NCBI RefSeq assembly: GCF_002251635.1
Contig: NZ_NMOJ01000242.1
Coordinates: 23,104 to 85,702, forward strand
DNA length: 62,599 nucleotides
Reading direction: 5' to 3'
Source of the DNA: Pseudomonas mandelii
GTDB lineage: Bacteria > Pseudomonadota > Gammaproteobacteria > Pseudomonadales > Pseudomonadaceae
The notes beneath the pieces are model-generated. The model did no database searches, had not been told where the DNA came from, and saw nothing but the letters and a program-made list of their open reading frames with translations. Positions 1 to 62,599 of the stretch are shown here, one piece after another. Both the position numbers and the translations under genes were made by a program. Position 1 is the first letter of the stretch, and every line of letters begins with the position of its first letter.

Positions 1-1
1 T

Positions 2-490
2 TGTGAGTTCACTCAGAAGCATGATAAGCGGTTCGAAAAGCACTTCTCTTCGCAAATGGATGACATAACGCTCATCCTAAAATGTCATTTGATGCTTGAA
101 GAAATGCTTCGTGATTTCTGTTCAGAGATGGTTCCTCAACCACAATTTCTGAAAGACTCGCGATTTACTTTCGCTCAGATCCTAGACTTATCTAGGGCTC
201 TATATCCGATCGGGATCAAAATCGGTGGAATGGTAGAGCTGTGGTCACTTTGCGAGAAAATCAATCGCATTCGAAACATCATGGCGCATGCACTTGATCC
301 GGACTCGACCAAATTAGACGGCCATAAAGCCGCGATCATGGACGCCGTCAGATCTAGGGGAGAGGGAAATACCTCCTCATTGGGTTTTGTGGGTTGCCTC
401 ACGTATGTCTTAGGAGCGTTTAGCCTAATACTGCAGGTTGGTGTAACCCATAAAAATGGTGAAGACTTTCGGGATATCCCACGAAAATAG
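2..490 (+). CDS. HEPN-like protein, 5' end outside window
   Basis: The reading frame is open from the first base (frame of position 2) and an internal ATG lies at 56, so the true start is probably left of the window. The visible 163 codons are mostly helical. An RNIMAH segment (ATG-numbered residues ~73-78) fits the R-x4-6-H signature of HEPN domains, which are often RNases in toxin-antitoxin or abortive-infection systems. The stop (488-490) abuts the stop of the dead integrase, tail to tail. Base composition is AT-richer than the chromosomal genes further right. Being next to the integrase end of a prophage is a common position for lysogenic cargo. The fold assignment rests on one short motif plus helical character; no antitoxin partner is visible. 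Confidence 0.55.
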   Translation, partial: CEFTQKHDKRFEKHFSSQMDDITLILKCHLMLEEMLRDFCSEMVPQPQFLKDSRFTFAQILDLSRALYPIGIKIGGMVELWSLCEKINRIRNIMAHALDPDSTKLDGHKAAIMDAVRSRGEGNTSSLGFVGCLTYVLGAFSLILQVGVTHKNGEDFRDIPRK

Positions 491-1609
491 TCACGTCCCG
501 GTAAACTCGCTGATATCCAGATCCGGTATTGCCTTGGACCAGACGATTTCCTCGTGGTCCCGCAGGTGGTTTTTGGTCATGCTCTCGCTCGCATGGCCAG
601 CAATTTTCTGACCATCCTTTCCGGCTTTCTTGTACAGGTGCAGCGACAGCGCTCGCACTTCGTGGAAGCCCGGCATCTCTTCTTCCTTCCATCCCGCGTA
701 GCAGTTCGCCGCCTCCCTGGCCTCCTTGAATGCTCGCGTCAAATACCTCTCCTCAACCTTTGTCCAGTGATCCTTGGTCTGCGCCTGTTTCTATTTCCAG
801 CGTTCGGGCTTCTGGTGTACCAGGTAGGGCGATACGACATCGTCACGGCATCGGCTGATGACCGCCTGCAACTCCGGCGTTATCAGAAATCGTATCCACG
901 CCGCGTCACTGACCTTGGCCGTCTTCTTCTGCACCACGTACAGGTAACCCTCCCGACTGCCATCAAAACGCATATCGAGGATGTCTGTCCGGCGCTGGGC
1001 GGTGATCAATGCCAGGTCGATTGCGTTCTGCAGCCAAGCCGGGGACTTCTCCCGGATGGCTTTCAGTCCTTCAACCGTGTGGCGTTTGCGCTGCTTCTTC
1101 TCGATCCGGTTGATGGTGCTGGCCGCCGGGTTGTCCGGGCACAGTCCTTTGGACGCAGCGTGATTGAAGATGTCGATCAGTAGCGCCCGGCACTGGTTCG
1201 CCGTGCGCGGAGTGAGCGCGTCCAGCATCTCCGCAACCATGCGAATGGTTATTTGATCGACGGTCTTGCCCTCGAATTGCTTGCGGAAGCGCCGGAAGTG
1301 CACGGCGTAAAGGCCCAACGTTCCTTTGGCCAGCTCGCGTGGCGGCAGAACGTCACGTTCGTAGGTATTGAGGAAGCCGGCAAATGACTCTGATGAGTTG
1401 CCCATAACAGCGCCGATCAGGTCAGCGCCGCGCATGAACTCCAGGTTCAACTGCTTCGCGGCATCAATCGCCTTGATTCGGTCGTTGCCAAACGGGAACC
1501 ACTTACCGTCGGTTGGCCGCCGGTAGCGATAAGTCGAGCGCCGCGAATCGAAATACAGGTTCTGCGGGAGGCTCTTGTTCGCCTTGTTGCGCGGCCGTGG
1601 GACCATCAT
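491..1609 (-). pseudogene. int: tyrosine recombinase (phage integrase), inactivated
   Basis: The frame covers 372 residues if an internal amber codon (TAG, 791-793, residue 273) is read through; both halves lie in the same frame, so this is a nonsense mutation, not a frameshift. The upstream half has a SAM-like N-terminal domain and the start of the catalytic domain with the first Arg (AQRRTDIL, ~R207). The downstream half has FHEVR (H316, R319) and GHAS (H339). At the expected catalytic tyrosine the protein reads MTKNHLRDH: codon CAC (His348) replaces TAC. Two independent lesions make it catalytically dead. It overlaps the start of the excisionase-like gene by an ATGA. It marks one end of a degraded prophage. 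Confidence 0.85.
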
Positions 1610-1818
1610 GCAGCTCCTTTCAATACCATCGCCACCAGGTCGTTGCCGTCCGAGCGATTGAATGCCGTCCAGTAAACGTACCAGAGTTTCCCGATTTGCT
1701 CTCCGGGCACCACGCCGTTACGGATGTGGTTGCGGATGGCCTGCGTGCATTGCGGGGTTCCGTTCTCGCCCCAGCGCCGGCGCTGGAACTCACTGATCTT
1801 GATCAGCTCTCGTTTCAT
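1606..1818 (-). CDS. excisionase-like DNA-binding protein
   Basis: A 70-residue protein beginning MKRELIKISEF, with a region resembling the MerR/Xis-type winged-helix used by phage excisionases (WGENG...IRNHIRNG..PGEQIGKLWYV). I chose the ATG at 1816-1818 because GGAG lies six bases upstream; an ATG four codons earlier lacks a ribosome site. The stop overlaps the integrase start, as usual for xis-int pairs. Family role: it directs integrase towards excision by bending att DNA. The integrase is broken, so excision would need help from elsewhere. The function is inferred from fold-like motifs and position. Confidence 0.6.
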   Translation of the reverse strand: MKRELIKISEFQRRRWGENGTPQCTQAIRNHIRNGVVPGEQIGKLWYVYWTAFNRSDGNDLVAMVLKGAA

Positions 1819-1854
1819 TGGGTGCTCCATGCCGCGCGTGGCGGCAGAAGGTGG

Positions 1855-2141
1855 TTAATGGGCGAACTTGGCGAGCGCGGCATCTGCGATCTTCATCGCT
1901 GCCTGGGCGTCGTTCACGTAGGCCAGGTCGAACCCGCCGCACAGATGGATGGTTGCTTGGCAGGCGCGCAGGTTCTCCCTGGTGAGTTTCAGCGCGACGA
2001 CCAGCTCTGCTCTTCGCGTGCCTCGGCTTCGCCTCGGGCAATGCCCCAGAAGCGTTGCTGCCATTGGCCGGGTGGCGGCGGGTTGCTGTTTTGCGCGCCG
2101 AACACCATCGCCCCGACAATCGAATCGCACAGATCGCGCTT
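1855..2141 (-). pseudogene. small phage early gene with -1 frameshift
   Basis: Two frames each look protein-like and join cleanly. The 5' part reads KRDLCDSIVGAMVFGAQ and ends ...EAEAREEQ; the 3' part reads ELVVALKLTRENLRACQ and ends ...ALAKFAH at the stop 1855-1857. Restoring one G in the stretch read CAGAG fuses them into one continuous helical protein, so a single-base deletion is the simplest explanation. There is also no clear start: the frame begins right behind the stop of the upstream gene (2142-2144), with only an internal ATG at 2106-2108. The function is unknown; it is a typical small early-left phage gene. Confidence 0.5.
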
Positions 2142-2357
2142 TTAGGCGTTGTCGCCGTCGATGCTCAGGCCGCGTCGGCGCAACGCGCTGACCACCTCGT
2201 CGTCAATCAAGCCTTGATCCCGGAGCACGATGTCTTCCTCGGGCTTGTCGGGGGTGTAGATAACCAGAGCAATCTTGGCGCCCGGACAAAGTTGTTCGCC
2301 GATCTTCACCAGCGCGTCGTTCGCGACCTGGTGGAAACGCTGAAGAATTGCGGACAT
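2142..2357 (-). CDS. hypothetical phage protein
   Basis: A 71-residue protein beginning MSAILQRFHQVANDALV. The start is set by GAGGAA eight bases upstream of the ATG at 2355-2357; the longer open frame upstream runs through the neighbouring phage region and reads as low-complexity arginine-rich sequence. The middle, KIALVIYTPDKPEEDIVL, looks like a beta-strand followed by an acidic loop. No known domain is recognised. It sits in the leftward early operon between the PAPS-reductase-like gene and a frameshifted gene. Confidence 0.6.
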   Translation of the reverse strand: MSAILQRFHQVANDALVKIGEQLCPGAKIALVIYTPDKPEEDIVLRDQGLIDDEVVSALRRRGLSIDGDNA

Positions 2358-2407
2358 AGAGATTCCTCGCCCGCCGTACACCGGCAGGCTGGTAGGTGGA
2401 AGAGGGG

Positions 2408-3172
2408 TTAGGTGTTGTCGGCGATGTCGGCTTCGGCCATCTCGCAGAAGAATGAGCAGGACGGTATTTTCTCGTTGCGCCGCACTGGGCCGTCGCCAAG
2501 GTCGCGCAAGGAGAAGCACACGTTGGTGGTGCGGTCGCGAAACAGGTATGAACCTTCGCCTAAGTCGTCTTGTACCAGGCACAGCTCTTCAAACTTGGCT
2601 GGGAAGTCTTCGCGGATCGCTCGAAAATAGCCTTCGCCGCCTTTAACGCAGCCAATGCAGTTGGCATTGTCGTAGCCCAAGCGGTACATCAGCGGCAATT
2701 CGATGCCTGCGCGCTCGACCATTGCCTTGCAGTCGTCTTTACCCAGGCCTGCGTCAATCAATGGGGCGATCACCGGGCGATCAGGGTTCCGATCGTGGAA
2801 GTCCTCCAAGCGGTCTACCTCTTCGGCGGTGTACCCGAACACCATCACGTCGCCTGGTTGCTTCCAGGCATCGAGTAGGCGGCGCTTAAGCAACTTGGTG
2901 CAGGGGGCGCCGTTGCGGCCTTTCATGAACCGTTCCCGGCGGAACACTTGGATAATGTCAGCGCCGTACTTTTCATCGCGAAGCTGCACTACCTCCTGGC
3001 CGAACCACTTTTGGCAGTCCTGTAAAAAGCGCCGGTTATCCTCGTGCTCATTGGCCAAAAATGCATTGATGATTTGGACGTCATGCGTGGCGCTGTACTG
3101 GGCCAGCGCAAGTTTGGTGGCCACCGCCGAGGCGGCACCGCAGCTGAATTGGCAGACGATCCTATTGTTCAT
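2408..3172 (-). CDS. PAPS reductase family protein of phage origin
   Basis: About 254 residues. The N-terminus (MNNRIVCQFSCGAASAVA) carries the PP-loop-like strand-loop of the adenine nucleotide alpha hydrolase superfamily, with FSCGAAS in place of the usual SGGxDS. Further family features are GAPCTKLLKRR (~89-99) and a CxxC pair in ANCIGC (~172, 175). Phage members are annotated as phosphoadenosine phosphosulfate reductase-like, but their substrate is usually unknown; proposed roles include sulfur metabolism and nucleic-acid modification. The start ATG (3170-3172) overlaps the stop of a 17-residue ORF; a GTG one codon upstream is possible. AAGGGG is the likely ribosome site. No dnd-type phosphorothioation partners are visible. 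Confidence 0.75.
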   Translation of the reverse strand: MNNRIVCQFSCGAASAVATKLALAQYSATHDVQIINAFLANEHEDNRRFLQDCQKWFGQEVVQLRDEKYGADIIQVFRRERFMKGRNGAPCTKLLKRRLLDAWKQPGDVMVFGYTAEEVDRLEDFHDRNPDRPVIAPLIDAGLGKDDCKAMVERAGIELPLMYRLGYDNANCIGCVKGGEGYFRAIREDFPAKFEELCLVQDDLGEGSYLFRDRTTNVCFSLRDLGDGPVRRNEKIPSCSFFCEMAEADIADNT

Positions 3173-3225
3173 CACCGCGGCCCCTTGTAGCAGTACACGT
3201 AGGCGAACCAGGCGAGGGCGATCAT
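3172..3225 (-). CDS. 17-residue coupled micro-ORF
   Basis: ATG at 3223-3225 overlaps the TGA of the preceding gene (3222-3224), and its own TGA (3172-3174) overlaps the ATG of the PAPS-reductase-like gene. The peptide reads MIALAWFAYVYCYKGPR, a short hydrophobic stretch with a basic tail. The overlap at both ends suggests translational coupling. It could be a genuine membrane micropeptide, a leader that only carries ribosomes across, or chance. Confidence 0.35.
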   Translation of the reverse strand: MIALAWFAYVYCYKGPR

Positions 3226-3521
3226 GGCGTCACCTGCGGACTTTCTTCTCCTATCTTGCACGATCCGCAACCATCACCGCAGGCGGGCGGAGTTGGCTCC
3301 CAAGCCGAGCAATTTGCAATCCCGCTGGCGAACCAGGCCGCTTGCAGTTCCTCCGGGGCGTCACCCTTGAAATTTCGCTCACGAACCTCCAGGCCCCGCT
3401 CGGTGAACCATGCGTAAGGGATCAGCTCGTCATCGGCGGATGGCCAAGCCGGGTGAGTCCAGCACCCAGTACCGTCTCGATGAACCGGCAGCGGCTGGAT
3501 CAAAACAGTTTCTTCAGGCAT
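3222..3521 (-). CDS. hypothetical phage protein, cysteine-rich tail
   Basis: A 99-residue acidic protein starting MPEETVLIQPLPVHRDG at the ATG 3519-3521. The C-terminal third has four cysteines (NCSAW, PPACGDGCGSC), which could bind a metal. Such proteins are common in Pseudomonas temperate phage early regions, without assigned function. It is the first gene of a coupled run with the micro-ORF and the PAPS-reductase-like gene and lies head to head with the plus-strand Ntn-hydrolase-like gene. Confidence 0.6.
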   Translation of the reverse strand: MPEETVLIQPLPVHRDGTGCWTHPAWPSADDELIPYAWFTERGLEVRERNFKGDAPEELQAAWFASGIANCSAWEPTPPACGDGCGSCKIGEESPQVTP

Positions 3522-3533
3522 GACTTCGTCCTT

Positions 3534-3547
3534 GCCGCTATAGCGGC
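3534..3547. promoter_or_regulatory. 14-bp perfect palindrome between divergent genes
   Basis: GCCGCTATAGCGGC is a perfect palindrome in the 136-bp gap between the minus-strand phage gene starting at 3521 and the plus-strand gene starting at 3658. Its position suits an operator; the binding protein is unknown. Confidence 0.3.
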
Positions 3548-3657
3548 TGATTTCGAATGGAAATGGATGTATCTGATCAGGCTAGCGAAAAGCGTGGTCT
3601 GGCAGCTATTGTTAGCTTGTTGGGGAAAATTTCGTTGATTACTGGGAGATGATCTTT

Positions 3658-4455
3658 ATGACGGTTGCGGTGGTCTGGTTTAACGAGGCGCAAAGGCAAA
3701 TATGGTGTGCGGCAGATTCTAGGCTGTCAAAAGGCGCTGGTGTGTTAATGGATGGCGGCGTAAAGGTATTTGAAGTTCCTGTTGTTTGCCGCAAGGAGGC
3801 TGGTGAATTCAATTGGGTTGTTACGGGTGACTATAGTTTTGGATTTGTTTTTTCTGGATCGTCCATTTCTGCTTTAAGTACGCACGCTATTGTCGTTGCA
3901 ATGTCGAAAAATTTGGTAGAGCGTCAAGGCGAAGAGTCAAGTATTTGTTTGGAAGATATAGCGAAGCTATTTCAATTTGTTGGTGAGCGGCAAATTAAAG
4001 AAATTGGTGAGCGTCTTGGCGCTACTGAGCATCCAAGTAGCTGTCTTTTTGACTGCGTGGTTTTCGGCATTTGCCCCAAAAAAAGAGCTCTACTGGCTTT
4101 TGAAGTTAAGACAAGTATTGCTGAAGGCGTAATGTCGGAAATCATTGTGCATGAAGTAGGTCCCGGATTTTGTCTTGCAATTGGGAGCGGAGCGGAAACC
4201 TTTAATTCTATGATGAAGGCTGGAGGTAAGCGCGTACCGCCTTTGACTGTTTTAACTAAAATGCTGTCAGAGGAGGTTCGCCCAGACGTTGGTGGTTATT
4301 TGCAGGCAGGTGTTGTAGGGGAGGGTGGGTTTAGGGTCTGCCCAATAATAGAAAAAAATAGCGAAAACACTTTGGTGGCTAGCTTTTTAGGAATAGAGGC
4401 AGAATCAGTTCCTATTAAAGGGTATGTCATTGGTTACTTGGCGGTAGGGGCGTAG
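3658..4455 (+). CDS. HslV/proteasome-like Ntn hydrolase, orphan
   Basis: A 265-residue protein. The second ATG (3658) is preferred: GGGAG lies nine bases upstream, and it exposes MTVAVVW, so Met removal would leave an N-terminal threonine. Counting that Thr as 1, AADSR puts an Asp at 19 and GGVKVF puts a Lys at 35. The Asp-Lys spacing of 16 equals that of HslV (T1, D17, K33, from memory). Further on, AIGSGAETF (~175-183) resembles the glycine-serine loop of proteasome-type beta subunits. It is longer than HslV (~175) and has no ATPase partner nearby. The gene is clearly AT-richer than its flanks, sits alone on the plus strand among minus-strand phage genes, and is probably a lysogenic cargo gene. 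Protease or amidase activity is inference; the fold assignment is fairly strong. Confidence 0.6.
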   Translation: MTVAVVWFNEAQRQIWCAADSRLSKGAGVLMDGGVKVFEVPVVCRKEAGEFNWVVTGDYSFGFVFSGSSISALSTHAIVVAMSKNLVERQGEESSICLEDIAKLFQFVGERQIKEIGERLGATEHPSSCLFDCVVFGICPKKRALLAFEVKTSIAEGVMSEIIVHEVGPGFCLAIGSGAETFNSMMKAGGKRVPPLTVLTKMLSEEVRPDVGGYLQAGVVGEGGFRVCPIIEKNSENTLVASFLGIEAESVPIKGYVIGYLAVGA

Positions 4456-4667
4456 ATGTAACCAGAAGCTTTGGAACCGAATGTATCCGCATGCCAGTTT
4501 TCTATGGGCATGGGGCGTCCTATGCCGGGTCATGCCCGGGCGGTGGCGGGGTTGGGTGTGTGGTGATGGCGTCGTCCAAGGAGTTAACTATCCGCAAGGT
4601 GCGACTAGCTGACGGGGGAACAGGTCTCTGCGGTCATGCTTTAGCTATCGCATTGGAGCGCTAACCC
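4456..4667. other. non-coding stretch with a CATG-loop hairpin
   Basis: No convincing long gene is seen. CCGGG-TCATG-CCCGG (4525-4539) forms a 5-bp hairpin similar in layout to the two hairpins at 4800 and 5847. A 32-codon frame beginning ATGGCGTCGTCC (~4566) ends just before the next micro-ORF, but nothing supports it as a gene. Confidence 0.3.
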
Positions 4668-4751
4668 GTGAAACGACTGACCGAGTGGATAAACCTAATC
4701 GCCGCTGTAATACGCCTGATCAGCGTAATCATCCGCACTGGTTGGCTATGA
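4668..4751 (+). CDS. 27-residue hydrophobic peptide
   Basis: GTG-initiated frame encoding a basic start (MKRLTEW) followed by a hydrophobic helix rich in Ile, Leu and Val (INLIAAVIRLISVII), ending RTGWL. GGAG lies nine bases upstream. The shape is that of membrane-active micropeptides such as type I toxins or small phage membrane proteins. No antisense RNA promoter was identified. It lies 78 bp upstream of another membrane-anchored cargo gene. Confidence 0.3.
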   Translation: MKRLTEWINLIAAVIRLISVIIRTGWL

Positions 4752-4780
4752 ATTGTCGTCGCTGGCGTGATTCGTTGAAG

Positions 4781-4824
4781 TGGGGTATTTGTGTTCGGAC
4801 CGGCATGAGGCCGGAACAAGGAGA
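4781..4824 (+). promoter_or_regulatory. conserved leader: GGGGTATT box, hairpin, ribosome site (copy A)
   Basis: TGGGGTATTT is followed by CCGGC-ATGAG-GCCGG (4800-4814), a 5-bp stem with a 5-base loop, then AACAAGGAGA. The same arrangement precedes the unrelated gene at 5879. The box could be a -10 element and the hairpin a leader structure that shapes ribosome access. Confidence 0.4.
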
Positions 4825-4829
4825 TATCT

Positions 4830-5198
4830 GTGGATGCTGCAATAGCAGGTCTTATCGGTGCTGCGATTGGCGCTAGCAGTTCATTGGTGACCGTATGGAT
4901 TCAGGCGCACTACCTAGCTAAAAGAGAGCGTTCGAAAGCTGTGCTGGACTTCGCTATTCGGCATCGAAGTGAGGCGTTTGAATATGCGGACAAGATCGCG
5001 GGTCCCGTTGCGGTCACACCTCTGGCAGCTCATGTGCACTATCAACAGGGGCTGTTGAAGCTGATTGAGACGAACACCCTTACAGCCGAATCGCTGGAAA
5101 AGCTGCATAGCGACAACGATGATATTTCCCAGTCCATTCAGGATGCGAAACAAGCCAGAGTGGTGGCTAAAGTCATGGCGAATCAAAATCGCAGCTAA
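4830..5198 (+). CDS. membrane-anchored cargo protein
   Basis: 122 residues from a GTG start, with AAGGAG six bases upstream. An N-terminal hydrophobic segment (residues ~3-22, AAIAGLIGAAIGASSSLVTV) would anchor it in the inner membrane. The rest is a mainly helical, charged cytoplasmic domain (YLAKRERSKAVLDFAIRH...). No family is recognised. It is a plus-strand gene between minus-strand phage genes, its 3' end overlaps the end of a minus-strand open frame by a few bases, and it has the conserved hairpin leader. Role unknown; superinfection exclusion or defence is possible by position only. Confidence 0.5.
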   Translation: MDAAIAGLIGAAIGASSSLVTVWIQAHYLAKRERSKAVLDFAIRHRSEAFEYADKIAGPVAVTPLAAHVHYQQGLLKLIETNTLTAESLEKLHSDNDDISQSIQDAKQARVVAKVMANQNRS

Positions 5199-5416
5199 TT
5201 GAGGGGCGTCACCGCATAGGGAAGCTGGGTCAGATCGGTTACAGACCAGCGTATATCCGGTCGAGGTCGTGATGTTTTTTTGCGGGGCGCTGCATTCTTG
5301 AGCGCATTTTTGTAGCTGGCCTTGGCTTCTTTCTGGGTTGTGCACCACTCACCGCTGGTGCGGCTGGTGCTGAATCTGAACTTCCGATCTTTGCCCCACC
5401 AACTGCTCCCGCTGAA
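5195..5416 (-). other. open frame in phase behind an amber stop
   Basis: Directly after the TAG that ends the phage gene at 5417, the same frame stays open for about 73 codons and looks like real protein (WWGKDRKFRFSTSRTSGEW, later KTSRPRPDIRWSVTDL), ending in another TAG at 5195-5197. No ATG or GTG start is available near its beginning. Either the upstream gene once continued here and acquired an amber codon, or this is the remnant of a following gene that lost its start. Confidence 0.35.
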
Positions 5417-5788
5417 CTACAGATTCGGCTTCTCGATGCCCAGCCACTCGGCGAACGTGCAGTTGATATCGGCATCCAGAAACTGCTCGTAGCGGGTCAG
5501 CTTCGGCAGGGGCGGCAGCTTACCCCGCGCAGCCCGTTCACCGTCTCGCGTTGCGCGATAGACAACCTCTGATTGGCCACAGAAGGCGGGTGGCTTGCCG
5601 CATGCCATCAGGCCGGCAGAGACCAGAACATCCAGGTTATTCGCGTCGTCGTAGCCGGGACTGGTCAGAAAGTTGTTGCGGGTCACCGTGCGGCGGTTGC
5701 GATCTTCCGGCTGTATGCCCAGGGTGTGCCAAAGCAGACCAAGCTGGACCGCGCTGATTTCTGCAGAGCATTGGTTATCTCCAGTCAG
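5417..5788 (-). CDS. conserved phage early protein, damaged start
   Basis: The protein-like frame extends well upstream of the first GTG (5684-5686): SAEISAVQLGLLWHTLGIQ then PEDRNRRTVTRNNFLTSPGY and so on to LGIEKPNL. The only in-frame start behind a good ribosome site (GGAGGG) is CTG at 5786-5788. An ATG at 5769-5771 with GGAG upstream would give MSAEISAV if one extra C were absent, so I suspect a 1-bp insertion at the start codon. The frame ends in an amber codon after which coding-like sequence continues. Function unknown; it is part of the leftward phage operon. Product may be absent in practice. Confidence 0.5.
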   Translation of the reverse strand: MTGDNQCSAEISAVQLGLLWHTLGIQPEDRNRRTVTRNNFLTSPGYDDANNLDVLVSAGLMACGKPPAFCGQSEVVYRATRDGERAARGKLPPLPKLTRYEQFLDADINCTFAEWLGIEKPNL

Positions 5789-5808
5789 GCGCCGCCCTCC
5801 GTGACCGG
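5787..5808. repeat. junction repeat copy 1
   Basis: The 22-base core AGGCGCCGCCC...GACCGG recurs at 6526 and 6960. Read on the minus strand it encodes VTEGGA followed here by TGA and a TGGAG ribosome site. It looks like the 3' end of a phage gene left at each cargo insertion point. Confidence 0.7.
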
Positions 5809-5829
5809 TGGTGGTAATTTGGTTTGGGT

Positions 5830-5870
5830 TGGGGTATTACGGGTGACCGGCATGGAGCCGGATCAAGGAG
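5830..5870 (+). promoter_or_regulatory. conserved leader copy B
   Basis: TGGGGTATTA, hairpin CCGGC-ATGGA-GCCGG (5847-5861) and ATCAAGGAGA, the same order as copy A at 4781, two bases shorter between box and hairpin. It leads into the 75-residue gene starting at 5879. Confidence 0.4.
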
Positions 5871-5878
5871 AGCGTTCG

Positions 5879-6106
5879 ATGGCTGGTCCAAGCAATAGAG
5901 AAATCGCAATTGAGCAAGCAGCAGTTGCAATGCTCTTTGAAGCCGAGAAGCTCGGAATAGACATTTCTGCTTTAGCTGAAAAAGCTAAGGTGGGCATTCT
6001 GGGTAATGCTTCCTACACGTGGGTATCCGATCACGGCCTAAAATTAGAGTCTGCAGAAGCAGCCCTTTATCTCGTATCTGCTGTTAGGAACGAACCGGCG
6101 GAATAA
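5879..6106 (+). CDS. small cargo protein, unknown
   Basis: 75 residues, starting MAGPSNREIAIEQAAVAML, with AAGGAG eight bases upstream. It is helical, without a signal or membrane segment, and no family is recognised. The 3' end overlaps the 3' end of the minus-strand phage gene by 23 bp, so the cargo stop TAA falls inside the codons for the phage PGDEVI tail. The same arrangement is seen for the cargo gene ending at 7860. Confidence 0.5.
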   Translation: MAGPSNREIAIEQAAVAMLFEAEKLGIDISALAEKAKVGILGNASYTWVSDHGLKLESAEAALYLVSAVRNEPAE

Positions 6107-6455
6107 CTTCGTCCCCAGGCTCTGGCGGATCGTCGGCGAGCGATTTCATGCCGGCGGCCTGAATGATGCGCGACACCTTTTCGGTTACAACAAAAGGTGT
6201 CGTGACAAAGCGAAGCATCTTGGCTTGGGTTTCGTAATCGGCGGCGATCAGGTTCCGCAGCAGGTTCTGATACACCTCCTGCTCAATGTTGAAGCCGTGT
6301 TCTTTCATCAGGCGCTTGAGGTCTGACATGAACACGCCGGCCACCTCAACCTTGAAATGCCCGACTCCCTTCGCGGCATCGTCCGCCGCTTTCTTCTCGC
6401 GCTTCTTGCGCTGCTTGATGGCTTCCGCCGTCGGCTCCTGCTGTTCCTCGGCCAT
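6084..6455 (-). CDS. phage early protein with PGDEVI tail
   Basis: About 123 residues from ATG 6453-6455 (MAEEQQEPTAEA), with AGG six bases upstream. A lysine-rich coiled N-terminus (KQRKKREKKAADDAAKG) is followed by a globular part and a proline/acidic tail ending PPEPGDEVIPPVRS. The tail motif recurs in the gene at 7811. Its last codons lie inside the inserted cargo gene, so the native C-terminus was probably replaced. No enzymatic motif is recognised. Confidence 0.55.
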   Translation of the reverse strand: MAEEQQEPTAEAIKQRKKREKKAADDAAKGVGHFKVEVAGVFMSDLKRLMKEHGFNIEQEVYQNLLRNLIAADYETQAKMLRFVTTPFVVTEKVSRIIQAAGMKSLADDPPEPGDEVIPPVRS

Positions 6456-6525
6456 GGCCTGCCTCTTCAATTCCGTGGGCCGGTAGATCCAGCCATGTCT
6501 GTCGTCGGCGCTGGCGCACTCCAGT

Positions 6526-6553
6526 TAGGCGCCGCCCTCCGTGACCGGATGCG
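6526..6553. repeat. junction repeat copy 2
   Basis: A 28-base copy, identical to the one at 6960-6987, flanks the lipoprotein cargo on its left. On the minus strand it reads (C)HPVTEGGA followed by TAA and CTGGAG. Confidence 0.75.
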
Positions 6554-6623
6554 ACAGTGGTTGTATGTTTTCGGGTGTGGCAGAGTGATGGCCAGCTTCC
6601 CTACTCCACAAGGAATGTTGCCG

Positions 6624-6962
6624 ATGCGGCTTTTATTGGTTTCAACGATCACCGTACTTATCGCTGGTTGCTCTGTGCCGGGCATCGTGCCGATGGGGCG
6701 CGACACATACATAGTCGCGAAGGATGGCAGCTTCACCACCTTCGGCGGCGGAGCCGTCAAGGCTGAGCTGTACCAGCAAGCCAATGTCTTTTGTGAAAAC
6801 AAAGGGAAGCAGCTTATGCCTGTGAAAGAAGCATCCCGAGATTCCGGCTACGGTCGCTATGCCAATGCCGAACTGCAATTCCGTTGCCTTGATGCAAACG
6901 ATCCAGAGTTGCGTCGCCCAACGATGTCGTCAGAGCCAAGCGTGAAGATCAAAGTCGAGTAG
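6624..6962 (+). CDS. small lipoprotein cargo gene
   Basis: 112 residues starting MRLLLVSTITVLIAGCSVPG: a short signal peptide and lipobox (LIAGC, cleavage before Cys16). The start at 6624 has AAGGA nine bases upstream; an ATG at 6615 is too close to that site. The mature part has a YIVAKDGSFTTFGGG strand-rich region and two further cysteines (FCENK, FRCLD) that could pair. The TAG stop forms the first bases of the right-hand junction repeat, so the gene is framed by two identical 28-bp repeats. Lipoproteins in lysogens can block superinfection or alter the surface; here that is only a suggestion. Confidence 0.65.
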   Translation: MRLLLVSTITVLIAGCSVPGIVPMGRDTYIVAKDGSFTTFGGGAVKAELYQQANVFCENKGKQLMPVKEASRDSGYGRYANAELQFRCLDANDPELRRPTMSSEPSVKIKVE

Positions 6963-6987
6963 GCGCCGCCCTCCGTGACCGGATGCG
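6960..6987. repeat. junction repeat copy 3
   Basis: Identical over 28 bases to 6526-6553 and starting with the TAG stop of the lipoprotein gene. On the minus strand the frame arriving from 7057 reads ...KPHPVTEGGA and then continues into cargo, as expected if a gene tail was interrupted here. Confidence 0.75.
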
Positions 6988-7071
6988 GCTTTGGTTGAAG
7001 GACTATATTGATGGTTGCGCCAATGAACTCGGACTGCGTACTCTCGATGCTCATCAAACGAGGCGTTAAAC

Positions 7072-7323
7072 ATGAGCAACCGTCAACTTGAAGAAGCGCA
7101 AGAAAATCGCCATAACGAGATCATCGGCGAGCACATCGGCCTTTCTGCCGATGAGGTTGCAGAGTACGTGACGGACATCCAAGACCAGGATAATGGCACC
7201 GGTCATGTCATATATTTCTCTATCGCGATTCCGAAAAGCGTCCGTGATAAAGTTGATGGGCTTGGCGATGAGCTTTACCTGAACACAGGCCCTATCGACT
7301 TTGATGAAGAGGGCGAGCAGTAA
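7072..7323 (+). CDS. small acidic cargo protein
   Basis: 83 residues (MSNRQLEEAQENRHNEII...), ending in an acidic tail FDEEGEQ. GAGG lies eight bases upstream of the ATG. No signal peptide or known domain is visible. Low molecular weight and strong negative charge are features shared by anti-restriction and inhibitor proteins, but nothing more specific can be said. It follows the third junction repeat on the plus strand, opposite to the phage genes. Confidence 0.5.
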   Translation: MSNRQLEEAQENRHNEIIGEHIGLSADEVAEYVTDIQDQDNGTGHVIYFSIAIPKSVRDKVDGLGDELYLNTGPIDFDEEGEQ

Positions 7324-7329
7324 CCCGAC

Positions 7330-7473
7330 TCAAGCCGCCTCGATGCCGGTCTTGGCGAATTGCTTAAGCTGTCGCGACTGCTTTTCCGTAACGACGATTT
7401 CAGGTCGCGACATGGTGGAGAAGCGGGCGGATTCTTCGGCGGGTGCCAGCTTCGGTGACCGAACGTTGGCAAT
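7330..7473 (-). pseudogene. C-terminal remnant of a phage gene
   Basis: An open frame without a start codon reads PKLAPAEESARFSTMSRPEI, continues VVTEKQSRQLKQFAK and ends TGIEAA. The only ATG (7411-7413) would give 27 residues. The 5' part has been cut away where the cargo gene at 7525 begins, so this is probably a truncated early gene. Confidence 0.45.
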
Positions 7474-7524
7474 TTAAGCTTGGATGATGTCTGATGGCGC
7501 TTCAAATTAAGCAATGGAGGCTTT

Positions 7525-7860
7525 ATGTCTTTTTTCAGAGCAGCTCAGTGTTTTTCAACTGCAATTGACACCCTGATGATTCCTCACCCCCACGGCGTGA
7601 CACCTCACATTACCAGGGCGCTGATTGAATGCAACGAGGCGGTTGACAGCATTCCAGTGAATAAGCTAGACGCCGAAGCCGCTGGTTGGATTGAGCAGCT
7701 AAATGTGTTGTTGGACTATCGACATTTGACAGTTCCGCAAGGCAAAGGCGGCCTAGAAGTAAAGGCAGAAACACTCGGAGAAACTGATCAAATTCAGCTT
7801 TCCCAATTGGTCAAAGATCTTTATGACTGGTGCAGTGAGGCAAACCGACAGGGTTTATAA
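7525..7860 (+). CDS. cargo protein, unknown
   Basis: 111 residues (MSFFRAAQCFSTAIDTLM...), with GGAGG before the ATG. It is helical and soluble, with no recognised family. Its TAA stop lies in the sequence TAACTTCGTC, the same as at the end of the cargo gene stopping at 6106; in both cases this is the reverse complement of the phage PGDEV(I) codons. The gene is isolated on the plus strand and resembles the other cargo modules. Confidence 0.5.
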   Translation: MSFFRAAQCFSTAIDTLMIPHPHGVTPHITRALIECNEAVDSIPVNKLDAEAAGWIEQLNVLLDYRHLTVPQGKGGLEVKAETLGETDQIQLSQLVKDLYDWCSEANRQGL

Positions 7861-8185
7861 CTTCGTCGCCCGGGTCGCCAGGGTCGCGCCGTAGCTCGGC
7901 CAAGCTCTCTTCACGAAACATCAACGCCACGTTTTCGCTTATCTGCAATTTGTGGGGCGGGCTTTCAATCGCTTGGTAGGACAGGGTCGACCCGAGCCCA
8001 TGAGCGTTCAGGATGAGGTTCTGCACTGCCTCGTTGATTTCCTCAATACCGTTCCAGGCCATCAACTCATCAAGCTTCTGACGGGTGCCGAGCCTGACCC
8101 GGTGCCGCAGTTCCTTCTCGTCGTACTCGATCCTCTTCTCGGCGGCCTTCGCCGATCGCTCTTGTCCACTCGGGAAATAATTGGC
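7811..8185 (-). pseudogene. phage early protein lacking its start
   Basis: The coding-like frame runs from about 8185 (GQERSAKAAEKRIEYDEKEL...) through RLGTRQKLDELMAWNGIEEI to DPGDPGDEVI, where a cargo gene interrupts it. No ATG, GTG or TTG start exists at the 5' end; the first internal ATG is near 8065. Together with the gene at 6084 it belongs to a small phage family with a PGDEV tail. Both ends appear altered, so it is probably non-functional or starts internally. Confidence 0.45.
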
Positions 8186-8245
8186 TTACGGATGCACCAT
8201 GTACTGAATCTGGACAAATGAACTGCTACATCGCTTTGATATGGG

Positions 8246-8716
8246 CTATGCGGCGCATGAATCGACCTTCACCTGGCGCCAAGCGCCGACAGCTTCGAAG
8301 ATCCGCGCGGCGTGCGCCTCGTCCAGGGACATCGCTTCGGGAATGGCGATCCAGCCCGAAGCCACCATCTGGCTTTGATTGGCCTCGTCGCGCAGCTTCT
8401 TGTAGCAATGCTCGATCACGTCTTCCAGGTGGTCGGAGAGGTAGACGCCATCGGGCGCCACCTCCACCGACTTGCTGTAGCGGTCGCCGCGGGCGTCGAT
8501 GCAGAGGGCGCTGAGGTAGATCGTCCACCGGTGGGGAATGCCGCAGACGGCCTGGCCGATCTTCCCCGGTGCGATGTTCTTGAGCGACTTGCAATTGATC
8601 ATGCCCTGGCGGCCGCTGGGGTCGATGTTCACCACCGCGACGTGGTTGGAGGCCAGCAGCGACCGGCAGGACCGGTCAATGCGGGCTTTGAGGTTGTGCG
8701 GCTTGCGCTTGCTCAT
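8246..8716 (-). CDS. conserved phage early protein
   Basis: 156 residues, MSKRKPHNLKARIDRSCRSL..., a type very common in Pseudomonas temperate phages. The centre (VAVVNIDPSGRQGMINCKS) and the HLEDVIEHCYKKL segment are well formed, and the protein ends VGAWRQVKVDSCAA. The start overlaps the upstream gene by ATGA. No function is known to me. Confidence 0.65.
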   Translation of the reverse strand: MSKRKPHNLKARIDRSCRSLLASNHVAVVNIDPSGRQGMINCKSLKNIAPGKIGQAVCGIPHRWTIYLSALCIDARGDRYSKSVEVAPDGVYLSDHLEDVIEHCYKKLRDEANQSQMVASGWIAIPEAMSLDEAHAARIFEAVGAWRQVKVDSCAA

Positions 8717-8955
8717 AATGCCTCCGCGAGTTTGCGCAGCGCTTCACGCTCGGCCCGAGTAATGGGCGGCTTGCGGCGCTTGAGGATGGTTTCGGGATCG
8801 ATCTTGGTGGAGCGGGGCGGTGGCAGCGGTTTGCGTGGCGGGCTTGGCAACTGCGCGACTGTCCCGCCTGCGGCCAAGAACTCCGCAATCCGGTTGGAGA
8901 TTGATTCAGCGTTCTCCCGCTGCTGCTCGACTAAGTTGAGGTGGTTGCTAATCAT
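8713..8955 (-). CDS. small phage protein
   Basis: 80 residues with a helical N-terminal half (LVEQQRENAESISNRIAEFL), a proline-rich linker (LPSPPRKPLPPPRSTK) and a basic helix (TRAEREALRKLAEAL). Four-base overlap with the following gene and two bases from the exonuclease gene indicate one operon. Function unknown. Confidence 0.6.
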   Translation of the reverse strand: MISNHLNLVEQQRENAESISNRIAEFLAAGGTVAQLPSPPRKPLPPPRSTKIDPETILKRRKPPITRAEREALRKLAEAL

Positions 8956-8957
8956 GA

Positions 8958-9620
8958 TCAGGCTCCTAAACGATAGGCTTGCGCCCTGGCTTTGTCCGCG
9001 ACCTCATCAACCATGCGATTCAGTTCCAGGTTGAACTGGACCAGCTCTTTGTGCAGGTTGGCGATGTAGTCTTCGTTTCGGTGGATCGTCTCGATGTACA
9101 GCTGACACTCCTCATCTTGGCGAGAGTCGAACGACAGGAAGTCCCACCATTTCCGGCCGGTAACGAACATGCAGCCCTGTACCTGAGTCATGTGTTCCTC
9201 GTGCATGCCTTCGAGCCGGGTCCTGACGTGTATCGCCTCATTGAAAGGGCACTTCGACTCGGTGCCCCCGTCGTCGTTTATCAGTCCGTCTGGCGAACAG
9301 CCGAGCCAGTCGTACTTCGGGTGAACGATGAATTCTGACGGCATGACGATGTTGCCGGTCAGCATCTCGTAGGCGTCCTGAGCCTTCTGTTCTTCGGTGT
9401 GACCCCACTTCATGGAAGCGCTGCTGACGTTGTGCTTCGACTTCTTTGCCAGCCGTTCGAAACACAGTTCACGCATGTACGAGGTGCGCGCGCCCATAGG
9501 TTCGCGCTTGCCATTTTTGTCGGGCTTACCCCAGGCCACCACGTCTTTAAACCGGCTGGCGGTTACTCGGCCAGATCGGTCTGCATTCCACTTCTCAGTG
9601 CCTTGAAGTTCCGCTCTCAC
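8958..9620 (-). CDS. YqaJ-type viral recombinase / lambda-type exonuclease
   Basis: 220 residues from a GTG (9618-9620) that shares one base with the upstream TAG. The PD-(D/E)xK nuclease core is visible: WGHTEEQKA (E76/E77), GCSPDG (D111) and ESK (E121, K123). Family role: 5'-3' degradation of dsDNA ends to prepare single-strand annealing recombination during phage replication. A recombinase partner (Bet/RecT) is not visible, in line with deletion of flanking genes. Length is normal and all core residues are present, so this enzyme may still be functional. Confidence 0.85.
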   Translation of the reverse strand: MRAELQGTEKWNADRSGRVTASRFKDVVAWGKPDKNGKREPMGARTSYMRELCFERLAKKSKHNVSSASMKWGHTEEQKAQDAYEMLTGNIVMPSEFIVHPKYDWLGCSPDGLINDDGGTESKCPFNEAIHVRTRLEGMHEEHMTQVQGCMFVTGRKWWDFLSFDSRQDEECQLYIETIHRNEDYIANLHKELVQFNLELNRMVDEVADKARAQAYRLGA

Positions 9621-9868
9621 TACGCCGCTTCCTCGGCCTGAGACAGGCCATCGCTGGTGCCAGTCATCTCGGTGAAGTCGCCATCAACTGTTGCCGCCAT
9701 ACTCTTGAGCGCTTCGTGGCATTCGAGGCCGATAGCCGCACGCTGCTTGGGCTTGAGACCTGCCCAGGCTGCCGCATAGGCTTCGATGTCCTGCCGCTTC
9801 GCGACGAGCAAAAGGTCTGCGAATACTCCGTCGATTTCCGGCGACGGGGATTTCAGGCCGAACGACAC
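9620..9868 (-). CDS. small phage protein upstream of exonuclease
   Basis: 82 residues from a GTG (MSFGLKSPSPEIDGVFADLL...). The same frame continues upstream as SNTAAAAG to a TAG at about 9900 without a start codon, so the real N-terminus is unclear and the GTG has no good ribosome site. It is a helical, acidic protein coupled by one base to the exonuclease, where an accessory role in recombination would fit. No family is recognised. Confidence 0.5.
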   Translation of the reverse strand: MSFGLKSPSPEIDGVFADLLLVAKRQDIEAYAAAWAGLKPKQRAAIGLECHEALKSMAATVDGDFTEMTGTSDGLSQAEEAA

Positions 9869-10148
9869 ACCCGCAGCGGCAGCGGTGTTTGAAGCCTGCT
9901 AAGAGTCGCGCCCATTTTTTGGTCACCAGGTAAGCAATCTGCTGCTTGGGGTCTTCCGTCCAAAGCGTAGAGTTTCGCGTGTGGACCTGGGTGAGCAGAA
10001 GATCCAGGACGCGTGGCTCGTCTTCGCCTTGGAGCCAATCCCACACTTCTGGAGCTGGGGCCGAGCGAATGCCGAAGCTGGAGAGCTCAGATAACTCAAG
10101 CAGTGACGCGGGAGGCTGTGGTCTGCTCACGTTTTTGTTCTCATACAC
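9684..10148 (-). pseudogene. phage protein with probable frameshift
   Basis: The N-terminal part is convincing (NVSRPQPPASLLELSELSSF, later DPKQQIAYLVTKKWARLL). After about 9905 the frame becomes arginine-rich and runs antiphase over the next gene, which has the better coding frame. The change coincides with a run of six A; with five A the protein would end VTKNGRDS at a TAG. The start is also unsure (GTG at 10148 or a later GTG). No function is recognised. Confidence 0.4.
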
Positions 10149-10253
10149 TCTCGGCAGCCAGCCTAAAAATCAGGATGAACAATCTGCCCGCCCTGACTTG
10201 CAGGGGCAGATCATCGCGGTATAGGGTTTCTCGTTTATGTCACAGGATAAAAT

Positions 10254-10685
10254 GTGAACAACACTACAAAATGGATCATAAGTACCGGCGTTGCCATTGT
10301 GATTGGATGCGGAAGTGGTGCATTCGCATACCTTCAATACTCGTCGCAACAATCCAGAGAGATGGGTCGCATTGAGGCCGAGAACAGTTATTTAACGATT
10401 CAAATCGTTCAGCTCAAGCAAGACAAAGAAAAGCTTATTGGCGATTTGAAAGCGTGGGATTTGGCATACCGCCAAAATGACACAGAATTATCGACTGCTC
10501 GATCCAGGCTTGCATCTGTACAAAACGACGAGTGTGAATCGATCTGGTTTGAAGTCCTTCGCCTAGAAACTGACGCAAGCTGGGCCGGAGCACACGACTA
10601 CAGTTTGGACCGAAGACAAGAGCTACAGACCCAGATTGCAGAACACAAAAAAACCCATCAAGTTTGCCTTTCTTCCCGGAAGTAA
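10254..10685 (+). CDS. membrane-anchored coiled-coil cargo protein
   Basis: 143 residues from a GTG with AGGA six bases upstream. One N-terminal transmembrane segment (WIISTGVAIVIGCGSGAFAYL) precedes a long coiled-coil region (residues ~35-85: EMGRIEAEN, QIVQLKQDKEKLIGDLKAW). The shape recalls phage Rz-type spanins or small exclusion proteins, but there is no lysis cassette nearby and the orientation is opposite to the phage genes. The gene is AT-richer than its neighbours, fitting the other cargo modules. Confidence 0.5.
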   Translation: MNNTTKWIISTGVAIVIGCGSGAFAYLQYSSQQSREMGRIEAENSYLTIQIVQLKQDKEKLIGDLKAWDLAYRQNDTELSTARSRLASVQNDECESIWFEVLRLETDASWAGAHDYSLDRRQELQTQIAEHKKTHQVCLSSRK

Positions 10686-10798
10686 CTTTGAAACTCTCAT
10701 CATCCAGGTGCCTTGGCGCTCAGCGATGGTTCGGATGGAAGCAACCCCGCCTGGTAGGCACGTTCGATCGCCTCCCAGTCGGGTTGCATGGTTGTCAT
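10686..10798 (-). pseudogene. truncated phage helix-turn-helix gene
   Basis: ATG at 10798 (or 10789) begins MTTMQPDWEAIERAYQAG, typical of small terminase-like or HTH phage proteins. A one-base loss (TTGCTTCC for an expected TTGCCTTCC) separates this from the other-frame continuation SIRTIAERQG. The rest of the domain is missing where the cargo gene ends. It is the last recognisable phage sequence before the arsenic region. Confidence 0.45.
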
Positions 10799-10823
10799 TA
10801 AAAACATGCGCAAAACCCATTGA

Positions 10824-11201
10824 AGAAATGTCGTCTGGGCGATTCGGGGTAGTTCTCTTGAGCGCATTCTGGGTGGTGGTGCGAATGATCAATTGGAAGA
10901 GCGCGGAAAGCTCGGTCTGAAGACTCGCCAATTGCTGAATGGCGGCGTGATCGAGCTGTTTAAAAACATCGCTATCGATCAGGTTGTAGGCAATGGCCAA
11001 GGGTTGGTTGTGAAGGCGGGAGGCCAGATACTTCCACCTGTGGACCCAATCATTGTGGCGACTGGATTCCGACCTGGCAGGAGCCTGCTCGCCGAGTTGC
11101 GTATCGCACTTGATCCCGCAACTCAAAGCGTACCTCGCCGGTTTGCTGCAAAGGCTAGTGCGCATCAACCTGACCCGCCCTCGATGACCGGGGCGGCATA
11201 G
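10824..11201 (+). pseudogene. ArsO-like flavoprotein fragment
   Basis: An open frame without a start reads VVWAIRGSSLERILGGGAND, then GKLGLKTRQLL, and later VDPIIVATGFRPGRSLLAEL with RIALDPATQSVP. This matches the middle of the FAD/NAD(P)-binding monooxygenases that accompany Pseudomonas ars operons: GGG near the NADP site and ATGFRP near the second dinucleotide site. Both ends are missing: a stop at 10821 cuts the N-terminus, and sequence after QSVP is unrelated. It is a remnant of the original left end of the ars operon, abutting prophage sequence. Confidence 0.6.
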
Positions 11202-11438
11202 GGGCGACCTTCCTATTTTCTTTTGCACGTCCAGGTAGTCCTTGAACCAAGGGCGACCTATTTCTGCGTGAGTGACAGATTCATTACAGAAACCATATAT
11301 ACATCGTCGCAGATATTTTAAGAGGCACGGAAGGCTGGCTAGCGCCTTGATACAAAGCTTTCATTGAAGGTGCTCGGCGGCGTCCTATCGTTTTGATGGA
11401 TTAATGTTCGTTGGCTCTTTACCTTACATACGGGAAAA

Positions 11439-11462
11439 CATATATTTGTTAAACCGCATATG
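11439..11462. promoter_or_regulatory. candidate ArsR operator/promoter
   Basis: Interrupted palindrome CATAT-N13-ATATG in an AT-rich stretch 16 bp before the first arsC. AT-rich dyads of this kind in front of ars operons bind ArsR repressors. The rest of 11202-11477 shows no gene. Confidence 0.4.
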
Positions 11463-11477
11463 AGCTGAGGCTTCACA

Positions 11478-11891
11478 ATGACCAGCAAAGCCCGTGTTCT
11501 GTTTGTCTGTACTGCCAACGCTGCACGCTCCCAGTTGGCCCAGGCGTTGCTGAGGCATACCGATTCGGAGCATTTCGAGGCGTTCAGCGCCGGCACAACT
11601 CCAACTCAGGTAGATCCGCGCACCTTCGAGGTGCTTTCACACATCGGTGTGAGCACCGAAGGATTACGTAGCAAGTCGATAGACGAGTTCCGTGGTGAGC
11701 GTTTCGATTACGTCATCACCTTGTGTGATAAATCCGCTGCGCAATGCCGGTCTTTACCTGGAGCGGGTGAGGCATTGGCCTGGAGTTTTGAAGACCCGGT
11801 CACCAGCACCAAACCCGATGCCTTCCGTCACACCCTTCACGAAATTCATGAGCGCATCAAGATGTTCGTCTTGGTCAAAAACAAGCACTGA
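11478..11891 (+). CDS. arsC: arsenate reductase, low-molecular-weight phosphatase fold
   Basis: 137 residues. The phosphatase-type P-loop CTANAARS (C11, R17) near the N-terminus and a later DPV loop define the LMW-PTP-like ArsC family, cytoplasmic enzymes that reduce arsenate to arsenite with glutaredoxin or thioredoxin. The start has TGAGG seven bases upstream. It is the first intact gene of an operon that continues with arsR ten bases downstream. A second, different arsC follows; this copy might instead act as a phosphatase-like accessory. Regulation by ArsR is likely from the upstream dyad. Confidence 0.75.
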   Translation: MTSKARVLFVCTANAARSQLAQALLRHTDSEHFEAFSAGTTPTQVDPRTFEVLSHIGVSTEGLRSKSIDEFRGERFDYVITLCDKSAAQCRSLPGAGEALAWSFEDPVTSTKPDAFRHTLHEIHERIKMFVLVKNKH

Positions 11892-11900
11892 GAAAACGAT

Positions 11901-12272
11901 ATGGCTGACCATCTGACACCGACCACTGTTTTCAAATGCCTTGCTGACGACACTCGGGTCCGCACGATGATGCTCATCACCCGTGAAGGAGAGCTTTGTG
12001 TTTGCGAGCTGACCTGCGCGTTGAACGAGAGTCAGCCAAAAATCTCCAGGCACCTGGCGCAACTGCGTACTTGCGGCCTGTTGTCGGACCGTCGGCAAGG
12101 CCAATGGGTGTATTACCGACTTCACCCGAATCTTCCTGATTGGGTTCATCAAGTGCTGACCACCGTGCTGGAAAGCAACAAGCACTGGTTGAGCCCTGAT
12201 GCCAAACGCCTTGATGAAATGGGTGACCGTCCTGAACGGGCAGCCGTGTGCTGTGAAAGCAAAATCGCCTGA
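11901..12272 (+). CDS. arsR: arsenite-responsive repressor
   Basis: 123 residues, winged-helix ArsR/SmtB family. The metalloid site ELCVCEL (C33, C35) lies at the start of the DNA-binding helices, followed by the recognition helix SQPKISRHLAQL and the wing RRQGQWVYYRL. A C-terminal AVCC pair may contribute to binding. Family role: a dimer that represses the ars operon until As(III) binds the cysteines. It sits between two arsC genes in one transcription unit. Confidence 0.9.
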   Translation: MADHLTPTTVFKCLADDTRVRTMMLITREGELCVCELTCALNESQPKISRHLAQLRTCGLLSDRRQGQWVYYRLHPNLPDWVHQVLTTVLESNKHWLSPDAKRLDEMGDRPERAAVCCESKIA

Positions 12273-12299
12273 TTCCGCCTTTGACTATGAGATCACTCG

Positions 12300-12770
12300 A
12301 TGAAAATCCTGTTCCTCTGCACGGCCAATAGCTGTCGCAGCATCCTTTGTGAGGCGGTTTTCAATCACTTGGCACCGCAAGGCATGAAAGCCTACAGCGC
12401 GGGCAGTCAACCCAAAGGCGACGTGCATCCGCTGAGTCTCAAAACTTTGGAAAACGCTGGTATGTCGACGCTCGGGCTGTTCAGTAAGTCCAGCGATGTC
12501 CATGTGAATTTGGCACCTGATTTCGTCATCACGGTGTGCGACAAGGCAGCTGGTGAAGCTTGCCCGGTATTTTTTGGACCCGCCACCAAAGCCCACTGGG
12601 GGCTGGCTGACCCTTCGGAATACCACGGGACGCAAGAAGAGATCGATGCGGCTTTTGAAGCCACCTTGGAGCAGATCAAAACCCGTATTGAAGCTTTCTT
12701 GGCTTTACCGCTTGCCCGACTGAGTGCCGAACAGCTCAAGGCAGAACTGGCCCTGATTGGCATGCTGTAA
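12300..12770 (+). CDS. arsC: thioredoxin-type arsenate reductase
   Basis: 156 residues. P-loop CTANSCRS (C7, C12, R13) plus a distal pair in VCDKAAGEAC (C80, C88) provides the cysteine relay of the thioredoxin-coupled ArsC family: nucleophilic Cys in the P-loop and two Cys that form the disulfide. It turns arsenate into arsenite in the cytoplasm. Slightly longer than typical (~140) because of a C-terminal helical tail. It follows arsR and precedes the remains of an arsenite pump, so its product would now lack a dedicated exporter within this operon. Confidence 0.88.
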   Translation: MKILFLCTANSCRSILCEAVFNHLAPQGMKAYSAGSQPKGDVHPLSLKTLENAGMSTLGLFSKSSDVHVNLAPDFVITVCDKAAGEACPVFFGPATKAHWGLADPSEYHGTQEEIDAAFEATLEQIKTRIEAFLALPLARLSAEQLKAELALIGML

Positions 12771-12781
12771 CCACAGGAACA

Positions 12782-12890
12782 ATGACCATGAGTAAAAATC
12801 GCCTTTCCTTCCTGGGCCGATATCTGGTTGAAGGGCCGTTGGTTCGATGACTCCAAGAGCGCTGTTGCGCAGGACAAAGACTATGTTTGA
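12782..12890 (+). pseudogene. internally deleted arsenite efflux pump
   Basis: ATG at 12782/12788 behind AGGA opens MSKNRLSFLGRYL, the cytoplasmic start typical of ACR3/ArsB-type pumps, and then collapses. A few bases later another frame reads [19 protein letters not shown] and stops at 12888-12890, which resembles a pump's hydrophilic C-terminus. About 350 residues of membrane protein are missing between them, so an internal deletion with frame change is inferred. The position between arsC and arsH is that expected for the pump gene. The family (ACR3 versus ArsB) cannot be fixed from so little. Confidence 0.45.
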
Positions 12891-13596
12891 AGACGACATC
12901 CCCCAACTCGATACCGACCTGGTTGATCTTCCATCGGCTGACAAGCTGGGCATCGAGAAGACCTCCATCCACAAGCCGCGCATCCTGCTGCTTTACGGCT
13001 CGACGCGCGAGCGCTCTTTCAGTCGGCTGCTGACCGAGGAAGCCGCACGGATTCTGCGTTTGATGGGCGCCGAAACGGTGATCTTCGATCCCTCTGGCCT
13101 CCCGCTCCCCGACGATGCGTCCAGCGACCATCCCAAAGTCCAGCAACTGCGCGAGCGGGTGCTCTGGTCCGAAGGCCAGGTCTGGTGCTCACCGGAACGC
13201 CACGGCTCGATGTCGGCAGTGTTCAAGGCGCAACTTGACTGGGTGCCGCTGGCGTTGGGTGCCGTGCGGCCCACCCAGGGCAAGACCTTGGCGGTGATGC
13301 AAGTGTCGGGCGGCTCGCAATCTTTCAACACCGTCAATCAACTGCGCGTGCTCGGACGTTGGATGCGCATGTTCACCATCCCCAATCAATCCTCGGTGCC
13401 CAAAGCATTCATGGAGTTCGACGACCAGGACCGCATGAAACCGTCGGCGCTTTACGACCGCGTCGTCGATGTGATGGAAGAACTGGTGAAGTTCACCTTG
13501 TTACTGCGCGACCGCCCGGACCTGGTAGACCGTTACTCGGAGCGCAAGGAAAGCGCTGATGAGCTGTCGCAGCGGGTCAACCAACGGTCGATTTGA
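12883..13596 (+). CDS. arsH: ArsH, NADPH-dependent FMN reductase
   Basis: 237 residues from ATG 12883 (AGGA eight bases upstream); the longer frame from 12847 crosses the pump remnant. The flavodoxin-like FMN site [11 protein letters not shown] and the segment [13 protein letters not shown] are characteristic. ArsH oxidises trivalent organoarsenicals such as methylarsenite to the less toxic pentavalent form and has quinone/azo reductase activity. The start overlaps the last codons of the pump remnant. Full length and motifs intact. Confidence 0.92.
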
Positions 13597-13641
13597 TCGA
13601 CCCTGCCAGCGTATGCTCAAGCAAACCGCTTCCCGAGCTGA

Positions 13642-13884
13642 ACACAGTTCAATGGCCAATTGATCTTCACCCCGCAGCGGCTGACCGAAGGGGACACCAT
13701 CGCCATCCATTGCAAGGGCGGATCGGGTCGTACCGGTTTGGTCGCCGCTCAACTGTTGATCGAGAGCGATGTGCCATTCAGCGATGCCATCCGCGATGTT
13801 CAGTCGTTGCGTCCACGCGCCATTCAACATCCTGCCCATATCGAATACATCGGCCAGTTCGACACTCAGTCGAACTCCCACTGA
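13642..13884 (+). pseudogene. dual-specificity phosphatase fragment
   Basis: The C-terminal part of a tyrosine/dual-specificity phosphatase: [10 protein letters not shown] is the HCx5R signature, followed by [13 protein letters not shown] at 13639-13641 closes the frame and no start precedes LIFTPQRL except a TTG at 13660, so roughly the first half is missing. Similar phosphatase genes sit between arsH and the GAPDH gene in other ars operons. It might still be translated from the TTG as a 74-residue stub, but the general-acid loop would be absent. Confidence 0.55.
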
Positions 13885-13907
13885 CAACAGATACAGAGCA
13901 CAACAAC

Positions 13908-14912
13908 ATGACTATCAAAGTTGGCATCAATGGTTTCGGTCGGATCGGTCGCCTCGCGCTGCGAGCAGCCTGGGGCTGGCCAGAATTCGAATTCGTGCAG
14001 ATCAACGATCCAGCGGGTGACGCGGCGACGCATGCACACTTGCTGAACTTCGACTCGGTGCATGGTCGTTGGCACCACGAAGCCAGCGCGGAAGGCGATC
14101 AGGTGGTGATTGGCGGCAAGCGCATCAAGGTGACAGCTAACAAAGCGATTGCCGACACCGACTGGTCGGGTTGCGATCTGGTGATCGAGGCCAGCGGCAA
14201 GATGAAAACCGTGGCGGTGTTGCAAGCCTACCTGGATCAGGGCGTCAAGCGCGTGGTGGTCAGCGCTCCCGTGAAGGAAAAAGGTGCGTTGAACGTCGTC
14301 ATGGGCGTCAACCATCAGTTGTTCAAACCGGCTGAACATCGCATCGTTACCGCCGCTTCGTGCACCACTAACTGTCTAGCGCCCGTGGTGAAAGTCATCC
14401 ACGAGAAACTGGGCATTCGCCACGGTTCGATCACCACCATCCACGACCTGACCAACACCCAAAGCATCCTCGATCAACCGCACAAGGATCTGCGTCGTGC
14501 GCGTGCTTCGGGTATGAGCCTGATTCCAACCAGCACCGGCTCGGCCACCGCGATTGCCGAAATCTTCCCGGAACTGCGCGGACGCCTGAATGGTCATGCC
14601 GTTCGTGTGCCGCTGGCCAACGCGTCGCTGACCGACTGCGTCTTTGAAGTCGAGCGTGCCACCACTGTCGAAGAGGTGAATCAACTCCTCAAGGACGCCT
14701 CCGAGAACGAGCTGAAAGACATCCTCGGTTTTGAGGAGCGTCCGTTGGTGTCCATCGACTACCGCACCGACCCGCGTTCATCGATCATCGATGCCCTGTC
14801 GACGATGGTGATCAATGGTACTCAAGTGAAGATCTATGCCTGGTACGACAACGAATGGGGCTATGCCAATCGCGCCGTCGAACTGGCCAGACTGGTCAGT
14901 CTGGCGGACTAA
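13908..14912 (+). CDS. arsenic-associated glyceraldehyde-3-phosphate dehydrogenase
   Basis: 334 residues from ATG 13908 ([16 protein letters not shown]); the longer open frame upstream overlaps the phosphatase fragment and is not real. The NAD-binding GxGxxG and the catalytic ASCTTNC (C152) are present, as is the C-terminal [11 protein letters not shown]. In ars operons this enzyme uses arsenate in place of phosphate to form 1-arseno-3-phosphoglycerate, which ArsJ exports. arsJ follows nine bases downstream, supporting that role over housekeeping glycolysis. Confidence 0.92.
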
Positions 14913-14921
14913 GGAGCGGTC

Positions 14922-16142
14922 ATGAAAGCGTTGTCAGCCCTCGCTCCGGAAGTGCGGCAGTACTTGCTCGTCACGGGCAACTATTGGGCCTTCACCCTCA
15001 CCGACGGTGCCTTGCGCATGTTGGTGGTGTTGCACTTTCACGCGTTGGGCTACAGCCCACTGCAAATCGCGGCGTTGTTTCTGTTCTACGAAATCTTTGG
15101 CGTGATCACCAACCTGGTGGGTGGCTACCTCGGCGCCCGGCTGGGACTGAACCGAACCATGAACATCGGGCTGGGCATCCAAGTCGTGGCGCTGTTGATG
15201 CTGACGGTTCCTGTCGCTTGGCTAACCATCCCGTGGGTGATGGGCGCACAGGCGCTGTCGGGGATCGCCAAAGACCTGAACAAGATGAGTGCCAAAAGCT
15301 CCATCAAGCTTCTGGTTCCTGACGGGCAGCAGGGCAGGCTCTACCAGTGGGTGGCAATCCTCACCGGCTCGAAGAACGCACTCAAGGGGGTCGGCTTCTT
15401 TCTCGGCGGAGCCTTGCTGGCATTGATCGGCTTCAAAGGTGCATTGCTGGCCATGGCGGGTGTTCTGGCGCTGATCTGGATCAGCAGCTTGATACTGCTG
15501 AAGAAGGACTTGGGCAAAGCGAAAGCCAAACCCAAGTTTCGCGACATCCTGTCCAAGAGTCGGGCGATCAATATCCTCTCGGCGGCGCGGATGTTCTTGT
15601 TCGGAGCCCGTGACGTCTGGTTTGTGGTGGCCTTGCCGGTGTACCTGAGCAGCGTGTTCGGCTGGGACTTCTGGAAGGTGGGTGGCTTCCTTGCGGCGTG
15701 GGTGATCGGCTACGGCATCGTGCAGTCGTTTGCGCCCAACATCACTGGCAAGAAACGCGGCCACGTACCGGATGGTCGTGCGGCATTTCTGTGGGCCCTT
15801 GCACTGGCAGGCTTGCCTGCGGCAATTGCTCTCGGGCTTAACACTGCTTTGTCGCAGCAGATGATGCTACTCGGCGGATTGATGGTCTTTGGTGCGCTGT
15901 TCGCGGTGAATTCGTCGCTGCACAGCTACTTGATCGTGTCCTATGCCAAGGAAGATGGCGTGTCGCTGGATGTGGGGTTTTATTACATGTCGAATGCGAT
16001 GGGAAGGCTGATAGGTACAGTACTGTCCGGGTGGGTTTATCAGGTGTATGGGCTGCAAGCGTGCTTGTGGATATCGAGCGCATTCGTTCTGCTCGCAGCA
16101 CTGATTTCTATCGGGCTGCCGAGGCATGCCGAGGCGATATGA
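14922..16142 (+). CDS. arsJ: ArsJ, organoarsenical MFS efflux pump
   Basis: 406 residues, about 12 transmembrane segments, beginning MKALSALAPEVRQYLLVTGN with AAGGAG upstream. The LVGGYLGARLGLNRTMNIGL loop and a further polar LLKKDLGKAKAKPK central loop fit the ArsJ branch of the major facilitator superfamily. It exports 1-arseno-3-phosphoglycerate made by the upstream GAPDH; together they give arsenate resistance without an arsenite pump. It is the last gene of the plus-strand ars operon. Confidence 0.9.
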   Translation: MKALSALAPEVRQYLLVTGNYWAFTLTDGALRMLVVLHFHALGYSPLQIAALFLFYEIFGVITNLVGGYLGARLGLNRTMNIGLGIQVVALLMLTVPVAWLTIPWVMGAQALSGIAKDLNKMSAKSSIKLLVPDGQQGRLYQWVAILTGSKNALKGVGFFLGGALLALIGFKGALLAMAGVLALIWISSLILLKKDLGKAKAKPKFRDILSKSRAINILSAARMFLFGARDVWFVVALPVYLSSVFGWDFWKVGGFLAAWVIGYGIVQSFAPNITGKKRGHVPDGRAAFLWALALAGLPAAIALGLNTALSQQMMLLGGLMVFGALFAVNSSLHSYLIVSYAKEDGVSLDVGFYYMSNAMGRLIGTVLSGWVYQVYGLQACLWISSAFVLLAALISIGLPRHAEAI

Positions 16143-16226
16143 AACTGTCAGGCCGATGAGCCTCTTCGCGCTATGTGCGTTTGGGGGGCGGGTAGAGCCT
16201 GAATCAGCAGCTGTCGGAGGTACGCC

Positions 16227-16357
16227 ATGGGCAATTTATCCACATCCCCGCACTGTCTTTCGTGGTGATTGCAGCGTTCGCATTGAGCGCTTGTGATAAA
16301 GGCGAGACACCCTCCAAGCGTCCGTCCGGTATGGACAAGACGATTGAAGGGACATGA
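16227..16357 (+). pseudogene. small lipoprotein with frameshift
   Basis: GGAGG precedes ATG 16227. Adding one A to GGCAATTT would give MGKFIHIPALSFVVIAAFAL then SAC, a signal peptide with lipobox, followed by DKGETPSKRPSGMDKTIEGT and a stop. As it stands the ATG frame ends after 13 codons. Such short lipoproteins normally have a longer tail, so it is probably truncated too. Confidence 0.4.
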
Positions 16358-16413
16358 TTTACAGGTGAGTGGCGCAATAACCAGGGGGATGAGGGATATC
16401 CTCCTTCAGCGCA

Positions 16414-16656
16414 TCATTGCGCAGTCGAAATCCAGCCCTGGATATCCGCAACAGTCGGAATCTTCCCGCTGCTTACAACCTTCTCGTTGATCACCAGAGC
16501 CGGCGTGGCGAGGATGTCATAAGTCATCATCTTGCCCATGTCGGTGATCTTTTCGAATTCGGCCTGGATATTTAGATTCTGCGTGGCTTGACGGGCTACA
16601 GCCTCAAGCTTCTTGCAGTTGGCGCACCCTGAACCGAGGATTTTGATGTTCAGCAT
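16414..16656 (-). CDS. thioredoxin-family small disulfide protein
   Basis: 80 residues with a redox motif at the N-terminus (GSGCANCKK, CxxC) and a thioredoxin-like fold pattern (cis-Pro region ATPALVINEKVV). Such proteins (redox-active disulfide protein type) often accompany DUF318/ArsP permeases and may pass electrons or bind metalloids for them. It lies 22 bases downstream of the permease gene on the same strand, in one operon. Confidence 0.8.
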   Translation of the reverse strand: MLNIKILGSGCANCKKLEAVARQATQNLNIQAEFEKITDMGKMMTYDILATPALVINEKVVSSGKIPTVADIQGWISTAQ

Positions 16657-16678
16657 TGGAAGCTCCTTAGTGTGTAAG

Positions 16679-18121
16679 TCAGCTTGCTGTTTGTTTACGC
16701 TGATAACGTATCAACTGGTAAATTGCAGCGGTTATGGCCAGTGAGGCCGCCATTCCTGCACCAAGGGTAAGCCAGCCGGTGCCGTCGACCCAGGCACCAA
16801 ATAGCAGGCCTGCCACGATGCTGAACGAAGCGACTAACCCAACATAGGCTGCGGTCTTCTTGCGACCAATCACCGCCGCCACCATGAGCATGCTCTGCAA
16901 GCTAAGTTCAGGATCCGCCATCAAGTAGGCCAAGAGCGGACCAGGATGCATGCCGAGATCAAGGAACATGCGGGCGACGGGCACTTCTACCAGGGTTGGG
17001 AAGTACATGAACACGCCGAACCCTACCGCTATGGCATTGGCGATCACTGTGTTGCTGCCTGCAAGGCTTTCAATCCACTCGGGTTGAATCACCTGGCGAA
17101 CCATGCCGACAATGAATACACCCACCACCAGCACAACAAATATCTGCTTGACGAAGCGCCAGGCTTCCCATAGCCAGCCTTGCCAGTCTTCGGCTGGCAG
17201 TTTTCGGGCAAAGTACCCAACAGACAGCATGGTCAATGCGACACCGAATACACGACCCGTGAAGGTAAAGGCTAATGTGCCAGGTTCTGGCGTCAGTCGC
17301 ATTGACGCGATCAGCAAGGTACTAGCGGTCAGACCCAGCGCAACCCATGTCCAGTTGTTGGCACCTTCAGTGATGTTATCCAGACCACGTTTGGCCGTGG
17401 CGGCAATCATCAGGAGTAGGGCGATGAGAACAGACCCTTGGAAGCTCACGCCTTCTTCTCCTTTACTGGCGTCGTATGGAACCCAGTCAAACAAGGTGTC
17501 CTGCCACGCCTGGGGCCAGAAAAGCGGGACTTTGAAACTGATCAGATCTGCGGTCAGGGGCCACAGTTTCAAGGTGCCCGCAATCAGCAAGGCCACCAAA
17601 GATAGCAGTACGCCCAGTGCAGGCCCGGAAACGCTGGCCTTCTCTGCGAACAGGGCATCCGCCTGTGCGTCGTGGGTCAGGTCGTCTTTCCAGAATAGGG
17701 TAGCCATCAGCAAGCCAATACCGATGCCGAAGATCAGGCAGAGGATCAGACGGGCGATTGCAAACTCCGCTCCCAGAATATTGCCGGTATAGGCCAAGGC
17801 CATGATGTTTCCTGCGGGAGCAAAAAACAGGAAGGTGATCGCCGGGCCGATACCTGCTCCTTTGCGGTAAACGCCCGCGAACAAAGGAACAATTGTGCAT
17901 GAGCAGACGGCAATCAGTGACCCGGCTAATGCCGCCGCAGGGTAGGAAACGTAAACAGGTGCATGTCGACCTAGCCAGTGAGTGATGCTGGCTTTAGGAA
18001 TAAGTGCTGTCATGGCCCCGGCGATAAAAAACGCCGGCAACAGGCAAAGAAGGACGTGGGCTGCCAAGTAGGAAGCCAGACTGCCGGCTCCGCCATTGAA
18101 TAGCTTAAGTACGAGGTCCAT
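16679..18121 (-). CDS. ArsP/DUF318-type permease
   Basis: 480 residues with at least ten hydrophobic segments. Both halves have permease signatures: GSLIAVCSCTIVPLFAGVYR with paired cysteines in the N-terminal half, and MYFPTLVEVPVARMFLDLG in the C-terminal half. Family members export trivalent organoarsenicals or other compounds using a cysteine pair. ArsP proteins are usually about 300-370 residues; this longer form with a central loop (DDLTHDAQADALFAEK) is a variant. The neighbouring thioredoxin-like protein and the ars operon next door support a metalloid role, not proven. Confidence 0.75.
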   Translation of the reverse strand: MDLVLKLFNGGAGSLASYLAAHVLLCLLPAFFIAGAMTALIPKASITHWLGRHAPVYVSYPAAALAGSLIAVCSCTIVPLFAGVYRKGAGIGPAITFLFFAPAGNIMALAYTGNILGAEFAIARLILCLIFGIGIGLLMATLFWKDDLTHDAQADALFAEKASVSGPALGVLLSLVALLIAGTLKLWPLTADLISFKVPLFWPQAWQDTLFDWVPYDASKGEEGVSFQGSVLIALLLMIAATAKRGLDNITEGANNWTWVALGLTASTLLIASMRLTPEPGTLAFTFTGRVFGVALTMLSVGYFARKLPAEDWQGWLWEAWRFVKQIFVVLVVGVFIVGMVRQVIQPEWIESLAGSNTVIANAIAVGFGVFMYFPTLVEVPVARMFLDLGMHPGPLLAYLMADPELSLQSMLMVAAVIGRKKTAAYVGLVASFSIVAGLLFGAWVDGTGWLTLGAGMAASLAITAAIYQLIRYQRKQTAS

Positions 18122-18130
18122 GGAGAGCCC

Positions 18131-18346
18131 TCAATCCTTAGCGTTAAGGTCAGGTTTTATGGTATCCGCTGTGCGTTGACCGGGTTTGACTTCGATCAGT
18201 TGCACGCAGAAAAATTTTTCAAGGATGTGGTGCTGAAAGACCGATTCAGGGGCGCCTCCAGGGTGGCTATCACGATCAACCGGAATCGCTGCGACCATAG
18301 CCTCCGAAATGGGAGTCAGGGCCCAACGTTCAACGGTTAACCTCAA
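18131..18346 (-). CDS. hypothetical small protein before permease
   Basis: A 71-codon frame from a TTG, with a reasonable middle (FQHHILEKFFCVQLIEVK) and a TGA nine bases before the permease start that overlaps the permease ribosome site. No family is recognised. It could be a coupled leader gene or the tail of an older gene; the lack of a good start keeps confidence low. Confidence 0.3.
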   Translation of the reverse strand: MRLTVERWALTPISEAMVAAIPVDRDSHPGGAPESVFQHHILEKFFCVQLIEVKPGQRTADTIKPDLNAKD

Positions 18347-18566
18347 CGCTTGTCATGAAACGCGTTGTGCAAGGTCGACCTCTGGCTCTATAGCGTGAGA
18401 CGCAGGTGAAAAGGTCGGGTTATGACTTTTCGGGCTTGTTTTGCCGGCGGTCTGCTTTTTTATCCGAGTTCACACTGCCGTTCGTCCAGTGCCCGGCACT
18501 AGCAAGGCCTGGCTTCTCTCTGATGTTCATGCACCGACATCCCGTGCATCAGAACGGAGAGCCAGC

Positions 18567-18764
18567 ATGGACATTGATGAAAATGCCCCAGGAAACAAAT
18601 CCCAACAGGGCGTCACGGGCGGCACTGATAACGAAACAGGCCATGATCCAAAGGAGAATGAACCTGAGGTTCCGCTGCCAGGGGGCGACGAGGCGCCTGT
18701 CGATGAAGAAATGGCCGATGTGGATGCCAATAATTCAGTATCGAGCGAGCATCCCAAGCCTTAA
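18567..18764 (+). CDS. acidic disordered small protein
   Basis: 65 residues from ATG 18567 (GGAGAG upstream), almost wholly hydrophilic with many Asp, Glu, Gly, Pro and Asn (MDIDENAPGNKSQQGV, PEVPLPGGDEAPVDEE). No hydrophobic core is visible, so it is probably intrinsically disordered. It stands alone, followed by a strong terminator about 100 bp downstream. Similar short acidic proteins are frequent in Pseudomonas, without assigned function. Confidence 0.55.
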   Translation: MDIDENAPGNKSQQGVTGGTDNETGHDPKENEPEVPLPGGDEAPVDEEMADVDANNSVSSEHPKP

Positions 18765-18862
18765 GTCGATTGAAAGTCGGGATTCAGCAAATTGACCAAG
18801 CCTTATGCGTCAAAAGAAAATCCTTGTGGCACTGGTAACTGGTAAGTCACCTGCTGTTTGAG

Positions 18863-18888
18863 AACCCCGCCAGTGTGCGGGGTTTTTT
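18863..18888 (+). terminator. rho-independent terminator
   Basis: AACCCCGC-cagtgt-GCGGGGTT stem followed by a T run. It ends the transcript of the acidic protein gene and isolates the next operon. Confidence 0.85.
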
Positions 18889-18994
18889 GTGTCCGGGTTT
18901 TGAGTGTGAGAGCCCATACAGCCGGCCGTGGCGCGTCAATTGAATTGCGCTATGGCGCTGACCTGGTTTGCTAAGAAGGGGGCGCCAGGGGCCA

Positions 18995-19035
18995 ATTGTC
19001 ATGAAATGAAAAGCCATTGTCGTCTGATGAAAAGC
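18995..19035 (+). promoter_or_regulatory. shared regulator site A with 21-bp phased half-sites
   Basis: TGAAAAGC occurs at 19007-19014 and again at 19028-19035, exactly 21 bp apart, preceded by TTGTCATGAAA. The same block with few changes stands at 27020-27060 before the second operon. Two direct half-sites spaced two helical turns are the usual target of AraC-type activators; the downstream one would abut the -35 region. TACAGT at 19055 could be the -10. Confidence 0.55.
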
Positions 19036-19106
19036 AGCTGGCCAGGCGGCGTCCTACAGTCCAATCAGCGTAAATCGACGCTGCACAGACTGGAGAATAA
19101 GAAAAA

Positions 19107-20087
19107 ATGGCCAAAGCCGTACGCTTCTACGAAACCGGTGGTCCCGACGTTCTTTGTTATGAAGAGGTCGATGTCGGCGAACCCGGTCCGGGCCAGGTCC
19201 GTCTTCGTCATGTGGCGGTCGGCCTGAACTATGCCGACACCTATTTTCGTAATGGCACTTACCCGATCCCGATGCCCAACGGCATGGGGGTTGAAGCGTC
19301 CGGTGTGGTCCAGGCCATCGGCGAGGGTGTGACTAACGTTCAGGTGGGGGATCGCGTCACCTACACCGGATTTCTCAATACCTTGGGCGCCTACAGTACC
19401 GAGCGACTGATTGCGGCCGCGCCGCTGATCAAGCTGCCGGAAACCATCAGTTTCGAGACGGCCGCCGCCATGACCATGCGTGGCCTGACGTCGTCGTACC
19501 TGATGCGGCGCATTTATGATTTCAAGGCCGGCGACAGCATTCTGCTGCACGCCGCTGCCGGTGGCGTGGGGCTGATCGTTTCACAGTGGGCCAAGCTGCT
19601 CGGCCTGACCGTCATCGGCACTGTGTCCACCGAGGTCAAGGGGGAAATTGCCCTGGCCCATGGTTGCGACCATGTCATCAATTACAGCCACGAAAATGTC
19701 GCCCAGCGCGTGCGCGAGCTGACTGCCGGCGTGGGAGTCAACGTGGTGTTCGACAGCGTTGGCAAAAACACCTTCATGGGATCACTGGATTCGCTCAAGC
19801 GTCGGGGCCTGATGGTCTGCGTTGGCACCGCATCCGGTCCGATTCCGGCTTTCGACCCGGTGATGCTGGCGATGAAGGGCTCACTGTTCCTGACCCGTCC
19901 GGCGCTGGCCGACTACATCGCCGATCCGGCAGAGAAAGCTGCCCTGGCTGGCGAGCTGTTCGACCACGTCGGCAGTGGTCGGATCAAGATCGAGATCAAC
20001 CAGCATTATGCGTTGGAGGACGCCGTACAGGCCCATCGCGACCTTGAGTCACGCAAAACGACGGGCTCGTCGATTTTCGTCATCTAA
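19107..20087 (+). CDS. NAD(P)H:quinone oxidoreductase, zinc-independent MDR
   Basis: 326 residues (MAKAVRFYETGGPDVL...). The GroES-like N-terminal half and the Rossmann part with AAAGGVGLIVSQWAK identify the QOR branch of medium-chain dehydrogenases; the zinc-ligand pattern of alcohol dehydrogenases is absent. Family members reduce quinones or enone-type compounds with NADPH. It is first in a seven-gene operon (14-bp gap to the dioxygenase gene) and lies downstream of regulator site A. In this context it may reduce an unsaturated intermediate or a quinone; the substrate is unknown. Confidence 0.85.
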   Translation: MAKAVRFYETGGPDVLCYEEVDVGEPGPGQVRLRHVAVGLNYADTYFRNGTYPIPMPNGMGVEASGVVQAIGEGVTNVQVGDRVTYTGFLNTLGAYSTERLIAAAPLIKLPETISFETAAAMTMRGLTSSYLMRRIYDFKAGDSILLHAAAGGVGLIVSQWAKLLGLTVIGTVSTEVKGEIALAHGCDHVINYSHENVAQRVRELTAGVGVNVVFDSVGKNTFMGSLDSLKRRGLMVCVGTASGPIPAFDPVMLAMKGSLFLTRPALADYIADPAEKAALAGELFDHVGSGRIKIEINQHYALEDAVQAHRDLESRKTTGSSIFVI

Positions 20088-20100
20088 GGAGCGATCTGCC

Positions 20101-20949
20101 ATGAAAGTCGAACAATTGACCTGCAGCATTGGCGCCGAACTGATCGGCGTAAATCTTGCCGACGCGGTCCATGACGACGGTCTTTTTTGCGAGATTCGTG
20201 CTCAGTTGCTCAAGCATCGGGTGGTGTTCCTGCGCGATCAGGACATCACTCGCGCCGAGCACGTGGCCTTCGCCCGCCGCTTCGGTGAGTTGGAGGACCA
20301 TCCGGTGGCCGGCAGCGATCCGGATCATCCCGGGCTGGTGCGCATCTACAAGAATCCGGACCAGCCGATGGACCGCTACGAAAACGCCTGGCACACCGAC
20401 GCGACCTGGCGCGAGGCGCCGCCGATGGGCTGCGTGTTGCGCTGCGTAGAGTGCCCGCCGGTGGGCGGCGACACCATGTGGGCCAACATGGTCGAGGCTT
20501 ACGCGCGTTTGCCGGAGGACGTGAAGGTGAAAATTGCCGACCTGCGCGCCCGCCACAGCATCGAAGCGAGTTTCGGTGCTGCCATGCCAACCGAAAAGCG
20601 TCTGGCGCTCAAGGCGATGTATCCCGATGCCGAACACCCGGTGGTTCGCACCCACCCGGAAACCGGGGAAAAGGTGCTGTTCGTCAACGCCTTCACGACG
20701 CACTTGAGCAACTACCACACCCCCGAGCGAGTGCGCTTCGGCCAGGACGCCAACCCTGGCGCGAGCGAGTTGCTGCGCTACCTGATCAGCCAGGCCTACA
20801 TCCCCGAGTATCAGGTGCGCTGGCGCTGGAAGCCCAACAGCATCGCCATCTGGGACAACCGCAGCACCCAGCACTACGCCGTCATGGATTATCCGCCGTG
20901 CCATCGCAAGATGGAGCGTGCCGGAATCATCGGCGACAAGACCTACTGA
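20101..20949 (+). CDS. TauD/TfdA-family alpha-ketoglutarate dioxygenase
   Basis: 282 residues from ATG 20101 (AAGGAG upstream). The Fe(II) facial triad is complete: WHTD (H98, D100) and STQHYAV (H258). 2-oxoglutarate-binding arginines lie in the RKMERAGI region. WRWKPNSIAIWDNRSTQHY resembles E. coli TauD closely, pointing to the taurine/sulfonate branch rather than to TfdA, though substrates differ widely. TauD hydroxylates the carbon next to a sulfonate and releases sulfite. The operon also has a YeiH-type exporter, which could remove sulfite. Confidence 0.85.
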   Translation: MKVEQLTCSIGAELIGVNLADAVHDDGLFCEIRAQLLKHRVVFLRDQDITRAEHVAFARRFGELEDHPVAGSDPDHPGLVRIYKNPDQPMDRYENAWHTDATWREAPPMGCVLRCVECPPVGGDTMWANMVEAYARLPEDVKVKIADLRARHSIEASFGAAMPTEKRLALKAMYPDAEHPVVRTHPETGEKVLFVNAFTTHLSNYHTPERVRFGQDANPGASELLRYLISQAYIPEYQVRWRWKPNSIAIWDNRSTQHYAVMDYPPCHRKMERAGIIGDKTY

Positions 20950-21036
20950 TCGACCCCTTCTGCATTCGCACTCGTAAACGCGTCTGCCCGGCACGATCCC
21001 GGGTGGGCGCGACAATCATAAGAACAGGAGTAACTC

Positions 21037-22089
21037 ATGCAATTTTTTGACGATTCCCTGCACCCGGAAAACATGGAAAAGGTGGTCATCACCGTGGCCC
21101 CATACGGCCCGGAATGGATGCCGGAAGACTTCCCCGAAGACATCCCGCTGACCATGGATGAACAGGTGCAAAAAGCGGTCGAATGTTATGAGGCCGGGGC
21201 CACCGTCTTGCACTTGCACGTGCGCGAGCTGGACGGCAAGGGTTCCAAGCGCCTGTCCAAATTCAACGAATTGATCGCCGGTGTGCGTGAAGCCGTGCCG
21301 GACATGATCATCCAGGTCGGTGGTTCGATTTCCTTCGCGCCGGAAAGCGATGGCGAAGCCGCCAAGTGGCTGTCTGACGATACGCGACACATGCTGGCCG
21401 AGCTGACGCCAAAACCGGATCAGGTCACGGTGGCTATCAACACCACCCAGATGAACATCATGGAGCTGCTGTATCCGCAGTACCTGGAAGGCACGTCCCT
21501 GGCCAATCCCCTGTTTCAGGCCGCCTACAGCGAAATGACCGTTCCGGCAGGTCCGGCCTGGGTCGCCGAACACCTCAAGCGTCTGATGGACAACGGCATC
21601 CAGCCGCACTTCCAGCTGACCGGCATGCACGCGATGGAAACCCTCGAGCGTCTGGTGCGCAGGGGCGTCTACATGGGTCCGTTGAACCTGACCTGGATCG
21701 GCATTGGCGGCGGTTTCGACGGTCCCAATCCGTTCAACTTCTTCAACTTCATCCACCGCGCGCCGGACGGTTGCACCCTGACCTCCGAGTCGCTGCTCAA
21801 GAACGTCATGCCGTTCAACACCATGTCGATGGCCATGGGTCTGCACCCGCGAGTGGGCAATGAAGACACTATCATTGATCACAAGGGCGATCGTTTCGGC
21901 TCAGTTGCGCAGATCAGGCAGACCGTGCGTATCGCCCATGAACTGGGACGCGAAATCGCCACCGGCAAAGAAGCCCGTGAGATCTACCGCATCGGCGTGC
22001 AGTACCAGAGCATCGAAGAAACGCTGTTGGCCAACGGCATGGCCCCCAACCGCAAGGCTGGGCAGAAAGGTGTGCCGCAACGCGGCTGA
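21037..22089 (+). CDS. beta-keto acid cleavage enzyme (BKACE, DUF849)
   Basis: 350 residues. TIM-barrel signatures of the 3-keto-5-aminohexanoate cleavage family are visible: VVITVAPYGPEWMP, GATVLHLHVRELDGKGSKR (zinc-binding HxH) and GGSISFAPES. Family members cleave a beta-keto acid with acetyl-CoA to give acetoacetate plus a new acyl-CoA. An extended loop (EDFPEDIPLTMDEQ) suggests a specific subgroup. It probably performs a carbon-chain-shortening step in the pathway encoded here. Confidence 0.85.
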   Translation: MQFFDDSLHPENMEKVVITVAPYGPEWMPEDFPEDIPLTMDEQVQKAVECYEAGATVLHLHVRELDGKGSKRLSKFNELIAGVREAVPDMIIQVGGSISFAPESDGEAAKWLSDDTRHMLAELTPKPDQVTVAINTTQMNIMELLYPQYLEGTSLANPLFQAAYSEMTVPAGPAWVAEHLKRLMDNGIQPHFQLTGMHAMETLERLVRRGVYMGPLNLTWIGIGGGFDGPNPFNFFNFIHRAPDGCTLTSESLLKNVMPFNTMSMAMGLHPRVGNEDTIIDHKGDRFGSVAQIRQTVRIAHELGREIATGKEAREIYRIGVQYQSIEETLLANGMAPNRKAGQKGVPQRG

Positions 22090-22179
22090 TCGGCAGACGC
22101 AGCGGGCGGTCAGGCCTCCCGCTCGCTGCACTGCAACACGCTTGATAACAACAATAAAACAAAGCTTTGAGGAGGCTGC

Positions 22180-23508
22180 ATGGCCTTTCACCCAATCGCC
22201 GCAGACGATGACGACAGTGCTGTCGGTGTTGCGCGACCGTATGCCTGGATCGTCTTTGCACTGACGTTCGGGCTGTTGATATCCGATTACATGTCGCGCC
22301 AGGTCTTGAACGCGGTGTTCCCGATGCTCAAGGGCGAATGGGCACTGAGCGACGGCCAGCTTGGCTTGCTCAGTGGCATTGTCGCGCTGATGGTGGGGCT
22401 GCTGACATTTCCCCTGTCATTGCTGGCAGATCGCTTTGGCCGGGTCAAGAGCCTGGCGCTGATGGCCTTGCTGTGGAGTCTGGCGACGCTGGGTTGCGCC
22501 GTGGCGCAGGACTATCAGCAGATGTTCATTGCACGATTCATGGTCGGCGTTGGCGAAGCGGCGTACGGCAGCGTCGGCATCGCAGTCGTCATTTCGGTGT
22601 TTCCCAAGCACCTGCGTGCAACGCTGGCCAGTGCCTTCATGGCGGGCGGCATGTTCGGTTCGGTATTAGGGATGGCGCTGGGCGGTGCAATCGCCGCCAA
22701 ACTTGGCTGGCGCTGGTCGTTTGCCGGCATGGCGTTGTTCGGCCTGCTGCTGGCCGTGCTTTACCCGGTCATCGTCAAGGAGGCGCGCATTGCGCCGCAA
22801 CGTGCCGCCCAGGCGGCGAACAAGGCGGCGGCAGCGGTCAAGCGTCCGTTGCGTACGCTGTTTTCCAGCCGTTCGGTGATCGCTGCCTACATCGGCAGTG
22901 GCTTGCAACTGTTCGTCGGCGGCACGGTGATTGTGTGGATGCCCAGTTACCTCAATCGCTATTACGGCATGGCCACGGACAAGGCGGGCGGCGTCGCGGC
23001 CATTATCGTGCTGTGCAGCGGGGCCGGGATGATCCTGTGCGGCATGCTCAGCGATCGACTGTCGCGCCATTCGCCGGAGCGCAAAGTTACTTTGGCCATC
23101 GCCTATTGCCTGGGCAGTTGCCTGCTGTTGTCGGCGGCATTTGCCCTGCCGGCAGGGCCTGTGCAACTGGCGCTGATCTGCCTGGGCATGTTGATTGCCG
23201 CCGGCACGACTGGCCCTTGCGGAGCGATGGTTGCCAACCTGACCCATTACTCGGTCCACGGCACAGCCTTCGCCACGCTGACCCTGGCCAACAACATGCT
23301 GGGGCTGGCGCCTGGGCCGTTCATTACCGGCAGGGTCTCCGACCTCATTGGCTTGCAGGCTGCTTTTCAATGGGTGCCGCTGGTCAGCATCGCGGCTGCG
23401 GCCGTGTTCTTTTATGCCAAGTGTCATTACCACAAGGACATTGCCCGGCTTAAGGGCGAGCAAGTCCACGATTCGGTTAGCAAAGCAGTGTTAGAGGTGA
23501 AGTTGTGA
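22180..23508 (+). CDS. MFS transporter
   Basis: 442 residues, 12 predicted membrane segments, ATG 22180 with GAGGAGG upstream. The loop 2-3 signature LADRFGRVKSL and the start SDYMSRQVLNAVFPMLKGEW fit the organic-anion uptake branches of the major facilitator superfamily (hexuronate/aromatic acid type). It ends in a GTGA overlap with the next gene. The substrate is presumably the compound degraded by this operon. Confidence 0.8.
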   Translation: MAFHPIAADDDDSAVGVARPYAWIVFALTFGLLISDYMSRQVLNAVFPMLKGEWALSDGQLGLLSGIVALMVGLLTFPLSLLADRFGRVKSLALMALLWSLATLGCAVAQDYQQMFIARFMVGVGEAAYGSVGIAVVISVFPKHLRATLASAFMAGGMFGSVLGMALGGAIAAKLGWRWSFAGMALFGLLLAVLYPVIVKEARIAPQRAAQAANKAAAAVKRPLRTLFSSRSVIAAYIGSGLQLFVGGTVIVWMPSYLNRYYGMATDKAGGVAAIIVLCSGAGMILCGMLSDRLSRHSPERKVTLAIAYCLGSCLLLSAAFALPAGPVQLALICLGMLIAAGTTGPCGAMVANLTHYSVHGTAFATLTLANNMLGLAPGPFITGRVSDLIGLQAAFQWVPLVSIAAAAVFFYAKCHYHKDIARLKGEQVHDSVSKAVLEVKL

Positions 23509-24170
23509 GTAGTCGTCGTTTACGTATTGATGTGTTCTTCGATTTCATCTGCCCCTGGTGCCTGATCGGCAAACGCCAATTGGAGCATGCGCAAGTACAG
23601 TTTCGCAGTCGTCACCCGGATGTGCAGGTCACCACGGTGTGGCATGGCGTGCAGTTGCTGCCTCAGTTGCCGGTACAAGGGGAGCCCTTCGCCGATTTCT
23701 ACCGCAAACGCCTGGGCAATGCCGAGGCTATGACCATGCGCCAGGCCCAGGTACAGCAGGCTGCGGCGGCGGTTGGACTGACCATCGACTTCAGCCGCAT
23801 CGAGACAATGCCCAACACCGCAGACGCGCACCGTTTGTTCGAACGCGTCAGCGTACTGGGCAATGCTACTCAGCGTGAAATGTTGCTCGAACGGCTGTTC
23901 GCCGCTTATTTCCGCAAACGCGAAAACCTGGGGTGCCGCGAGACCTTGCTCGCCATTGCCCGCTCCTGCGGCGCTGATGCGCAGGTGGTGCTCGATTGCC
24001 TGAAGGGCGACGCCACGCCATTTGACGGCTTTCCCGGCGCGACCAGTGGGGTGCCGGGCTTTCAGTTCGACCGTCGCATGACGATGGTCGGTGCACAACC
24101 TGCTCAGGCGCTGCTCGGGGCCATGAACCAAGCCCTGAAAGAAAGTGATCACGAGCGGCAACCTGCATGA
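23505..24170 (+). CDS. DsbA-family oxidoreductase, FrnE/HCCA-isomerase type
   Basis: 221 residues from a GTG overlapping the transporter stop. The N-terminal strand runs into FICPWCLIGKRQLE (C16-P-W-C19), and the C-terminal TSGVPGFQFD carries the cis-Pro. This is the FrnE-like subgroup of the thioredoxin superfamily, with members that are cytoplasmic oxidoreductases, isomerases or glutathione-dependent enzymes. No signal peptide, so it is cytoplasmic. In the operon it may act on an organic intermediate. Confidence 0.75.
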   Translation: MSSRRLRIDVFFDFICPWCLIGKRQLEHAQVQFRSRHPDVQVTTVWHGVQLLPQLPVQGEPFADFYRKRLGNAEAMTMRQAQVQQAAAAVGLTIDFSRIETMPNTADAHRLFERVSVLGNATQREMLLERLFAAYFRKRENLGCRETLLAIARSCGADAQVVLDCLKGDATPFDGFPGATSGVPGFQFDRRMTMVGAQPAQALLGAMNQALKESDHERQPA

Positions 24171-24493
24171 ACCGACGTATCCCCGTGCCTGCCGGAAAGC
24201 TCCCGCAGGCGGGCGGTCGTGCACTGTTCGAATTCGATGACAAAAGCCTGGCGTTATTCAACGTCGAAGGTGACGTGTTCGCCGTCGACGACAGTTGCCC
24301 CCATCAAGGCGCCTCGCTGTGTGGCGGGCGCCTTGAGGGGTGGGTGATTCAGTGCTGCGCCCATGGCCTGCGCTTCGATTTGCGCAGCGGTTACTTGCTT
24401 AATTCCACCGCAGTCAAAGTCGCCAACTACCCGGTTGAGATCATCGACGGCCAGGCTTTCATCGTTATCGTTCCCGAGGAGGCCGCGCCATGA
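24167..24493 (+). CDS. Rieske [2Fe-2S] ferredoxin
   Basis: 108 residues starting with a four-base overlap to the upstream gene. Cluster ligands are complete: CPHQGASL (C44, H46) and CCAHGLRFD (C63, H66). It is a small soluble Rieske protein of the kind that feeds electrons to oxygenases or nitrite reductase-type enzymes. No Rieske oxygenase alpha subunit or ferredoxin reductase is encoded nearby, so its partner lies elsewhere or is one of the operon's enzymes. Confidence 0.85.
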   Translation: MNRRIPVPAGKLPQAGGRALFEFDDKSLALFNVEGDVFAVDDSCPHQGASLCGGRLEGWVIQCCAHGLRFDLRSGYLLNSTAVKVANYPVEIIDGQAFIVIVPEEAAP

Positions 24494-25500
24494 GCGCCAT
24501 TGCTCTCACCCGTATCCACAGCCGAACGCGCGAACTGGCGCCGGGCTTTATCGTCAGTCTGATCGTTGCAGCGGCTGCGTCCTTTTTGTCCGAGCACTAC
24601 GGCGCGCCGGTGATGCTGTTCGCTTTGTTGCTGGGCATGGCGCTGAACTTCCTGGCCGGTGACGGTGTTTGCAAGCCGGGCATCGAGTTCACCGCACGCA
24701 CCGTGTTGCGCATTGGTGTGGCGCTGCTGGGCATGCGCATCACCCTCGAACAGATGGCAGCGCTGGGCTGGAAGCCTGTGGCGCTGGTGGTGATTCTGGT
24801 GGTAGTGACCATCGGCGTTTCAGTGATCGCAGCCAAGGCGCTGGGCTTTCAGCGTTTGTTTGGCATGCTCACCGGCGGCGCCACTGCAATTTGTGGGGCA
24901 TCGGCCGCGTTGGCGCTGGCGGCGGCATTGCCCAATCATCCGCAGAAAGAACGCGCGACGTTATTCACGGTGATCGGGGTGTCGGCGCTGTCGACCCTGG
25001 CGATGATCGTGTATCCGATGATTGCCAACTGGCTGTCGTTGTCGCCACAAGTGGCGGGCGTGTTTCTGGGGGCGACCATTCACGATGTCGCCCAGGTCGT
25101 CGGTGCCGGTTACAGCATGTCGACCGAGACCGGCGATACGGCCACGGTGGTCAAGTTGATGCGGGTTGCCATGTTGCTGCCGGTGATCGTGTGTGCCGCC
25201 ATGATCACCCGCATGCAGGGCGCCGACCCGACCGGCAAACGACCTCCGCTGCTACCTTGGTTCGCCGTCGGGTTTCTGATGTTGGCCTGTATCAACAGCA
25301 CCGGCTGGGTGGCCCCGGTGGTGCAAGGGTCGGTCAACGAGTTGTCGCGCTGGTGCCTGGTGGTTTCCATCAGCGCCCTGGGTATGAAAACCCAACTCAA
25401 GGAGCTGGCGGCGGTGGGCATCAAGCCGATTTTGTTGATGGTGGGGGAGACGGTGTTCCTCGTCGTGCTGGTGCTGTTGTTGCTGCGCTGGGGAATGTAG
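24490..25500 (+). CDS. YeiH/UPF0324 membrane protein, putative sulfite/sulfate exporter
   Basis: 336 residues with about ten membrane segments. Family motifs include KPGIEFTARTVLRIGVALLG, GGATAICGASAALA and GATIHDVAQVVGAG. Members include TauZ-like proteins of taurine utilisation and are thought to export sulfite or sulfate; E. coli YeiH itself is uncharacterised. Last gene of the operon, with an ATGA overlap to the Rieske gene. A sulfur exporter in an operon with a TauD-like enzyme supports a sulfonate substrate. Confidence 0.8.
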   Translation: MSAIALTRIHSRTRELAPGFIVSLIVAAAASFLSEHYGAPVMLFALLLGMALNFLAGDGVCKPGIEFTARTVLRIGVALLGMRITLEQMAALGWKPVALVVILVVVTIGVSVIAAKALGFQRLFGMLTGGATAICGASAALALAAALPNHPQKERATLFTVIGVSALSTLAMIVYPMIANWLSLSPQVAGVFLGATIHDVAQVVGAGYSMSTETGDTATVVKLMRVAMLLPVIVCAAMITRMQGADPTGKRPPLLPWFAVGFLMLACINSTGWVAPVVQGSVNELSRWCLVVSISALGMKTQLKELAAVGIKPILLMVGETVFLVVLVLLLLRWGM

Positions 25501-25511
25501 GTACACAAACT

Positions 25512-25641
25512 TGTGGCGAGGGAGCTTGCTCCCGCTGGGGAGCGAAGCGCCCCACAAAGACCACCGCGCTTTTTCAGAAACTACTCGGCGTCTTTTTTGG
25601 GGCCGCTGCGCACCCCAGCGGGAGCAAGCTCCCTCGCCACA
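25512..25641. repeat. REPIN-like element
   Basis: Two 29-base arms, 25512-25540 and 25613-25641, are perfect inverted repeats beginning TGTGGCGAGGGAGCTTGCTC on the left. This is the common extragenic REP doublet of the P. fluorescens group. It lies between the end of the operon and its terminator. Confidence 0.85.
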
Positions 25642-25678
25642 GGACTCCTCGGCCGGTGTCACAGACACCGGTTCTTTT

Positions 25679-25714
25679 GCGGCGACTGTACCAGCAGTCG
25701 CCGCTTTTTTTTTT
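25679..25714 (+). terminator. strong rho-independent terminator
   Basis: GCGGCGACTG-taccag-CAGTCGCCGC is followed by ten T. A second small hairpin CCGGTGTC-aca-GACACCGG (about 25653-25670) precedes it. It ends the YeiH operon before the convergent regulator gene. Confidence 0.9.
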
Positions 25715-25742
25715 GCAAAACGCCGGGTCTGTTGCGTTCGGT

Positions 25743-26795
25743 TCAGGGTTCGCTGGAGCCGGGCCGGGTGGTCAGCTCCGGCGGTGCTTTGACGGTGTGC
25801 TTTTGCGCACTGCGCCATGCCGCGGGCGGCATGCCGAACTGGGTGATGAACCAGCGTGTAAAGGAACTCGCCATGGAGTAGCCGAGCATGTCGGCAATGC
25901 GCCCCAACGAGTAATTCGGGTTTTCCAGGTAGCGCAACACCAGGTCGCGGCGCACGTCGTTGATCAGGTCGTTGAAGGCGCAGCCGTCGTCTTTGAGGCG
26001 GCGCTGCAGGGTCCGAACGTTCATGCCCTGGGTCTGGGCGATCTGCTCGATGGTGGCGCGCCCCATCGGCAACAACAGGTAGATGGCTTTGCGCACCTCG
26101 AACAGCATCGAAGGGCCTTCGTGGCTGAGCAGCGAGTCAAGGTAACTCTGGGCGTAGCGCGCCATGGCCGGGTCGGCATGGGGGTTGGTCATGTCGAGGC
26201 TGGCATTGGGGCAGACGATGCCATTGAACTCGCTGCCGAACTCCAGTTTGCAGCCGAACAGGCGGCGATGCAGTTGCAGGTTGTCGGGAGGCTGGTGCGT
26301 GAAGTTGACGCTGTAGGGATGCCAGTGTGCGCCGAGCAGGGCGGCGCACAGGCGGAACATCACCCCGATGGCCAGTTCATTGGCTTGTCGGCAGGGCATC
26401 GGCGATTCGGTGACCACCTCTTCGCGAATGATCACCATCTTGCCTGCCTCCTCGATGAAGAGGGCCAGCGAATCGTTCATCAGATGACGGTAGTGCACCA
26501 ACACTTGCAACGCATCACGCAGCGTTCGCTGATGAGAGAGCAACAGGCTGACCACACCGAAGTCCGAGAGCTGGCGCGACTCGGCCATGCTCAAGCCGAA
26601 GCTCTGGCAGCCGCTGGCGGCGGCTGAATCCTCCAGCAACCGCACGGCGGCGTCGATGGGGATGCGATGTTCAGGAGCTTGCAATATGGCTTTACTCAAA
26701 CCGACGCCGGCCAGTACGTCTCGGGGGTTGAACCCCAGGTACTGGGTGACCTCCAGGTAGTTGGTCAAGACGGCGGCGCGAACAAGCTTGGGCAT
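25743..26795 (-). CDS. AraC-family regulator with arabinose-binding-type N-terminal domain
   Basis: 350 residues from ATG 26793-26795 (AGGAAAG upstream; a TTG 11 codons earlier is less likely). The N-terminal ligand domain resembles the OruR/ArgR-like Pseudomonas group (VLTNYLEVTQYLGFNPRDVL...). The C-terminal double helix-turn-helix is clear: GMNVRTLQRRLKDDGCAFND and MLGYSMASSFTRWFITQFG. Divergent from the operon starting at 27151 and close to the end of the 19-25.5 kb operon. It is the best candidate to bind the paired TGAAAAGC sites before both operons and activate them with a pathway compound. Confidence 0.85.
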   Translation of the reverse strand: MPKLVRAAVLTNYLEVTQYLGFNPRDVLAGVGLSKAILQAPEHRIPIDAAVRLLEDSAAASGCQSFGLSMAESRQLSDFGVVSLLLSHQRTLRDALQVLVHYRHLMNDSLALFIEEAGKMVIIREEVVTESPMPCRQANELAIGVMFRLCAALLGAHWHPYSVNFTHQPPDNLQLHRRLFGCKLEFGSEFNGIVCPNASLDMTNPHADPAMARYAQSYLDSLLSHEGPSMLFEVRKAIYLLLPMGRATIEQIAQTQGMNVRTLQRRLKDDGCAFNDLINDVRRDLVLRYLENPNYSLGRIADMLGYSMASSFTRWFITQFGMPPAAWRSAQKHTVKAPPELTTRPGSSEP

Positions 26796-27019
26796 GCGAA
26801 GGTCTTTCCTGGGCCGGTTGCGATTCAAATGAGCGTGGCGACTATATCCAGCACTTCAGCAATTGAACAGTTGTGACAACGTCGAGGGCGCTCGCCCGGT
26901 GCTGGCCGGAATCACATCGTTGCAGTGTAAAAATCGACACGCACCCATTGATTACAGTGAGCTGGAGAGAAGCTGCGGGGATATTCGACCAATGGTCGCT
27001 GCGCGACAACACGCGGAAT

Positions 27020-27060
27020 TTTGTCATGAAAAGAAAAGTGCCTGACGTCCAATGAAAAGC
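27020..27060 (+). promoter_or_regulatory. shared regulator site B with 21-bp phased half-sites
   Basis: AGAAAAGT at 27032-27039 and TGAAAAGC at 27053-27060, 21 bp apart, with TTGTCATGAAA in front as in site A. Outside the half-sites, ...TG-CGTC...A also matches. TTTAAT at 27078 could be the -10. It lies in the divergent promoter region between the AraC gene and the 27151 operon. Confidence 0.55.
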
Positions 27061-27150
27061 GCCTCGGTCGGGCGCTCTTTAATGTCACTCCTACAAAAAG
27101 CCCCTGGCCAATAGAGCCAGTCGAGTCATCGAGAAAGCGAAGGTGTTGAC

Positions 27151-27717
27151 GTGGACAAACTGCAAACTGCCGCAACCGTTGTGATCGTACCGGGTCTGCG
27201 TGAGCACGTTGCCGAGCATTGGCAAACGTTGCTTGAATCCAGGCTGTGCAAGGTGCGCAGTGTGCCGCCGCTTGAAACCGACAAGCTTGATTGCAGCAAG
27301 CGGGTCGAAGCCATTCAGCACACACTTGCGCAGATCGACGGGCCGGTGATTCTGGTCGCTCACAGCGCCGGCGTGCTGATGGTTGCGCACTGGGCTGCGC
27401 GTCACAGTCGTCCGATCAAGGGCGCGCTGCTGGCCGCTCCGCCGGACCTTGATGCCCAATGGCCGCAGGGCTACCCCTGCGCTGAAACCCTGCGTACCCA
27501 GGGTTGGGACCCTCTACCCAAAGGCCGGTTGCCGTTCCGCAGTCTGCTGGCCGCCAGTACCAACGACCACCTCGCCAGTCTGGACGCCGCCACGCGCATG
27601 GCCGAAGGCTGGGGCAGCGAGCTGCTCAATCTCGGCGAAGTCGGTCATCTCAATCCTGCCGCCGGGTATGGGCGCTGGCCACAAGCCGAAGCTCTCATCC
27701 TCGAACTGGACCGCTGA
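27151..27717 (+). CDS. RBBP9/YdeN-family serine hydrolase
   Basis: 188 residues from a GTG. The nucleophile elbow LVAHSAGVLMVAHW and the late Asp/His elements (TNDHLASL, VGHLNPAAG) fit the small alpha/beta hydrolases of the RBBP9/YdeN family. They hydrolyse small esters or peptides. It is first behind regulator site B, about 125 bp before the DUF1302 gene, so it is probably cotranscribed and may cleave an ester-type substrate or CoA thioester. Confidence 0.75.
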   Translation: MDKLQTAATVVIVPGLREHVAEHWQTLLESRLCKVRSVPPLETDKLDCSKRVEAIQHTLAQIDGPVILVAHSAGVLMVAHWAARHSRPIKGALLAAPPDLDAQWPQGYPCAETLRTQGWDPLPKGRLPFRSLLAASTNDHLASLDAATRMAEGWGSELLNLGEVGHLNPAAGYGRWPQAEALILELDR

Positions 27718-27844
27718 TTCAGGCGCCGGTTGGCCCGCGCCATCCGGCATTTGCCCTCACTCCTGAAAACGTAAACCCCTGGAACAAGGGGTTGCGCGAG
27801 GGCGGCTGCGCTTAAAACAAATACAAAAAGGCGGAGACAACGCA

Positions 27845-29848
27845 ATGCACAACAATAAGAGTCACGGGTTCGCACCCTCGCGTTACACCTTGTTGGCCTC
27901 GGCCATTCTGGCCGCAGGCGTGCCGGTCGCGCAGGCGATCGAGCTCGACACCGGGAACCCGGACTGGACCGTGCGTTTTGATAACACTGTGAAGTACAAC
28001 TACGGCGTACGCACCGAAAGCGCCGACAAGCGCATGCTGGCAACGCCGAACAACAACGACGGCGACTACAACTTCCGCAAGGCCGGGACCAACATCACCC
28101 ACCGTGTCGACCTGTTGACCGAGATGGATGTGGTCTACCAGAACCACATGGGTTTCCGTGTGAGCGCTGCCAGTTGGTACGACAAGGCCTACGAGAACAC
28201 CGGTTCCAATTCCAATCCGTTCGTCAACGGCAACGACGCAAGGTCGGGGCTGGTCGCCAACGACCCACGTCTGGCCGCGGTCACCCGTGACAACGTCGGC
28301 AATGGCAGCCCGCACCTGAGCAACTACGCCCAGCGTTATTACACCGGTCCTTCCGGCGAAATCCTCGACGCCTTCGTGTTCTACAGCACCGAAGTGGGCG
28401 AGGAGTCGCTGTTAAGCGTCAAGGCCGGTCAGCATAACGTGTTCTGGGGCGAGACTATTCTCAACCCGGTGCACTCGAACAGTTACGGCCAATCGGGCCT
28501 GGACCTGGCCAAACTGGCTGCCTCGCCCGGTACCGAAGCCAAGGAACTGTTCGTTCCGCGTAACCAGTTGTCGATGTCGTTCACCGTCAATCCCGAGTTG
28601 ACCGTAGGCGCTCAGTATTTCCTGGATTGGGACGCCGCGCGCCTGCCGGAAGCCGGAACTTATTACGGCGGTTCCGACCTGGTCGGTTTCGGTGCGCAAT
28701 CCTTCCTGCTGGGCAACACCAATGGCGTGGTGCCGGGCAGTCCGCTGGGGTGTGGTCTGGCACCCTGCAACGGTTTGACCAATGTGCGTCGCGGTCACGA
28801 CCTGACGCCGGACAAGCGCGGAGACTGGGGGATTATGGCCAAGTGGTCGCCAGCCTGGCTGGACGGGACCCTCGGCGTTTACTACCGCGAAACCTCGGAA
28901 ATCCTGCCGCAAGCCTGGCTGGATGCCAGAGGCCTGAGTTCGGCCAATCCCAACGGTACCCGGCCGGCAGGGCAAGTGCCTGCGGTGGTCAACACCCTCA
29001 ACTCGCTGAGCACCGCCACCTATCAAATGGCCTATGCCGACAACATCAAGATCGTTGGCCTGAGCCTGTCCAAGGACGTGGGCGGGATCAGCGTCGGTTC
29101 GGACCTGAACATTCGTCACAATATGCCGTTGGCCAGTATTCCGGCGGTTGTCAGCACTAACAGTCCGCTGGGCCTGGGCGCAGGTCTTGGCCTGTTGCCT
29201 GCGCGCACGGCTGCCACCGGCGTGGTTTATGACACCCCGCAGAAGGGCGACAGCATGGCCGCCACCGGCGACACCTTGCACTGGACGCTCAACGGCCTGA
29301 TGACCATTGCTAAAACGCCTGTGTTCGATTCGGCCACTCTGCTGGGCGAGCTGTATTACAGCAACCTGCTCAAGCTCGATAGCAACAACGAGGCGCTCTA
29401 CAAGGGCAAGGACACCTATCGCGGCATCGACCAGCCGACCCGGGACAACTGGGGCATCGCGGTCAACTTCACCCCGACCTGGTACCAGGTGTTTCCCGGA
29501 GTCGACCTCAACGCACCGATGTCCATCAACGTCGGTCTCGATGGTGTTTCACCGGTCTCCGGTGGCGGCGCCAAAGACACCGGTAACTACGCCATCGGCC
29601 TCGGGGCCGTTGTGTACAACAAATACTTTGTCGACCTGAAGTACGTGGACTCATTCGGCAAGGCCGACAAGTGCAACGTCAGCGGCGTGAGTACCGGCCC
29701 GACCGGAGGCGACGGCGCTGCGCCGAATGCCTTTAGCGGTAACGAAAACTACGCCTGTTACGCCGGTGGCTACTCCGCCTTCTCCGGTGGCGGGGCCACG
29801 ACTGAGGACCGTGGAGCCGTTTACCTGACGATGAAAACCACTTTTTGA
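27845..29848 (+). CDS. DUF1302 outer-membrane-type protein
   Basis: 667 residues with a signal peptide (SRYTLLASAILAAGVPVAQA) and a beta-rich sequence ending in an aromatic residue (YLTMKTTF), as in outer membrane barrels. DUF1302 proteins pair with DUF1329 proteins in clusters for uptake or export of hydrophobic compounds, including steroids, terpenoids or esters in various Pseudomonas and Burkholderiales. The substrate is unknown. It is followed by DUF1329 after 41 bp. Confidence 0.88.
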   Translation: MHNNKSHGFAPSRYTLLASAILAAGVPVAQAIELDTGNPDWTVRFDNTVKYNYGVRTESADKRMLATPNNNDGDYNFRKAGTNITHRVDLLTEMDVVYQNHMGFRVSAASWYDKAYENTGSNSNPFVNGNDARSGLVANDPRLAAVTRDNVGNGSPHLSNYAQRYYTGPSGEILDAFVFYSTEVGEESLLSVKAGQHNVFWGETILNPVHSNSYGQSGLDLAKLAASPGTEAKELFVPRNQLSMSFTVNPELTVGAQYFLDWDAARLPEAGTYYGGSDLVGFGAQSFLLGNTNGVVPGSPLGCGLAPCNGLTNVRRGHDLTPDKRGDWGIMAKWSPAWLDGTLGVYYRETSEILPQAWLDARGLSSANPNGTRPAGQVPAVVNTLNSLSTATYQMAYADNIKIVGLSLSKDVGGISVGSDLNIRHNMPLASIPAVVSTNSPLGLGAGLGLLPARTAATGVVYDTPQKGDSMAATGDTLHWTLNGLMTIAKTPVFDSATLLGELYYSNLLKLDSNNEALYKGKDTYRGIDQPTRDNWGIAVNFTPTWYQVFPGVDLNAPMSINVGLDGVSPVSGGGAKDTGNYAIGLGAVVYNKYFVDLKYVDSFGKADKCNVSGVSTGPTGGDGAAPNAFSGNENYACYAGGYSAFSGGGATTEDRGAVYLTMKTTF

Positions 29849-29889
29849 TTCACCACTGATTTGCTCAATGCAAGCAGGAGAATAACAAG

Positions 29890-31248
29890 ATGACATTCGC
29901 AAAAACCGTGTTGGCCGCTTCGCTGGCCATGGTCCTTGCCGCCCAGGCACAGGCCGCTGTTTCAACTCAGGACGCTGCCCGGTTGGGCACCAGCCTGACC
30001 TTGGTGGGCGCTGAAAAAGCCGGGAACGCTGATGGTTCCATCCCCGCCTACAACGGTGGCCTGACCACGCCGCCGGCCAGTTTCAAATCCGGTGACAGCA
30101 TGCGTCCGGATCCGTTTGCCAGTGAAAAACCGTTGCTGCAGATCGACGGCAAAAACGTCGAGCAGTACAAGGGCATGCTCAGCGCTACCACCGTTGAACT
30201 GGCCAAGCGTTTCCCGACTTTCCGCGTCGATGTGTTCCCGACCCACCGCACCGTTTCACTGCCCCAGGCCATTCTGGATAACGGCGTGAAAAATGCCAGC
30301 GGCGCCAAATCCCTCGAAAACGGGCTGGCCATCGACAACGTACTGCCGGGCGTGCCGTTCCCGATCCCGCAGTCGGGCAACGAAGCGATGTGGAACTTCC
30401 TGCTGCGATATCAGGGCGTGAGCATCAGCTCCAAGTACGACTCCTGGAACGTCGATTCCGCTGGGGTGCCAAGCCTGGCGACCACTGGGCAGGCGTTCAT
30501 TTCCTACCCGATCTACGAAAACCTCGCGCAGCCGATCAGCAGCGCCGACGTGTATTACCAGATGAAGTTGTCCTACACCGGCCCTGCGCGCCGGGCCGGC
30601 GAAGCGGTGATGCTCAAGGACGCCGCCAACCCGTTGCAACAACCGCGCCGTGCCTGGCAGTACCTGCCGGGCCAGCGTCGGGTCAAGCTGGCACCGAACC
30701 TGGCCTACGACACGCCTAACCCTGGCACCGCTGGCGCGGGCACTTACGACGATGTCTTCGTGTTCAACGGTGCGCTGGATCGCTACGACTGGAAGCTGGT
30801 GGGCAAGCAGGAAATGATCGTGCCCTACAACACTTACAAGCTGACCTACGCCCAGGATCCCAAATCGCTGACCACGGCCAATCACCTGGCACCCGACTAC
30901 GTGCGTTGGGAAAAACACCGCGTCTGGGTGGTGGAAGGCAACCTCAAGTCCGGCGCCCGACACATCTATCAGAAGCGTCGCTTCTACCTCGATGAAGACA
31001 GCTGGACCGCGCTGGCCTCTGATCAATACGACGCACGTGGTCAGTTGTACCGTGGCTCCTTCGCGTTCCTCAGCCAGAGCTACGACAAGCAGATCCCGGA
31101 TTCCACGCCCTTCATGATCTACGACCTGGTGGGTGGTTCCTACAACATCAACGGTGTGGTCGGGCCTTATGGCGGCATCAAGTACACCGATCCGCTTTCC
31201 AAGGCGCAATGGTCGTCGGAGTCTCTGGCAGGTAGCGGGATTCGTTAA
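29890..31248 (+). CDS. DUF1329 periplasmic/outer membrane lipoprotein-fold protein
   Basis: 452 residues, signal peptide (MTFAKTVLAASLAMVLAAQAQA) and a LolB-like beta fold with the typical RRAWQYLPGQRRVKLAPNLAY segment. DUF1329 members are structurally related to LolA/LolB lipid carriers and probably shuttle hydrophobic molecules across the periplasm. It is cotranscribed with DUF1302 and the RND protein, forming a transport unit. Confidence 0.88.
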   Translation: MTFAKTVLAASLAMVLAAQAQAAVSTQDAARLGTSLTLVGAEKAGNADGSIPAYNGGLTTPPASFKSGDSMRPDPFASEKPLLQIDGKNVEQYKGMLSATTVELAKRFPTFRVDVFPTHRTVSLPQAILDNGVKNASGAKSLENGLAIDNVLPGVPFPIPQSGNEAMWNFLLRYQGVSISSKYDSWNVDSAGVPSLATTGQAFISYPIYENLAQPISSADVYYQMKLSYTGPARRAGEAVMLKDAANPLQQPRRAWQYLPGQRRVKLAPNLAYDTPNPGTAGAGTYDDVFVFNGALDRYDWKLVGKQEMIVPYNTYKLTYAQDPKSLTTANHLAPDYVRWEKHRVWVVEGNLKSGARHIYQKRRFYLDEDSWTALASDQYDARGQLYRGSFAFLSQSYDKQIPDSTPFMIYDLVGGSYNINGVVGPYGGIKYTDPLSKAQWSSESLAGSGIR

Positions 31249-31398
31249 GCAAACCGTGACAAAGCGTCCATTCGGTCCGCTGCCTGCAAGGCAGGGGATC
31301 GCGCAACGGTCGGCGCATACCGACCGTTTCGGGCGCCAGGTTGGAACGTCAGGCACACGGACGTGTGTCCCGGCGCAGTTTTCCGAAGAGGACGCGGT

Positions 31399-32472
31399 AT
31401 GTGTTCGTACAAAAGTTACCTGCGGCTGGCGCTCGGCGCTCTGCTTGCAGTGTTGCAGGGCCTGAGCCAGGCGTCCGCTTATGTCGACGTGCTGGATCTG
31501 CCGGCCAGGGTCAGCGCCTTGGCCGTCAACAGCCCGTTATCCGACATGGCCCGCGCCGGCGACCGCTTGGTCGCCGTCGGGCAGCGTGGCCACATTCTGT
31601 ATTCCGATGATGCCGGCCAGCACTGGCAGCAGGCCGCTGTGCCAGTCAGTGCCGACCTCAATGCCGTGAGTTTTCCTTCCGCCACTCAGGGCTGGGCGGT
31701 GGGCGGCGACGGCGTGGTGTTGCACAGCAATGACGCGGGTGCAACCTGGAGCAAGCAACTCGACGGCCGCGAGATCGGTGCCTTGCTGGTCAAGCATTAC
31801 CAGGCGTTGGCCCGTGCCGAACCTGGCAATGAACAATGGCCGCTGCGGGTCGCCGAAGGTCAGCGGCTGGAGGCGCAGGGTGCCGACAAACCCTTGCTCG
31901 ATGTCTGGTTCGCCAACGACCGCCTCGGCTATGTGGTCGGGGTGTTCAACCTGATCCTGCGCACCGAGGATGGCGGTCAGAGCTGGACGCCGTTTCAGGA
32001 TCGCACCGACAACCCGCAGGGCTTTCACCTCAACGCCATCGCCGCCACCGGCGATGCGCTTTACATCGTCGGCGAGCAGGGCTTGTTGCTGAAGTGGGAT
32101 GACGCCCAGCAGCGATTCGCCGCCCTGCAAACACCTTATCAGGGCAGCTTTTTCGGCGTCGTCGGCAAACCCGGCGAAGTGCTCGTCTACGGCTTGCGCG
32201 GCAATGTGCTGCGCAGCACCGATGCAGGCCTCAGTTGGACCTCGCTGGACACTGGCCTGCACGTCAGCATCACCGCCGGCCTCGTCGATGCCCATGGTGA
32301 TTACCGCTTGTTTACCCAGGGCGGGCAGATGCTGGCGAGCCAGGGCACCGGTGCGCAACAGCGCTGGGTGCAGCAAGCCCAGCCGGTGCCAGTGACGGGC
32401 GTCACGCGCGCCGTCAACGATGCGCTGGTGGTGGTCGGCAGCCGTGGTGCGCGGACGCTGTCCGTTGAATAA
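31399..32472 (+). CDS. YCF48/BNR-like periplasmic beta-propeller protein
   Basis: 357 residues from ATG 31399 (GAGGA upstream). Signal peptide (YLRLALGALLAVLQGLSQASA) then repeated DDAGQHWQQAA, NDAGATWSKQ, EDGGQSWTPF, TDAGLSWTSL blades, the Asp-box/YCF48 pattern. Plant and cyanobacterial YCF48 assists photosystem assembly; in proteobacteria the family accompanies RND and DUF1302/1329 genes and likely helps assemble or supports the transporter. Gap to the RND gene is 31 bp. Confidence 0.85.
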   Translation: MCSYKSYLRLALGALLAVLQGLSQASAYVDVLDLPARVSALAVNSPLSDMARAGDRLVAVGQRGHILYSDDAGQHWQQAAVPVSADLNAVSFPSATQGWAVGGDGVVLHSNDAGATWSKQLDGREIGALLVKHYQALARAEPGNEQWPLRVAEGQRLEAQGADKPLLDVWFANDRLGYVVGVFNLILRTEDGGQSWTPFQDRTDNPQGFHLNAIAATGDALYIVGEQGLLLKWDDAQQRFAALQTPYQGSFFGVVGKPGEVLVYGLRGNVLRSTDAGLSWTSLDTGLHVSITAGLVDAHGDYRLFTQGGQMLASQGTGAQQRWVQQAQPVPVTGVTRAVNDALVVVGSRGARTLSVE

Positions 32473-32503
32473 GTCCTCGAACCCTTAAAGCGAGAACCCA
32501 GAC

Positions 32504-34933
32504 ATGGGCAATATCAAACAAGACGCCATGCCGGTGATCCGCGATCTGCATGATTTCGACCGCGATTCCGGCAATCGGCTGGAGCGGCTGGTGTTCAACT
32601 ACCGTCCGCTGTTCATGCTGTTGATGGCGCTGGCCACTCTGGTCTTCGGTTACATGGCCGCGACTCGGCTGGAGCTGCGTCCAAGTTTCGAGAAAATGAT
32701 TCCGCAGAGCCAGCCCTACATCCAGAACTTCCTGGAAAACCGCCAGTCACTGCGAGGTTTGGGCAACTCGGTGCGGGTGGTGGTGGAGACCACTCAGGGC
32801 GATGTCTTCGACCCTGCTTACCTGGACGTGCTCAAACAGGTCAACGATCAATTGTTTCTCACCGAAGGCGTCGACCGCGCCTGGATGAAGTCGTTGTGGA
32901 GCCCGGCGGTGCGCTGGACCGAAGTGACGGAGGAAGGTTTCCAGGGTGGTCCGGTGATGCCCGATACCTACCAGGGCAAGCCTGAAGAAATAGAACAGTT
33001 GCGGCAGAACATTGCCCGTTCGGGCATCGTCGGCAGTTTGATCGGCAACAACTTCAAATCGAGCATGATCTTCGTGCCGCTGCTGGAGAAAGATCCAGTC
33101 ACCGGGCAGGGCATCGACTACCACCAATTTTCGAAAACCCTCGAAGAAAAGCTGCGCAACAAATACGAGTTTGAAGGGGGTGCTCGCGTTGTGGGTGAGG
33201 AGGGCAAAGGCCCGATCAAAATCCGCGTCATCGGTTTCGCCAAACTGGTCGGCGACCTGATCGATGGCTTGATGCAAGTGATGCTGTATTTCGGCGCCGC
33301 CGCGCTGATTGCCACGGCCATCATTTTCTACTTCACCCGTTGTGTGCGCAGTACGGCACTGGTGATCCTCTGTTCCGTGATTGCAGTGGTCTGGCAATTG
33401 GGCCTGGTCGCACTGTTTGGTTTTGCGCTGGACCCGTTCTCGATTCTGGTGCCGTTTCTGGTGTTCGCCATCGGTGTGTCCCACGGCGCGCAGAAGATGA
33501 ACGGGATCATGCAGGACGTTGGTCGCGGCACTCATCAATTGGTCGCTGCACGTTATACCTTCCGCCGTCTGTTCCTGGCGGGGCTGACGGCATTGCTGGC
33601 CGATGCCGTGGGCTTTGCCGTGTTGATGCTGATCGATATCCCGGTGATTCAGGACCTGGCGATCACCGCCAGCATCGGAGTCGCGGTGCTGATCTTCACC
33701 AACCTGGTGTTGCTGCCGGTGTTGCTGTCGTATTGGGGCGTGAGCCGCAAGGCGGCCGAGCGCAGCCTACGGGCAGAGAACAAGGAACTGCGCGGCAAAG
33801 GCATGGGGGCGCTCTGGAGTTTCCTCGATAAGTTCACCGAACGTCGCTGGGCCACCGTTGCCGTCGTTATCTCAGGTTTGTTGGCGGTGGGCGGGATGGT
33901 CGTCAGCCATCATCTGAAGATCGGCGACCTCGATCCCGGCGCCCCGGAACTGCGTTCCGATTCGCGCTACAACCGTGACAACGCTTACATCACGGCCAAC
34001 TATTCGCTGTCCAGCGACCAGTTCGCGATCATGCTCAAGACCCCCAGCGAAGGCTGCTTGAAATACGAAACCCTGGTGGAAGCCGATCGTCTGGCCTGGC
34101 TGTTGCAGCAGCAACCAGGGGTGCAAACCACGGTGTCGCTGGTCAATGCAGTGCGCCAGATCACGGCGGGTTCCTATGAAGGCAACCCGAAAATGCTGAC
34201 CATCGCGCGCAATCAGGACGTGCTCAACTACGGCGCGCAGCAGGCGTCGGTCAGCAGCCCGGATCTGTTCAACAATGATTGCTCGATGATGCCGATCATC
34301 ACCTTCCTCAAGGACCACAAGGCCGAGACGCTCGATGCCGTGGTCGGCATCGCGGAAAAATTCGCCCGGGAGAACAACAGCGAAGATCGACAGTTCCTGT
34401 TGGCGGCCGGGTCGGCCGGGATTGAGGCGGCCACCAACATTGTGGTGCGCGAGGCCAATCGCACCATGCTGTTGTACGTCTATGCGGCGGTGACGCTGTT
34501 CTGTCTGATCACCTTCCGCTCGTGGGCCGCCACCCTGTGCATCGTGTTGCCGCTGGTACTGACCTCGGTGCTGGGCAACGCGCTGATGGCGTTCATGGGC
34601 ATCGGCGTCAAGGTCGCGACGTTGCCGGTGATCGCCCTCGGCGTGGGGATTGGCGTGGATTACGCGTTGTACCTGTTGAGCGTACAACTGGCGCAGCAAC
34701 GTGCCGGTTTGTCGCTGACCGAGGCCTACCGCAACGCCGTGGCGTTCACCGGGAAAGTGGTGGCGTTGGTCGGGATTACCCTCGCCGCCGGTGTCATCAC
34801 CTGGGCCTGGTCGCCGATCAAGTTCCAGGCGGACATGGGCATCCTGCTGACGTTCATGTTCATCTGGAACATGGTCGGGGCGTTGGTGCTGATCCCGGCG
34901 TTGTCGCACTTTCTGTTGCGCAAGGTGCGATAG
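32504..34933 (+). CDS. RND/MMPL-family transporter
   Basis: 809 residues with about 12 membrane segments in two repeats (an N-terminal helix, a large periplasmic loop, a five-helix block, repeated). Sterol-sensing-like helices such as FLVFAIGVSHGAQKMNGIM and VIALGVGIGVDYALYLLSV are typical. The family exports or imports lipids, sterols and hydrophobic compounds with proton energy. With DUF1302, DUF1329 and the YCF48-like protein it forms an envelope-spanning system. The direction of transport is unknown. Confidence 0.88.
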   Translation: MGNIKQDAMPVIRDLHDFDRDSGNRLERLVFNYRPLFMLLMALATLVFGYMAATRLELRPSFEKMIPQSQPYIQNFLENRQSLRGLGNSVRVVVETTQGDVFDPAYLDVLKQVNDQLFLTEGVDRAWMKSLWSPAVRWTEVTEEGFQGGPVMPDTYQGKPEEIEQLRQNIARSGIVGSLIGNNFKSSMIFVPLLEKDPVTGQGIDYHQFSKTLEEKLRNKYEFEGGARVVGEEGKGPIKIRVIGFAKLVGDLIDGLMQVMLYFGAAALIATAIIFYFTRCVRSTALVILCSVIAVVWQLGLVALFGFALDPFSILVPFLVFAIGVSHGAQKMNGIMQDVGRGTHQLVAARYTFRRLFLAGLTALLADAVGFAVLMLIDIPVIQDLAITASIGVAVLIFTNLVLLPVLLSYWGVSRKAAERSLRAENKELRGKGMGALWSFLDKFTERRWATVAVVISGLLAVGGMVVSHHLKIGDLDPGAPELRSDSRYNRDNAYITANYSLSSDQFAIMLKTPSEGCLKYETLVEADRLAWLLQQQPGVQTTVSLVNAVRQITAGSYEGNPKMLTIARNQDVLNYGAQQASVSSPDLFNNDCSMMPIITFLKDHKAETLDAVVGIAEKFARENNSEDRQFLLAAGSAGIEAATNIVVREANRTMLLYVYAAVTLFCLITFRSWAATLCIVLPLVLTSVLGNALMAFMGIGVKVATLPVIALGVGIGVDYALYLLSVQLAQQRAGLSLTEAYRNAVAFTGKVVALVGITLAAGVITWAWSPIKFQADMGILLTFMFIWNMVGALVLIPALSHFLLRKVR

Positions 34934-35022
34934 GCAACACCTGCATCACCAGCGAAACATTGGCAGCGGCTTGAGTGGCGCCGGCATGCCACATGCCCTG
35001 ACCACTTCCGAGTAAGCCAACG

Positions 35023-36789
35023 ATGTCTGATTACAAAGCTCCTTTGCGCGACATGCGCTTCGTACTCAACGAGGTCTTCCAGGTGTCCCGGTTGTGGGCC
35101 AAATTGCCTGGCCTTGGGGAGGTGATCGATGAAGAAACGGCCGCTGCGATCCTTGAAGAGGCTGGCAAAATCAGTGGTGAGGTTATCGCACCGCTGAACC
35201 GCAGCAGCGACGAGCAGGGCTGCACCTGGAGCAACGGCACGGTCACGGCGCCGGACGGTTTTGTCGCGGCGTACCAGGCATTCGCCGACGGCGGTTGGGT
35301 GGGTGTTGGTGGTGATCCGCAGTTCGGTGGCATGGGCATGCCCAAGGCCATTTCGGCTCAGGTCGAGGAGATGGTCAACTCGGCCAGTCTGTCGTTCGGC
35401 ATGTACCCGGGGCTCACGCACGGTGCGATGTCGGCGATCCACGCCCACGGCACCGAGGTACAGAAAGCCACCTTCCTGAACAAACTCACCGCCGGCGAAT
35501 GGACCGGCACCATGTGCCTGACCGAAGCCCACTGCGGCACCGACCTGGGGCTGATCAAGACCCGCGCCGTGCCCCAGGCGGACGGCAGTTACGCCGTCAC
35601 CGGCAGCAAGATCTTCATCTCGGCCGGTGAGCATGACCTGAGCGCCAACATCATCCACCTGGTACTGGCCAAATTGCCGGATGCGCCGGCAGGCACCAAG
35701 GGCATCTCCTTGTTTATCGTGCCCAAGTTCCACGCGGATTCGGGGGAGCGCAACGCGGTGCACTGCGGCTCAATCGAGCACAAGATGGGCATCAAGGCTT
35801 CGGCCACCTGTGTAATGAACTTCGACGAAGCGGTGGGTTACCTGGTGGGTGAGCCCAACCGTGGGTTGGCGGCGATGTTCACCATGATGAACTACGAGCG
35901 GTTGGGGGTGGGTATCCAGGGCTTGGCGTCCGGCGAACGTTCCTACCAGAACGCGATTGACTATGCGCGCGACCGCCTGCAAAGCCGTTCGCCGACCGGC
36001 GCCAAGGCCAAGGATAAAGTGGCTGATCCGATCATCGTGCACCCGGACGTGCGCCGTATGCTGCTGACCATGAAGGCTTCGAACGAAGGCGGTCGTGCGT
36101 TCTCCACCTATGTGGCCACACAGTTGGACATCGCCAAGTTCAGCGAAGATGCCGCCGCCCGCGAGCGCGCCGACAACCTGGTGGCGTTGCTGACGCCAGT
36201 CGCCAAGGCCTTCCTCAGCGACTTGGGCCTGGAAACGACCGTGCTCGGCCAGCAAGTGTTTGGTGGCCACGGCTACATTCGCGAGTGGGGCCAGGAGCAA
36301 CTGGTGCGGGACGTACGCATCACCCAGATCTACGAAGGCACCAACGGCATCCAGGCGCTGGACTTGATGGGCCGCAAGATTGTCGGCAGTGGCGGTGCGT
36401 TTTATACCCTGTTCGCCGACGAAATCCGTCAGTTCATCACCACGGCTGGCCCCGAGTTGGGCGAATTCACCCGTCCGCTCAGCGCGGCAGTGGATAACCT
36501 GGATGAATTGACTGCCTGGGTGCTGGACCGCGCCAAGGCCAACCCGAATGAAATCGGCGCGGCTTCGGTGGAGTACTTGCACGCCTTTGGCTACATGGCT
36601 TACGCCTACATGTGGGCGCGCATGGCCAAGGCGGCGTGGGGCAAGGAGTCTGAAGAAGACTTCTACGCCAGCAAGCTGGGCACCGCACGCTTCTACTTCG
36701 CCCGCCTGCTGCCACGTATTCATTCGCTGAGTGCATCGGTAAAAGCCGGCAGTGAATCACTGTTTTTGCTGGATGAAGCACTGTTTTAA
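35023..36789 (+). CDS. acyl-CoA dehydrogenase (600-residue type)
   Basis: 588 residues. The catalytic and FAD-binding signatures are well kept: MCLTEAHCGTDLGLIKTRAV, GIKASATCVMNF, QVFGGHGYIREWGQEQLVRD and TQIYEGTNGIQALDLM. It is the longer subfamily with a C-terminal extra helical domain (from ~residue 460). It introduces a double bond into an acyl-CoA, passing electrons to ETF. Together with the following ligase it would begin oxidation of the imported compound. 89 bp separate it from the RND gene. Confidence 0.92.
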   Translation: MSDYKAPLRDMRFVLNEVFQVSRLWAKLPGLGEVIDEETAAAILEEAGKISGEVIAPLNRSSDEQGCTWSNGTVTAPDGFVAAYQAFADGGWVGVGGDPQFGGMGMPKAISAQVEEMVNSASLSFGMYPGLTHGAMSAIHAHGTEVQKATFLNKLTAGEWTGTMCLTEAHCGTDLGLIKTRAVPQADGSYAVTGSKIFISAGEHDLSANIIHLVLAKLPDAPAGTKGISLFIVPKFHADSGERNAVHCGSIEHKMGIKASATCVMNFDEAVGYLVGEPNRGLAAMFTMMNYERLGVGIQGLASGERSYQNAIDYARDRLQSRSPTGAKAKDKVADPIIVHPDVRRMLLTMKASNEGGRAFSTYVATQLDIAKFSEDAAARERADNLVALLTPVAKAFLSDLGLETTVLGQQVFGGHGYIREWGQEQLVRDVRITQIYEGTNGIQALDLMGRKIVGSGGAFYTLFADEIRQFITTAGPELGEFTRPLSAAVDNLDELTAWVLDRAKANPNEIGAASVEYLHAFGYMAYAYMWARMAKAAWGKESEEDFYASKLGTARFYFARLLPRIHSLSASVKAGSESLFLLDEALF

Positions 36790-36820
36790 GGGCTTGGAGG
36801 GCGTGTAAGCATTCTCTTAC

Positions 36821-38464
36821 ATGACGTGCTGCTATTCAATTCCGCCCGCCGACGGCGCTTATGCCTATCCCTTGCTGATCAAGCAATTGTTGCTCTCAGG
36901 TGTGCGCTACGAGCCGGGCCGGGAAATCGTGTATGCCGACAAACTGCGCTACAGCTACCAGACCCTCAACCAGCGGATCCGCCGACTGGCCAACGCCTTG
37001 ACCGCTGCCGGCGTCAAGGCCGGGGATACGGTGGCCCTGCTCGACTGGGACAGCCATCGCTACCTGGAGTGCTTCTTTGCCATACCGATGATCGGCGCTG
37101 TGCTGCACACCGTGAACATCCGTCTTTCGCCGGATCAGGTGCTCTTCACCATGAACCATGCCGAGGATGACCTGGTGCTGGTGCATGATGATTTCCTGCC
37201 GCTGGTTGAACAGATTCACGGGCGGCTTGAAACCGTCAAAGGTTACCTGCAGCTCACGGACGACACAGCAACCGACACGTCGCTACCGGTGCTGGGGGAA
37301 TATGAAAACCTGTTGTCCGGGGCCGCAGACCAATACGACTTTCCCGATTTCGATGAACACTCGGTGGCGACCCTTTTCTACACCACGGGCACCACTGGCG
37401 ATCCTAAAGGCGTGTATTTCACCCATCGCCAACTGGTCCTGCACACCTTGAATGCCGTGGGCACTTTGGGCGTCTATCAGGGGTTGCCGCTGCTGCGCTC
37501 GGATGATGTCTACATGCCGATCACGCCGATGTTTCACGTGCATGCCTGGGGTGTGCCCTATGTTGCCACCCTGATGGGAATCAAGCAGGTGTACCCCGGT
37601 CGCTACGAACCCAACAGCCTGGTCAGGCTGTATCGGGAGGAGAAAGTCACGTTCTCCCACTGTGTGCCGACCCTTCTGCAAATGATCCTGGGCTGTGAGG
37701 AAGCGGCACACACCCGTTTTGATGGCTGGAAAATGCTCCTGGGCGGCAGCGCGCTGACCTTGGGCATAGCCAGCGAAGCGAACGCCAAAGGTATGCAGGT
37801 GCACAGCGGTTACGGCATGTCGGAAACCTGTCCATTGCTGTGCCTGACGTACCTGCGTGACGAAGACCTCGAACAATCCCCGCTAGCCCAACTGACTGCT
37901 CGTATCAAGACGGGCACGCCGGTGCCGATGGTCGACCTGAAAATCATCGACGCCAGTGGCAAAGACGTTGCCCATGACGGCGAGTCGCTGGGAGAGATCG
38001 TGGTGCGCGCGCCGTGGCTGACCCAGGGCTATTTGAAGGAACCGGAAAAGGGTGCAGAACTTTGGCGCGATGGCTGGCTGCACACCGGCGACATGGCTTC
38101 CATCGACGGGTTGGGCGGTGTGGAAATCAAGGATCGAATCAAGGACGTGATCAAGACAGGCGGGGAGTGGATCAGCTCCCTGGAACTGGAGAGCCTGATC
38201 AGCGAGCACGCCGCCGTGATGTCGGTCGCGGTCGTGGGCATCGCCGATGAGCAATGGGGCGAACGGCCCATGGCGCTGGTGGTGTCCGAACCGGGGCAGT
38301 ACCTCGACCGCAAGATCCTGGAGACGCACCTGCAAGGGTTTGTCGAGCGCGGCCGCATCAACAAATGGGCGATCCCCAAGCAGTTCAAGTTCGTCGCCGA
38401 AATCCCCAAAACCAGCGTCGGGAAGATTGACAAGAAACTCATCCGGAAAAGCGTATCGAGTTGA
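36821..38464 (+). CDS. fatty-acid-type acyl-CoA ligase
   Basis: 547 residues, ANL superfamily. The P-loop YTTGTTGDPKG (~residue 187), the A5 motif SGYGMSETCP (~330), and the hinge-region KDRIKDVIKTGGEWIS are visible. The terminal catalytic Lys lies in SVGKIDKK. It adenylates a carboxylic acid and forms the CoA thioester; close relatives accept medium/long-chain or terpenoid acids. It follows the dehydrogenase by 31 bp and closes the operon; a 9-bp stem lies 22 bp after the stop. Confidence 0.92.
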   Translation: MTCCYSIPPADGAYAYPLLIKQLLLSGVRYEPGREIVYADKLRYSYQTLNQRIRRLANALTAAGVKAGDTVALLDWDSHRYLECFFAIPMIGAVLHTVNIRLSPDQVLFTMNHAEDDLVLVHDDFLPLVEQIHGRLETVKGYLQLTDDTATDTSLPVLGEYENLLSGAADQYDFPDFDEHSVATLFYTTGTTGDPKGVYFTHRQLVLHTLNAVGTLGVYQGLPLLRSDDVYMPITPMFHVHAWGVPYVATLMGIKQVYPGRYEPNSLVRLYREEKVTFSHCVPTLLQMILGCEEAAHTRFDGWKMLLGGSALTLGIASEANAKGMQVHSGYGMSETCPLLCLTYLRDEDLEQSPLAQLTARIKTGTPVPMVDLKIIDASGKDVAHDGESLGEIVVRAPWLTQGYLKEPEKGAELWRDGWLHTGDMASIDGLGGVEIKDRIKDVIKTGGEWISSLELESLISEHAAVMSVAVVGIADEQWGERPMALVVSEPGQYLDRKILETHLQGFVERGRINKWAIPKQFKFVAEIPKTSVGKIDKKLIRKSVSS

Positions 38465-38485
38465 AAGGCGTGGCGGGTGCAACAG

Positions 38486-38506
38486 GTCAGCGCCTTGGGC
38501 GCTGAC
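38486..38506 (+). terminator. stem-loop after ligase gene
   Basis: GTCAGCGCC-TTG-GGCGCTGAC is a perfect 9-bp stem with a 3-base loop, without a long T run behind it. It may attenuate or end the catabolic operon. Confidence 0.4.
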
Positions 38507-38665
38507 ACGTCTTGATTTCAGGGTTATTCGTCCTGTCACCAGGCCTGTGTTTTTACTATATTCGGTCCACATTTCGAACGTTCCATACGTCGACTTTCAG
38601 TCGCTCGGTGCGGAGCTCACGGTCCGCTGCGGGTATGTTACCAACCCGTTACGCCCGGACAATTC

Positions 38666-40111
38666 ATGCCGCCCCTGACCCTTAGAAAAGATTACTTCCA
38701 GACCGATGCCATGGCGCTGCTGATCGCCTTGCTGGTCGCCTCTTTCGTCGTCGTGTTCAAATTCTTTACCAACTTGAGCGTGGCGACGACGGTCCTGTAC
38801 GTGACCCTGGTGCTGATGTCCGCCAATGTGTTTTCGGTGAAACTGGTGATCTGCGTCGCTTTGGCGTGTCTGTCAGTGCTGACCTTCATTTTTATCGTCG
38901 AACGCGATTACCTGAACACTGAAGCCGTGGGGGCTTATGTGCGTTGTATCGTTTCGTTGTCTGCCATCACTTTTCTAGCCTTGCGCAGCAAGCAACTGGC
39001 GGACACGTTGCGTCGTAACGAGACTTATCTGGTGGGTGCCCAACGGCTCAGCCAGGTCGGCAGCGTCGGGTTTCGGGTCGACCGTTCAGAGATTTTCTGG
39101 TCGGCGGAGACCGCGAGGATCTTCGAGTACTCAGTGAAAGAAACCCCCAGCATGCTGAAGATTCTGGCGCGCACGCACCCCGATGACCGGCATTTGGTCG
39201 AAAGCGTTTTCGACCAGGTCTCGCATCATGAACCGCGCCTGGAAGTCGAGCATCGGTTGCAGATGCCGGATGGTCGCATCAAGTACATCCACATGATTGC
39301 TCACCCCTTGCCGGCTCAACATAACGGCTTCGAGTACGTCGGCGCGGTGATGGATGTCACGGCAGCCAGAAAGTCCGAAGACGCGCTGTTCCAATCACAG
39401 TCACAGCTGGCGCATGTCACGCGCGTGACCTCGCTGGGCGAACTGGCAGCGTCCATTGCTCACGAGGTCAATCAGCCACTTGCCGCGATCAGAACCAGCG
39501 GTGAAGCCTGTCATCGCTGGCTCGACCGCAGCGAACCTGATCTCGGTGAAGTGCGCACATCGCTTGACCGCATGATCAGCAGTTCCAACCGCGCCAGCGA
39601 AGTCATTCGGCGCATCCGCACGCTTTCGCGTAACGGCGACCCTGAACGTCAGCGTGAATCTTTCAACGAGATCGTCAGTGACACGCTGGCCCTGGTGCAA
39701 TACGAACTGAGCCGCAACCATGTGAAGTTGCGTGTGGAGCTGGCCGTGATACCGGTGCACGTCGGCGCCGACCGGGTGCAGCTTCAGCAAGTGATCCTGA
39801 ACCTGATCATCAATGCCTGTCAGGCAATGACCGAGGTGGATCCACGCACGCGGATATTGAAGATCCGCACGTGGGTGCATAACGACGATGCCATTCTGGA
39901 AGTCAGGGATTGTGGCACCGGTATCACAGCCGAGGCGTTGCCATCGTTGTTCAATCCGTTCTTCACCACCAAGGCTGACGGGCTGGGCATGGGGCTTTCC
40001 ATCTGCCGCTCCATCATCGAGTTCCATGAGGGACGCATCTGGGCAACCAGCAATCAAGGTGAAGGGGCGGTGTTCTCGATCGCGTTGCCTGCGCTCAAAA
40101 GTGAGTGCTGA
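38666..40111 (+). CDS. membrane sensor histidine kinase with PAS domain
   Basis: 481 residues. About four N-terminal membrane helices (residues ~15-120), a PAS fold (~125-235, SAETARIFEYSVKETPS...RTHPDDRHLVE), then HisKA with the H-box SIAHEVNQPLAAI (~262) and an HATPase domain (NLIINACQAM; DCGTGI; LGMGLSICRSI). It is a paralogue of the kinase at 43229 with near-identical H-box neighbourhood. No response regulator is directly adjacent; the regulators at 42042 and 42519 may be shared. The signal is unknown; the membrane module may sense a hydrophobic ligand. Confidence 0.9.
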   Translation: MPPLTLRKDYFQTDAMALLIALLVASFVVVFKFFTNLSVATTVLYVTLVLMSANVFSVKLVICVALACLSVLTFIFIVERDYLNTEAVGAYVRCIVSLSAITFLALRSKQLADTLRRNETYLVGAQRLSQVGSVGFRVDRSEIFWSAETARIFEYSVKETPSMLKILARTHPDDRHLVESVFDQVSHHEPRLEVEHRLQMPDGRIKYIHMIAHPLPAQHNGFEYVGAVMDVTAARKSEDALFQSQSQLAHVTRVTSLGELAASIAHEVNQPLAAIRTSGEACHRWLDRSEPDLGEVRTSLDRMISSSNRASEVIRRIRTLSRNGDPERQRESFNEIVSDTLALVQYELSRNHVKLRVELAVIPVHVGADRVQLQQVILNLIINACQAMTEVDPRTRILKIRTWVHNDDAILEVRDCGTGITAEALPSLFNPFFTTKADGLGMGLSICRSIIEFHEGRIWATSNQGEGAVFSIALPALKSEC

Positions 40112-40130
40112 GCACCGGTGAATTCCAGGC

Positions 40131-40165
40131 AAAAAAACGCCCGCCAAAAAAAACAGTGGCGGGCG
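40131..40165 (-). terminator. terminator, mainly for the minus strand
   Basis: CGCCCGCCA...TGGCGGGCG stem with T runs on the minus strand (A runs on the plus strand). It separates the convergent kinase gene and the small membrane protein gene. Confidence 0.75.
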
Positions 40166-40224
40166 CTTGGGAAGTGCCGGTTCGGCAAGGAGAGAGCCGA
40201 ACCGGTCAGGGAAGAACATTCAGA

Positions 40225-40485
40225 TCAAACGGCGACGCCATAGCCTTGCGCGATCCCGTCGAGGCGCAAGCGGTTGAAAGCCAGCAATCGCATGACGTAA
40301 CCCAGCTTGATCGCGGTCGGACCGAGAATCGTCATCGCATGGGCGCCTATCAGTTCGGGTAACTTCAGGTAGGCCTCACATCCATACGCCAGGATGATCC
40401 CGACCAACAGCATCACCAGCCCGCCGATCAGCAATAGGTGCGACAGCTTCAACACACGGTGCGGATTTTCGAAAAAGTCATACAT
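40225..40485 (-). CDS. small two-helix membrane protein, PpyR-like
   Basis: 86 residues from ATG at 40483-40485 (MYDFFENPHRVLKLSHLLLI). Two hydrophobic helices (LLLIGGLVMLLVGIILAYG and IGAHAMTILGPTAIKLGYVM) with a short polar loop. The layout resembles the Pseudomonas transmembrane regulator PpyR as I remember it, but I cannot confirm identity. A GTG 11 codons upstream is an alternative start. Monocistronic between a terminator and the NDH-2 gene. Confidence 0.45.
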   Translation of the reverse strand: MYDFFENPHRVLKLSHLLLIGGLVMLLVGIILAYGCEAYLKLPELIGAHAMTILGPTAIKLGYVMRLLAFNRLRLDGIAQGYGVAV

Positions 40486-40596
40486 GTCGGTCAGCCCCTG
40501 GTGGATGTCGTGAAGCACAATGAACGCTCGCAGCGTTGTCGTTCGCCGAGTTGCGGCTCGGTCTCCCGAGGCCGCGAGCGCTCATTGTGAAGAGGT

Positions 40597-41799
40597 TCAG
40601 GCCACTGGAATCAACGGATCGGCAGCAGCCAGCGCAGTCGCGCGATCAGCCGCCGGCGGATAAATCCACACGGTGTTGATCTGGGTCTTGAGCTCCTTGG
40701 CCTCATGCCCGACCAGTTTCAATTGACGATCCCAGCCTTCGGTGAATACCGCGCCCCAGGCGCCTAGGTCCAGGCAGGTCACGTACTTGGGCTGGCTGTA
40801 GGTTATCGGTTCGACGCCCAGCAAATCCGCCGCGACGTTATTGCCGGCATAGCGGCCCAGGGAAATGGCGTGCTGGCAGGACATCCCGGCGAAGTTGCCA
40901 AGGGTGTCGGTGGCGGCGTACGCCACGTCACCCGCGGCGAAAACGTCGGCATGGCCCAGCACCTTCAGGTTGCCGTCGACGTGCAGACGGCCTTGCGGGT
41001 CGCGAGTGCCCACCACTTGTTCGGTGAGCGGGCTGGCGCGAAAGCCGACGGTCCAGATCACGGTGTTGGATTCAATGCGCTGGCCGTCGGCGAGCGTCAC
41101 GCCGCCGGCATCGACCGACGCGACCGAGCTGTTGAGCACCCATTCGATACCCAGGTGGTTCGACGCTTCGATGATGGATGGACGAATACCATCGCCCATC
41201 GAGGCGGCAATTTGCGGTCCGCGATCCACCACGATGACTCTGATGGAGGCATCGCTACCCAGCGCGGCACGCAAACGGGCGGGCATTTCGGTGGCCGTTT
41301 CAATCCCGGTAAAGCCACCACCGGCGACCACCACAGTGTTACGGGCGGTGCTGTACGGAAGGTTTTTCAGTGACTTGATGTGGGCTTCAAGACGGCTGGC
41401 TTCTTCGATCTGGTCGACGTCGAAAGCGTGTTCGATCATGCCTTCAAGCGCTGGACGAATCACGCGGCTGCCAGCGGCGAGCACCAGTCGGTCGTAGCTC
41501 AGCGTGCCTTGGGTACCAAACACATCGCTGTAGGCGACTTGCTTGTTTTCCACATCAATATGATCAGCGCTGCCTTTGACGAATTTCACGCCCACAGCGT
41601 CGAACAGGTCGCCGAGCGGCGCCATCATGGTGTGGACATCCGCTTCATAGAAGCGCGGACGGATGCGCAATTCTGCCTGGGGAGCCAAAACGGTGATCTG
41701 CACGTCTTTACGGTCATGTTTGTCTAACAGACGGGCAGCGCTCAATGCGCTCCACACACCACCAAACCCTGCGCCGATTACTAAAATGTTCTGTTTCAT
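40597..41799 (-). CDS. type II NADH dehydrogenase-like FAD oxidoreductase
   Basis: 400 residues. FAD-binding ILVIGAGFGGVWSAL at the N-terminus, NADH-binding VVVAGGGFTGIETATEM in the middle, and the late ADVFAAGDVAYA. This is the NDH-2/Ndh family: single-subunit, non-proton-pumping NADH:quinone oxidoreductases at the inner membrane. The C-terminus lacks an obvious membrane helix, so a soluble NADH-dependent reductase role is also possible. It is monocistronic with about 115 bp to the upstream-divergent gene-poor region. Confidence 0.85.
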   Translation of the reverse strand: MKQNILVIGAGFGGVWSALSAARLLDKHDRKDVQITVLAPQAELRIRPRFYEADVHTMMAPLGDLFDAVGVKFVKGSADHIDVENKQVAYSDVFGTQGTLSYDRLVLAAGSRVIRPALEGMIEHAFDVDQIEEASRLEAHIKSLKNLPYSTARNTVVVAGGGFTGIETATEMPARLRAALGSDASIRVIVVDRGPQIAASMGDGIRPSIIEASNHLGIEWVLNSSVASVDAGGVTLADGQRIESNTVIWTVGFRASPLTEQVVGTRDPQGRLHVDGNLKVLGHADVFAAGDVAYAATDTLGNFAGMSCQHAISLGRYAGNNVAADLLGVEPITYSQPKYVTCLDLGAWGAVFTEGWDRQLKLVGHEAKELKTQINTVWIYPPAADRATALAAADPLIPVA

Positions 41800-42041
41800 G
41801 GGGTTGCTCCTGAAGACAAAAGTCGATCATTGAAGGGTTTGTCGGTTTAAGCGTGACCGTGATGCGGCTTGATCCAGGTGCGTGGCTTCAATGGAAAACC
41901 GCAACACTTAATCCGGCTTGGTTCGCTGTAGGAGATGGTATCGAGGGGGGATGGGCAGGGCACTTCTACATAGGGTAATTTGCGACACGCCTAAGTGTGG
42001 GGTGTGTATACCAAGGTATTAAAGCAAGGGAGCGTCGACGC
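41800..42041. other. intergenic stretch
   Basis: No gene is seen. It holds the promoter region of the NDH-2 gene (AGGAGC before its start) and the 3' flank of the receiver gene. TAGGGTAATTTGCGACACG near 41980 is AT-rich, but no clear operator was found. Confidence 0.3.
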
Positions 42042-42416
42042 TCAGGCCTTGCGATCGAGGATGTCTTCGAGGCAGGCCATCAGCTCGCCGCAGGGGAAGG
42101 GCTTGGGGAAATAAGCGACGGGCTCGGGGGATCTGTCGCTGACCCGGGGCGGCGAGCCTTGGTAGCCGGTGATGAAGATGACCGGCATCCTGATCCCCCT
42201 GGCCGATAACTCGTCATACATTTGAATGCCTGACATGCCGGGCATTTGTATATCGGAGATGAGGCAGCCGGTGTCTTGCGTCCCGGTGGCGGCGAGGAAC
42301 GCTTCGGCGGTGGCATACACCCGCACGGTATAACCGTTGGAGCGCAACAGACTGTCGAGCGCCATGCGCACGGACTCATCATCGTCGACAACGGAAACAA
42401 CAGCGGTATGGGGCAT
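42042..42416 (-). CDS. stand-alone response regulator receiver
   Basis: 124 residues from ATG 42414-42416 (MPHTAVVSVVDDDESVRM); the longer frame upstream is not supported. CheY-like fold with acidic pocket DDDE and phospho-acceptor Asp in CLISDIQMPGMSG. No output domain. Paralogous in style to the receivers at 51182 and 61753 (SDIQMPGMSG or SDIRMPGMNG). It lies about 100 bp downstream of the FixJ-type regulator on the same strand; likely part of a phosphorelay or kinase competition with the neighbouring sensors. Confidence 0.9.
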   Translation of the reverse strand: MPHTAVVSVVDDDESVRMALDSLLRSNGYTVRVYATAEAFLAATGTQDTGCLISDIQMPGMSGIQMYDELSARGIRMPVIFITGYQGSPPRVSDRSPEPVAYFPKPFPCGELMACLEDILDRKA

Positions 42417-42518
42417 TTCAATCCCTGGACTGATATCAGGCAGCCCATCAAGGGCGCCCGCCATCAGCGCAAGATACGCCGTCCACCCGGGGGACGTACT
42501 ATACGTGCGTATAAAGCC

Positions 42519-43169
42519 TTACTGAGAACGATCGACGCCAAGTGCTTGCGCCATTCGTACCAGATCGGCGAAGGAGCGGGCGAACATCTTGCGCATGGCC
42601 TGACCACGGTGAATCTTTACCGTGATTTCGCTCAGGCCGATCTCTCCCGCAATCTGTTTGTTCATCAGCCCCGAGGCCGCCAGCGCCATGACGGTTTGCT
42701 CGCGCGGTGTGAGTGTCGCGTAGCGGCTGCGCAACTCCTCATTGCCACGTTCGGATTCGCGGCGCAGTTTGTCTCGGGCATGCGCGGCGGAAACGGCATC
42801 AATCAAATCCTGCTCGCGGAACGGTTTGGCCAGAAAATCCACGGCGCCTGCCTTCATGGCCCGGACCGTCATGGCGATGTCGCCGTGGCCGGTCATGAAG
42901 ACGATCGGCACGTTGATATTGGCGGCCACCAACTCATTCTGGAAATCCAGCCCGCTGGTACCTTGCAGTCGCACATCCAGCACCAGGCAGCTGGGGATGT
43001 CGGGGCGGGCGTAGTTCATGAACTCGGTAACCGTGCCAAACAGCGCCACCTGTAATCCGATGGAGCGCAACAGGCTGCCGAGTGCTTCGCGCAGCGGGGC
43101 GTCATCATCGACGATATAGACCAGCGGCTCATGGTTCACGACTTTGTTCATAGGGTGATGTTCGTTCAT
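42519..43169 (-). CDS. FixJ-type LuxR response regulator
   Basis: 216 residues: receiver (VYIVDDDAPLREAL, LVLDVRLQGTSG, FLAKPFREQD) followed by a LuxR helix-turn-helix (LTPREQTVMALAASGLMNKQ, SEITVKIHRG). Sigma-70-dependent activator family paired with PAS-type kinases. The sensor kinase gene at 43229 lies directly upstream on the same strand (59-bp gap), making a cognate pair. Phosphorylation of the conserved Asp should activate DNA binding. Confidence 0.93.
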   Translation of the reverse strand: MNEHHPMNKVVNHEPLVYIVDDDAPLREALGSLLRSIGLQVALFGTVTEFMNYARPDIPSCLVLDVRLQGTSGLDFQNELVAANINVPIVFMTGHGDIAMTVRAMKAGAVDFLAKPFREQDLIDAVSAAHARDKLRRESERGNEELRSRYATLTPREQTVMALAASGLMNKQIAGEIGLSEITVKIHRGQAMRKMFARSFADLVRMAQALGVDRSQ

Positions 43170-43228
43170 GAGGCATCCATAGAGAGCAGTAATCCTGATT
43201 CAAGCGAAATGTTCTGCGTCAAAGCAAT

Positions 43229-44782
43229 TTAGTCCGATTCGCATTGGGAGAGAAGCGGTAGCGCGAATTTGAATGACGCGCCATGCCCGACTGTACTGGT
43301 TACCCAGATCCGTCCCCCATGGAAATCGATGATTGAGCGGCAGATGGAAAGCCCCATGCCCAACCCGCGTTCCTTGGTGGTGAAGAATGGGTTGAACAAT
43401 GAAGACAAAACGTCGGGCGCGATGCCCCAACCCTGGTCCGCCACTTCCACCACGGCCTCATCATCCGTTGCCCACGTGCGCACCTGCAGAAAACGGTCGC
43501 CAACCTTGACCCCGTCCATTGCGTGGCAGGCATTGACGACCAGATTGATGATGACTTGCTGCAATTGCACCCGGTCCGCATGCACGTAGTTCGAGTGCTC
43601 CGGGAGCTCGACTTTCAAGCTGATCTTGTGCAGGGCCAGCTCATGCTGGACCAGGCCAAGCGTCTGGCTGACGATGTCCTCCAGCGACTCGCGCTGTCGC
43701 AGTGGATCGGATTTGCGCGCCAGCGCGATGATTCGGCGGATGACATCGCTGGCGTGGCACGAACTGGCGATGATGCGATCAAGCGATTGCAGGGCTTCGT
43801 TCTGATCCGGCACTGGGCGATCAAGCCAGCGCCGACACGCTTCGCCGCTGCTGGTGATCGCCGTCAGTGGCTGGTTCACTTCATGGGCAATGGAAGCAGC
43901 AAGCTCACCGAGTGAAGTGACGCGCGTGACATGTGCCAATTGCGCCTGCATGCCGAACAGCGCCGTCTCGGCTTCCTTGCTGGCGGTGATGTCCATCAGC
44001 GCGCCAATGTATTCACAACGGTCCTGCTGTTCGAAGAGTGGGCTGGCAATCATATGTACATGCTTGATGCGCCCGTCGGGCATCAGCAGTCGGTGCTGGA
44101 TTTCGAGCAGCCGCTCATGGCGCGCTGCTTTGGCAAACACCTCCTGCACCAAGGGCAGATCGTCGGGATGAGTCCGCGCCAGAACCATCGCCGCCGTCGG
44201 ATGTTGGGTCAGGGGGTATTCGAAAATCCGCGCCGATTCGTCGGACCAGCTCATTGCTTCGTCGTCACCGCAGAAACCGACGCTGCCGGTTTGGCTCAAG
44301 CGCTGCGCGCCGATCAGGTACAGCTCGTTATGGCGCAGCCGGTCCGCGGCGTGTTTGCTGCGCAGGGCGAGAAAGGTGATTGCCGAGAGCGCCGTCAGGC
44401 ACCGGAAAAAACCAGTGGTCGACTCCCAGCGTTCATAACCTCCGTTGTAAAAATACGTGGCTGTCAGCAGCACTATGCACATTAGTGCAATGTTGATCAC
44501 CACGTTAATGGAGAACAGATTGGCCGCCATCAACAACAAGGTGATGTAAAGAATCGTCGGGGCGAAGTCGGATCGGGTTTCGGAGTTGATCACCAGGATG
44601 CCGATGACCACCACCAGGCCGACCAGCCAACCCAATGCGTTGATCAGTGGATTGGGACTGATGCTGGAGGCCGCGTCAACGGTCCTCGTGTCGGAGGTGC
44701 GCGGCGTGGCGGCGAATAAGTTGAAGAAAAATGGCGACGATTTGCGCGCAGTAGCTGACCTGTTGTTTTTCATCGTGGTCAT
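43229..44782 (-). CDS. membrane sensor histidine kinase with PAS domain
   Basis: 517 residues. Four membrane helices near the N-terminus (~50-140), PAS region (~150-270), H-box SIAHEVNQPLTAI, and an HATPase domain (NLVVNACHAMDG, DQGWGIAPDVLSSLFNPFF, LGMGLSICRSI). Sequence blocks around the H-box match the kinase at 38666, indicating duplication. It is cotranscribed with the FixJ-type regulator. The extra N-terminal 50 residues are polar and of unknown role. Confidence 0.92.
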   Translation of the reverse strand: MTTMKNNRSATARKSSPFFFNLFAATPRTSDTRTVDAASSISPNPLINALGWLVGLVVVIGILVINSETRSDFAPTILYITLLLMAANLFSINVVINIALMCIVLLTATYFYNGGYERWESTTGFFRCLTALSAITFLALRSKHAADRLRHNELYLIGAQRLSQTGSVGFCGDDEAMSWSDESARIFEYPLTQHPTAAMVLARTHPDDLPLVQEVFAKAARHERLLEIQHRLLMPDGRIKHVHMIASPLFEQQDRCEYIGALMDITASKEAETALFGMQAQLAHVTRVTSLGELAASIAHEVNQPLTAITSSGEACRRWLDRPVPDQNEALQSLDRIIASSCHASDVIRRIIALARKSDPLRQRESLEDIVSQTLGLVQHELALHKISLKVELPEHSNYVHADRVQLQQVIINLVVNACHAMDGVKVGDRFLQVRTWATDDEAVVEVADQGWGIAPDVLSSLFNPFFTTKERGLGMGLSICRSIIDFHGGRIWVTSTVGHGASFKFALPLLSQCESD

Positions 44783-45099
44783 GCATTCCTGATGTCATGG
44801 GGGCGGAGCATGGATGCCTATCGTAAAAGCAATGGTTTCCATCTAATAGGACATAAACCCCTGAAATACCGCCAAGTGCGCGCGCGTAGTATTCCCGCGC
44901 TCCCGCTCATGCCCCCTCCCTATACTCAAGTATCGAACGCTAGACGCATGGATGAATGCGCTGTCCTCAGGTACGACAGACGTTCTGCGGCCACTTGCAT
45001 AACCTGTTCATACACCGCGCATCGCTGCTCCGATTGCTTGAAGGGGCGAGGTGACACCGCATCCTTTAACCTCAATGACCTGATGGTCGGGCGGTTTCC
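44783..45099. other. divergent promoter region
   Basis: 317 bp between the divergent kinase and LysR genes, without a gene. It should contain both promoters; no clear T-N11-A palindrome for the LysR protein was picked out by eye. Confidence 0.4.
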
Positions 45100-46062
45100 A
45101 TGATGAACAGAAATGACCTGCGTCGTGCTGACATCAATCTGCTGGTGGTTTTCGAGTCGATGATGCACGAACGAAATGTCAGTCGTGTCGGCGAGAAGCT
45201 GTTTCTGGGCCAGCCCACCATCAGCAGCGCCCTGGGGCGTTTGCGCTTGATGTTTGACGACCCGCTGTTCATCCGGTCCGGTCGGGTCATGGAGCCTACC
45301 TCCCGTGCGGAAGAGATCTTTTCCAACCTTGCGCCAGCACTGGACGGCATTGCGGCGGCCCTGAGTCGTTGCCAGGCCTTCGATCCGGCGACCAGCGAAG
45401 CAACCTTTCATGTCGGTCTCTCGGATGATGTCGAATACGCGCTGCTGCCGACACTGCTGCGCCGCCTGCGGACAGAGGCGCCGAACATGACGCTGGTGGT
45501 GCGCCGAGCGGATCACTGGCAGATGCCGCAGCTGTTGACTTCAGGGGACATCTCCCTGGGCATCAGTCACACCCTTGAGCTGCCGGCCAATGCCCGGCGC
45601 AAAACGCTGCGCTCGATTCGCCCGATGCTGTTGCGCGCCGATTCGCAGGCCGGTGAATTGGGGTTGGACGAATTCTGCCGACGCCCACATGCCGTGGTGT
45701 CGTCGATGGGCAATGTCATTGAAGACGCGGACAGCGCGCTGAGTCACCTGGGCCGTCATCGCAAGGTCGTGTTGACCGTGCCGCAATTCAGCGCGTTGCC
45801 GGTGCTCTTGGCCAACAGCGACATGATTGCCATCGTCCCGGACTACATTGCCCGGTCCATGGCCTTGATCGGTGGCCTGAGGGCCGAAGTAGCGCCGCTC
45901 GAACTGCCGCAGCAGGAACTTTCAATGGTCTGGCGCGGAGCGACGCACAACGACCCCGCCGAACGCTGGTTGCGCTCGCGCTGCAGCGCGTTTCTGGCTG
46001 AGCAGGATGGAACGCTCTGCCGCCCGGCGTCGGCCGAGGCCTTCACTTACGCCGTTGCCTGA
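45100..46062 (+). CDS. LysR-family regulator
   Basis: 320 residues from the first of two consecutive ATGs. N-terminal winged helix: DLRRADINLLVVFESMMHER and LFLGQPTISSALGRLRLMFD, followed by the periplasmic-binding-type effector domain (DVEYALLPTLLRRLR...). It resembles the NodD/LinR-type branch. The next gene (MscS-like channel) begins 27 bp downstream on the same strand, so the two may be cotranscribed. The ligand is unknown. Confidence 0.9.
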   Translation: MMNRNDLRRADINLLVVFESMMHERNVSRVGEKLFLGQPTISSALGRLRLMFDDPLFIRSGRVMEPTSRAEEIFSNLAPALDGIAAALSRCQAFDPATSEATFHVGLSDDVEYALLPTLLRRLRTEAPNMTLVVRRADHWQMPQLLTSGDISLGISHTLELPANARRKTLRSIRPMLLRADSQAGELGLDEFCRRPHAVVSSMGNVIEDADSALSHLGRHRKVVLTVPQFSALPVLLANSDMIAIVPDYIARSMALIGGLRAEVAPLELPQQELSMVWRGATHNDPAERWLRSRCSAFLAEQDGTLCRPASAEAFTYAVA

Positions 46063-46089
46063 GACGATCCAGACTTCCGGGAAGAAATA

Positions 46090-47535
46090 ATGCTCATGTT
46101 CTTGCAAGAACACCCGCTGATTATCGGTGCCGTCCTGATGCTGCTGGACTTGTCACTGTGGCACTGCCTGGACGCCACCCAACCTGTGTTGCGGATCTGT
46201 TCACGAATGGTGTTGTTTGTGGCGTTCTCTTGGGTATTGATGGCAGCCGGCATCAGCCCGTTGCAGCCACCGCTGTGGCCTGACGACGCCATTCTGAATC
46301 TGGCGGCGACCGTTCTGGGCATCGCCTGGTGGCTGTTTGCGGCCAGGACGTTGACGGTGGTTCTGGGCAATGGCCTGACCTCGCGCGAAGGGCACACCGC
46401 ACGCTTGTTGCATGACGTGATGGGGGCTGGCGTTTTCCTGATCGCCATCGTCGGCGCTGCGGCGTATGTCTTGCAGTTGCCGGTCAAAGGGTTGCTGGCG
46501 ACTTCCGGGGCGATGGCGATCATTGTCGGCCTTGCGTTGCAGAGCACCTTGAGTGATGTGTTTTCCGGCATTGTGCTCAACACCACCAAGCCATACGACC
46601 TGGACGACTGGATTTCCATCGACGGCATTGAAGGCAAAGTGGTGGAAATTGACTGGCGTTCCACCCACCTGCTGACCGATCTGGGCAGTATGGCCGTCGT
46701 GCCCAACTCACTGGCGGCGAAAACCAAAATCCTCAATTTCAGCCGTCCCGGCAATGTGCACGGGGTCGTTGTGATCATCGCGATTCCCAGTCATGTGCGC
46801 CCACGGCGGGCCATGGACGCGCTGGAAAAAGCCTTGCAGGGCACCCGCGCCTTGCTCCCCGGATTCAAGCCGAAAGTGTCGGTGAAAAGCTCACACCTGG
46901 AATACAACGAATACGAACTCAAAGGCTTTATCGAATCGATTTCGCACAAGACCGAAGTGCGCAACCTGATGTTCGACCTCGCGCATCGGCACCTCGAAGC
47001 GGCGGGGGTGACGTGGCTTTCAGAACCGGCCGTTCAGGCATGGAGCCGGCCACGACGCTTGCTGGAAGACGTGAGAGTGTTCCGGTCGTTGAGCATGGAA
47101 GACCGTGACCGACTCGCCGACCACATGACGGCCGTGGACTATCAGGCCGATCAAGTGATTCTTGCGTTCGAAGAAATCGCCGACTGCCTCATGCTCATCA
47201 GTACCGGGGTGATCTCAGCGTCGATCCATGATGGCGAGCGTTTCATCGAAGCCGGACGCCTGGGCCCGGGCGAAGTCATGGGCGAGGAGGGCATCCTCGC
47301 GCAAGGACGCTCAAGAGCGGAATTTCGCAGCCTCACCAGCGGGCGTCTGTTCCGCATCGAGAAGGCCATGCTCGGCTCGCAATTGGAACACCACAGCGAC
47401 CTGCAGCTCGCGCTGGATAATTTGCAGCACCAGCGCGAGGAGATTCGTGAGTCGGTGGTTGCGAAAAAAACGCCGCACATCAAGCGCAGCGGCTTACTCG
47501 GCTGGCTGCAGAAAAAACGCCTGCCGTCAGCGTGA
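46090..47535 (+). CDS. MscS-like channel with cyclic-nucleotide-binding domain
   Basis: 481 residues. N-terminal membrane helices (~5-135), the MscS pore/beta domain (GLLATSGAMAIIVGLALQST, DLDDWISIDGIEGKVVEIDW, STHLLTDLGSMAVVPNSLAA), then a C-terminal cNMP-binding fold (~330-450: ADQVILAFEEIADCLMLIST...GEVMGEEGILAQGRSRAEF). The fusion gives channels gated by cyclic nucleotides rather than, or besides, tension. Its 3' end overlaps the end of the GlxA-type regulator gene by nine bases, tail to tail. Confidence 0.9.
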   Translation: MLMFLQEHPLIIGAVLMLLDLSLWHCLDATQPVLRICSRMVLFVAFSWVLMAAGISPLQPPLWPDDAILNLAATVLGIAWWLFAARTLTVVLGNGLTSREGHTARLLHDVMGAGVFLIAIVGAAAYVLQLPVKGLLATSGAMAIIVGLALQSTLSDVFSGIVLNTTKPYDLDDWISIDGIEGKVVEIDWRSTHLLTDLGSMAVVPNSLAAKTKILNFSRPGNVHGVVVIIAIPSHVRPRRAMDALEKALQGTRALLPGFKPKVSVKSSHLEYNEYELKGFIESISHKTEVRNLMFDLAHRHLEAAGVTWLSEPAVQAWSRPRRLLEDVRVFRSLSMEDRDRLADHMTAVDYQADQVILAFEEIADCLMLISTGVISASIHDGERFIEAGRLGPGEVMGEEGILAQGRSRAEFRSLTSGRLFRIEKAMLGSQLEHHSDLQLALDNLQHQREEIRESVVAKKTPHIKRSGLLGWLQKKRLPSA

Positions 47536-48546
47536 GAAGCGGCTGCGGTATTCCCGAGGCGAAATCGAGAGGTGGCGGTGGAAGGTGTAGCGCATGCGCT
47601 CCTCATCGCCGAAACCGCACAACTGCGCGATCTGGTCGATGTTGCGCTGAGAGTCTTCGAGCATCCGCCGTGCAGCTTCCATGCGAAACAGCTCAAGTGC
47701 CTTCGCCGGTGTCCGTCCCACCTTGCGTTTGTAGACGCGGGAGAAGTTGCGCGGACTCATCTGGGCTTGTCGAGCCAGTGCTTCAACCGTCAGGCTGGCA
47801 TCGCTGAGGTTCGCGCTGATCCACAGGTGCAAATCGTCGAAGCCGGCGCTGTCGTCCGTTTGAGATTGCAGCAGTTGGCTGAACTGCGCCTGACCACCGG
47901 GGCGCTTGAGAAATACCACCAGTTCCCGAGCCACCTGCAACGCGACCTCACGACCGCAATCGGCCTCGACCAACGCCAGCGCCATGTCGATGCCGGTGGT
48001 GACCCCGGCCGATGTCCAGACAGTTCCTTGCTGGACAAAAATCGCATCGATGTCGACATCAATCGTCGGGAAACCGCTCTTGAGCATGTCGCACATTGCC
48101 CAGTGCGTGGCGGCACGCAGGCCTTCAAGTAGCCCTGCCTGGGCGAGCAGAAATGTGCCGCTGCACACCGAGGCCGTGCGTTTGGCCTTGACCGACGCCT
48201 CGCGCAACCAATTCACCAGGTCGACGCTGTCAATCATGGCCTGACGGATGTTCGGCGCTCCGGGCACGATCAGCGTATCGATCGCCATCCCGTTGAGTGA
48301 ATGCAGGGCTGTGGTGTGGACCGACAGGCCTTCGGCGGTAGCGATCAATCCACCGTCGTGGCTTGCCGTGTGCAGCGAGTAGCCTGGCAGACCGCGTTCG
48401 GCCATGGCTTTGGAGGCGGCCCAGAACACGGTTTGCGCGCCGGTCAGGTCAAGCAAGCCCATCTGGGGGTACGCCAGGAACACCAGGCTGCGCGGCTGAG
48501 AGAGTGATTCATGGAGCGGGGCGGTGTCGTGAACAATGGAATTCAT
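47527..48546 (-). CDS. GlxA-family AraC regulator
   Basis: 339 residues. N-terminal DJ-1/PfpI-like domain (VFLAYPQMGLLDLTGAQ, SVCSGTFLLAQAGLLEGLRA with the elbow Cys) and C-terminal AraC helix-turn-helix (QAQMSPRNFSRVYKRKVGRT, LCGFGDEERMRYTFHRH). The family regulates catabolism of compounds such as carnitine, choline derivatives or arginine. The DJ-1 part is usually a ligand sensor and not an enzyme. Divergent from the patatin gene across 388 bp. Confidence 0.9.
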   Translation of the reverse strand: MNSIVHDTAPLHESLSQPRSLVFLAYPQMGLLDLTGAQTVFWAASKAMAERGLPGYSLHTASHDGGLIATAEGLSVHTTALHSLNGMAIDTLIVPGAPNIRQAMIDSVDLVNWLREASVKAKRTASVCSGTFLLAQAGLLEGLRAATHWAMCDMLKSGFPTIDVDIDAIFVQQGTVWTSAGVTTGIDMALALVEADCGREVALQVARELVVFLKRPGGQAQFSQLLQSQTDDSAGFDDLHLWISANLSDASLTVEALARQAQMSPRNFSRVYKRKVGRTPAKALELFRMEAARRMLEDSQRNIDQIAQLCGFGDEERMRYTFHRHLSISPREYRSRFSR

Positions 48547-48934
48547 GGCTGCGTCGAGACTCGGTTATCGCTGTTATTGGCGATGAAGGGGTTTGACTGG
48601 CGCGACTGAAATAAGCCGGTATTGAAAACCTGTCAAGTTTTCGCGATCACTCAATCTGCGAATGGTTATACGCAGGAGCAGGCCCCGTTTTCCTGGCCGT
48701 AATTCAGGGTTATATGTCATATCGAATAACGGTGCCAATCGATAATATTTCCTGTTAGTCGACGATTCGTAACCGAATTCACTAAGCGACTAAGAACTAA
48801 AAAGATATCGCCCAAAACCTGTCTGGCTGTTTCTTTTCAGGGTTGGCAAAAACTGACGTTTGTTATGTAGAGCGCTGTCTTCACCAGGGCGCTCTCCCTG
48901 AATTTCCCCAGCATTCGCCAAGAGATCCGTTGTC
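48547..48934. other. long divergent intergenic region
   Basis: No gene is seen. AT-rich central part (about 48710-48800). AGAGCGC-N12-GCGCTCT (about 48869-48894) makes a 7-bp stem 40 bp before the patatin gene and may be a leader structure. Promoters of both flanking genes lie here. Confidence 0.35.
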
Positions 48935-50122
48935 ATGGTCGATCAGTCACTACGCCTGAAATTTCGCCAGCCGTTGCTGGTGATCATGATCACTTTCGAA
49001 TTGATGTTGAGCGGCTGCGGCTCGCTCCGCCGCCCGATGATTGATACGGTTTCCACCCCGCAGCCGACTCGCGAATTCGCGTCGTTGAATCGCTTCCGTT
49101 TTGTGGCCGATAACGCGCAGCAATCCATGGCGTTCATGCAAGCCTGGGAGGCGGATCGCAAAAAGGCCGGGAGAACGAGCATCACTGCGCTGGCGATCTC
49201 CGGGGGAGGGGCCAATGGCGCGTTTGGCGCTGGGGTTCTGGTGGGCTGGAGTCGCAGTGGCACCCGCCCTGATTTCGATCTCGTGACCGGCGTCAGCACC
49301 GGTGCGTTGATCGCGCCACTGGCCTTTGCCGGGAAATACTGGGACCCGCGCCTGATTCGGGGTTACCGCAATGTCGGTGCGACGCAATTGACCGAGCGCG
49401 GCCTGGGCATGCTGGCGCGACCCTCGCTTTACAGTGGTGAACCGCTTGCAGCGATCATTGAGCACTACACCAGTGCGGCGTTGTTGCACGCCGTGGCGGA
49501 TCAGCACCGTCTGGGTCGCCGTCTGCTGGTGGCGACCACCAACCTCGATACCCAGGAAACGCACATCTGGGACATGGGGGCCATTGCGCTGTCCGCTCAA
49601 GAACCCGGAAACGAACACCAGGCGCTGGCGCTGTTTCGCACGATCATGACCGCTTCAGCCAGCGTCCCGGGGATTTTTCCGCCGATACCGATTGCTGATG
49701 GTAATACCTCGGAGATCCATGCCGATGGCGGAGTCAATGTGCCTTTCCTGCTGTTGCCGGAAGCGTTGGTGCAGTGGCAGATCAATCAGCCGAGCCTGAT
49801 GCCGGGCAAGATTTTCATCATCATCAACGCGCCGATGGCACCCCGTAACAATCAATTGAGTGGCGGTGCCGTCGCTATCATGGGACGTTCGTTCGACTCG
49901 TTGAGCCGCGCCAACCTGCGCATGCACGTTGCGATGGCCACGGCGTTTGCCCATCGCCATCACGTACAGCTCCGGTATGCGGCGCTGCCATCCGATCTGG
50001 ATACAGATCCACTGGATTTCGAGGCCGCGCGCATGGCCGGTCTGTTCGACTTGGGTGTCGCCCGTTATACCGACCTGACACAAGGCCTCAGCGACGCCCC
50101 TCTGGCTGAAAGCGTGCCCTGA
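48935..50122 (+). CDS. patatin-like phospholipase lipoprotein
   Basis: 395 residues. Signal peptide with lipobox (MLSGC). Patatin signatures: oxyanion hole SGGGANGAFGAG, nucleophile elbow TGVSTGA, and catalytic HADGGV. A typical Ser-Asp dyad hydrolase anchored to the envelope; family members hydrolyse phospholipids or other esters. Single gene ended by the terminator at 50173. It may remodel outer membrane lipids; the substrate is unknown. Confidence 0.88.
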   Translation: MVDQSLRLKFRQPLLVIMITFELMLSGCGSLRRPMIDTVSTPQPTREFASLNRFRFVADNAQQSMAFMQAWEADRKKAGRTSITALAISGGGANGAFGAGVLVGWSRSGTRPDFDLVTGVSTGALIAPLAFAGKYWDPRLIRGYRNVGATQLTERGLGMLARPSLYSGEPLAAIIEHYTSAALLHAVADQHRLGRRLLVATTNLDTQETHIWDMGAIALSAQEPGNEHQALALFRTIMTASASVPGIFPPIPIADGNTSEIHADGGVNVPFLLLPEALVQWQINQPSLMPGKIFIIINAPMAPRNNQLSGGAVAIMGRSFDSLSRANLRMHVAMATAFAHRHHVQLRYAALPSDLDTDPLDFEAARMAGLFDLGVARYTDLTQGLSDAPLAESVP

Positions 50123-50172
50123 GCATCGAAGCTCATAAGATCAATGGTTGGGGACTTTGTCCGATAAATGAG

Positions 50173-50199
50173 AACGCCGCCCGATGAGGCGGCGTTTTC
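50173..50199 (+). terminator. rho-independent terminator
   Basis: AACGCCGCC-cgatga-GGCGGCGTT followed by a short T run. It serves the patatin gene and, with its A-rich other side weak, perhaps also the convergent gene. Confidence 0.8.
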
Positions 50200-50211
50200 G
50201 TTATCTCTGGC

Positions 50212-51069
50212 TCAGGCGATCAGCGATTGGAGTTTCTTCAAGATCTGCGCGGAGGGATCGCCGTATTTGGCTTGGCTGGATTGCCGGGTATCCGGCTCGG
50301 TCACCACCCCCGCCAGAATTTCAGCCAGGTTGTGAAAGTGTCCGCTTTTCTTGTCCACTGGGTCTGCGCCAGTGTTGTGACCCAGGTTCAAGGCGGCTTC
50401 CAGAGACAGGCGTTGTGACAGCCATTCGGGCGTGGCCTTTTCTTCCGGGCTCATGTTATTCATAAAATCCAGTGCCGCCCGGGCGCGACCAAAAGGGTCG
50501 TTGGCAAACGGATCTTTCCAGTTTTGCTGTTGGTCCGCCGGGCCACTGTAATAGCCGGTGGCAAGCCGCCCCTGCTGACGCATCAAGGCTTGTGCCGAGG
50601 CCTGTTCCTGCGCCGTGAAAATCCCGCCTTCATTGGTGGCCACTGCATTCAGTGAACGACGATCCAGATCACCCATCAGGCCATTACGGTCCTCATCGCT
50701 GCCGGTGTACGGTTTGCCGCTGGCGTTCATCTGGGCGTATTTCTCATCCATGCGCTTGCGAGCATCGGTGGCCACTTGCTCAAACGTCTTGTCCTTCGAA
50801 CTCGAGACCGCGCCCGGCTTGGAGGCGCCTAACACCAGGGCATCGGCATTCATGCCTTCGCGCACGGGGAAATACGGCGCATTGCCTGCGATCGATTTGC
50901 TGTAGTCGGTAGATGTGCTGGAGAGACTCACCGAATCGGCCTCTTTCGCTTTGACCGGTGGCGCCTCGTCCTGGGCCATGCGCTGCTTAGCTTCAGTGGC
51001 GGATTGGGTGTCGACGGCAGTCGTGTAGGCAGACATCGCACTTTTCGATGCGGTGGAACCGATTAACAT
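50212..51069 (-). CDS. hypothetical protein, polar and alpha-helical
   Basis: 285 residues (MLIGSTASKSAMSAYTTAVD...). The first ~80 residues are Ser/Thr/Ala-rich and look unstructured; the rest is helical with EEKATPEWLSQRLSLEAALN near the end. There is no signal peptide and no membrane segment. The Ser/Thr-rich start and conserved-looking DPFANDPFGRARAALDFM are shared with uncharacterised Pseudomonas proteins. A type III effector or surface-associated role cannot be supported from sequence. Confidence 0.6.
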   Translation of the reverse strand: MLIGSTASKSAMSAYTTAVDTQSATEAKQRMAQDEAPPVKAKEADSVSLSSTSTDYSKSIAGNAPYFPVREGMNADALVLGASKPGAVSSSKDKTFEQVATDARKRMDEKYAQMNASGKPYTGSDEDRNGLMGDLDRRSLNAVATNEGGIFTAQEQASAQALMRQQGRLATGYYSGPADQQQNWKDPFANDPFGRARAALDFMNNMSPEEKATPEWLSQRLSLEAALNLGHNTGADPVDKKSGHFHNLAEILAGVVTEPDTRQSSQAKYGDPSAQILKKLQSLIA

Positions 51070-51181
51070 TGGTCTTCCTTGGCGAGTGAGTCGCGGCGTC
51101 AGGCAGGAATGGAAGATGCGTTGTCCGTGAATACATCATCTTTCGGACAGCGTCGCCATCATCCAAAGGTTTAGTCGGCCC

Positions 51182-51574
51182 TCAATGCCGCTGGAGCAGG
51201 GCGGCTTCGATGCAGCTCAGCAGTCTGTCGGCGTCACAGGGTTTGGACAGGCAGGCGATCAGCTCTGGATTGTGGGCACTCAGGGCGGGCGCCGCACCAG
51301 GGTAGGCGGTAATGAGAATCGTGGGGATGTGAAAGCCCATCGAGACCAGCCGCTCACACATCTCGACACCGCTCATTCCCGGCATTTGAATATCGGACAC
51401 TAGGCAATGGGTTTCAGCCGACACGTTTGCGTCGAGAAACGCCAAGGCGCTGCTGTAGGTTCGGGTCTGATAACCGCCGGACCTTAACAGGCTTTGCAGG
51501 GCACTCCGTACGGAGTCGTCATCGTCGACAATCGCAATAATTGCTGTCGTACGGATGGCAGTGGTTTGCGTCAT
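51182..51574 (-). CDS. stand-alone response regulator receiver
   Basis: 130 residues from ATG 51572-51574 (MTQTTAIRTTAIIAIVDDDD). Receiver pocket DDDDS and phospho-acceptor in CLVSDIQMPGMSG; no output domain. It is divergent from the giant sensor kinase at 51830, and the pair is likely to work together, with the receiver taking phosphate from the kinase's histidine domain. Closely similar to the receiver at 42042. Confidence 0.9.
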   Translation of the reverse strand: MTQTTAIRTTAIIAIVDDDDSVRSALQSLLRSGGYQTRTYSSALAFLDANVSAETHCLVSDIQMPGMSGVEMCERLVSMGFHIPTILITAYPGAAPALSAHNPELIACLSKPCDADRLLSCIEAALLQRH

Positions 51575-51829
51575 TGGGTTTTCTCGTGACAGCACTTGTC
51601 GTCACTACAAGATACGCAGTCCAGATGGGGGGGAAAGTATACCTATGTATGACTGACTAACCTTTAGGTGTTGATGCCGCAGCCGCCGTTCAGTGCCATC
51701 TTGCGCAGTACTCAGACCCTTGGCAGCCCCGGAAGCCACGTCCGTGCGATGGTGCCGGCAACTGGAATTCATTGGACGATCAGTCGACAGATTAAAGCAG
51801 CAGGCCATACTGCGGCATGTCCAACTCCA

Positions 51830-54800
51830 ATGGATTCCAGAATGCAAATACTGTGGGACGATGGTGAGCGCACGTTCAGTCGGGAGCGACGCTGCCAGGG
51901 CGGCAGTGATCGCACGGTTCTCCTGGCGCGAGCGGCAGCGGAGCAACCGCATCCAGCCTGCCTGGGCCGCATCGTGCATGAGTTCGGCCTGAAGGACGAA
52001 CTGGACGAGAGTTGGGCGCTCAGGCCCCTCGAACTGGTGCGCGAAGCTGGCCAGATGCACTTGGTGCTTGAGGATGTCGGCGGTGAACCGCTGGTGCAGC
52101 TGCTTGCCGCGCCCATGCAAACGTCGCCGTTCTTGCAGCACGCCATCAGCATTGCGGTGGCGTTGGGCAAGCTCCATCAGCGCGGGCTTGTTCACAAAGA
52201 CATCAAGCCCAGCCATATCCTGGTGAACTGTACCGACGGGCAAGCGCGCCTGACCGGATTCGGGTTGACCTCGCGGTTACCGCGCGAGCGGCAGGCGCCC
52301 GAAACCATGGCGGGGACACTCGCTTACATGGCACCGGAGCAGACCGGCCGGATGAATCGCTCGATCGATTCGCGCAGCGACCTGTATTCCTTTGGCATCA
52401 CGCTTTACCAGATGTTGACCGGCTCGCTGCCATTCACGGCGACCGATCCGATGGAATGGGTGCATTGCCATATCGCCAAAAAACCGGTGGCACCTGGTTT
52501 GCGCGTTGAAACCATACCGCCAGTGATCTCCGATATCGTCATGAAGCTGCTCGCCAAGACCGCCGAGGAGCGCTATCAGACCGCGTCCAGCGTGGAACAT
52601 GATTTGCGCCAGTGCCTGGCGGATTGGGAGCGCCTGGGCACCATCAACGCCTTCGCGTTGAGCGAGCATGGCACCTCGGAACGCCTGCTGATCCCCGAAA
52701 AACTGTACGGTCGCGAGCAAGAGGTCGACACACTGATTGCCGCATTCGGTCGGATCGTTGCCAACGGCGCGCCGGAACTGGTGTTGGTCACCGGGTATTC
52801 GGGCATCGGCAAGTCTTCGGTGGTCAACGAACTGCACAAAGTGTTAGTGCCGCCACGCGGAATATTCGTGTCCGGCAAGTTCGATCAGTATCGCCGTGAT
52901 GTTCCCTATGCAACGTTGGTGCAGGCTTTTCAAAGCCTGGTGCGTACGCTATTGGGCAAGAGTGACGCCGAACTGGCGGACTGGCGTGAGAAGTTGCATA
53001 AGGCACTGGAGGCCAATGCACGGCTCATGACTGATCTCATCCCGGAGCTGAAACTGGTCATCGGCGAACCGCCACCGGTCCCCACGCTCGATCCGCAACA
53101 GGCGCAACGGCGTTTCCTGGTAGTGTTCCGCAACTTCATCGGCGTTTTCGCCCGGGCCGAACATCCGCTGGCATTGTTTCTTGATGATCTGCAATGGCTC
53201 GACGTCGCCACGCTCGACCTGTTGGAGGATCTGCTCACCAGCGCCGACATGCGACATCTGTTGCTGGTTGGGGCTTATCGCAGCAATGAGGTGGATGTCA
53301 CGCATCCACTGACGACCAAGCTCAAGTCCATCCGCAAGGCTGGGGGCCGGGTCCATGAGATCATGCTGGCACCGCTCGCCAGGACCCACATTGAGCAGTT
53401 GATTGCCGAGACCCTTCACGAAGAGATCGTGCGAGTCGAACCTTTGGCGCAGCTGATCGAGGACAAGACCGCCGGCAATCCTTTTTTCGTGATTCAGTTT
53501 CTGCAGGCACTCGCCGAAGCGCAGTTGCTGACCTTCGATCATGGCGCACGCCGCTGGTGCTGGGACCCCAATCGCATCCACGCCATGGGCTACACAGACA
53601 ACGTTGTAGACCTGATGGTCGCTAAACTCGCCCGACTGCCTGCCGAGACACAGCGGGCGCTGCAGCATCTGGCGTGCCTGGGCAACGTCGCTGCAATCGC
53701 TACGCTTTCCCTGGCACTGGGCCTGTCGAAGTCACAGTTGCGTGCGGTGATGTGGGAGGCGATCCGACTGGAACTGGTCGAGCGCCTGGACGGGGCGTTC
53801 GGTTTCGTCCACGACCGCATCCATGAGGCGGCGTATTCGCTGATCCCCGTCGAACTGCGCCCCCACACGCACCTGCGAATAGGGCGGTTACTGGCCGCAC
53901 AAACGCCGGTGTCAGTGTTGGATGAGGCGATCTTTGACATCGTGGGTCAACTCAATCAAGGCGCGGCACTGCTCACCGACACCAGTGAAAAGGAACAACT
54001 GGCCGAGTTCAACCTGATCGCCGGCCAGCGCGCGAAGGCATCTAGCGCTTATGCGTCAGCGCTCAACTACCTCACCACCGGCGTCCAGTTGCTGGACGAC
54101 GAGTGTTGGGTGCGCCGCCACACGTTGCGCTTTGAAATGGAGTTGAACCGGGCCGAGTGCGAGTTCCTGACCGGGCAACTGGCCGTCGCGGACACTCGCC
54201 TGACGACATTGTCGGCACACGCGACGACGACGGTCGAACGAGCCAATGTCGCTTGCTTGCAGATGGACGTCTACTTGCTTCTGGACCGCAGCGACGGCGC
54301 CGTGGCGGTCTGCCTCGCTTACCTGCGGCATGTGGGCATCGAGTGGTCAGCCCATCCGAGCGACGATGAAGTGCGCGAAGAATATGACCACATCTGGTCG
54401 TTGCTGGGCAGCCGACAGATCGAGGAACTCATCGACCTGCCGTTGATGGACGATGCGGCGTCACTGATGACCGTCAACACACTGGGCAAGCTCTTCGCAC
54501 CCGCCTTGCAGACAGACGCGAACCTGGCTTGCCTGCTGATTTGCAAAGCGGTCAGTCTCAGCCTCGAACGGGGTAACTGCGACGCCTCATGTGTGCTTTA
54601 TGCCAACGTCTTCAGAGTGGCCGGAAGGCGCTTCGGTGACTACCAGGCAGGGTTCCGGTTTGGGCAGCTCGGCTGTGATCTTGTGGAGCAACGCGGCCTT
54701 AAGCGATTCGAGGCCAGCACCTATTTATGCTTCTCGAGTTTTGCCGTCCGCTGGATGAAACCCGTAGAGCAATGTCGCGACCTGTTGCATCGGGCCTTTG

Positions 54801-57313
54801 TCGCGGCGAACCGCATAGGCGACCTTCCATACGGCGCTTATGCAGGCAATTGCCTCACCTCCGATTCACTGTTCGCCGGGGATTCGCTTCCCGAGCTCCA
54901 GGCCGAAGCCGAACGGGGGCTGGCGTACGCGAGGAAAGTCCGTTTTGGTCTGGTCATTGATTTCATGGTGACGCAGCTTGCCCTGATCCGAATGCTCCGA
55001 GGCCTGACGCCTGCCTTCGGTTGCTTCGACGACGGACAGTTCGAGGAACGCGAGACCGAAGCCCATCTGTCCAGCAGTCCGGACCTGGCATTGGCCGCTT
55101 GTTGGTACTGGGTTCGTAAACTGCAAGCGCACTACATGGCCGACGAAATCGAGGCGGCAATGTCCGCTTCCGCCAAGGCGCGGCAGTTGCTCTGGACGTC
55201 CTACTCGTTTTTCGAGGAAGCCGAGTATCACTTCTACGACGCGCTGGCCCGGGCCGCCTCGTGTGATGGCGTTTCGGGTGAGCAACGTGCGCAGAACCTG
55301 CTCGCCATGCAGGCCGACCATGCGCAGCTGCAGACGTGGGAGCAGCAATGTCCTGAGAATTTCGCGAGCCGGGCCGCACTGGTCGGTGCCGAAATCGCCC
55401 GTCTGCAAGGGCGCCTCATTGAGGCCGAGCTGCTGTACGAGCAGGCGATCAAAACGGCGCAGGAAAGCGGTTTCATCCACATCGAAGCGTTGGCCAACGA
55501 ACTTGCCTCACGCTTCTACGCGGCCCGCGGTCTTGGCAAGATTGCCCGTGTCTATTTGCAGGATGCCCGGTATGGCTACTTGCGCTGGGGCAGCGATGGC
55601 AAGGTGCGTCAGCTTGAAGCCAAGTATCCGTCGCTCAGGACTGAAGAACACGCGCCTGGCGCGATAACGACCATGGCCACCCCGGTCGAGCACCTTGACC
55701 TCGCCACCGTTCTCAAGGTGTCGCAGGCCGTGTCGAGTGAAATCGTGCTGGAGAAACTGATTGATACGGTGATGCGCACGGCGATTGAATTGGCGGGTGC
55801 CGAGCGCGGCCTGTTGATTCTGTGCAAGGGCGCCGAGTACCGCATCGCCGCGCAGGTGACCGCCGGTGACAGCGCTGCGCAACTGCGCGATGCGCCGGTC
55901 AGCATGGAACTGATGCCCGAATCCGTGTTGAACCATGTCATGCGCACCCGGGAGAGTGTGTTTCTGGACGATGCCGTGACGCAGTCGCCCTTCGCCGCAG
56001 ACGCTTATATTCGTCAGCATCGCACCCGTTCTGTTCTGTGCTTGCCGTTGATGAACCAGGCCAATCTGGTCGGCGCGCTCTACCTCGAAAACAATCTGAG
56101 CGTGCGGGTGTTCAGTCCGGACCGCGTCGCGATTCTCAAACTGGTGGCGTCGCAGGCGGCCATTTCACTGGAAAACGCCCGTTTGTACCGCGAGGTCGGG
56201 GAGCGCGAAGCGAAGATCCGGCGCCTCGTTGATGCCAACATTATCGGGATCGTCGTGTGGAACGCCGACGGCGACATTCTGGAAACCAATGACGCTTTTC
56301 TCAGCATGCTGGGTTACGCCCGGGAGGATCTGGACAAGGGCCTTTTGAGTTGGCGTGACCTGACGGTCCCGGAGTTTCGCGACAACAGCGAACGCTCGAT
56401 GGTGATGGCGGTGCAAACCGGACATGCCCAGCCTTTCGAAAAGGAATACTTCAAAAAGGACGGCAGTCGCCTGCCGGTTATCGTGGGCCTGGCCATGATC
56501 GAACCTGGCAGCACGGAAGGGGTCGCTTTTGTGCTGGATCTCACCGAGCGCAAGGAGGCGGAAGAAAAAATCCGTGACAGCGAACGTCGATATCGCGAGG
56601 TTCAGACGGAGTTGGCCCATGCAAACCGCGTGGCGACCATGGGCCAGTTGGTGGCGTCCATCGCTCATGAAGTCAATCAACCCATTGCCGCCGCCATCCT
56701 TAACGCCAATGCGGCGAAACGCTGGCTCAACGCCCAGCCCCCTGAACTCGTCGAGGTTCGTCAGGTACTCGACAGCCTCATCAAGGATGCCAATCGCGCG
56801 GCTGATGTGCTGGGACGAATCCGCGGTCATATTCGCAAGGCGCCGCAGCCCAAGGGGCCAGTCGATATTCATTCGGCAGTCGGCGAAATGATCGAGTTCA
56901 CCCGGGGCCAGATGATGAAAAACGGGGTGTTGTTGGACACTCGACTCATGGACGGGTTGCCATCCATTGAGGGGGATCGGGTCGAGCTGCAACAGGTTCT
57001 GCTCAACTTGATCATGAATGCGTTGGAAGCCATGAGTAGCAACCCTGAAGGCGAACGTCGACTGTTGATCAGCGCAGGTGAGGGCGACTCAGGCTACTTG
57101 CTGATCAGCGTCAGCGATTCGGGCCCCGGGTTTGAGGCAGAAACCGCTGAGCGGATCTTCACCTCGTTTTACACCACCAAACCTGCGGGTCTGGGGATGG
57201 GCTTGTCGATCTGTCGCTCGATCATCGAGGCCCATGGTGGCCGGTTGTGGGCAAGCGCTCATCAACCTTGCGGGGCCACGGTCCAATTCACGCTGCCTGT
57301 TGCGACGGATTGA
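51830..57313 (+). CDS. trifunctional kinase-like / ATPase / GAF-PAS sensor histidine kinase
   Basis: About 1827 residues; start chosen at ATG 51830 (MDSRMQILWDDG) because the upstream frame overlaps the divergent promoter, though a later ATG is possible. Order: Ser/Thr-kinase-like domain (~1-260) with HKDIKPSHIL (~121) and APE-like YMAPEQTGRMNRS; AAA-type ATPase with Walker A VTGYSGIGKSSVV (~324) and DDLQWLD; a long helical, TPR-like region (~600-1270); GAF (~1293-1450); PAS (~1463-1580); HisKA with SIAHEVNQPIAAA (~1609); HATPase. In the kinase domain the DFG Asp is replaced (TGFG, ~141) and no clear beta-3 Lys is seen, suggesting a pseudokinase. The divergent receiver at 51182 is the probable partner. 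Confidence 0.88.
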   Translation: MDSRMQILWDDGERTFSRERRCQGGSDRTVLLARAAAEQPHPACLGRIVHEFGLKDELDESWALRPLELVREAGQMHLVLEDVGGEPLVQLLAAPMQTSPFLQHAISIAVALGKLHQRGLVHKDIKPSHILVNCTDGQARLTGFGLTSRLPRERQAPETMAGTLAYMAPEQTGRMNRSIDSRSDLYSFGITLYQMLTGSLPFTATDPMEWVHCHIAKKPVAPGLRVETIPPVISDIVMKLLAKTAEERYQTASSVEHDLRQCLADWERLGTINAFALSEHGTSERLLIPEKLYGREQEVDTLIAAFGRIVANGAPELVLVTGYSGIGKSSVVNELHKVLVPPRGIFVSGKFDQYRRDVPYATLVQAFQSLVRTLLGKSDAELADWREKLHKALEANARLMTDLIPELKLVIGEPPPVPTLDPQQAQRRFLVVFRNFIGVFARAEHPLALFLDDLQWLDVATLDLLEDLLTSADMRHLLLVGAYRSNEVDVTHPLTTKLKSIRKAGGRVHEIMLAPLARTHIEQLIAETLHEEIVRVEPLAQLIEDKTAGNPFFVIQFLQALAEAQLLTFDHGARRWCWDPNRIHAMGYTDNVVDLMVAKLARLPAETQRALQHLACLGNVAAIATLSLALGLSKSQLRAVMWEAIRLELVERLDGAFGFVHDRIHEAAYSLIPVELRPHTHLRIGRLLAAQTPVSVLDEAIFDIVGQLNQGAALLTDTSEKEQLAEFNLIAGQRAKASSAYASALNYLTTGVQLLDDECWVRRHTLRFEMELNRAECEFLTGQLAVADTRLTTLSAHATTTVERANVACLQMDVYLLLDRSDGAVAVCLAYLRHVGIEWSAHPSDDEVREEYDHIWSLLGSRQIEELIDLPLMDDAASLMTVNTLGKLFAPALQTDANLACLLICKAVSLSLERGNCDASCVLYANVFRVAGRRFGDYQAGFRFGQLGCDLVEQRGLKRFEASTYLCFSSFAVRWMKPVEQCRDLLHRAFVAANRIGDLPYGAYAGNCLTSDSLFAGDSLPELQAEAERGLAYARKVRFGLVIDFMVTQLALIRMLRGLTPAFGCFDDGQFEERETEAHLSSSPDLALAACWYWVRKLQAHYMADEIEAAMSASAKARQLLWTSYSFFEEAEYHFYDALARAASCDGVSGEQRAQNLLAMQADHAQLQTWEQQCPENFASRAALVGAEIARLQGRLIEAELLYEQAIKTAQESGFIHIEALANELASRFYAARGLGKIARVYLQDARYGYLRWGSDGKVRQLEAKYPSLRTEEHAPGAITTMATPVEHLDLATVLKVSQAVSSEIVLEKLIDTVMRTAIELAGAERGLLILCKGAEYRIAAQVTAGDSAAQLRDAPVSMELMPESVLNHVMRTRESVFLDDAVTQSPFAADAYIRQHRTRSVLCLPLMNQANLVGALYLENNLSVRVFSPDRVAILKLVASQAAISLENARLYREVGEREAKIRRLVDANIIGIVVWNADGDILETNDAFLSMLGYAREDLDKGLLSWRDLTVPEFRDNSERSMVMAVQTGHAQPFEKEYFKKDGSRLPVIVGLAMIEPGSTEGVAFVLDLTERKEAEEKIRDSERRYREVQTELAHANRVATMGQLVASIAHEVNQPIAAAILNANAAKRWLNAQPPELVEVRQVLDSLIKDANRAADVLGRIRGHIRKAPQPKGPVDIHSAVGEMIEFTRGQMMKNGVLLDTRLMDGLPSIEGDRVELQQVLLNLIMNALEAMSSNPEGERRLLISAGEGDSGYLLISVSDSGPGFEAETAERIFTSFYTTKPAGLGMGLSICRSIIEAHGGRLWASAHQPCGATVQFTLPVATD

Positions 57314-57338
57314 ACCTGACACCGCTCGCATTCGCCGT

Positions 57339-57373
57339 GTTACGCCCGGAATGTTTACGCTTCTGGGCGTAAC
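57339..57373. terminator. stem-loop after giant kinase gene
   Basis: GTTACGCCC and GGGCGTAAC form a 9-bp stem around a 17-base loop, without a T run. It lies between the convergent kinase and repeat-protein genes and may end either transcript weakly. Confidence 0.35.
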
Positions 57374-57411
57374 CGTAGCGGCGAAATGAGTCCTCGCCCC
57401 CGCGACAGCTG

Positions 57412-58035
57412 TCAGTCCATGGAAAAGTGGGCATTGATATCCATCCCGCCGTTGTATGCATTGCCAACATCGGCAACACGGCGCTCGATCAGGCGATCCG
57501 ATCCGCCTTCGGCAACCCTGCGACGCTCGATCAGGCGATCCGATCCGCCTTCGGCGACACTGCGGCGCTCGATCAGGCGATCCGATCCGCCTTCGGCAAC
57601 ACTGCGACGCTCGATCAGACGATCCGATCCGCCTTCGGCAACACTGCGGCGCTCGATCAGGCGATCCGATCCGCCTTCGGCAACCCTGCGACGCTCGATC
57701 AGGCGATCCGATCCACCTTCGGCAACACTGCGGCGCTCGATCAGGCGATCCGATCCGCCTTCGGCAACACTGCGGCGCTCGATCAGACGATCCGATCCGC
57801 CTTCGGCAACACTGCGGCGCTCGATCAGGCGATCCGATCCGCCTTCGGCGACACGAGTTGGCGCCGATCTGGCGCGATGTTGTTGCACCGGTGGGTCACG
57901 ATCATCCGGTGCATTATTTTCCCGGCCGACGGCAATATTTTGTTCGGCGTACCCTTCGGAGGCGATAGCTTGGGTAGCAATCAGACCCGTCGCGGCAAGA
58001 AAGGCGATGGCCAGACCCAATTCGGAAGTTTTCAT
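57412..58035 (-). CDS. exported protein with nine 14-residue repeats
   Basis: 207 residues from ATG 58033-58035 (AGGGTG upstream). Signal peptide (LGLAIAFLAATGLIATQAIA), a short linker (NIAVGRENNAPDDRDP...), then nine copies of VAEGGSDRLIERR plus a Ser, Arg or Val, ending VADVGNAYNGGMDINAHF. The repeats mix acidic and basic residues and would form a regular, strongly charged rod. I recall similar Pseudomonas proteins carrying the vague name phage infection protein, but cannot verify it. The near-identical 42-bp units predict copy-number change between strains. Confidence 0.75.
   Translation of the reverse strand: MKTSELGLAIAFLAATGLIATQAIASEGYAEQNIAVGRENNAPDDRDPPVQQHRARSAPTRVAEGGSDRLIERRSVAEGGSDRLIERRSVAEGGSDRLIERRSVAEGGSDRLIERRRVAEGGSDRLIERRSVAEGGSDRLIERRSVAEGGSDRLIERRSVAEGGSDRLIERRRVAEGGSDRLIERRVADVGNAYNGGMDINAHFSMD
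57478..57852. repeat. 42-bp tandem repeat array, nine units
   Basis: Nine units (375 bp, the last without its final codon) each containing GATCAGGCGATCCGATC-type sequence with only a few base changes per unit. The array keeps five or more frames open, so many false reading frames cross it. No spacers, so it is not CRISPR. Confidence 0.95.
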
Positions 58036-58269
58036 TATATTCACCCTGATTAGTCAGTAGGCTCAATTCATAAATAACCTTAAGTTTGCGAGGCGCTATT
58101 TATGTAGTTGAACGGGTAACGTGTGAAAAGCTGGTTTCGTTAGAGCCATTCAAATAGTAAAGGAATGAACAGAGACGTCACTTATGCCTACGGTCTCTGC
58201 GCAGGCATCTTCGTATAAGTTGCTCATCCCTTGGTATGGCCTGTGGCGGGATGAGCGTACTTGAGTCGT

Positions 58270-59253
58270 TCAAACGATTAAAACAGTAGCACCGGTAGTG
58301 CGGCGTTCTTCAAGGTCTCTGTGGGCGTCTACTAGTTGATCGAATGGATAAACCCGCCCAGGCTCAACATTGATTATTCCCGTCGTAATTGCGTTAAACA
58401 GGTCTTGCGCCGCGACCGCCAACTGTTCGGCTGTTGCCACGTACACGGGCAATACCGGCCAGGTCAGGTTCAGCGATCGCGGTGCGAGGTCGAACGGGTT
58501 GATCAAGGGAGGGTTGCCGGAAGCCTTGCCAAATACCACAAGCGTTCCCCTCGGCTGCAGCACCGACAACGAGTCGACAAAAGTGTCCTTGCCCACGGAG
58601 TCGAATACGGCTTTCACGCCGACATTATTGGTGAGCTCCATGACGCGATGGGCGAAGTTTTCCGTGCGGTAGTTGATGACATGCGAACAGCCTGCCGCTA
58701 AAGCAATGGCCATCTTTTCATCCGAAGACACCGTACCGATCACCCGTATACCGAGCGCCTTTGCCCACTGGGTGAACAACTGCCCGACGCCGCCTGCCGC
58801 GGCATGATAAAGCACTGTATCGCCCGCCTTGAGGTTGACGGTTTCCTTGAGCAGGTAACGTGCGGTCAGGCCCTTCAAGAAGCTGGACGCTGCTTGTTTG
58901 TCGCTGATGTCATCCGGAACGATTGCCACGCGATCGGCGGGATAAAGGCACAGCGTTGAATAGGCGCCATGCACATCGTCCGAATAAACGACCCGGTCTC
59001 CAACCTTGATACCCACGACATCGACGCCGACGGCCTCGACGATACCCACCGCTTCATTACCGAGAATGGCTGGGAATGCAGGCACTGGAAATGTCCCGCG
59101 TCGGTAATAAACCTCGACGAAATTCAAACCGATGACCGTGTTGCGGATCAATACCTGAGTGGGGCCGGGCTCCGCTACTTCGATGTTTTCAAATACCAGT
59201 ACTTCAGGCGGACCGTAAGCATGGATGCGAGCTGCTCTTGCACGATGAGTCAT
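58270..59253 (-). CDS. NAD(P)H:quinone oxidoreductase, second copy of family
   Basis: 327 residues from ATG 59251-59253 (AAGGA upstream, MTHRARAARIHAYGPPEVLV). Same zinc-independent MDR family as the gene at 19107: Rossmann part YHAAAGGVGQLFTQWAKALG and the end RTTGATVLIV. The two share the pattern VFDSVGKDTF / VFDSVGKNTF. It is monocistronic, starting 375 bp from the divergent cytochrome-b-like gene. Substrate may be quinones; regulation is unknown. Confidence 0.85.
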   Translation of the reverse strand: MTHRARAARIHAYGPPEVLVFENIEVAEPGPTQVLIRNTVIGLNFVEVYYRRGTFPVPAFPAILGNEAVGIVEAVGVDVVGIKVGDRVVYSDDVHGAYSTLCLYPADRVAIVPDDISDKQAASSFLKGLTARYLLKETVNLKAGDTVLYHAAAGGVGQLFTQWAKALGIRVIGTVSSDEKMAIALAAGCSHVINYRTENFAHRVMELTNNVGVKAVFDSVGKDTFVDSLSVLQPRGTLVVFGKASGNPPLINPFDLAPRSLNLTWPVLPVYVATAEQLAVAAQDLFNAITTGIINVEPGRVYPFDQLVDAHRDLEERRTTGATVLIV

Positions 59254-59628
59254 GTTGGATTCCTTGATGATTGCGAGTGTGTGTCTGCTCGAGTGAGCAG
59301 CCAACTCAGGGAGTCAGGTATTTGTAAGTAGCCAATAGGGGCAAACGAATTATAGGGCTTGGCGCTGAGGCGACAATCATCCTGACAGTGCACAGACTGT
59401 GTAATGAAATTGGACAATCGTCGGTTGAATGGATTTACGGGTGTGTCAGTACTTGTGAGTCGCTAGAGTAAGTGTGTTTTTTTCTGAGGATTAATACCTT
59501 CATATAGTGTGACTATACTTAGTTAGTCATTAGTTTTTTCGTTTCTCTGGCATTCTGCTTGGAATATCACAGGGCGAATAGGCTTTTACAATCCTTGCGA
59601 TAACTATCTTATTTTCGAGGGTTGTTGG
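59254..59628. other. divergent intergenic region
   Basis: 375 bp without a convincing gene; AT-rich from 59460 to 59540 (TATACTTAGTTAGTC). It should hold promoters for the quinone reductase and the membrane protein gene. Confidence 0.4.
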
Positions 59629-60693
59629 ATGGTCGATAAGTGGGCAGTCAGCCCTTACGAAAGGGCGGTACAAAACGCGCCGCATAAATGGGCTATCTGG
59701 GTGCCTGTGCTGGTGACCGCCGTATACCCTTATTTCCTGAATGCCTTCCACGCGCAGGTCATGTCGGTTGAACCGGGCTCGACGATGCCGCTGGGTTCCA
59801 TGCTTCTGGCCATTGCCTTGATGGTGGCCGTTTTCGCGGTGCCGGCCATGGGGTTTGCCTTGGCGTGCCAACGCATTACGCGTCAACAGAACGCGGCAGC
59901 ACAGCTCAGAGCAAGACGCTTGGCACTCTTCATCATGTGCGCGCCGACGCTGTACTGCTTTGTCGGTGTCAATCTGATCATGTTGGGCAGCCCAGTGCCG
60001 GATGAGTGGTTCTGGGCAGCGTCCTGGATAGGGCTGGGAGTTTATCTCAGTAGAGACGGTGGCAAGAACGAGCAGCCAATCAAGCCCATTCGTTCCATGC
60101 CGGCACTGCGAGTGGCCCACGGCATTGCCGGGGTGATCGTGTTGTTGTTCGTGGTCTTTCACTTGTTCAATCATTTGTTCGGCCTGGCCGGACCGGACGT
60201 TCACGCGAAGGTCATGGAGCTGGGACGAACCGTTTATCGTTCATCCTTTGTCGAACCGATCCTGGTCGTTGCTCTGCTGTTTCAGGTGGTCAGCGGCCTG
60301 CGCCTTGCCTGGAACTGGAGCTCGGTCGGTGGCGACAACTATCGTATTTTCCAAGTGGGCTCCGGGGTGTTCCTGTCCATCTTCATCCTGGGCCACCTCA
60401 ACGCCGTGTTTGTATTTGCAAGAACCTACGCCGGAATTGAAACGGGCTGGGACTTTGCGTCCGGTGATCCGGTGGGAATGATTCATGACCCTTGGGGCAT
60501 TCGTTTGCTGCCGCATTATGCAATTGGCGTGTTCTTTATCATTGCTCACCTGTTTTCAGGGCTCAGGGTGGTGATGCTGGCGCACGGCGTTTCCCTGTCT
60601 AAAGCCAATATCTGTTGGTGGAGTGGCGCCGTTATCGGCGTGCTGACCAGCCTGTCGATCATGTTAGGCATCACGGGGCTGCGACTGTCCTGA
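59629..60693 (+). CDS. succinate-dehydrogenase cytochrome-b-like membrane protein
   Basis: 354 residues with about eight membrane helices. Histidines in helices (RVAHGIAGVI, FHLFNHLFG, ILGHLNAVF, LLPHYAIGVFFIIAHLFSG) fit a di-heme cytochrome b of the SdhC/FrdC or fumarate-reductase type, but the protein is far longer than SdhC and its N-terminal half (PHKWAIWVPVLVTAVYP...) is unfamiliar. No flavoprotein or iron-sulfur subunit is encoded nearby, so it may be an orphan electron carrier or a sensor. A LysR gene follows 31 bp downstream. Confidence 0.6.
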   Translation: MVDKWAVSPYERAVQNAPHKWAIWVPVLVTAVYPYFLNAFHAQVMSVEPGSTMPLGSMLLAIALMVAVFAVPAMGFALACQRITRQQNAAAQLRARRLALFIMCAPTLYCFVGVNLIMLGSPVPDEWFWAASWIGLGVYLSRDGGKNEQPIKPIRSMPALRVAHGIAGVIVLLFVVFHLFNHLFGLAGPDVHAKVMELGRTVYRSSFVEPILVVALLFQVVSGLRLAWNWSSVGGDNYRIFQVGSGVFLSIFILGHLNAVFVFARTYAGIETGWDFASGDPVGMIHDPWGIRLLPHYAIGVFFIIAHLFSGLRVVMLAHGVSLSKANICWWSGAVIGVLTSLSIMLGITGLRLS

Positions 60694-60724
60694 CGCGCTG
60701 TTCTGACTATCAGGTGAACCCGCT

Positions 60725-61648
60725 TTGACAATCGATACGGATGGATTCGAGCTGCTGACAGTCTTCGTTTGCGTGGCTGATTCGCGCGGTTTTACCGCGG
60801 CAGCGGTCATGATGGGCGTGAGCAAATCAGCGATCAGTCACGCCATCCGCCAGTTGGAAAAACGTGCCGGCGTTCGACTGTTCAACCGAACGACGCGCAG
60901 CGTGGGCCTGACCGAGGCCGGTGAAGTGTTCTATCGAAAGGTTGCGCCGCTGGTGCTTGAGCTGAAAAGCGCCTTTTCAGATTTGGCTGAGGTCGCGGCG
61001 AACCCTTCAGGTACGCTGCGGTTGACCATGTCACGCAGCGCCTATGTGATGTTTCTGGAACCGTTGGTGCCCAGGTTCCTGGCGGCCTATCCAGACATCA
61101 ATCTGGATATCGCCATCGAAAGTCGTGTGGTCGATATCGTCAATGACGGTTTCGATGCCGGCATAAGAGTGAACAAAATGCTGGAACAGGACATGGTGAC
61201 CGTTCCTTTGGGCGCCGATATCCAGATGGCTGTGGTGGCATCGCCCGCCTATGTCAACGCTCACGGCATACCGAAGGTTCCGGCAGAACTTCTGGACCAT
61301 GATTGCGTCCGCTACAACAGCGCCGTGACCGGTGCCTGCGAGCGGTGGACGTTTTCATGCGAGGGGCAGGATGTCGAGATCGAGACAAGAGGGCGCATTT
61401 CCAGCAACGACGGGATGACCTTGCTCGGCGCTGCGCTTGATGGCTGTGGTTTTGTCTATGTGTATGACCGCTATGTTCAGGACTACCTTGCCAATGGCCG
61501 CCTGGTCAGAGTGCTGGAGGACTGGAGCCCCAGGCGCAGTTTGTCACTTTACTATTTCAGCCGCAGCGCCATGCCGCCAAAGCTGCGCGTGTTCATTGAT
61601 TTTTTAAAGCAGCATGAAGGGGGGGCAGAGAAACCATTCAGGCATTGA
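60725..61648 (+). CDS. LysR-family regulator
   Basis: 307 residues from a TTG (AGGTG upstream). Winged helix (LLTVFVCVADSRGFTAAAVM, VSKSAISHAIRQLEKRAGVR) and effector domain of the small-LTTR type (GTLRLTMSRSAYVMFLEPLV). It is same-strand with the cytochrome-b-like gene and probably in its operon or monocistronic. Members near QOR-type genes often respond to quinone or aldehyde stress; here no operator was identified. Confidence 0.88.
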   Translation: MTIDTDGFELLTVFVCVADSRGFTAAAVMMGVSKSAISHAIRQLEKRAGVRLFNRTTRSVGLTEAGEVFYRKVAPLVLELKSAFSDLAEVAANPSGTLRLTMSRSAYVMFLEPLVPRFLAAYPDINLDIAIESRVVDIVNDGFDAGIRVNKMLEQDMVTVPLGADIQMAVVASPAYVNAHGIPKVPAELLDHDCVRYNSAVTGACERWTFSCEGQDVEIETRGRISSNDGMTLLGAALDGCGFVYVYDRYVQDYLANGRLVRVLEDWSPRRSLSLYYFSRSAMPPKLRVFIDFLKQHEGGAEKPFRH

Positions 61649-61752
61649 GGGCCATGAGCGATGCAGGTTTCAACGCCACCCGTCAGAACGAGCGTGTTCA
61701 AGAAAAAGAGGCGCTTTATCGATTAGCTCCCATCACTTCAAGGTTGAATTAA

Positions 61753-62133
61753 TTGTCAAACATTCCAATCATTTCGATCGTTGATGACGACGACACTGTT
61801 CGTACTTCACTGGACAGCCTGGTGAGGTCGATGGGGTATGCCTGTCGTACTTTTTCATGTGCCGAAGAGTTTCTGGCTTGCAAGGCGCTGGATTTAACGG
61901 CGTGCCTTATTTCGGATATCCGGATGCCCGGCATGAACGGCATTCAATTGGTTGAAGCACTGCAAGCGCGTGCGATGCGTTTCCCGGTCATCTTCATCAC
62001 TGCCAGCGTGGGAGAGAGCACGGAAATCAGGGCGCGGGAATTGGGTGCGCGGGGTTATTTCAGGAAGCCCTTCAATGGTGAGCAACTGATGGCTCATGTG
62101 CACGACGTCCTCAATATAAAAAAGGCTGACTAA
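61753..62133 (+). CDS. stand-alone response regulator receiver
   Basis: 126 residues from a TTG; no ATG or GTG is available and AAGG lies upstream. Receiver pocket DDDDT, phospho-acceptor in CLISDIRMPGMNG, and K in YFRKPFNGEQ. It resembles the receivers at 42042 and 51182. No kinase is encoded beside it, so it depends on sensors elsewhere, perhaps those in this window. Confidence 0.88.
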   Translation: MSNIPIISIVDDDDTVRTSLDSLVRSMGYACRTFSCAEEFLACKALDLTACLISDIRMPGMNGIQLVEALQARAMRFPVIFITASVGESTEIRARELGARGYFRKPFNGEQLMAHVHDVLNIKKAD

Positions 62134-62156
62134 CGTCGATCCGACGCGCCGTACGC

Positions 62157-62188
62157 AAAAAAGCCCGCCACAAAAAGTGACGGGTTTT
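62157..62188. terminator. bidirectional terminator
   Basis: CCCGCCAC-aaaaa-GTGACGGG (one mismatch) with A run before and T run after. It ends the receiver gene and may also serve the convergent lipoprotein gene. Confidence 0.75.
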
Positions 62189-62285
62189 GGGGCAATCACC
62201 GTCAGTGCCGGGATGAGCTCGCGCCGGCAGGGTTGTGACGCTCCATTAATCCGGTCGAATCAACCGGCGGCCCAGGGCTCACCGC

Positions 62286-62558
62286 TTACTGCTTCGGCTC
62301 AGTTTCTTCATTGCCCGAGCCACTCGAGCTAGCAGCATCTTTTTCCATCTCCGCCGACTCCGCACCAGAATTAGACCCCGCAGCTTCCTCACCCTTTTTG
62401 TCAGCCTTTTCCTTGTTGGACTCACCTCCTTGGTTAAGGCCCGGAAGAGCACTCGGTGGAATTGTAGCGTCCTCCGTGACCTTCTCGGCCGCGAGCGAGT
62501 AGAGCGAGCAGGCCGACAGGAGTCCCGCGAGTGTAAGAGCGGCAATTTTGCTGTTCAT
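62286..62558 (-). CDS. small secreted lipoprotein, Glu/Ser-rich
   Basis: 90 residues. Signal peptide with lipobox (ALTLAGLLSACSLYS). The mature part is Glu-, Lys- and Ser-rich and low complexity (ESNKEKADKKGEEAAGSN). A disordered lipoprotein of unknown role. The start ATG is followed upstream by only 41 bp of window, so the promoter is not fully visible. Confidence 0.7.
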   Translation of the reverse strand: MNSKIAALTLAGLLSACSLYSLAAEKVTEDATIPPSALPGLNQGGESNKEKADKKGEEAAGSNSGAESAEMEKDAASSSGSGNEETEPKQ

Positions 62559-62599
62559 GGTTTGCGCCTACCGTGCGAGTGGATGTATGCATTTGAAGT

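Follow-up and report, generated by a model that had tools for sequence, protein, structure and literature searches.

The window analyzed here is a 62,599-nucleotide stretch of Pseudomonas mandelii DNA in which single plus-strand genes alternate with minus-strand phage genes, as the original prediction had described and as the ORFs of the window bear out. The plus-strand genes (hence, cargo) are single genes that face against the operon, and we take the slot holding them to be the gap that separates a landing-pad gene A (phrog_5439) from gene B, which follows it in the operon; a 21-bp joint often precedes the B start (Table 1). Two cargo stops had been placed in phage codons for PGDEV, and those at 6106 and 7860 do fall in PPEPGDEV and DPGDPGDEV, respectively, of two minus-strand phage genes, the stop of the 5879-to-6106 cargo lying within the tail of the one that occupies 6087 to 6455. 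By eye, the B gene downstream of the first joint is without an intact 5' end. The 111-aa cargo appears by eye to be akin to the cargo of locus L036 and, frameshifted, to that of locus L165.

Table 1. Genes and sequence elements in and around the cargo slots of the window
Feature	Position	Strand	Basis or remark
Possible further cargo, 268 aa, no joint	3649..4455	+	ORF; no Pfam family
Further cargo, 122 aa, GACCGGCATGAGGCCGGAACAAGGAGA leader, no joint	4830..5198	+	ORF; repeat D8
Phage gene B downstream of joint 1, phrog_21796 type	5417..5686	-	E = 2.9e-20, profile 30-119 of 192
Joint copy 1	5788..5808	+	Core match
Promoter-like element TGGTAA-N17-TATTAC of the 5879 cargo	5812..5840	+	Consensus match, relatives' spacing
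Leader: second GTGACCGG, CCGGC/GCCGG hairpin, AAGGAGA ribosome site	5843..5878	+	Read from the sequence; repeat D8
Cargo, 75 aa	5879..6106	+	phrog_31739 (unknown function), E = 1.3e-4
Landing-pad gene A, phrog_5439, subfamily A2, convergent with cargo	6087..6455	-	E = 5.2e-23
Joint copy 2	6528..6548	+	Core match
Cargo, lipoprotein-like, 112 aa	6624..6962	+	Signal LLVSTITVLIAGC by eye; 6-member cargo family
Joint copy 3, fused to lipoprotein cargo stop	6962..6982	+	Two cassettes stacked in tandem
Cargo, 83 aa	7072..7323	+	ORF; no Pfam or phrog family matched
Frame with C-terminal remnant of third phrog_5439-type gene (A3 tail)	7333..7473	-	HMM E = 1.6e-8, profile 67-103
Degenerate joint GGTGACCG, then promoter-like TGGCAA-N17-TCTGAT	7454..7495	+	By eye; layout as L036
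Cargo, 111 aa	7525..7860	+	ORF; no Pfam or phrog family matched
Landing-pad gene A of subfamily A1, lacking its N-terminal end	7814..8185	-	HMM E = 8.6e-39, profile 12-113; phrog_5439 E = 3.2e-31
Phage gene upstream of A, phrog_5434	8246..8716	-	E = 6.5e-58
Phage recombination exonuclease, YqaJ	8958..9620	-	PF09588, E = 8e-24

All three copies of the joint core, GGCGCCGCCCTCCGTGACCGG, lie on the plus strand, and none was found on the minus strand of the window. The three repeats from which the original prediction started are therefore all present, with those from 6526 and 6960 matching over exactly 28 bp as stated, and it is their description as a shared VTEGGA-stop on the minus strand that holds only in part: it is true of those at 5788 and 6528, whereas the 6962 copy runs on as VTEGGAYSTL without a stop. 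We ruled out the interpretation of the repeat as a common coding tail because the 6962 copy is without a stop and, in relatives, the element precedes the start codon of the next phage gene, with varied genes following at a near-fixed distance. At up to three mismatches, the core occurs in its own genome only at the three window sites (reversed-pattern control, 0). With one base left free, at least 120 stretches of viral contigs contain it, and at up to one mismatch it was found in 40 of 298 Pseudomonas genomes, at 50 places (reversed control, 2). Outside Pseudomonas, its occurrence is near chance level, and the joint is, by these counts of matching sequences, restricted to that genus. The repeat is confirmed, and its spread reaches far beyond the window.

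For a comparison across phages, we collected 170 joint contexts with up to three mismatches, counting identical contexts once and retaining those that were nearly identical. Nine with less than 400 nt on the right side were dropped, and 5 of the remaining 161 stayed unclassified; genes were called by a heuristic and not by a gene finder, and 6 script-called cargo sites, at which a minus-strand ORF ends 19 to 28 nt from the joint, were relabelled as empty by hand. This gave a final set of 156 classified sites, 132 with cargo and 24 empty. The conservation of the joint in the set is partly a product of selection, because its members were chosen by near-exact match among the at least 120 stretches. 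An ungapped identity of 0.59 for the joint is misleading, since one sequence class carries an extra, inserted base; a gapped alignment was used instead. Among the joints listed, 137 loci have one copy, 12 have two, and 2 have three.

The two sides of the slot differ in kind, one being a single family (A) and the other diverse (B). Opposite B, the joint is followed either by one cargo gene or, where there is none, immediately by the A gene's 3' end. A phrog_5439-type gene lies convergent to and less than 1.5 kb from the joint in 141 of 152 joints, the remaining 11 having no A-type gene nearby, as counted with a profile that was itself built from genes beside joints and with near-identical loci kept. 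At the 156 sites, 144 A ORFs were called, 108 of them in one cluster, and 140 B ORFs, which fall into 47 families with 32 singletons. The proposed insertion of cargo at the 3' termini of related phage genes accordingly stands for the right side, where the genes are mostly of the phrog_5439 type, and fails on the left, where the repeat is the joint ahead of the next gene's start; a 3' end is thus present on the right only. We also assembled loci by A alone (80 of 222 and 80 of 102 relatives, 3 of these 160 being too short), with near-identical contigs kept and some contigs shared with the joint-selected set. These 157 loci comprise 101 filled, 39 empty, and 17 unclear slots. In 75 of the 101 filled ones, no joint is recognizable, so the joint is not needed everywhere. 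When 31 empty-type sites of this set were aligned on CATC plus the two bases after it, 26 were found to keep CCG and CGGAGGGCGGC, with the letters in between varying in number and kind, and 5 depart from the pattern.

The cargo at the joints listed amounts to 132 ORFs in 83 families. For the protein alignment, 130 of the 132 were used, two short doubtful ones being omitted. At most 19 of these 130 proteins match Pfam, in 15 families, and NCBIfam gave almost no matches to the cargo; PADLOC names at most 9 of the 130 (AbiP, 3; PD-T7-4, 2; TIR-TM, 1; and three PDC-M14B models, 1 each). Many cargo genes have a conserved TGGCAA-N17-TAT-like leader together with a ribosome site. Of the 132 sites, 29 have no anchor; in 77 of the other 103, TGGC lies 3 nt past the joint. 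The TAT-like hexamer 17 nt beyond TGGC is kept in 24 promoter-like elements whose spacers have changed. A consensus promoter scan of positions 3500 to 8300 returned 0 sites, below the mean of 3.2 in shuffled sequence. The leader is, as judged from its sequence, promoter-like, conserved, and far from consensus. A sigma-54 promoter was also considered for it and dropped by eye, the GC of the -12 element being missing. Terminators were predicted at 1 of the 132 cargo ends, which is not above chance (1.2 in shuffles).

It had been predicted that the same junctions in relatives would carry different single genes or none. We found precisely this in pairs of loci that share flanks: content differs in all 8 strict pairs (each flank 300 nt or longer and no less than 85% identical), in 27 of 30 medium pairs, and in 111 of 120 loose pairs, the pairs not being independent (the loose setting consists of 12 clusters with 59 loci). 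Among the differing pairs, 2 strict, 10 medium, and 25 loose ones contrast an empty with a filled slot, and 11 of the 12 loose clusters hold at least two contents. Cargo in fixed order, one of two outcomes that had been named as contrary to repeated exchange, is rare, with 9 of 120 loose pairs alike, 6 of these being empty in both members; the other, repeats without cargo, does occur, at 24 of the 156 classified sites. When seven pairs were laid out, identity stopped at the joint end or a few bases past it in six, and in the pair L013/L087 it continued through the leader. The right breakpoint varies and often lies within the cargo 3' end or the A tail. The states can be followed in single genomes as well: PseuP_224 reads NdpA-joint-A, and PseuP_222 reads NdpA-joint-cargo-cargo-A, their joints having 5 mismatches each. 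Of 25 multimember cargo families, 17 are found beside different B families, 2 occur with one B family only, and 6 have B called for just one of their members. A joint or joint-like piece follows within 80 nt of the cargo stop in 8 of 132 cases, i.e., cargo is stacked in tandem. Slot anatomy, empty and filled states, varied cargo per slot, the same cargo family across slots, and tandem stacking are all directly visible in these comparisons of phage sequences. The idea of a modular island is largely right, because the pairs sharing flanks differ in the single genes at these repeated junctions and 101 of the 157 A-selected loci carry convergent cargo. Pseudomonas phages would thus appear to have docking sites, formed by the end of a small gene and often by a short joint, where single genes differ as if swapped.

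The joint might be first of all a functional element of the operon messenger (for translation or as an operator) that is under selection, with the exchange being ordinary mosaicism whose edge it marks. The distance from joint to B start is 15 to 17 nt in 118 of 140 joints listed, although the spacers (14 to 18 nt) form 8 sequence classes; joints without cargo exist; GGAGG resembles a ribosome site; and the CCG plus CGGAGGGCGGC pattern of the empty-type sites looks like a small hairpin, in which no covariation is seen because the stem letters are invariant in the 26 sites. However, a locus has the joint ahead of one to three genes only, almost always downstream of A; no gene B goes with the copy at 6962; and the strict pairs change content at or near the joint edge. 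We give this explanation a chance slightly short of even.

A second possibility centers on protein A. Its predicted monomer (mean pLDDT, 80.4) has helices at 40 to 53 and 58 to 71 and no strand, and over residues 29 to 79 it resembles NikR and antitoxins with Z scores of about 4 to 5.4 (NikR, 5.4 over 45 residues); the best Foldseek E value is 2.7, a middling fold match. Pfam searches with three A proteins gave no useful match and a PDB sequence search gave no credible one, and the model suggests that A is probably a ribbon-helix-helix DNA-binding protein. Proteins of that class are DNA-binding dimers with a strand-helix-helix fold. The joint and the leader GTGACCGG could then be operators through which A represses or times the cargo, making the whole one regulatory unit. 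The co-occurrence of A and the joint and the likeness of the A model to ribbon-helix-helix regulators are consistent with this, as is a second TGACCGG, which 29 of the 132 cargo sites have at any spacing and 22 have 42 bp past the first. Yet the second copy is absent from most sites, the same joint stands beside A subfamilies that are only about 15 to 30% identical, most filled A-selected slots have no recognizable joint, and the fold match is only middling. We regard control by A as rather unlikely.

The sharp left boundary and the tandem stacking could also point to a site-specific cassette, integron-like or transposon-like, that recognizes the joint. Integron cassettes are promoterless genes that end in an attC site and are moved by an IntI-type integrase. 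The cargo resembles them in consisting of single-gene units, some in tandem, but its right end is variable, each cargo has its own leader, many filled slots are without a joint, and no recombinase occurs among the 15 Pfam families matched by the 130 cargo proteins. A cassette of this kind is very improbable.

The cargo also shares features with morons, defined in the relevant part of PMC3029335 as genes with a promoter and terminator that one genome has and a relative lacks. Like these, single genes are present or absent between the same contiguous phage genes, both in the flank-sharing pairs and between PseuP_224 and PseuP_222, and have a promoter-like leader. Unlike what is set out there, a terminator was predicted for only 1 of 132, the cargo is convergent with a phage gene whose end it often overlaps, and the sites recur at one gene family, many with a common joint and leader. 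Given this likeness and the generality of phage mosaicism (PMC3029335), the pattern might simply be ordinary mosaicism, with morons gained through random illegitimate recombination and the joint common to these phages by descent only. Counted at joints and at A genes, however, insertions recur at the 3' end of one gene family and at one joint, beside many B families, and the same cargo family occupies different slots in 17 of 25 cases; we consider purely random joining improbable.

Three further systems invite comparison. Short conserved boundary sequences have been proposed for phage module exchange (as named in PMC3029335), and the joint, a short stretch conserved at the edge of an exchanged module and overlapping a start region, is like them; it is unlike them, as far as that account goes, in being one 21-bp sequence found in at least 120 stretches and tied to a landing-pad family and opposite-facing cargo, and in most filled A-selected slots it cannot be recognized. 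The start-associated sequences (SAS) of cluster K mycobacteriophages are 13-bp GGGATAGGAGCCC elements with many copies per genome, typically 3 to 7 nt before the start, according to the portion of PMC3203893 that describes them. The joint is similarly short, asymmetric, phage specific, and at a near-fixed distance from varied start codons, but its sequence differs from GGGATAGGAGCCC, it has 1 to 3 copies per locus (3 in its own genome) in place of many, it lies 15 to 17 nt from the start, and it is tied to cargo exchange. Prophage anti-phage hotspots likewise are small phage loci with high gene turnover and some defense genes, and turnover between conserved phage genes is high here (11 of 12 loose clusters); the slots differ in being one or a few per phage and for single genes, with a common joint, one conserved side, and few defense matches. 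The joint element was not found among the top literature matches (title and abstract start, with subscription journals mostly outside the coverage), nor did the joint's 21 letters or phrog_5439 with common terms yield such a paper in the top matches, although one may exist; the accessible parts of PMC8508860 and PMC13182921 do not mention it.

We favor, and consider likely, an explanation in which the leftward early operon of temperate Pseudomonas phages houses a rack of cargo slots, with exchange and expression in lysogens included. Cargo would be exchanged by homologous recombination, for which the joint and leader would supply the matching sequence at one edge and the conserved A genes at the opposite edge, possibly helped by the phages' own exonuclease and an annealing protein of the Erf/Rad52 type. 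Recombination genes do lie near the slots, namely, YqaJ in the window and an exonuclease with an ERF-like protein in phiAH14a. Erf of Pseudomonas phage D3 was one of the Rad52-like recombinases that De Paepe 2014 tested, and the main role of these recombinases, in the section concerned, is given as exchanges of short and diverged sequences (PMC3945230). The cargo may be expressed in lysogens from its own promoter while the operon is silent, and part of it may serve in defense against other phages. Against this explanation stand the filled slots that have no recognizable joint, the variable right breakpoint, the 11 joints with no A-type gene nearby, the lack of consensus promoters and of terminators above chance, and the small number of PADLOC matches. 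A bolder version, which we hold to be doubtful, is a genus-wide exchange platform kept for that purpose, in which paralogous ribbon-helix-helix landing pads stand beside a joint with two functions, starting the next gene and allowing phages to trade single lysogeny genes via the annealing recombinase, the landing-pad protein controls the cargo, and the whole would be an analogue of the integron that works by homologous recombination.

It has long been asked whether phages become mosaic by random joining or at short conserved boundary sequences. With one joint and one landing-pad family beside more than 100 different cargo genes, this question becomes directly testable in cultured phages. The slots, where no more than 19 of the 130 cargo proteins have a Pfam match, may further serve as a simple address for finding lysogeny and anti-phage genes.

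The 21-bp core GGCGCCGCCCTCCGTGACCGG borders the cargo slots of the window in three plus-strand copies, and with these and one further, degenerate joint stand four cargo genes; no further core with up to 3 mismatches was found in the window's own genome. The original prediction held that two copies of the repeat are identical over 28 bp, which is true of those starting at 6526 and 6960, and that two cargo stops fall within PGDEV codons of minus-strand genes, as the sequence bears out. Its reading of the repeat as VTEGGA followed by a stop does not extend to the third copy, which reads VTEGGAYSTL without a stop; the repeat therefore does not represent a protein tail. Read on the minus strand, the phage operon's sense strand, the core precedes the called start codon of the operon gene beyond it (gene B) by 15 to 17 nt in 118 of 140 cases, with spacers of 8 sequence classes. 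The 140 gene B ORFs fall into 47 families (15 multimember and 32 singletons, possibly with false ORFs among the latter). As the distance to the start codons is nearly fixed, the joint is suggested to act in translation or regulation, a function compatible with a role as homology for exchange. Empty slots have the 3' end of the landing-pad gene (gene A) about 20 nt or somewhat more from the core; in filled ones, one plus-strand gene stands in between, convergent with gene A. An ORF heuristic with six hand corrections classified 161 sites with enough sequence as 132 filled, 24 empty, and 5 unclassified. In phage phiPSA1 (locus L336), the gene A tail directly adjoins a core-like site (2 mismatches) together with the beginning of the promoter leader, with no cargo in between, an arrangement that by eye looks like a deletion scar.

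We compared joint slots, as distinct from other operon junctions, through flanks of up to 400 nt per side. Among pairs alike on both sides over at least 300 nt at 85% identity, the contents differ in 8 of 8 (empty versus filled in 2); at 200 nt and 80%, they differ in 27 of 30 (empty versus filled in 10), and at 100 nt with no identity limit, in 111 of 120 (empty versus filled in 25), 6 of the 9 equal-content pairs being empty on both sides. These pairs are interdependent, the loose set comprising 59 loci in 12 clusters, 11 of them with two or more contents. The same junctions thus carry different single genes or none, as predicted. Seven locus pairs were compared at single-base resolution: in L034 versus L067, the last 68 bases shown are identical through the core plus 7 bases, whereupon the sequences are unlike until they become alike again in the gene A tail. 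Identity ends at the core end or a few bases past it in six of the seven pairs, and in L013/L087, it continues across the leader. Cargo ORFs number 132 and form 83 families (58 singletons). Twenty-five families have more than one member: 17 of these occur next to two or more called B families and 2 next to just one, and the other 6 have a B call for a single member. Within 80 nt after 8 of the 132 cargo genes lies a further core or a piece resembling it, so cassettes can be stacked; five of these eight belong to a six-member lipoprotein family, the window's lipoprotein gene being one of the five.

Gene A is a single family, with 108 of 144 ORFs in one cluster and three of three proteins tested matching phrog_5439 (function unknown). 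Of 59 Pseudomonas genomes, 30 contain phrog_5439; 14 control genomes all lack it. At loci selected by the core, independently of gene A, a convergent A-type gene lies within 1.5 kb of 141 of 152 cores (counted with a profile built from the A cluster, whose genes are among those counted, and including near-identical loci). Conversely, 160 of 324 relatives of the A proteins were kept as loci selected by gene A alone; the 157 usable ones comprise 101 slots with convergent cargo, 39 empty, and 17 unclear. A joint with up to 4 mismatches lies within 1.5 kb downstream of gene A in 23 of 77 and 20 of 80 cases and upstream in 0 of 76 and 4 of 79; by a wider definition, filled slots without a recognizable joint number 75 of 101, and empty ones 14 of 39. 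In some empty sites, the corresponding position is occupied by a divergent class that carries one extra base, CCGGTAACCGGAGGGCGGCGC. Since slots selected by gene A are frequently without the joint, the gene A end is the more general slot mark, with the 21-bp joint as one of the forms that the opposite border takes.

Among named phages, PseuP_224 has an NdpA gene adjoining gene A with a core-like sequence (5 mismatches) in between, and PseuP_222 has NdpA, a core-like sequence (5 mismatches), two plus-strand genes, and then gene A. In phiAH14a, gene A is flanked by the integrase on one side and an exonuclease plus ERF-like gene on the other, and the core-like site of Cruim01 lies between the integrase and SSB plus nuclease genes, layouts that correspond to the lambdoid left arm. 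In Cruim01, a gene annotated as a retron-type reverse transcriptase takes gene A's place, its 3' end about 23 nt from the core-like site (2 mismatches) and an RNA feature, RT-15, annotated at its other end.

A structure predicted for the window's gene A (mean pLDDT, 80.4; pTM, 0.43) had no significant Foldseek match among solved structures (best E, 2.7); many of the rows listed are what we take to be ribbon-helix-helix regulators and antitoxins. Realignment gave NikR at Z 5.4 (2.3 Å over 45 residues, covering residues 29 to 79). Because the Z values are middling, a ribbon-helix-helix fold is likely for this model rather than established. One phiAH14a ORF matches the gene A profile twice in succession, each time in part, and four compared genomes (G004, G030, G045, and G052) have similar neighboring double matches. 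Ahead of the gene A start, a stretch ending in ...CCGGCCAGCGGAATTGAAGAGGTAGGCC (with variants) overlaps a small basic ORF and is conserved in most of 28 loci.

Anchoring on TGGC was possible at 103 of 132 sites (the other 29 have no such anchor), and in 77 of the 103 it begins 3 nt past the core; 17 nt past TGGCAA stands TATTAC, TTTGAT, or similar. The spacer is altered in 24 promoters belonging to different cargo families; in these, the first three hexamer positions are still T (0.88), A (0.71, the rest T), and T (0.83). A hairpin-like pattern occurs in 42 of 132 leaders. A second TGACCGG follows the joint's by exactly 42 bp, about four helix turns, in 22 of 132 cargo sites (29 at any spacing), the copies flanking the promoter-like element. 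As the usual consensus promoter scan of window positions 3500 to 8300 found none, the leader would be a weak or unusual promoter or a motif with another meaning. Accessory genes of phages are often highly expressed in lysogens, as stated in one paper (PMC7067206).

The joint is widespread, yet confined to one genus, Pseudomonas. At least 120 stretches emerged from viral contigs scanned with one base of the core free, and 40 of 298 Pseudomonas genomes have it with at most 1 mismatch (50 places; reversed control, 2). It was found in 1 of 194 genomes sampled from the order (4 of them Pseudomonas), the window's own, and in 4 of 299 from the phylum (7 Pseudomonas), its own and three others with one mismatch each. 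Core plus leader occurs on 13 genome contigs, every one Pseudomonas, and a 95-nt consensus query of a phage collection recovered 18 Pseudomonas phages and 2 faecal phages (20 records). Most of 130 cargo proteins matched nothing in PADLOC or Pfam. PADLOC at 1e-5 matched at most 9 (AbiP, 3; PD-T7-4, 2; TIR-TM, 1; three PDC-M14B models, 1 each), and Pfam at 1e-3 recovered putAbiC (3), DUF4145 (2), DUF6082 (2), and 12 more families once each, including AbiU2, TIR, DUF3800, SMI1/KNR4, and deaminases. A defense role is plausible for part of the cargo but not in general.

The window holds a remnant of a prophage, because its integrase lies in two ORFs; of its A genes, one lacks the N-terminal end and another is reduced to a tail. 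Its phage genes seem to stop at about 10.2 kb, adjoining what we take, from the translations, to be arsenic-resistance-like genes. Farther on lies a tandem array of 42-bp units (TCGATCAGGCGATCCGATCCGCCTTCGGCAACACTGCGGCGC...) with an 18-base piece in seven exact copies.

Coordinates of features in the window and in compared phage loci
Feature	Location	Strand	Remark
21-bp core GGCGCCGCCCTCCGTGACCGG	5788, 6528, 6962	+	
Cargo genes	5879, 6624, 7072, 7525	+	
Leader type, recurring	ahead of 4830		
Stretch ending ...CCGGCCAGCGGAATTGAAGAGGTAGGCC	6456-6510		upstream of gene A; also L107, L132
Integrase ORF, catalytic domain	491-742		weak match below Pfam's cut-off
Integrase ORF, Arm domain	791-1609		Pfam; central domain also there, weak match below cut-off
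YqaJ exonuclease gene	8958-9620	-	
Arsenic-resistance-like genes (presumed)	11478-16142		
Tandem array	57485-57838		
phiAH14a (L170), double profile match	6006-6494		
Cruim01 (L333), region in gene A's place	8317-9521		
Cruim01 reverse transcriptase gene	8361-9521	-	
phiPSA1 (L336), core-like site and leader start	8324-8390		

The best explanation, which we hold to be reasonably probable from these sequence comparisons, is that these are cargo slots whose content is exchanged by homologous recombination between phages. The joint or leader would supply the homology at one border, gene A that at the other; the window's remnant has a recombination gene, YqaJ. The cargo differs from morons in lacking terminators, with one at only 1 of 132 cargo ends, and the joint differs from start-associated sequences in sequence and copy number. 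The joint-and-slot system is a variant on morons, boundary sequences, and prophage hotspots.
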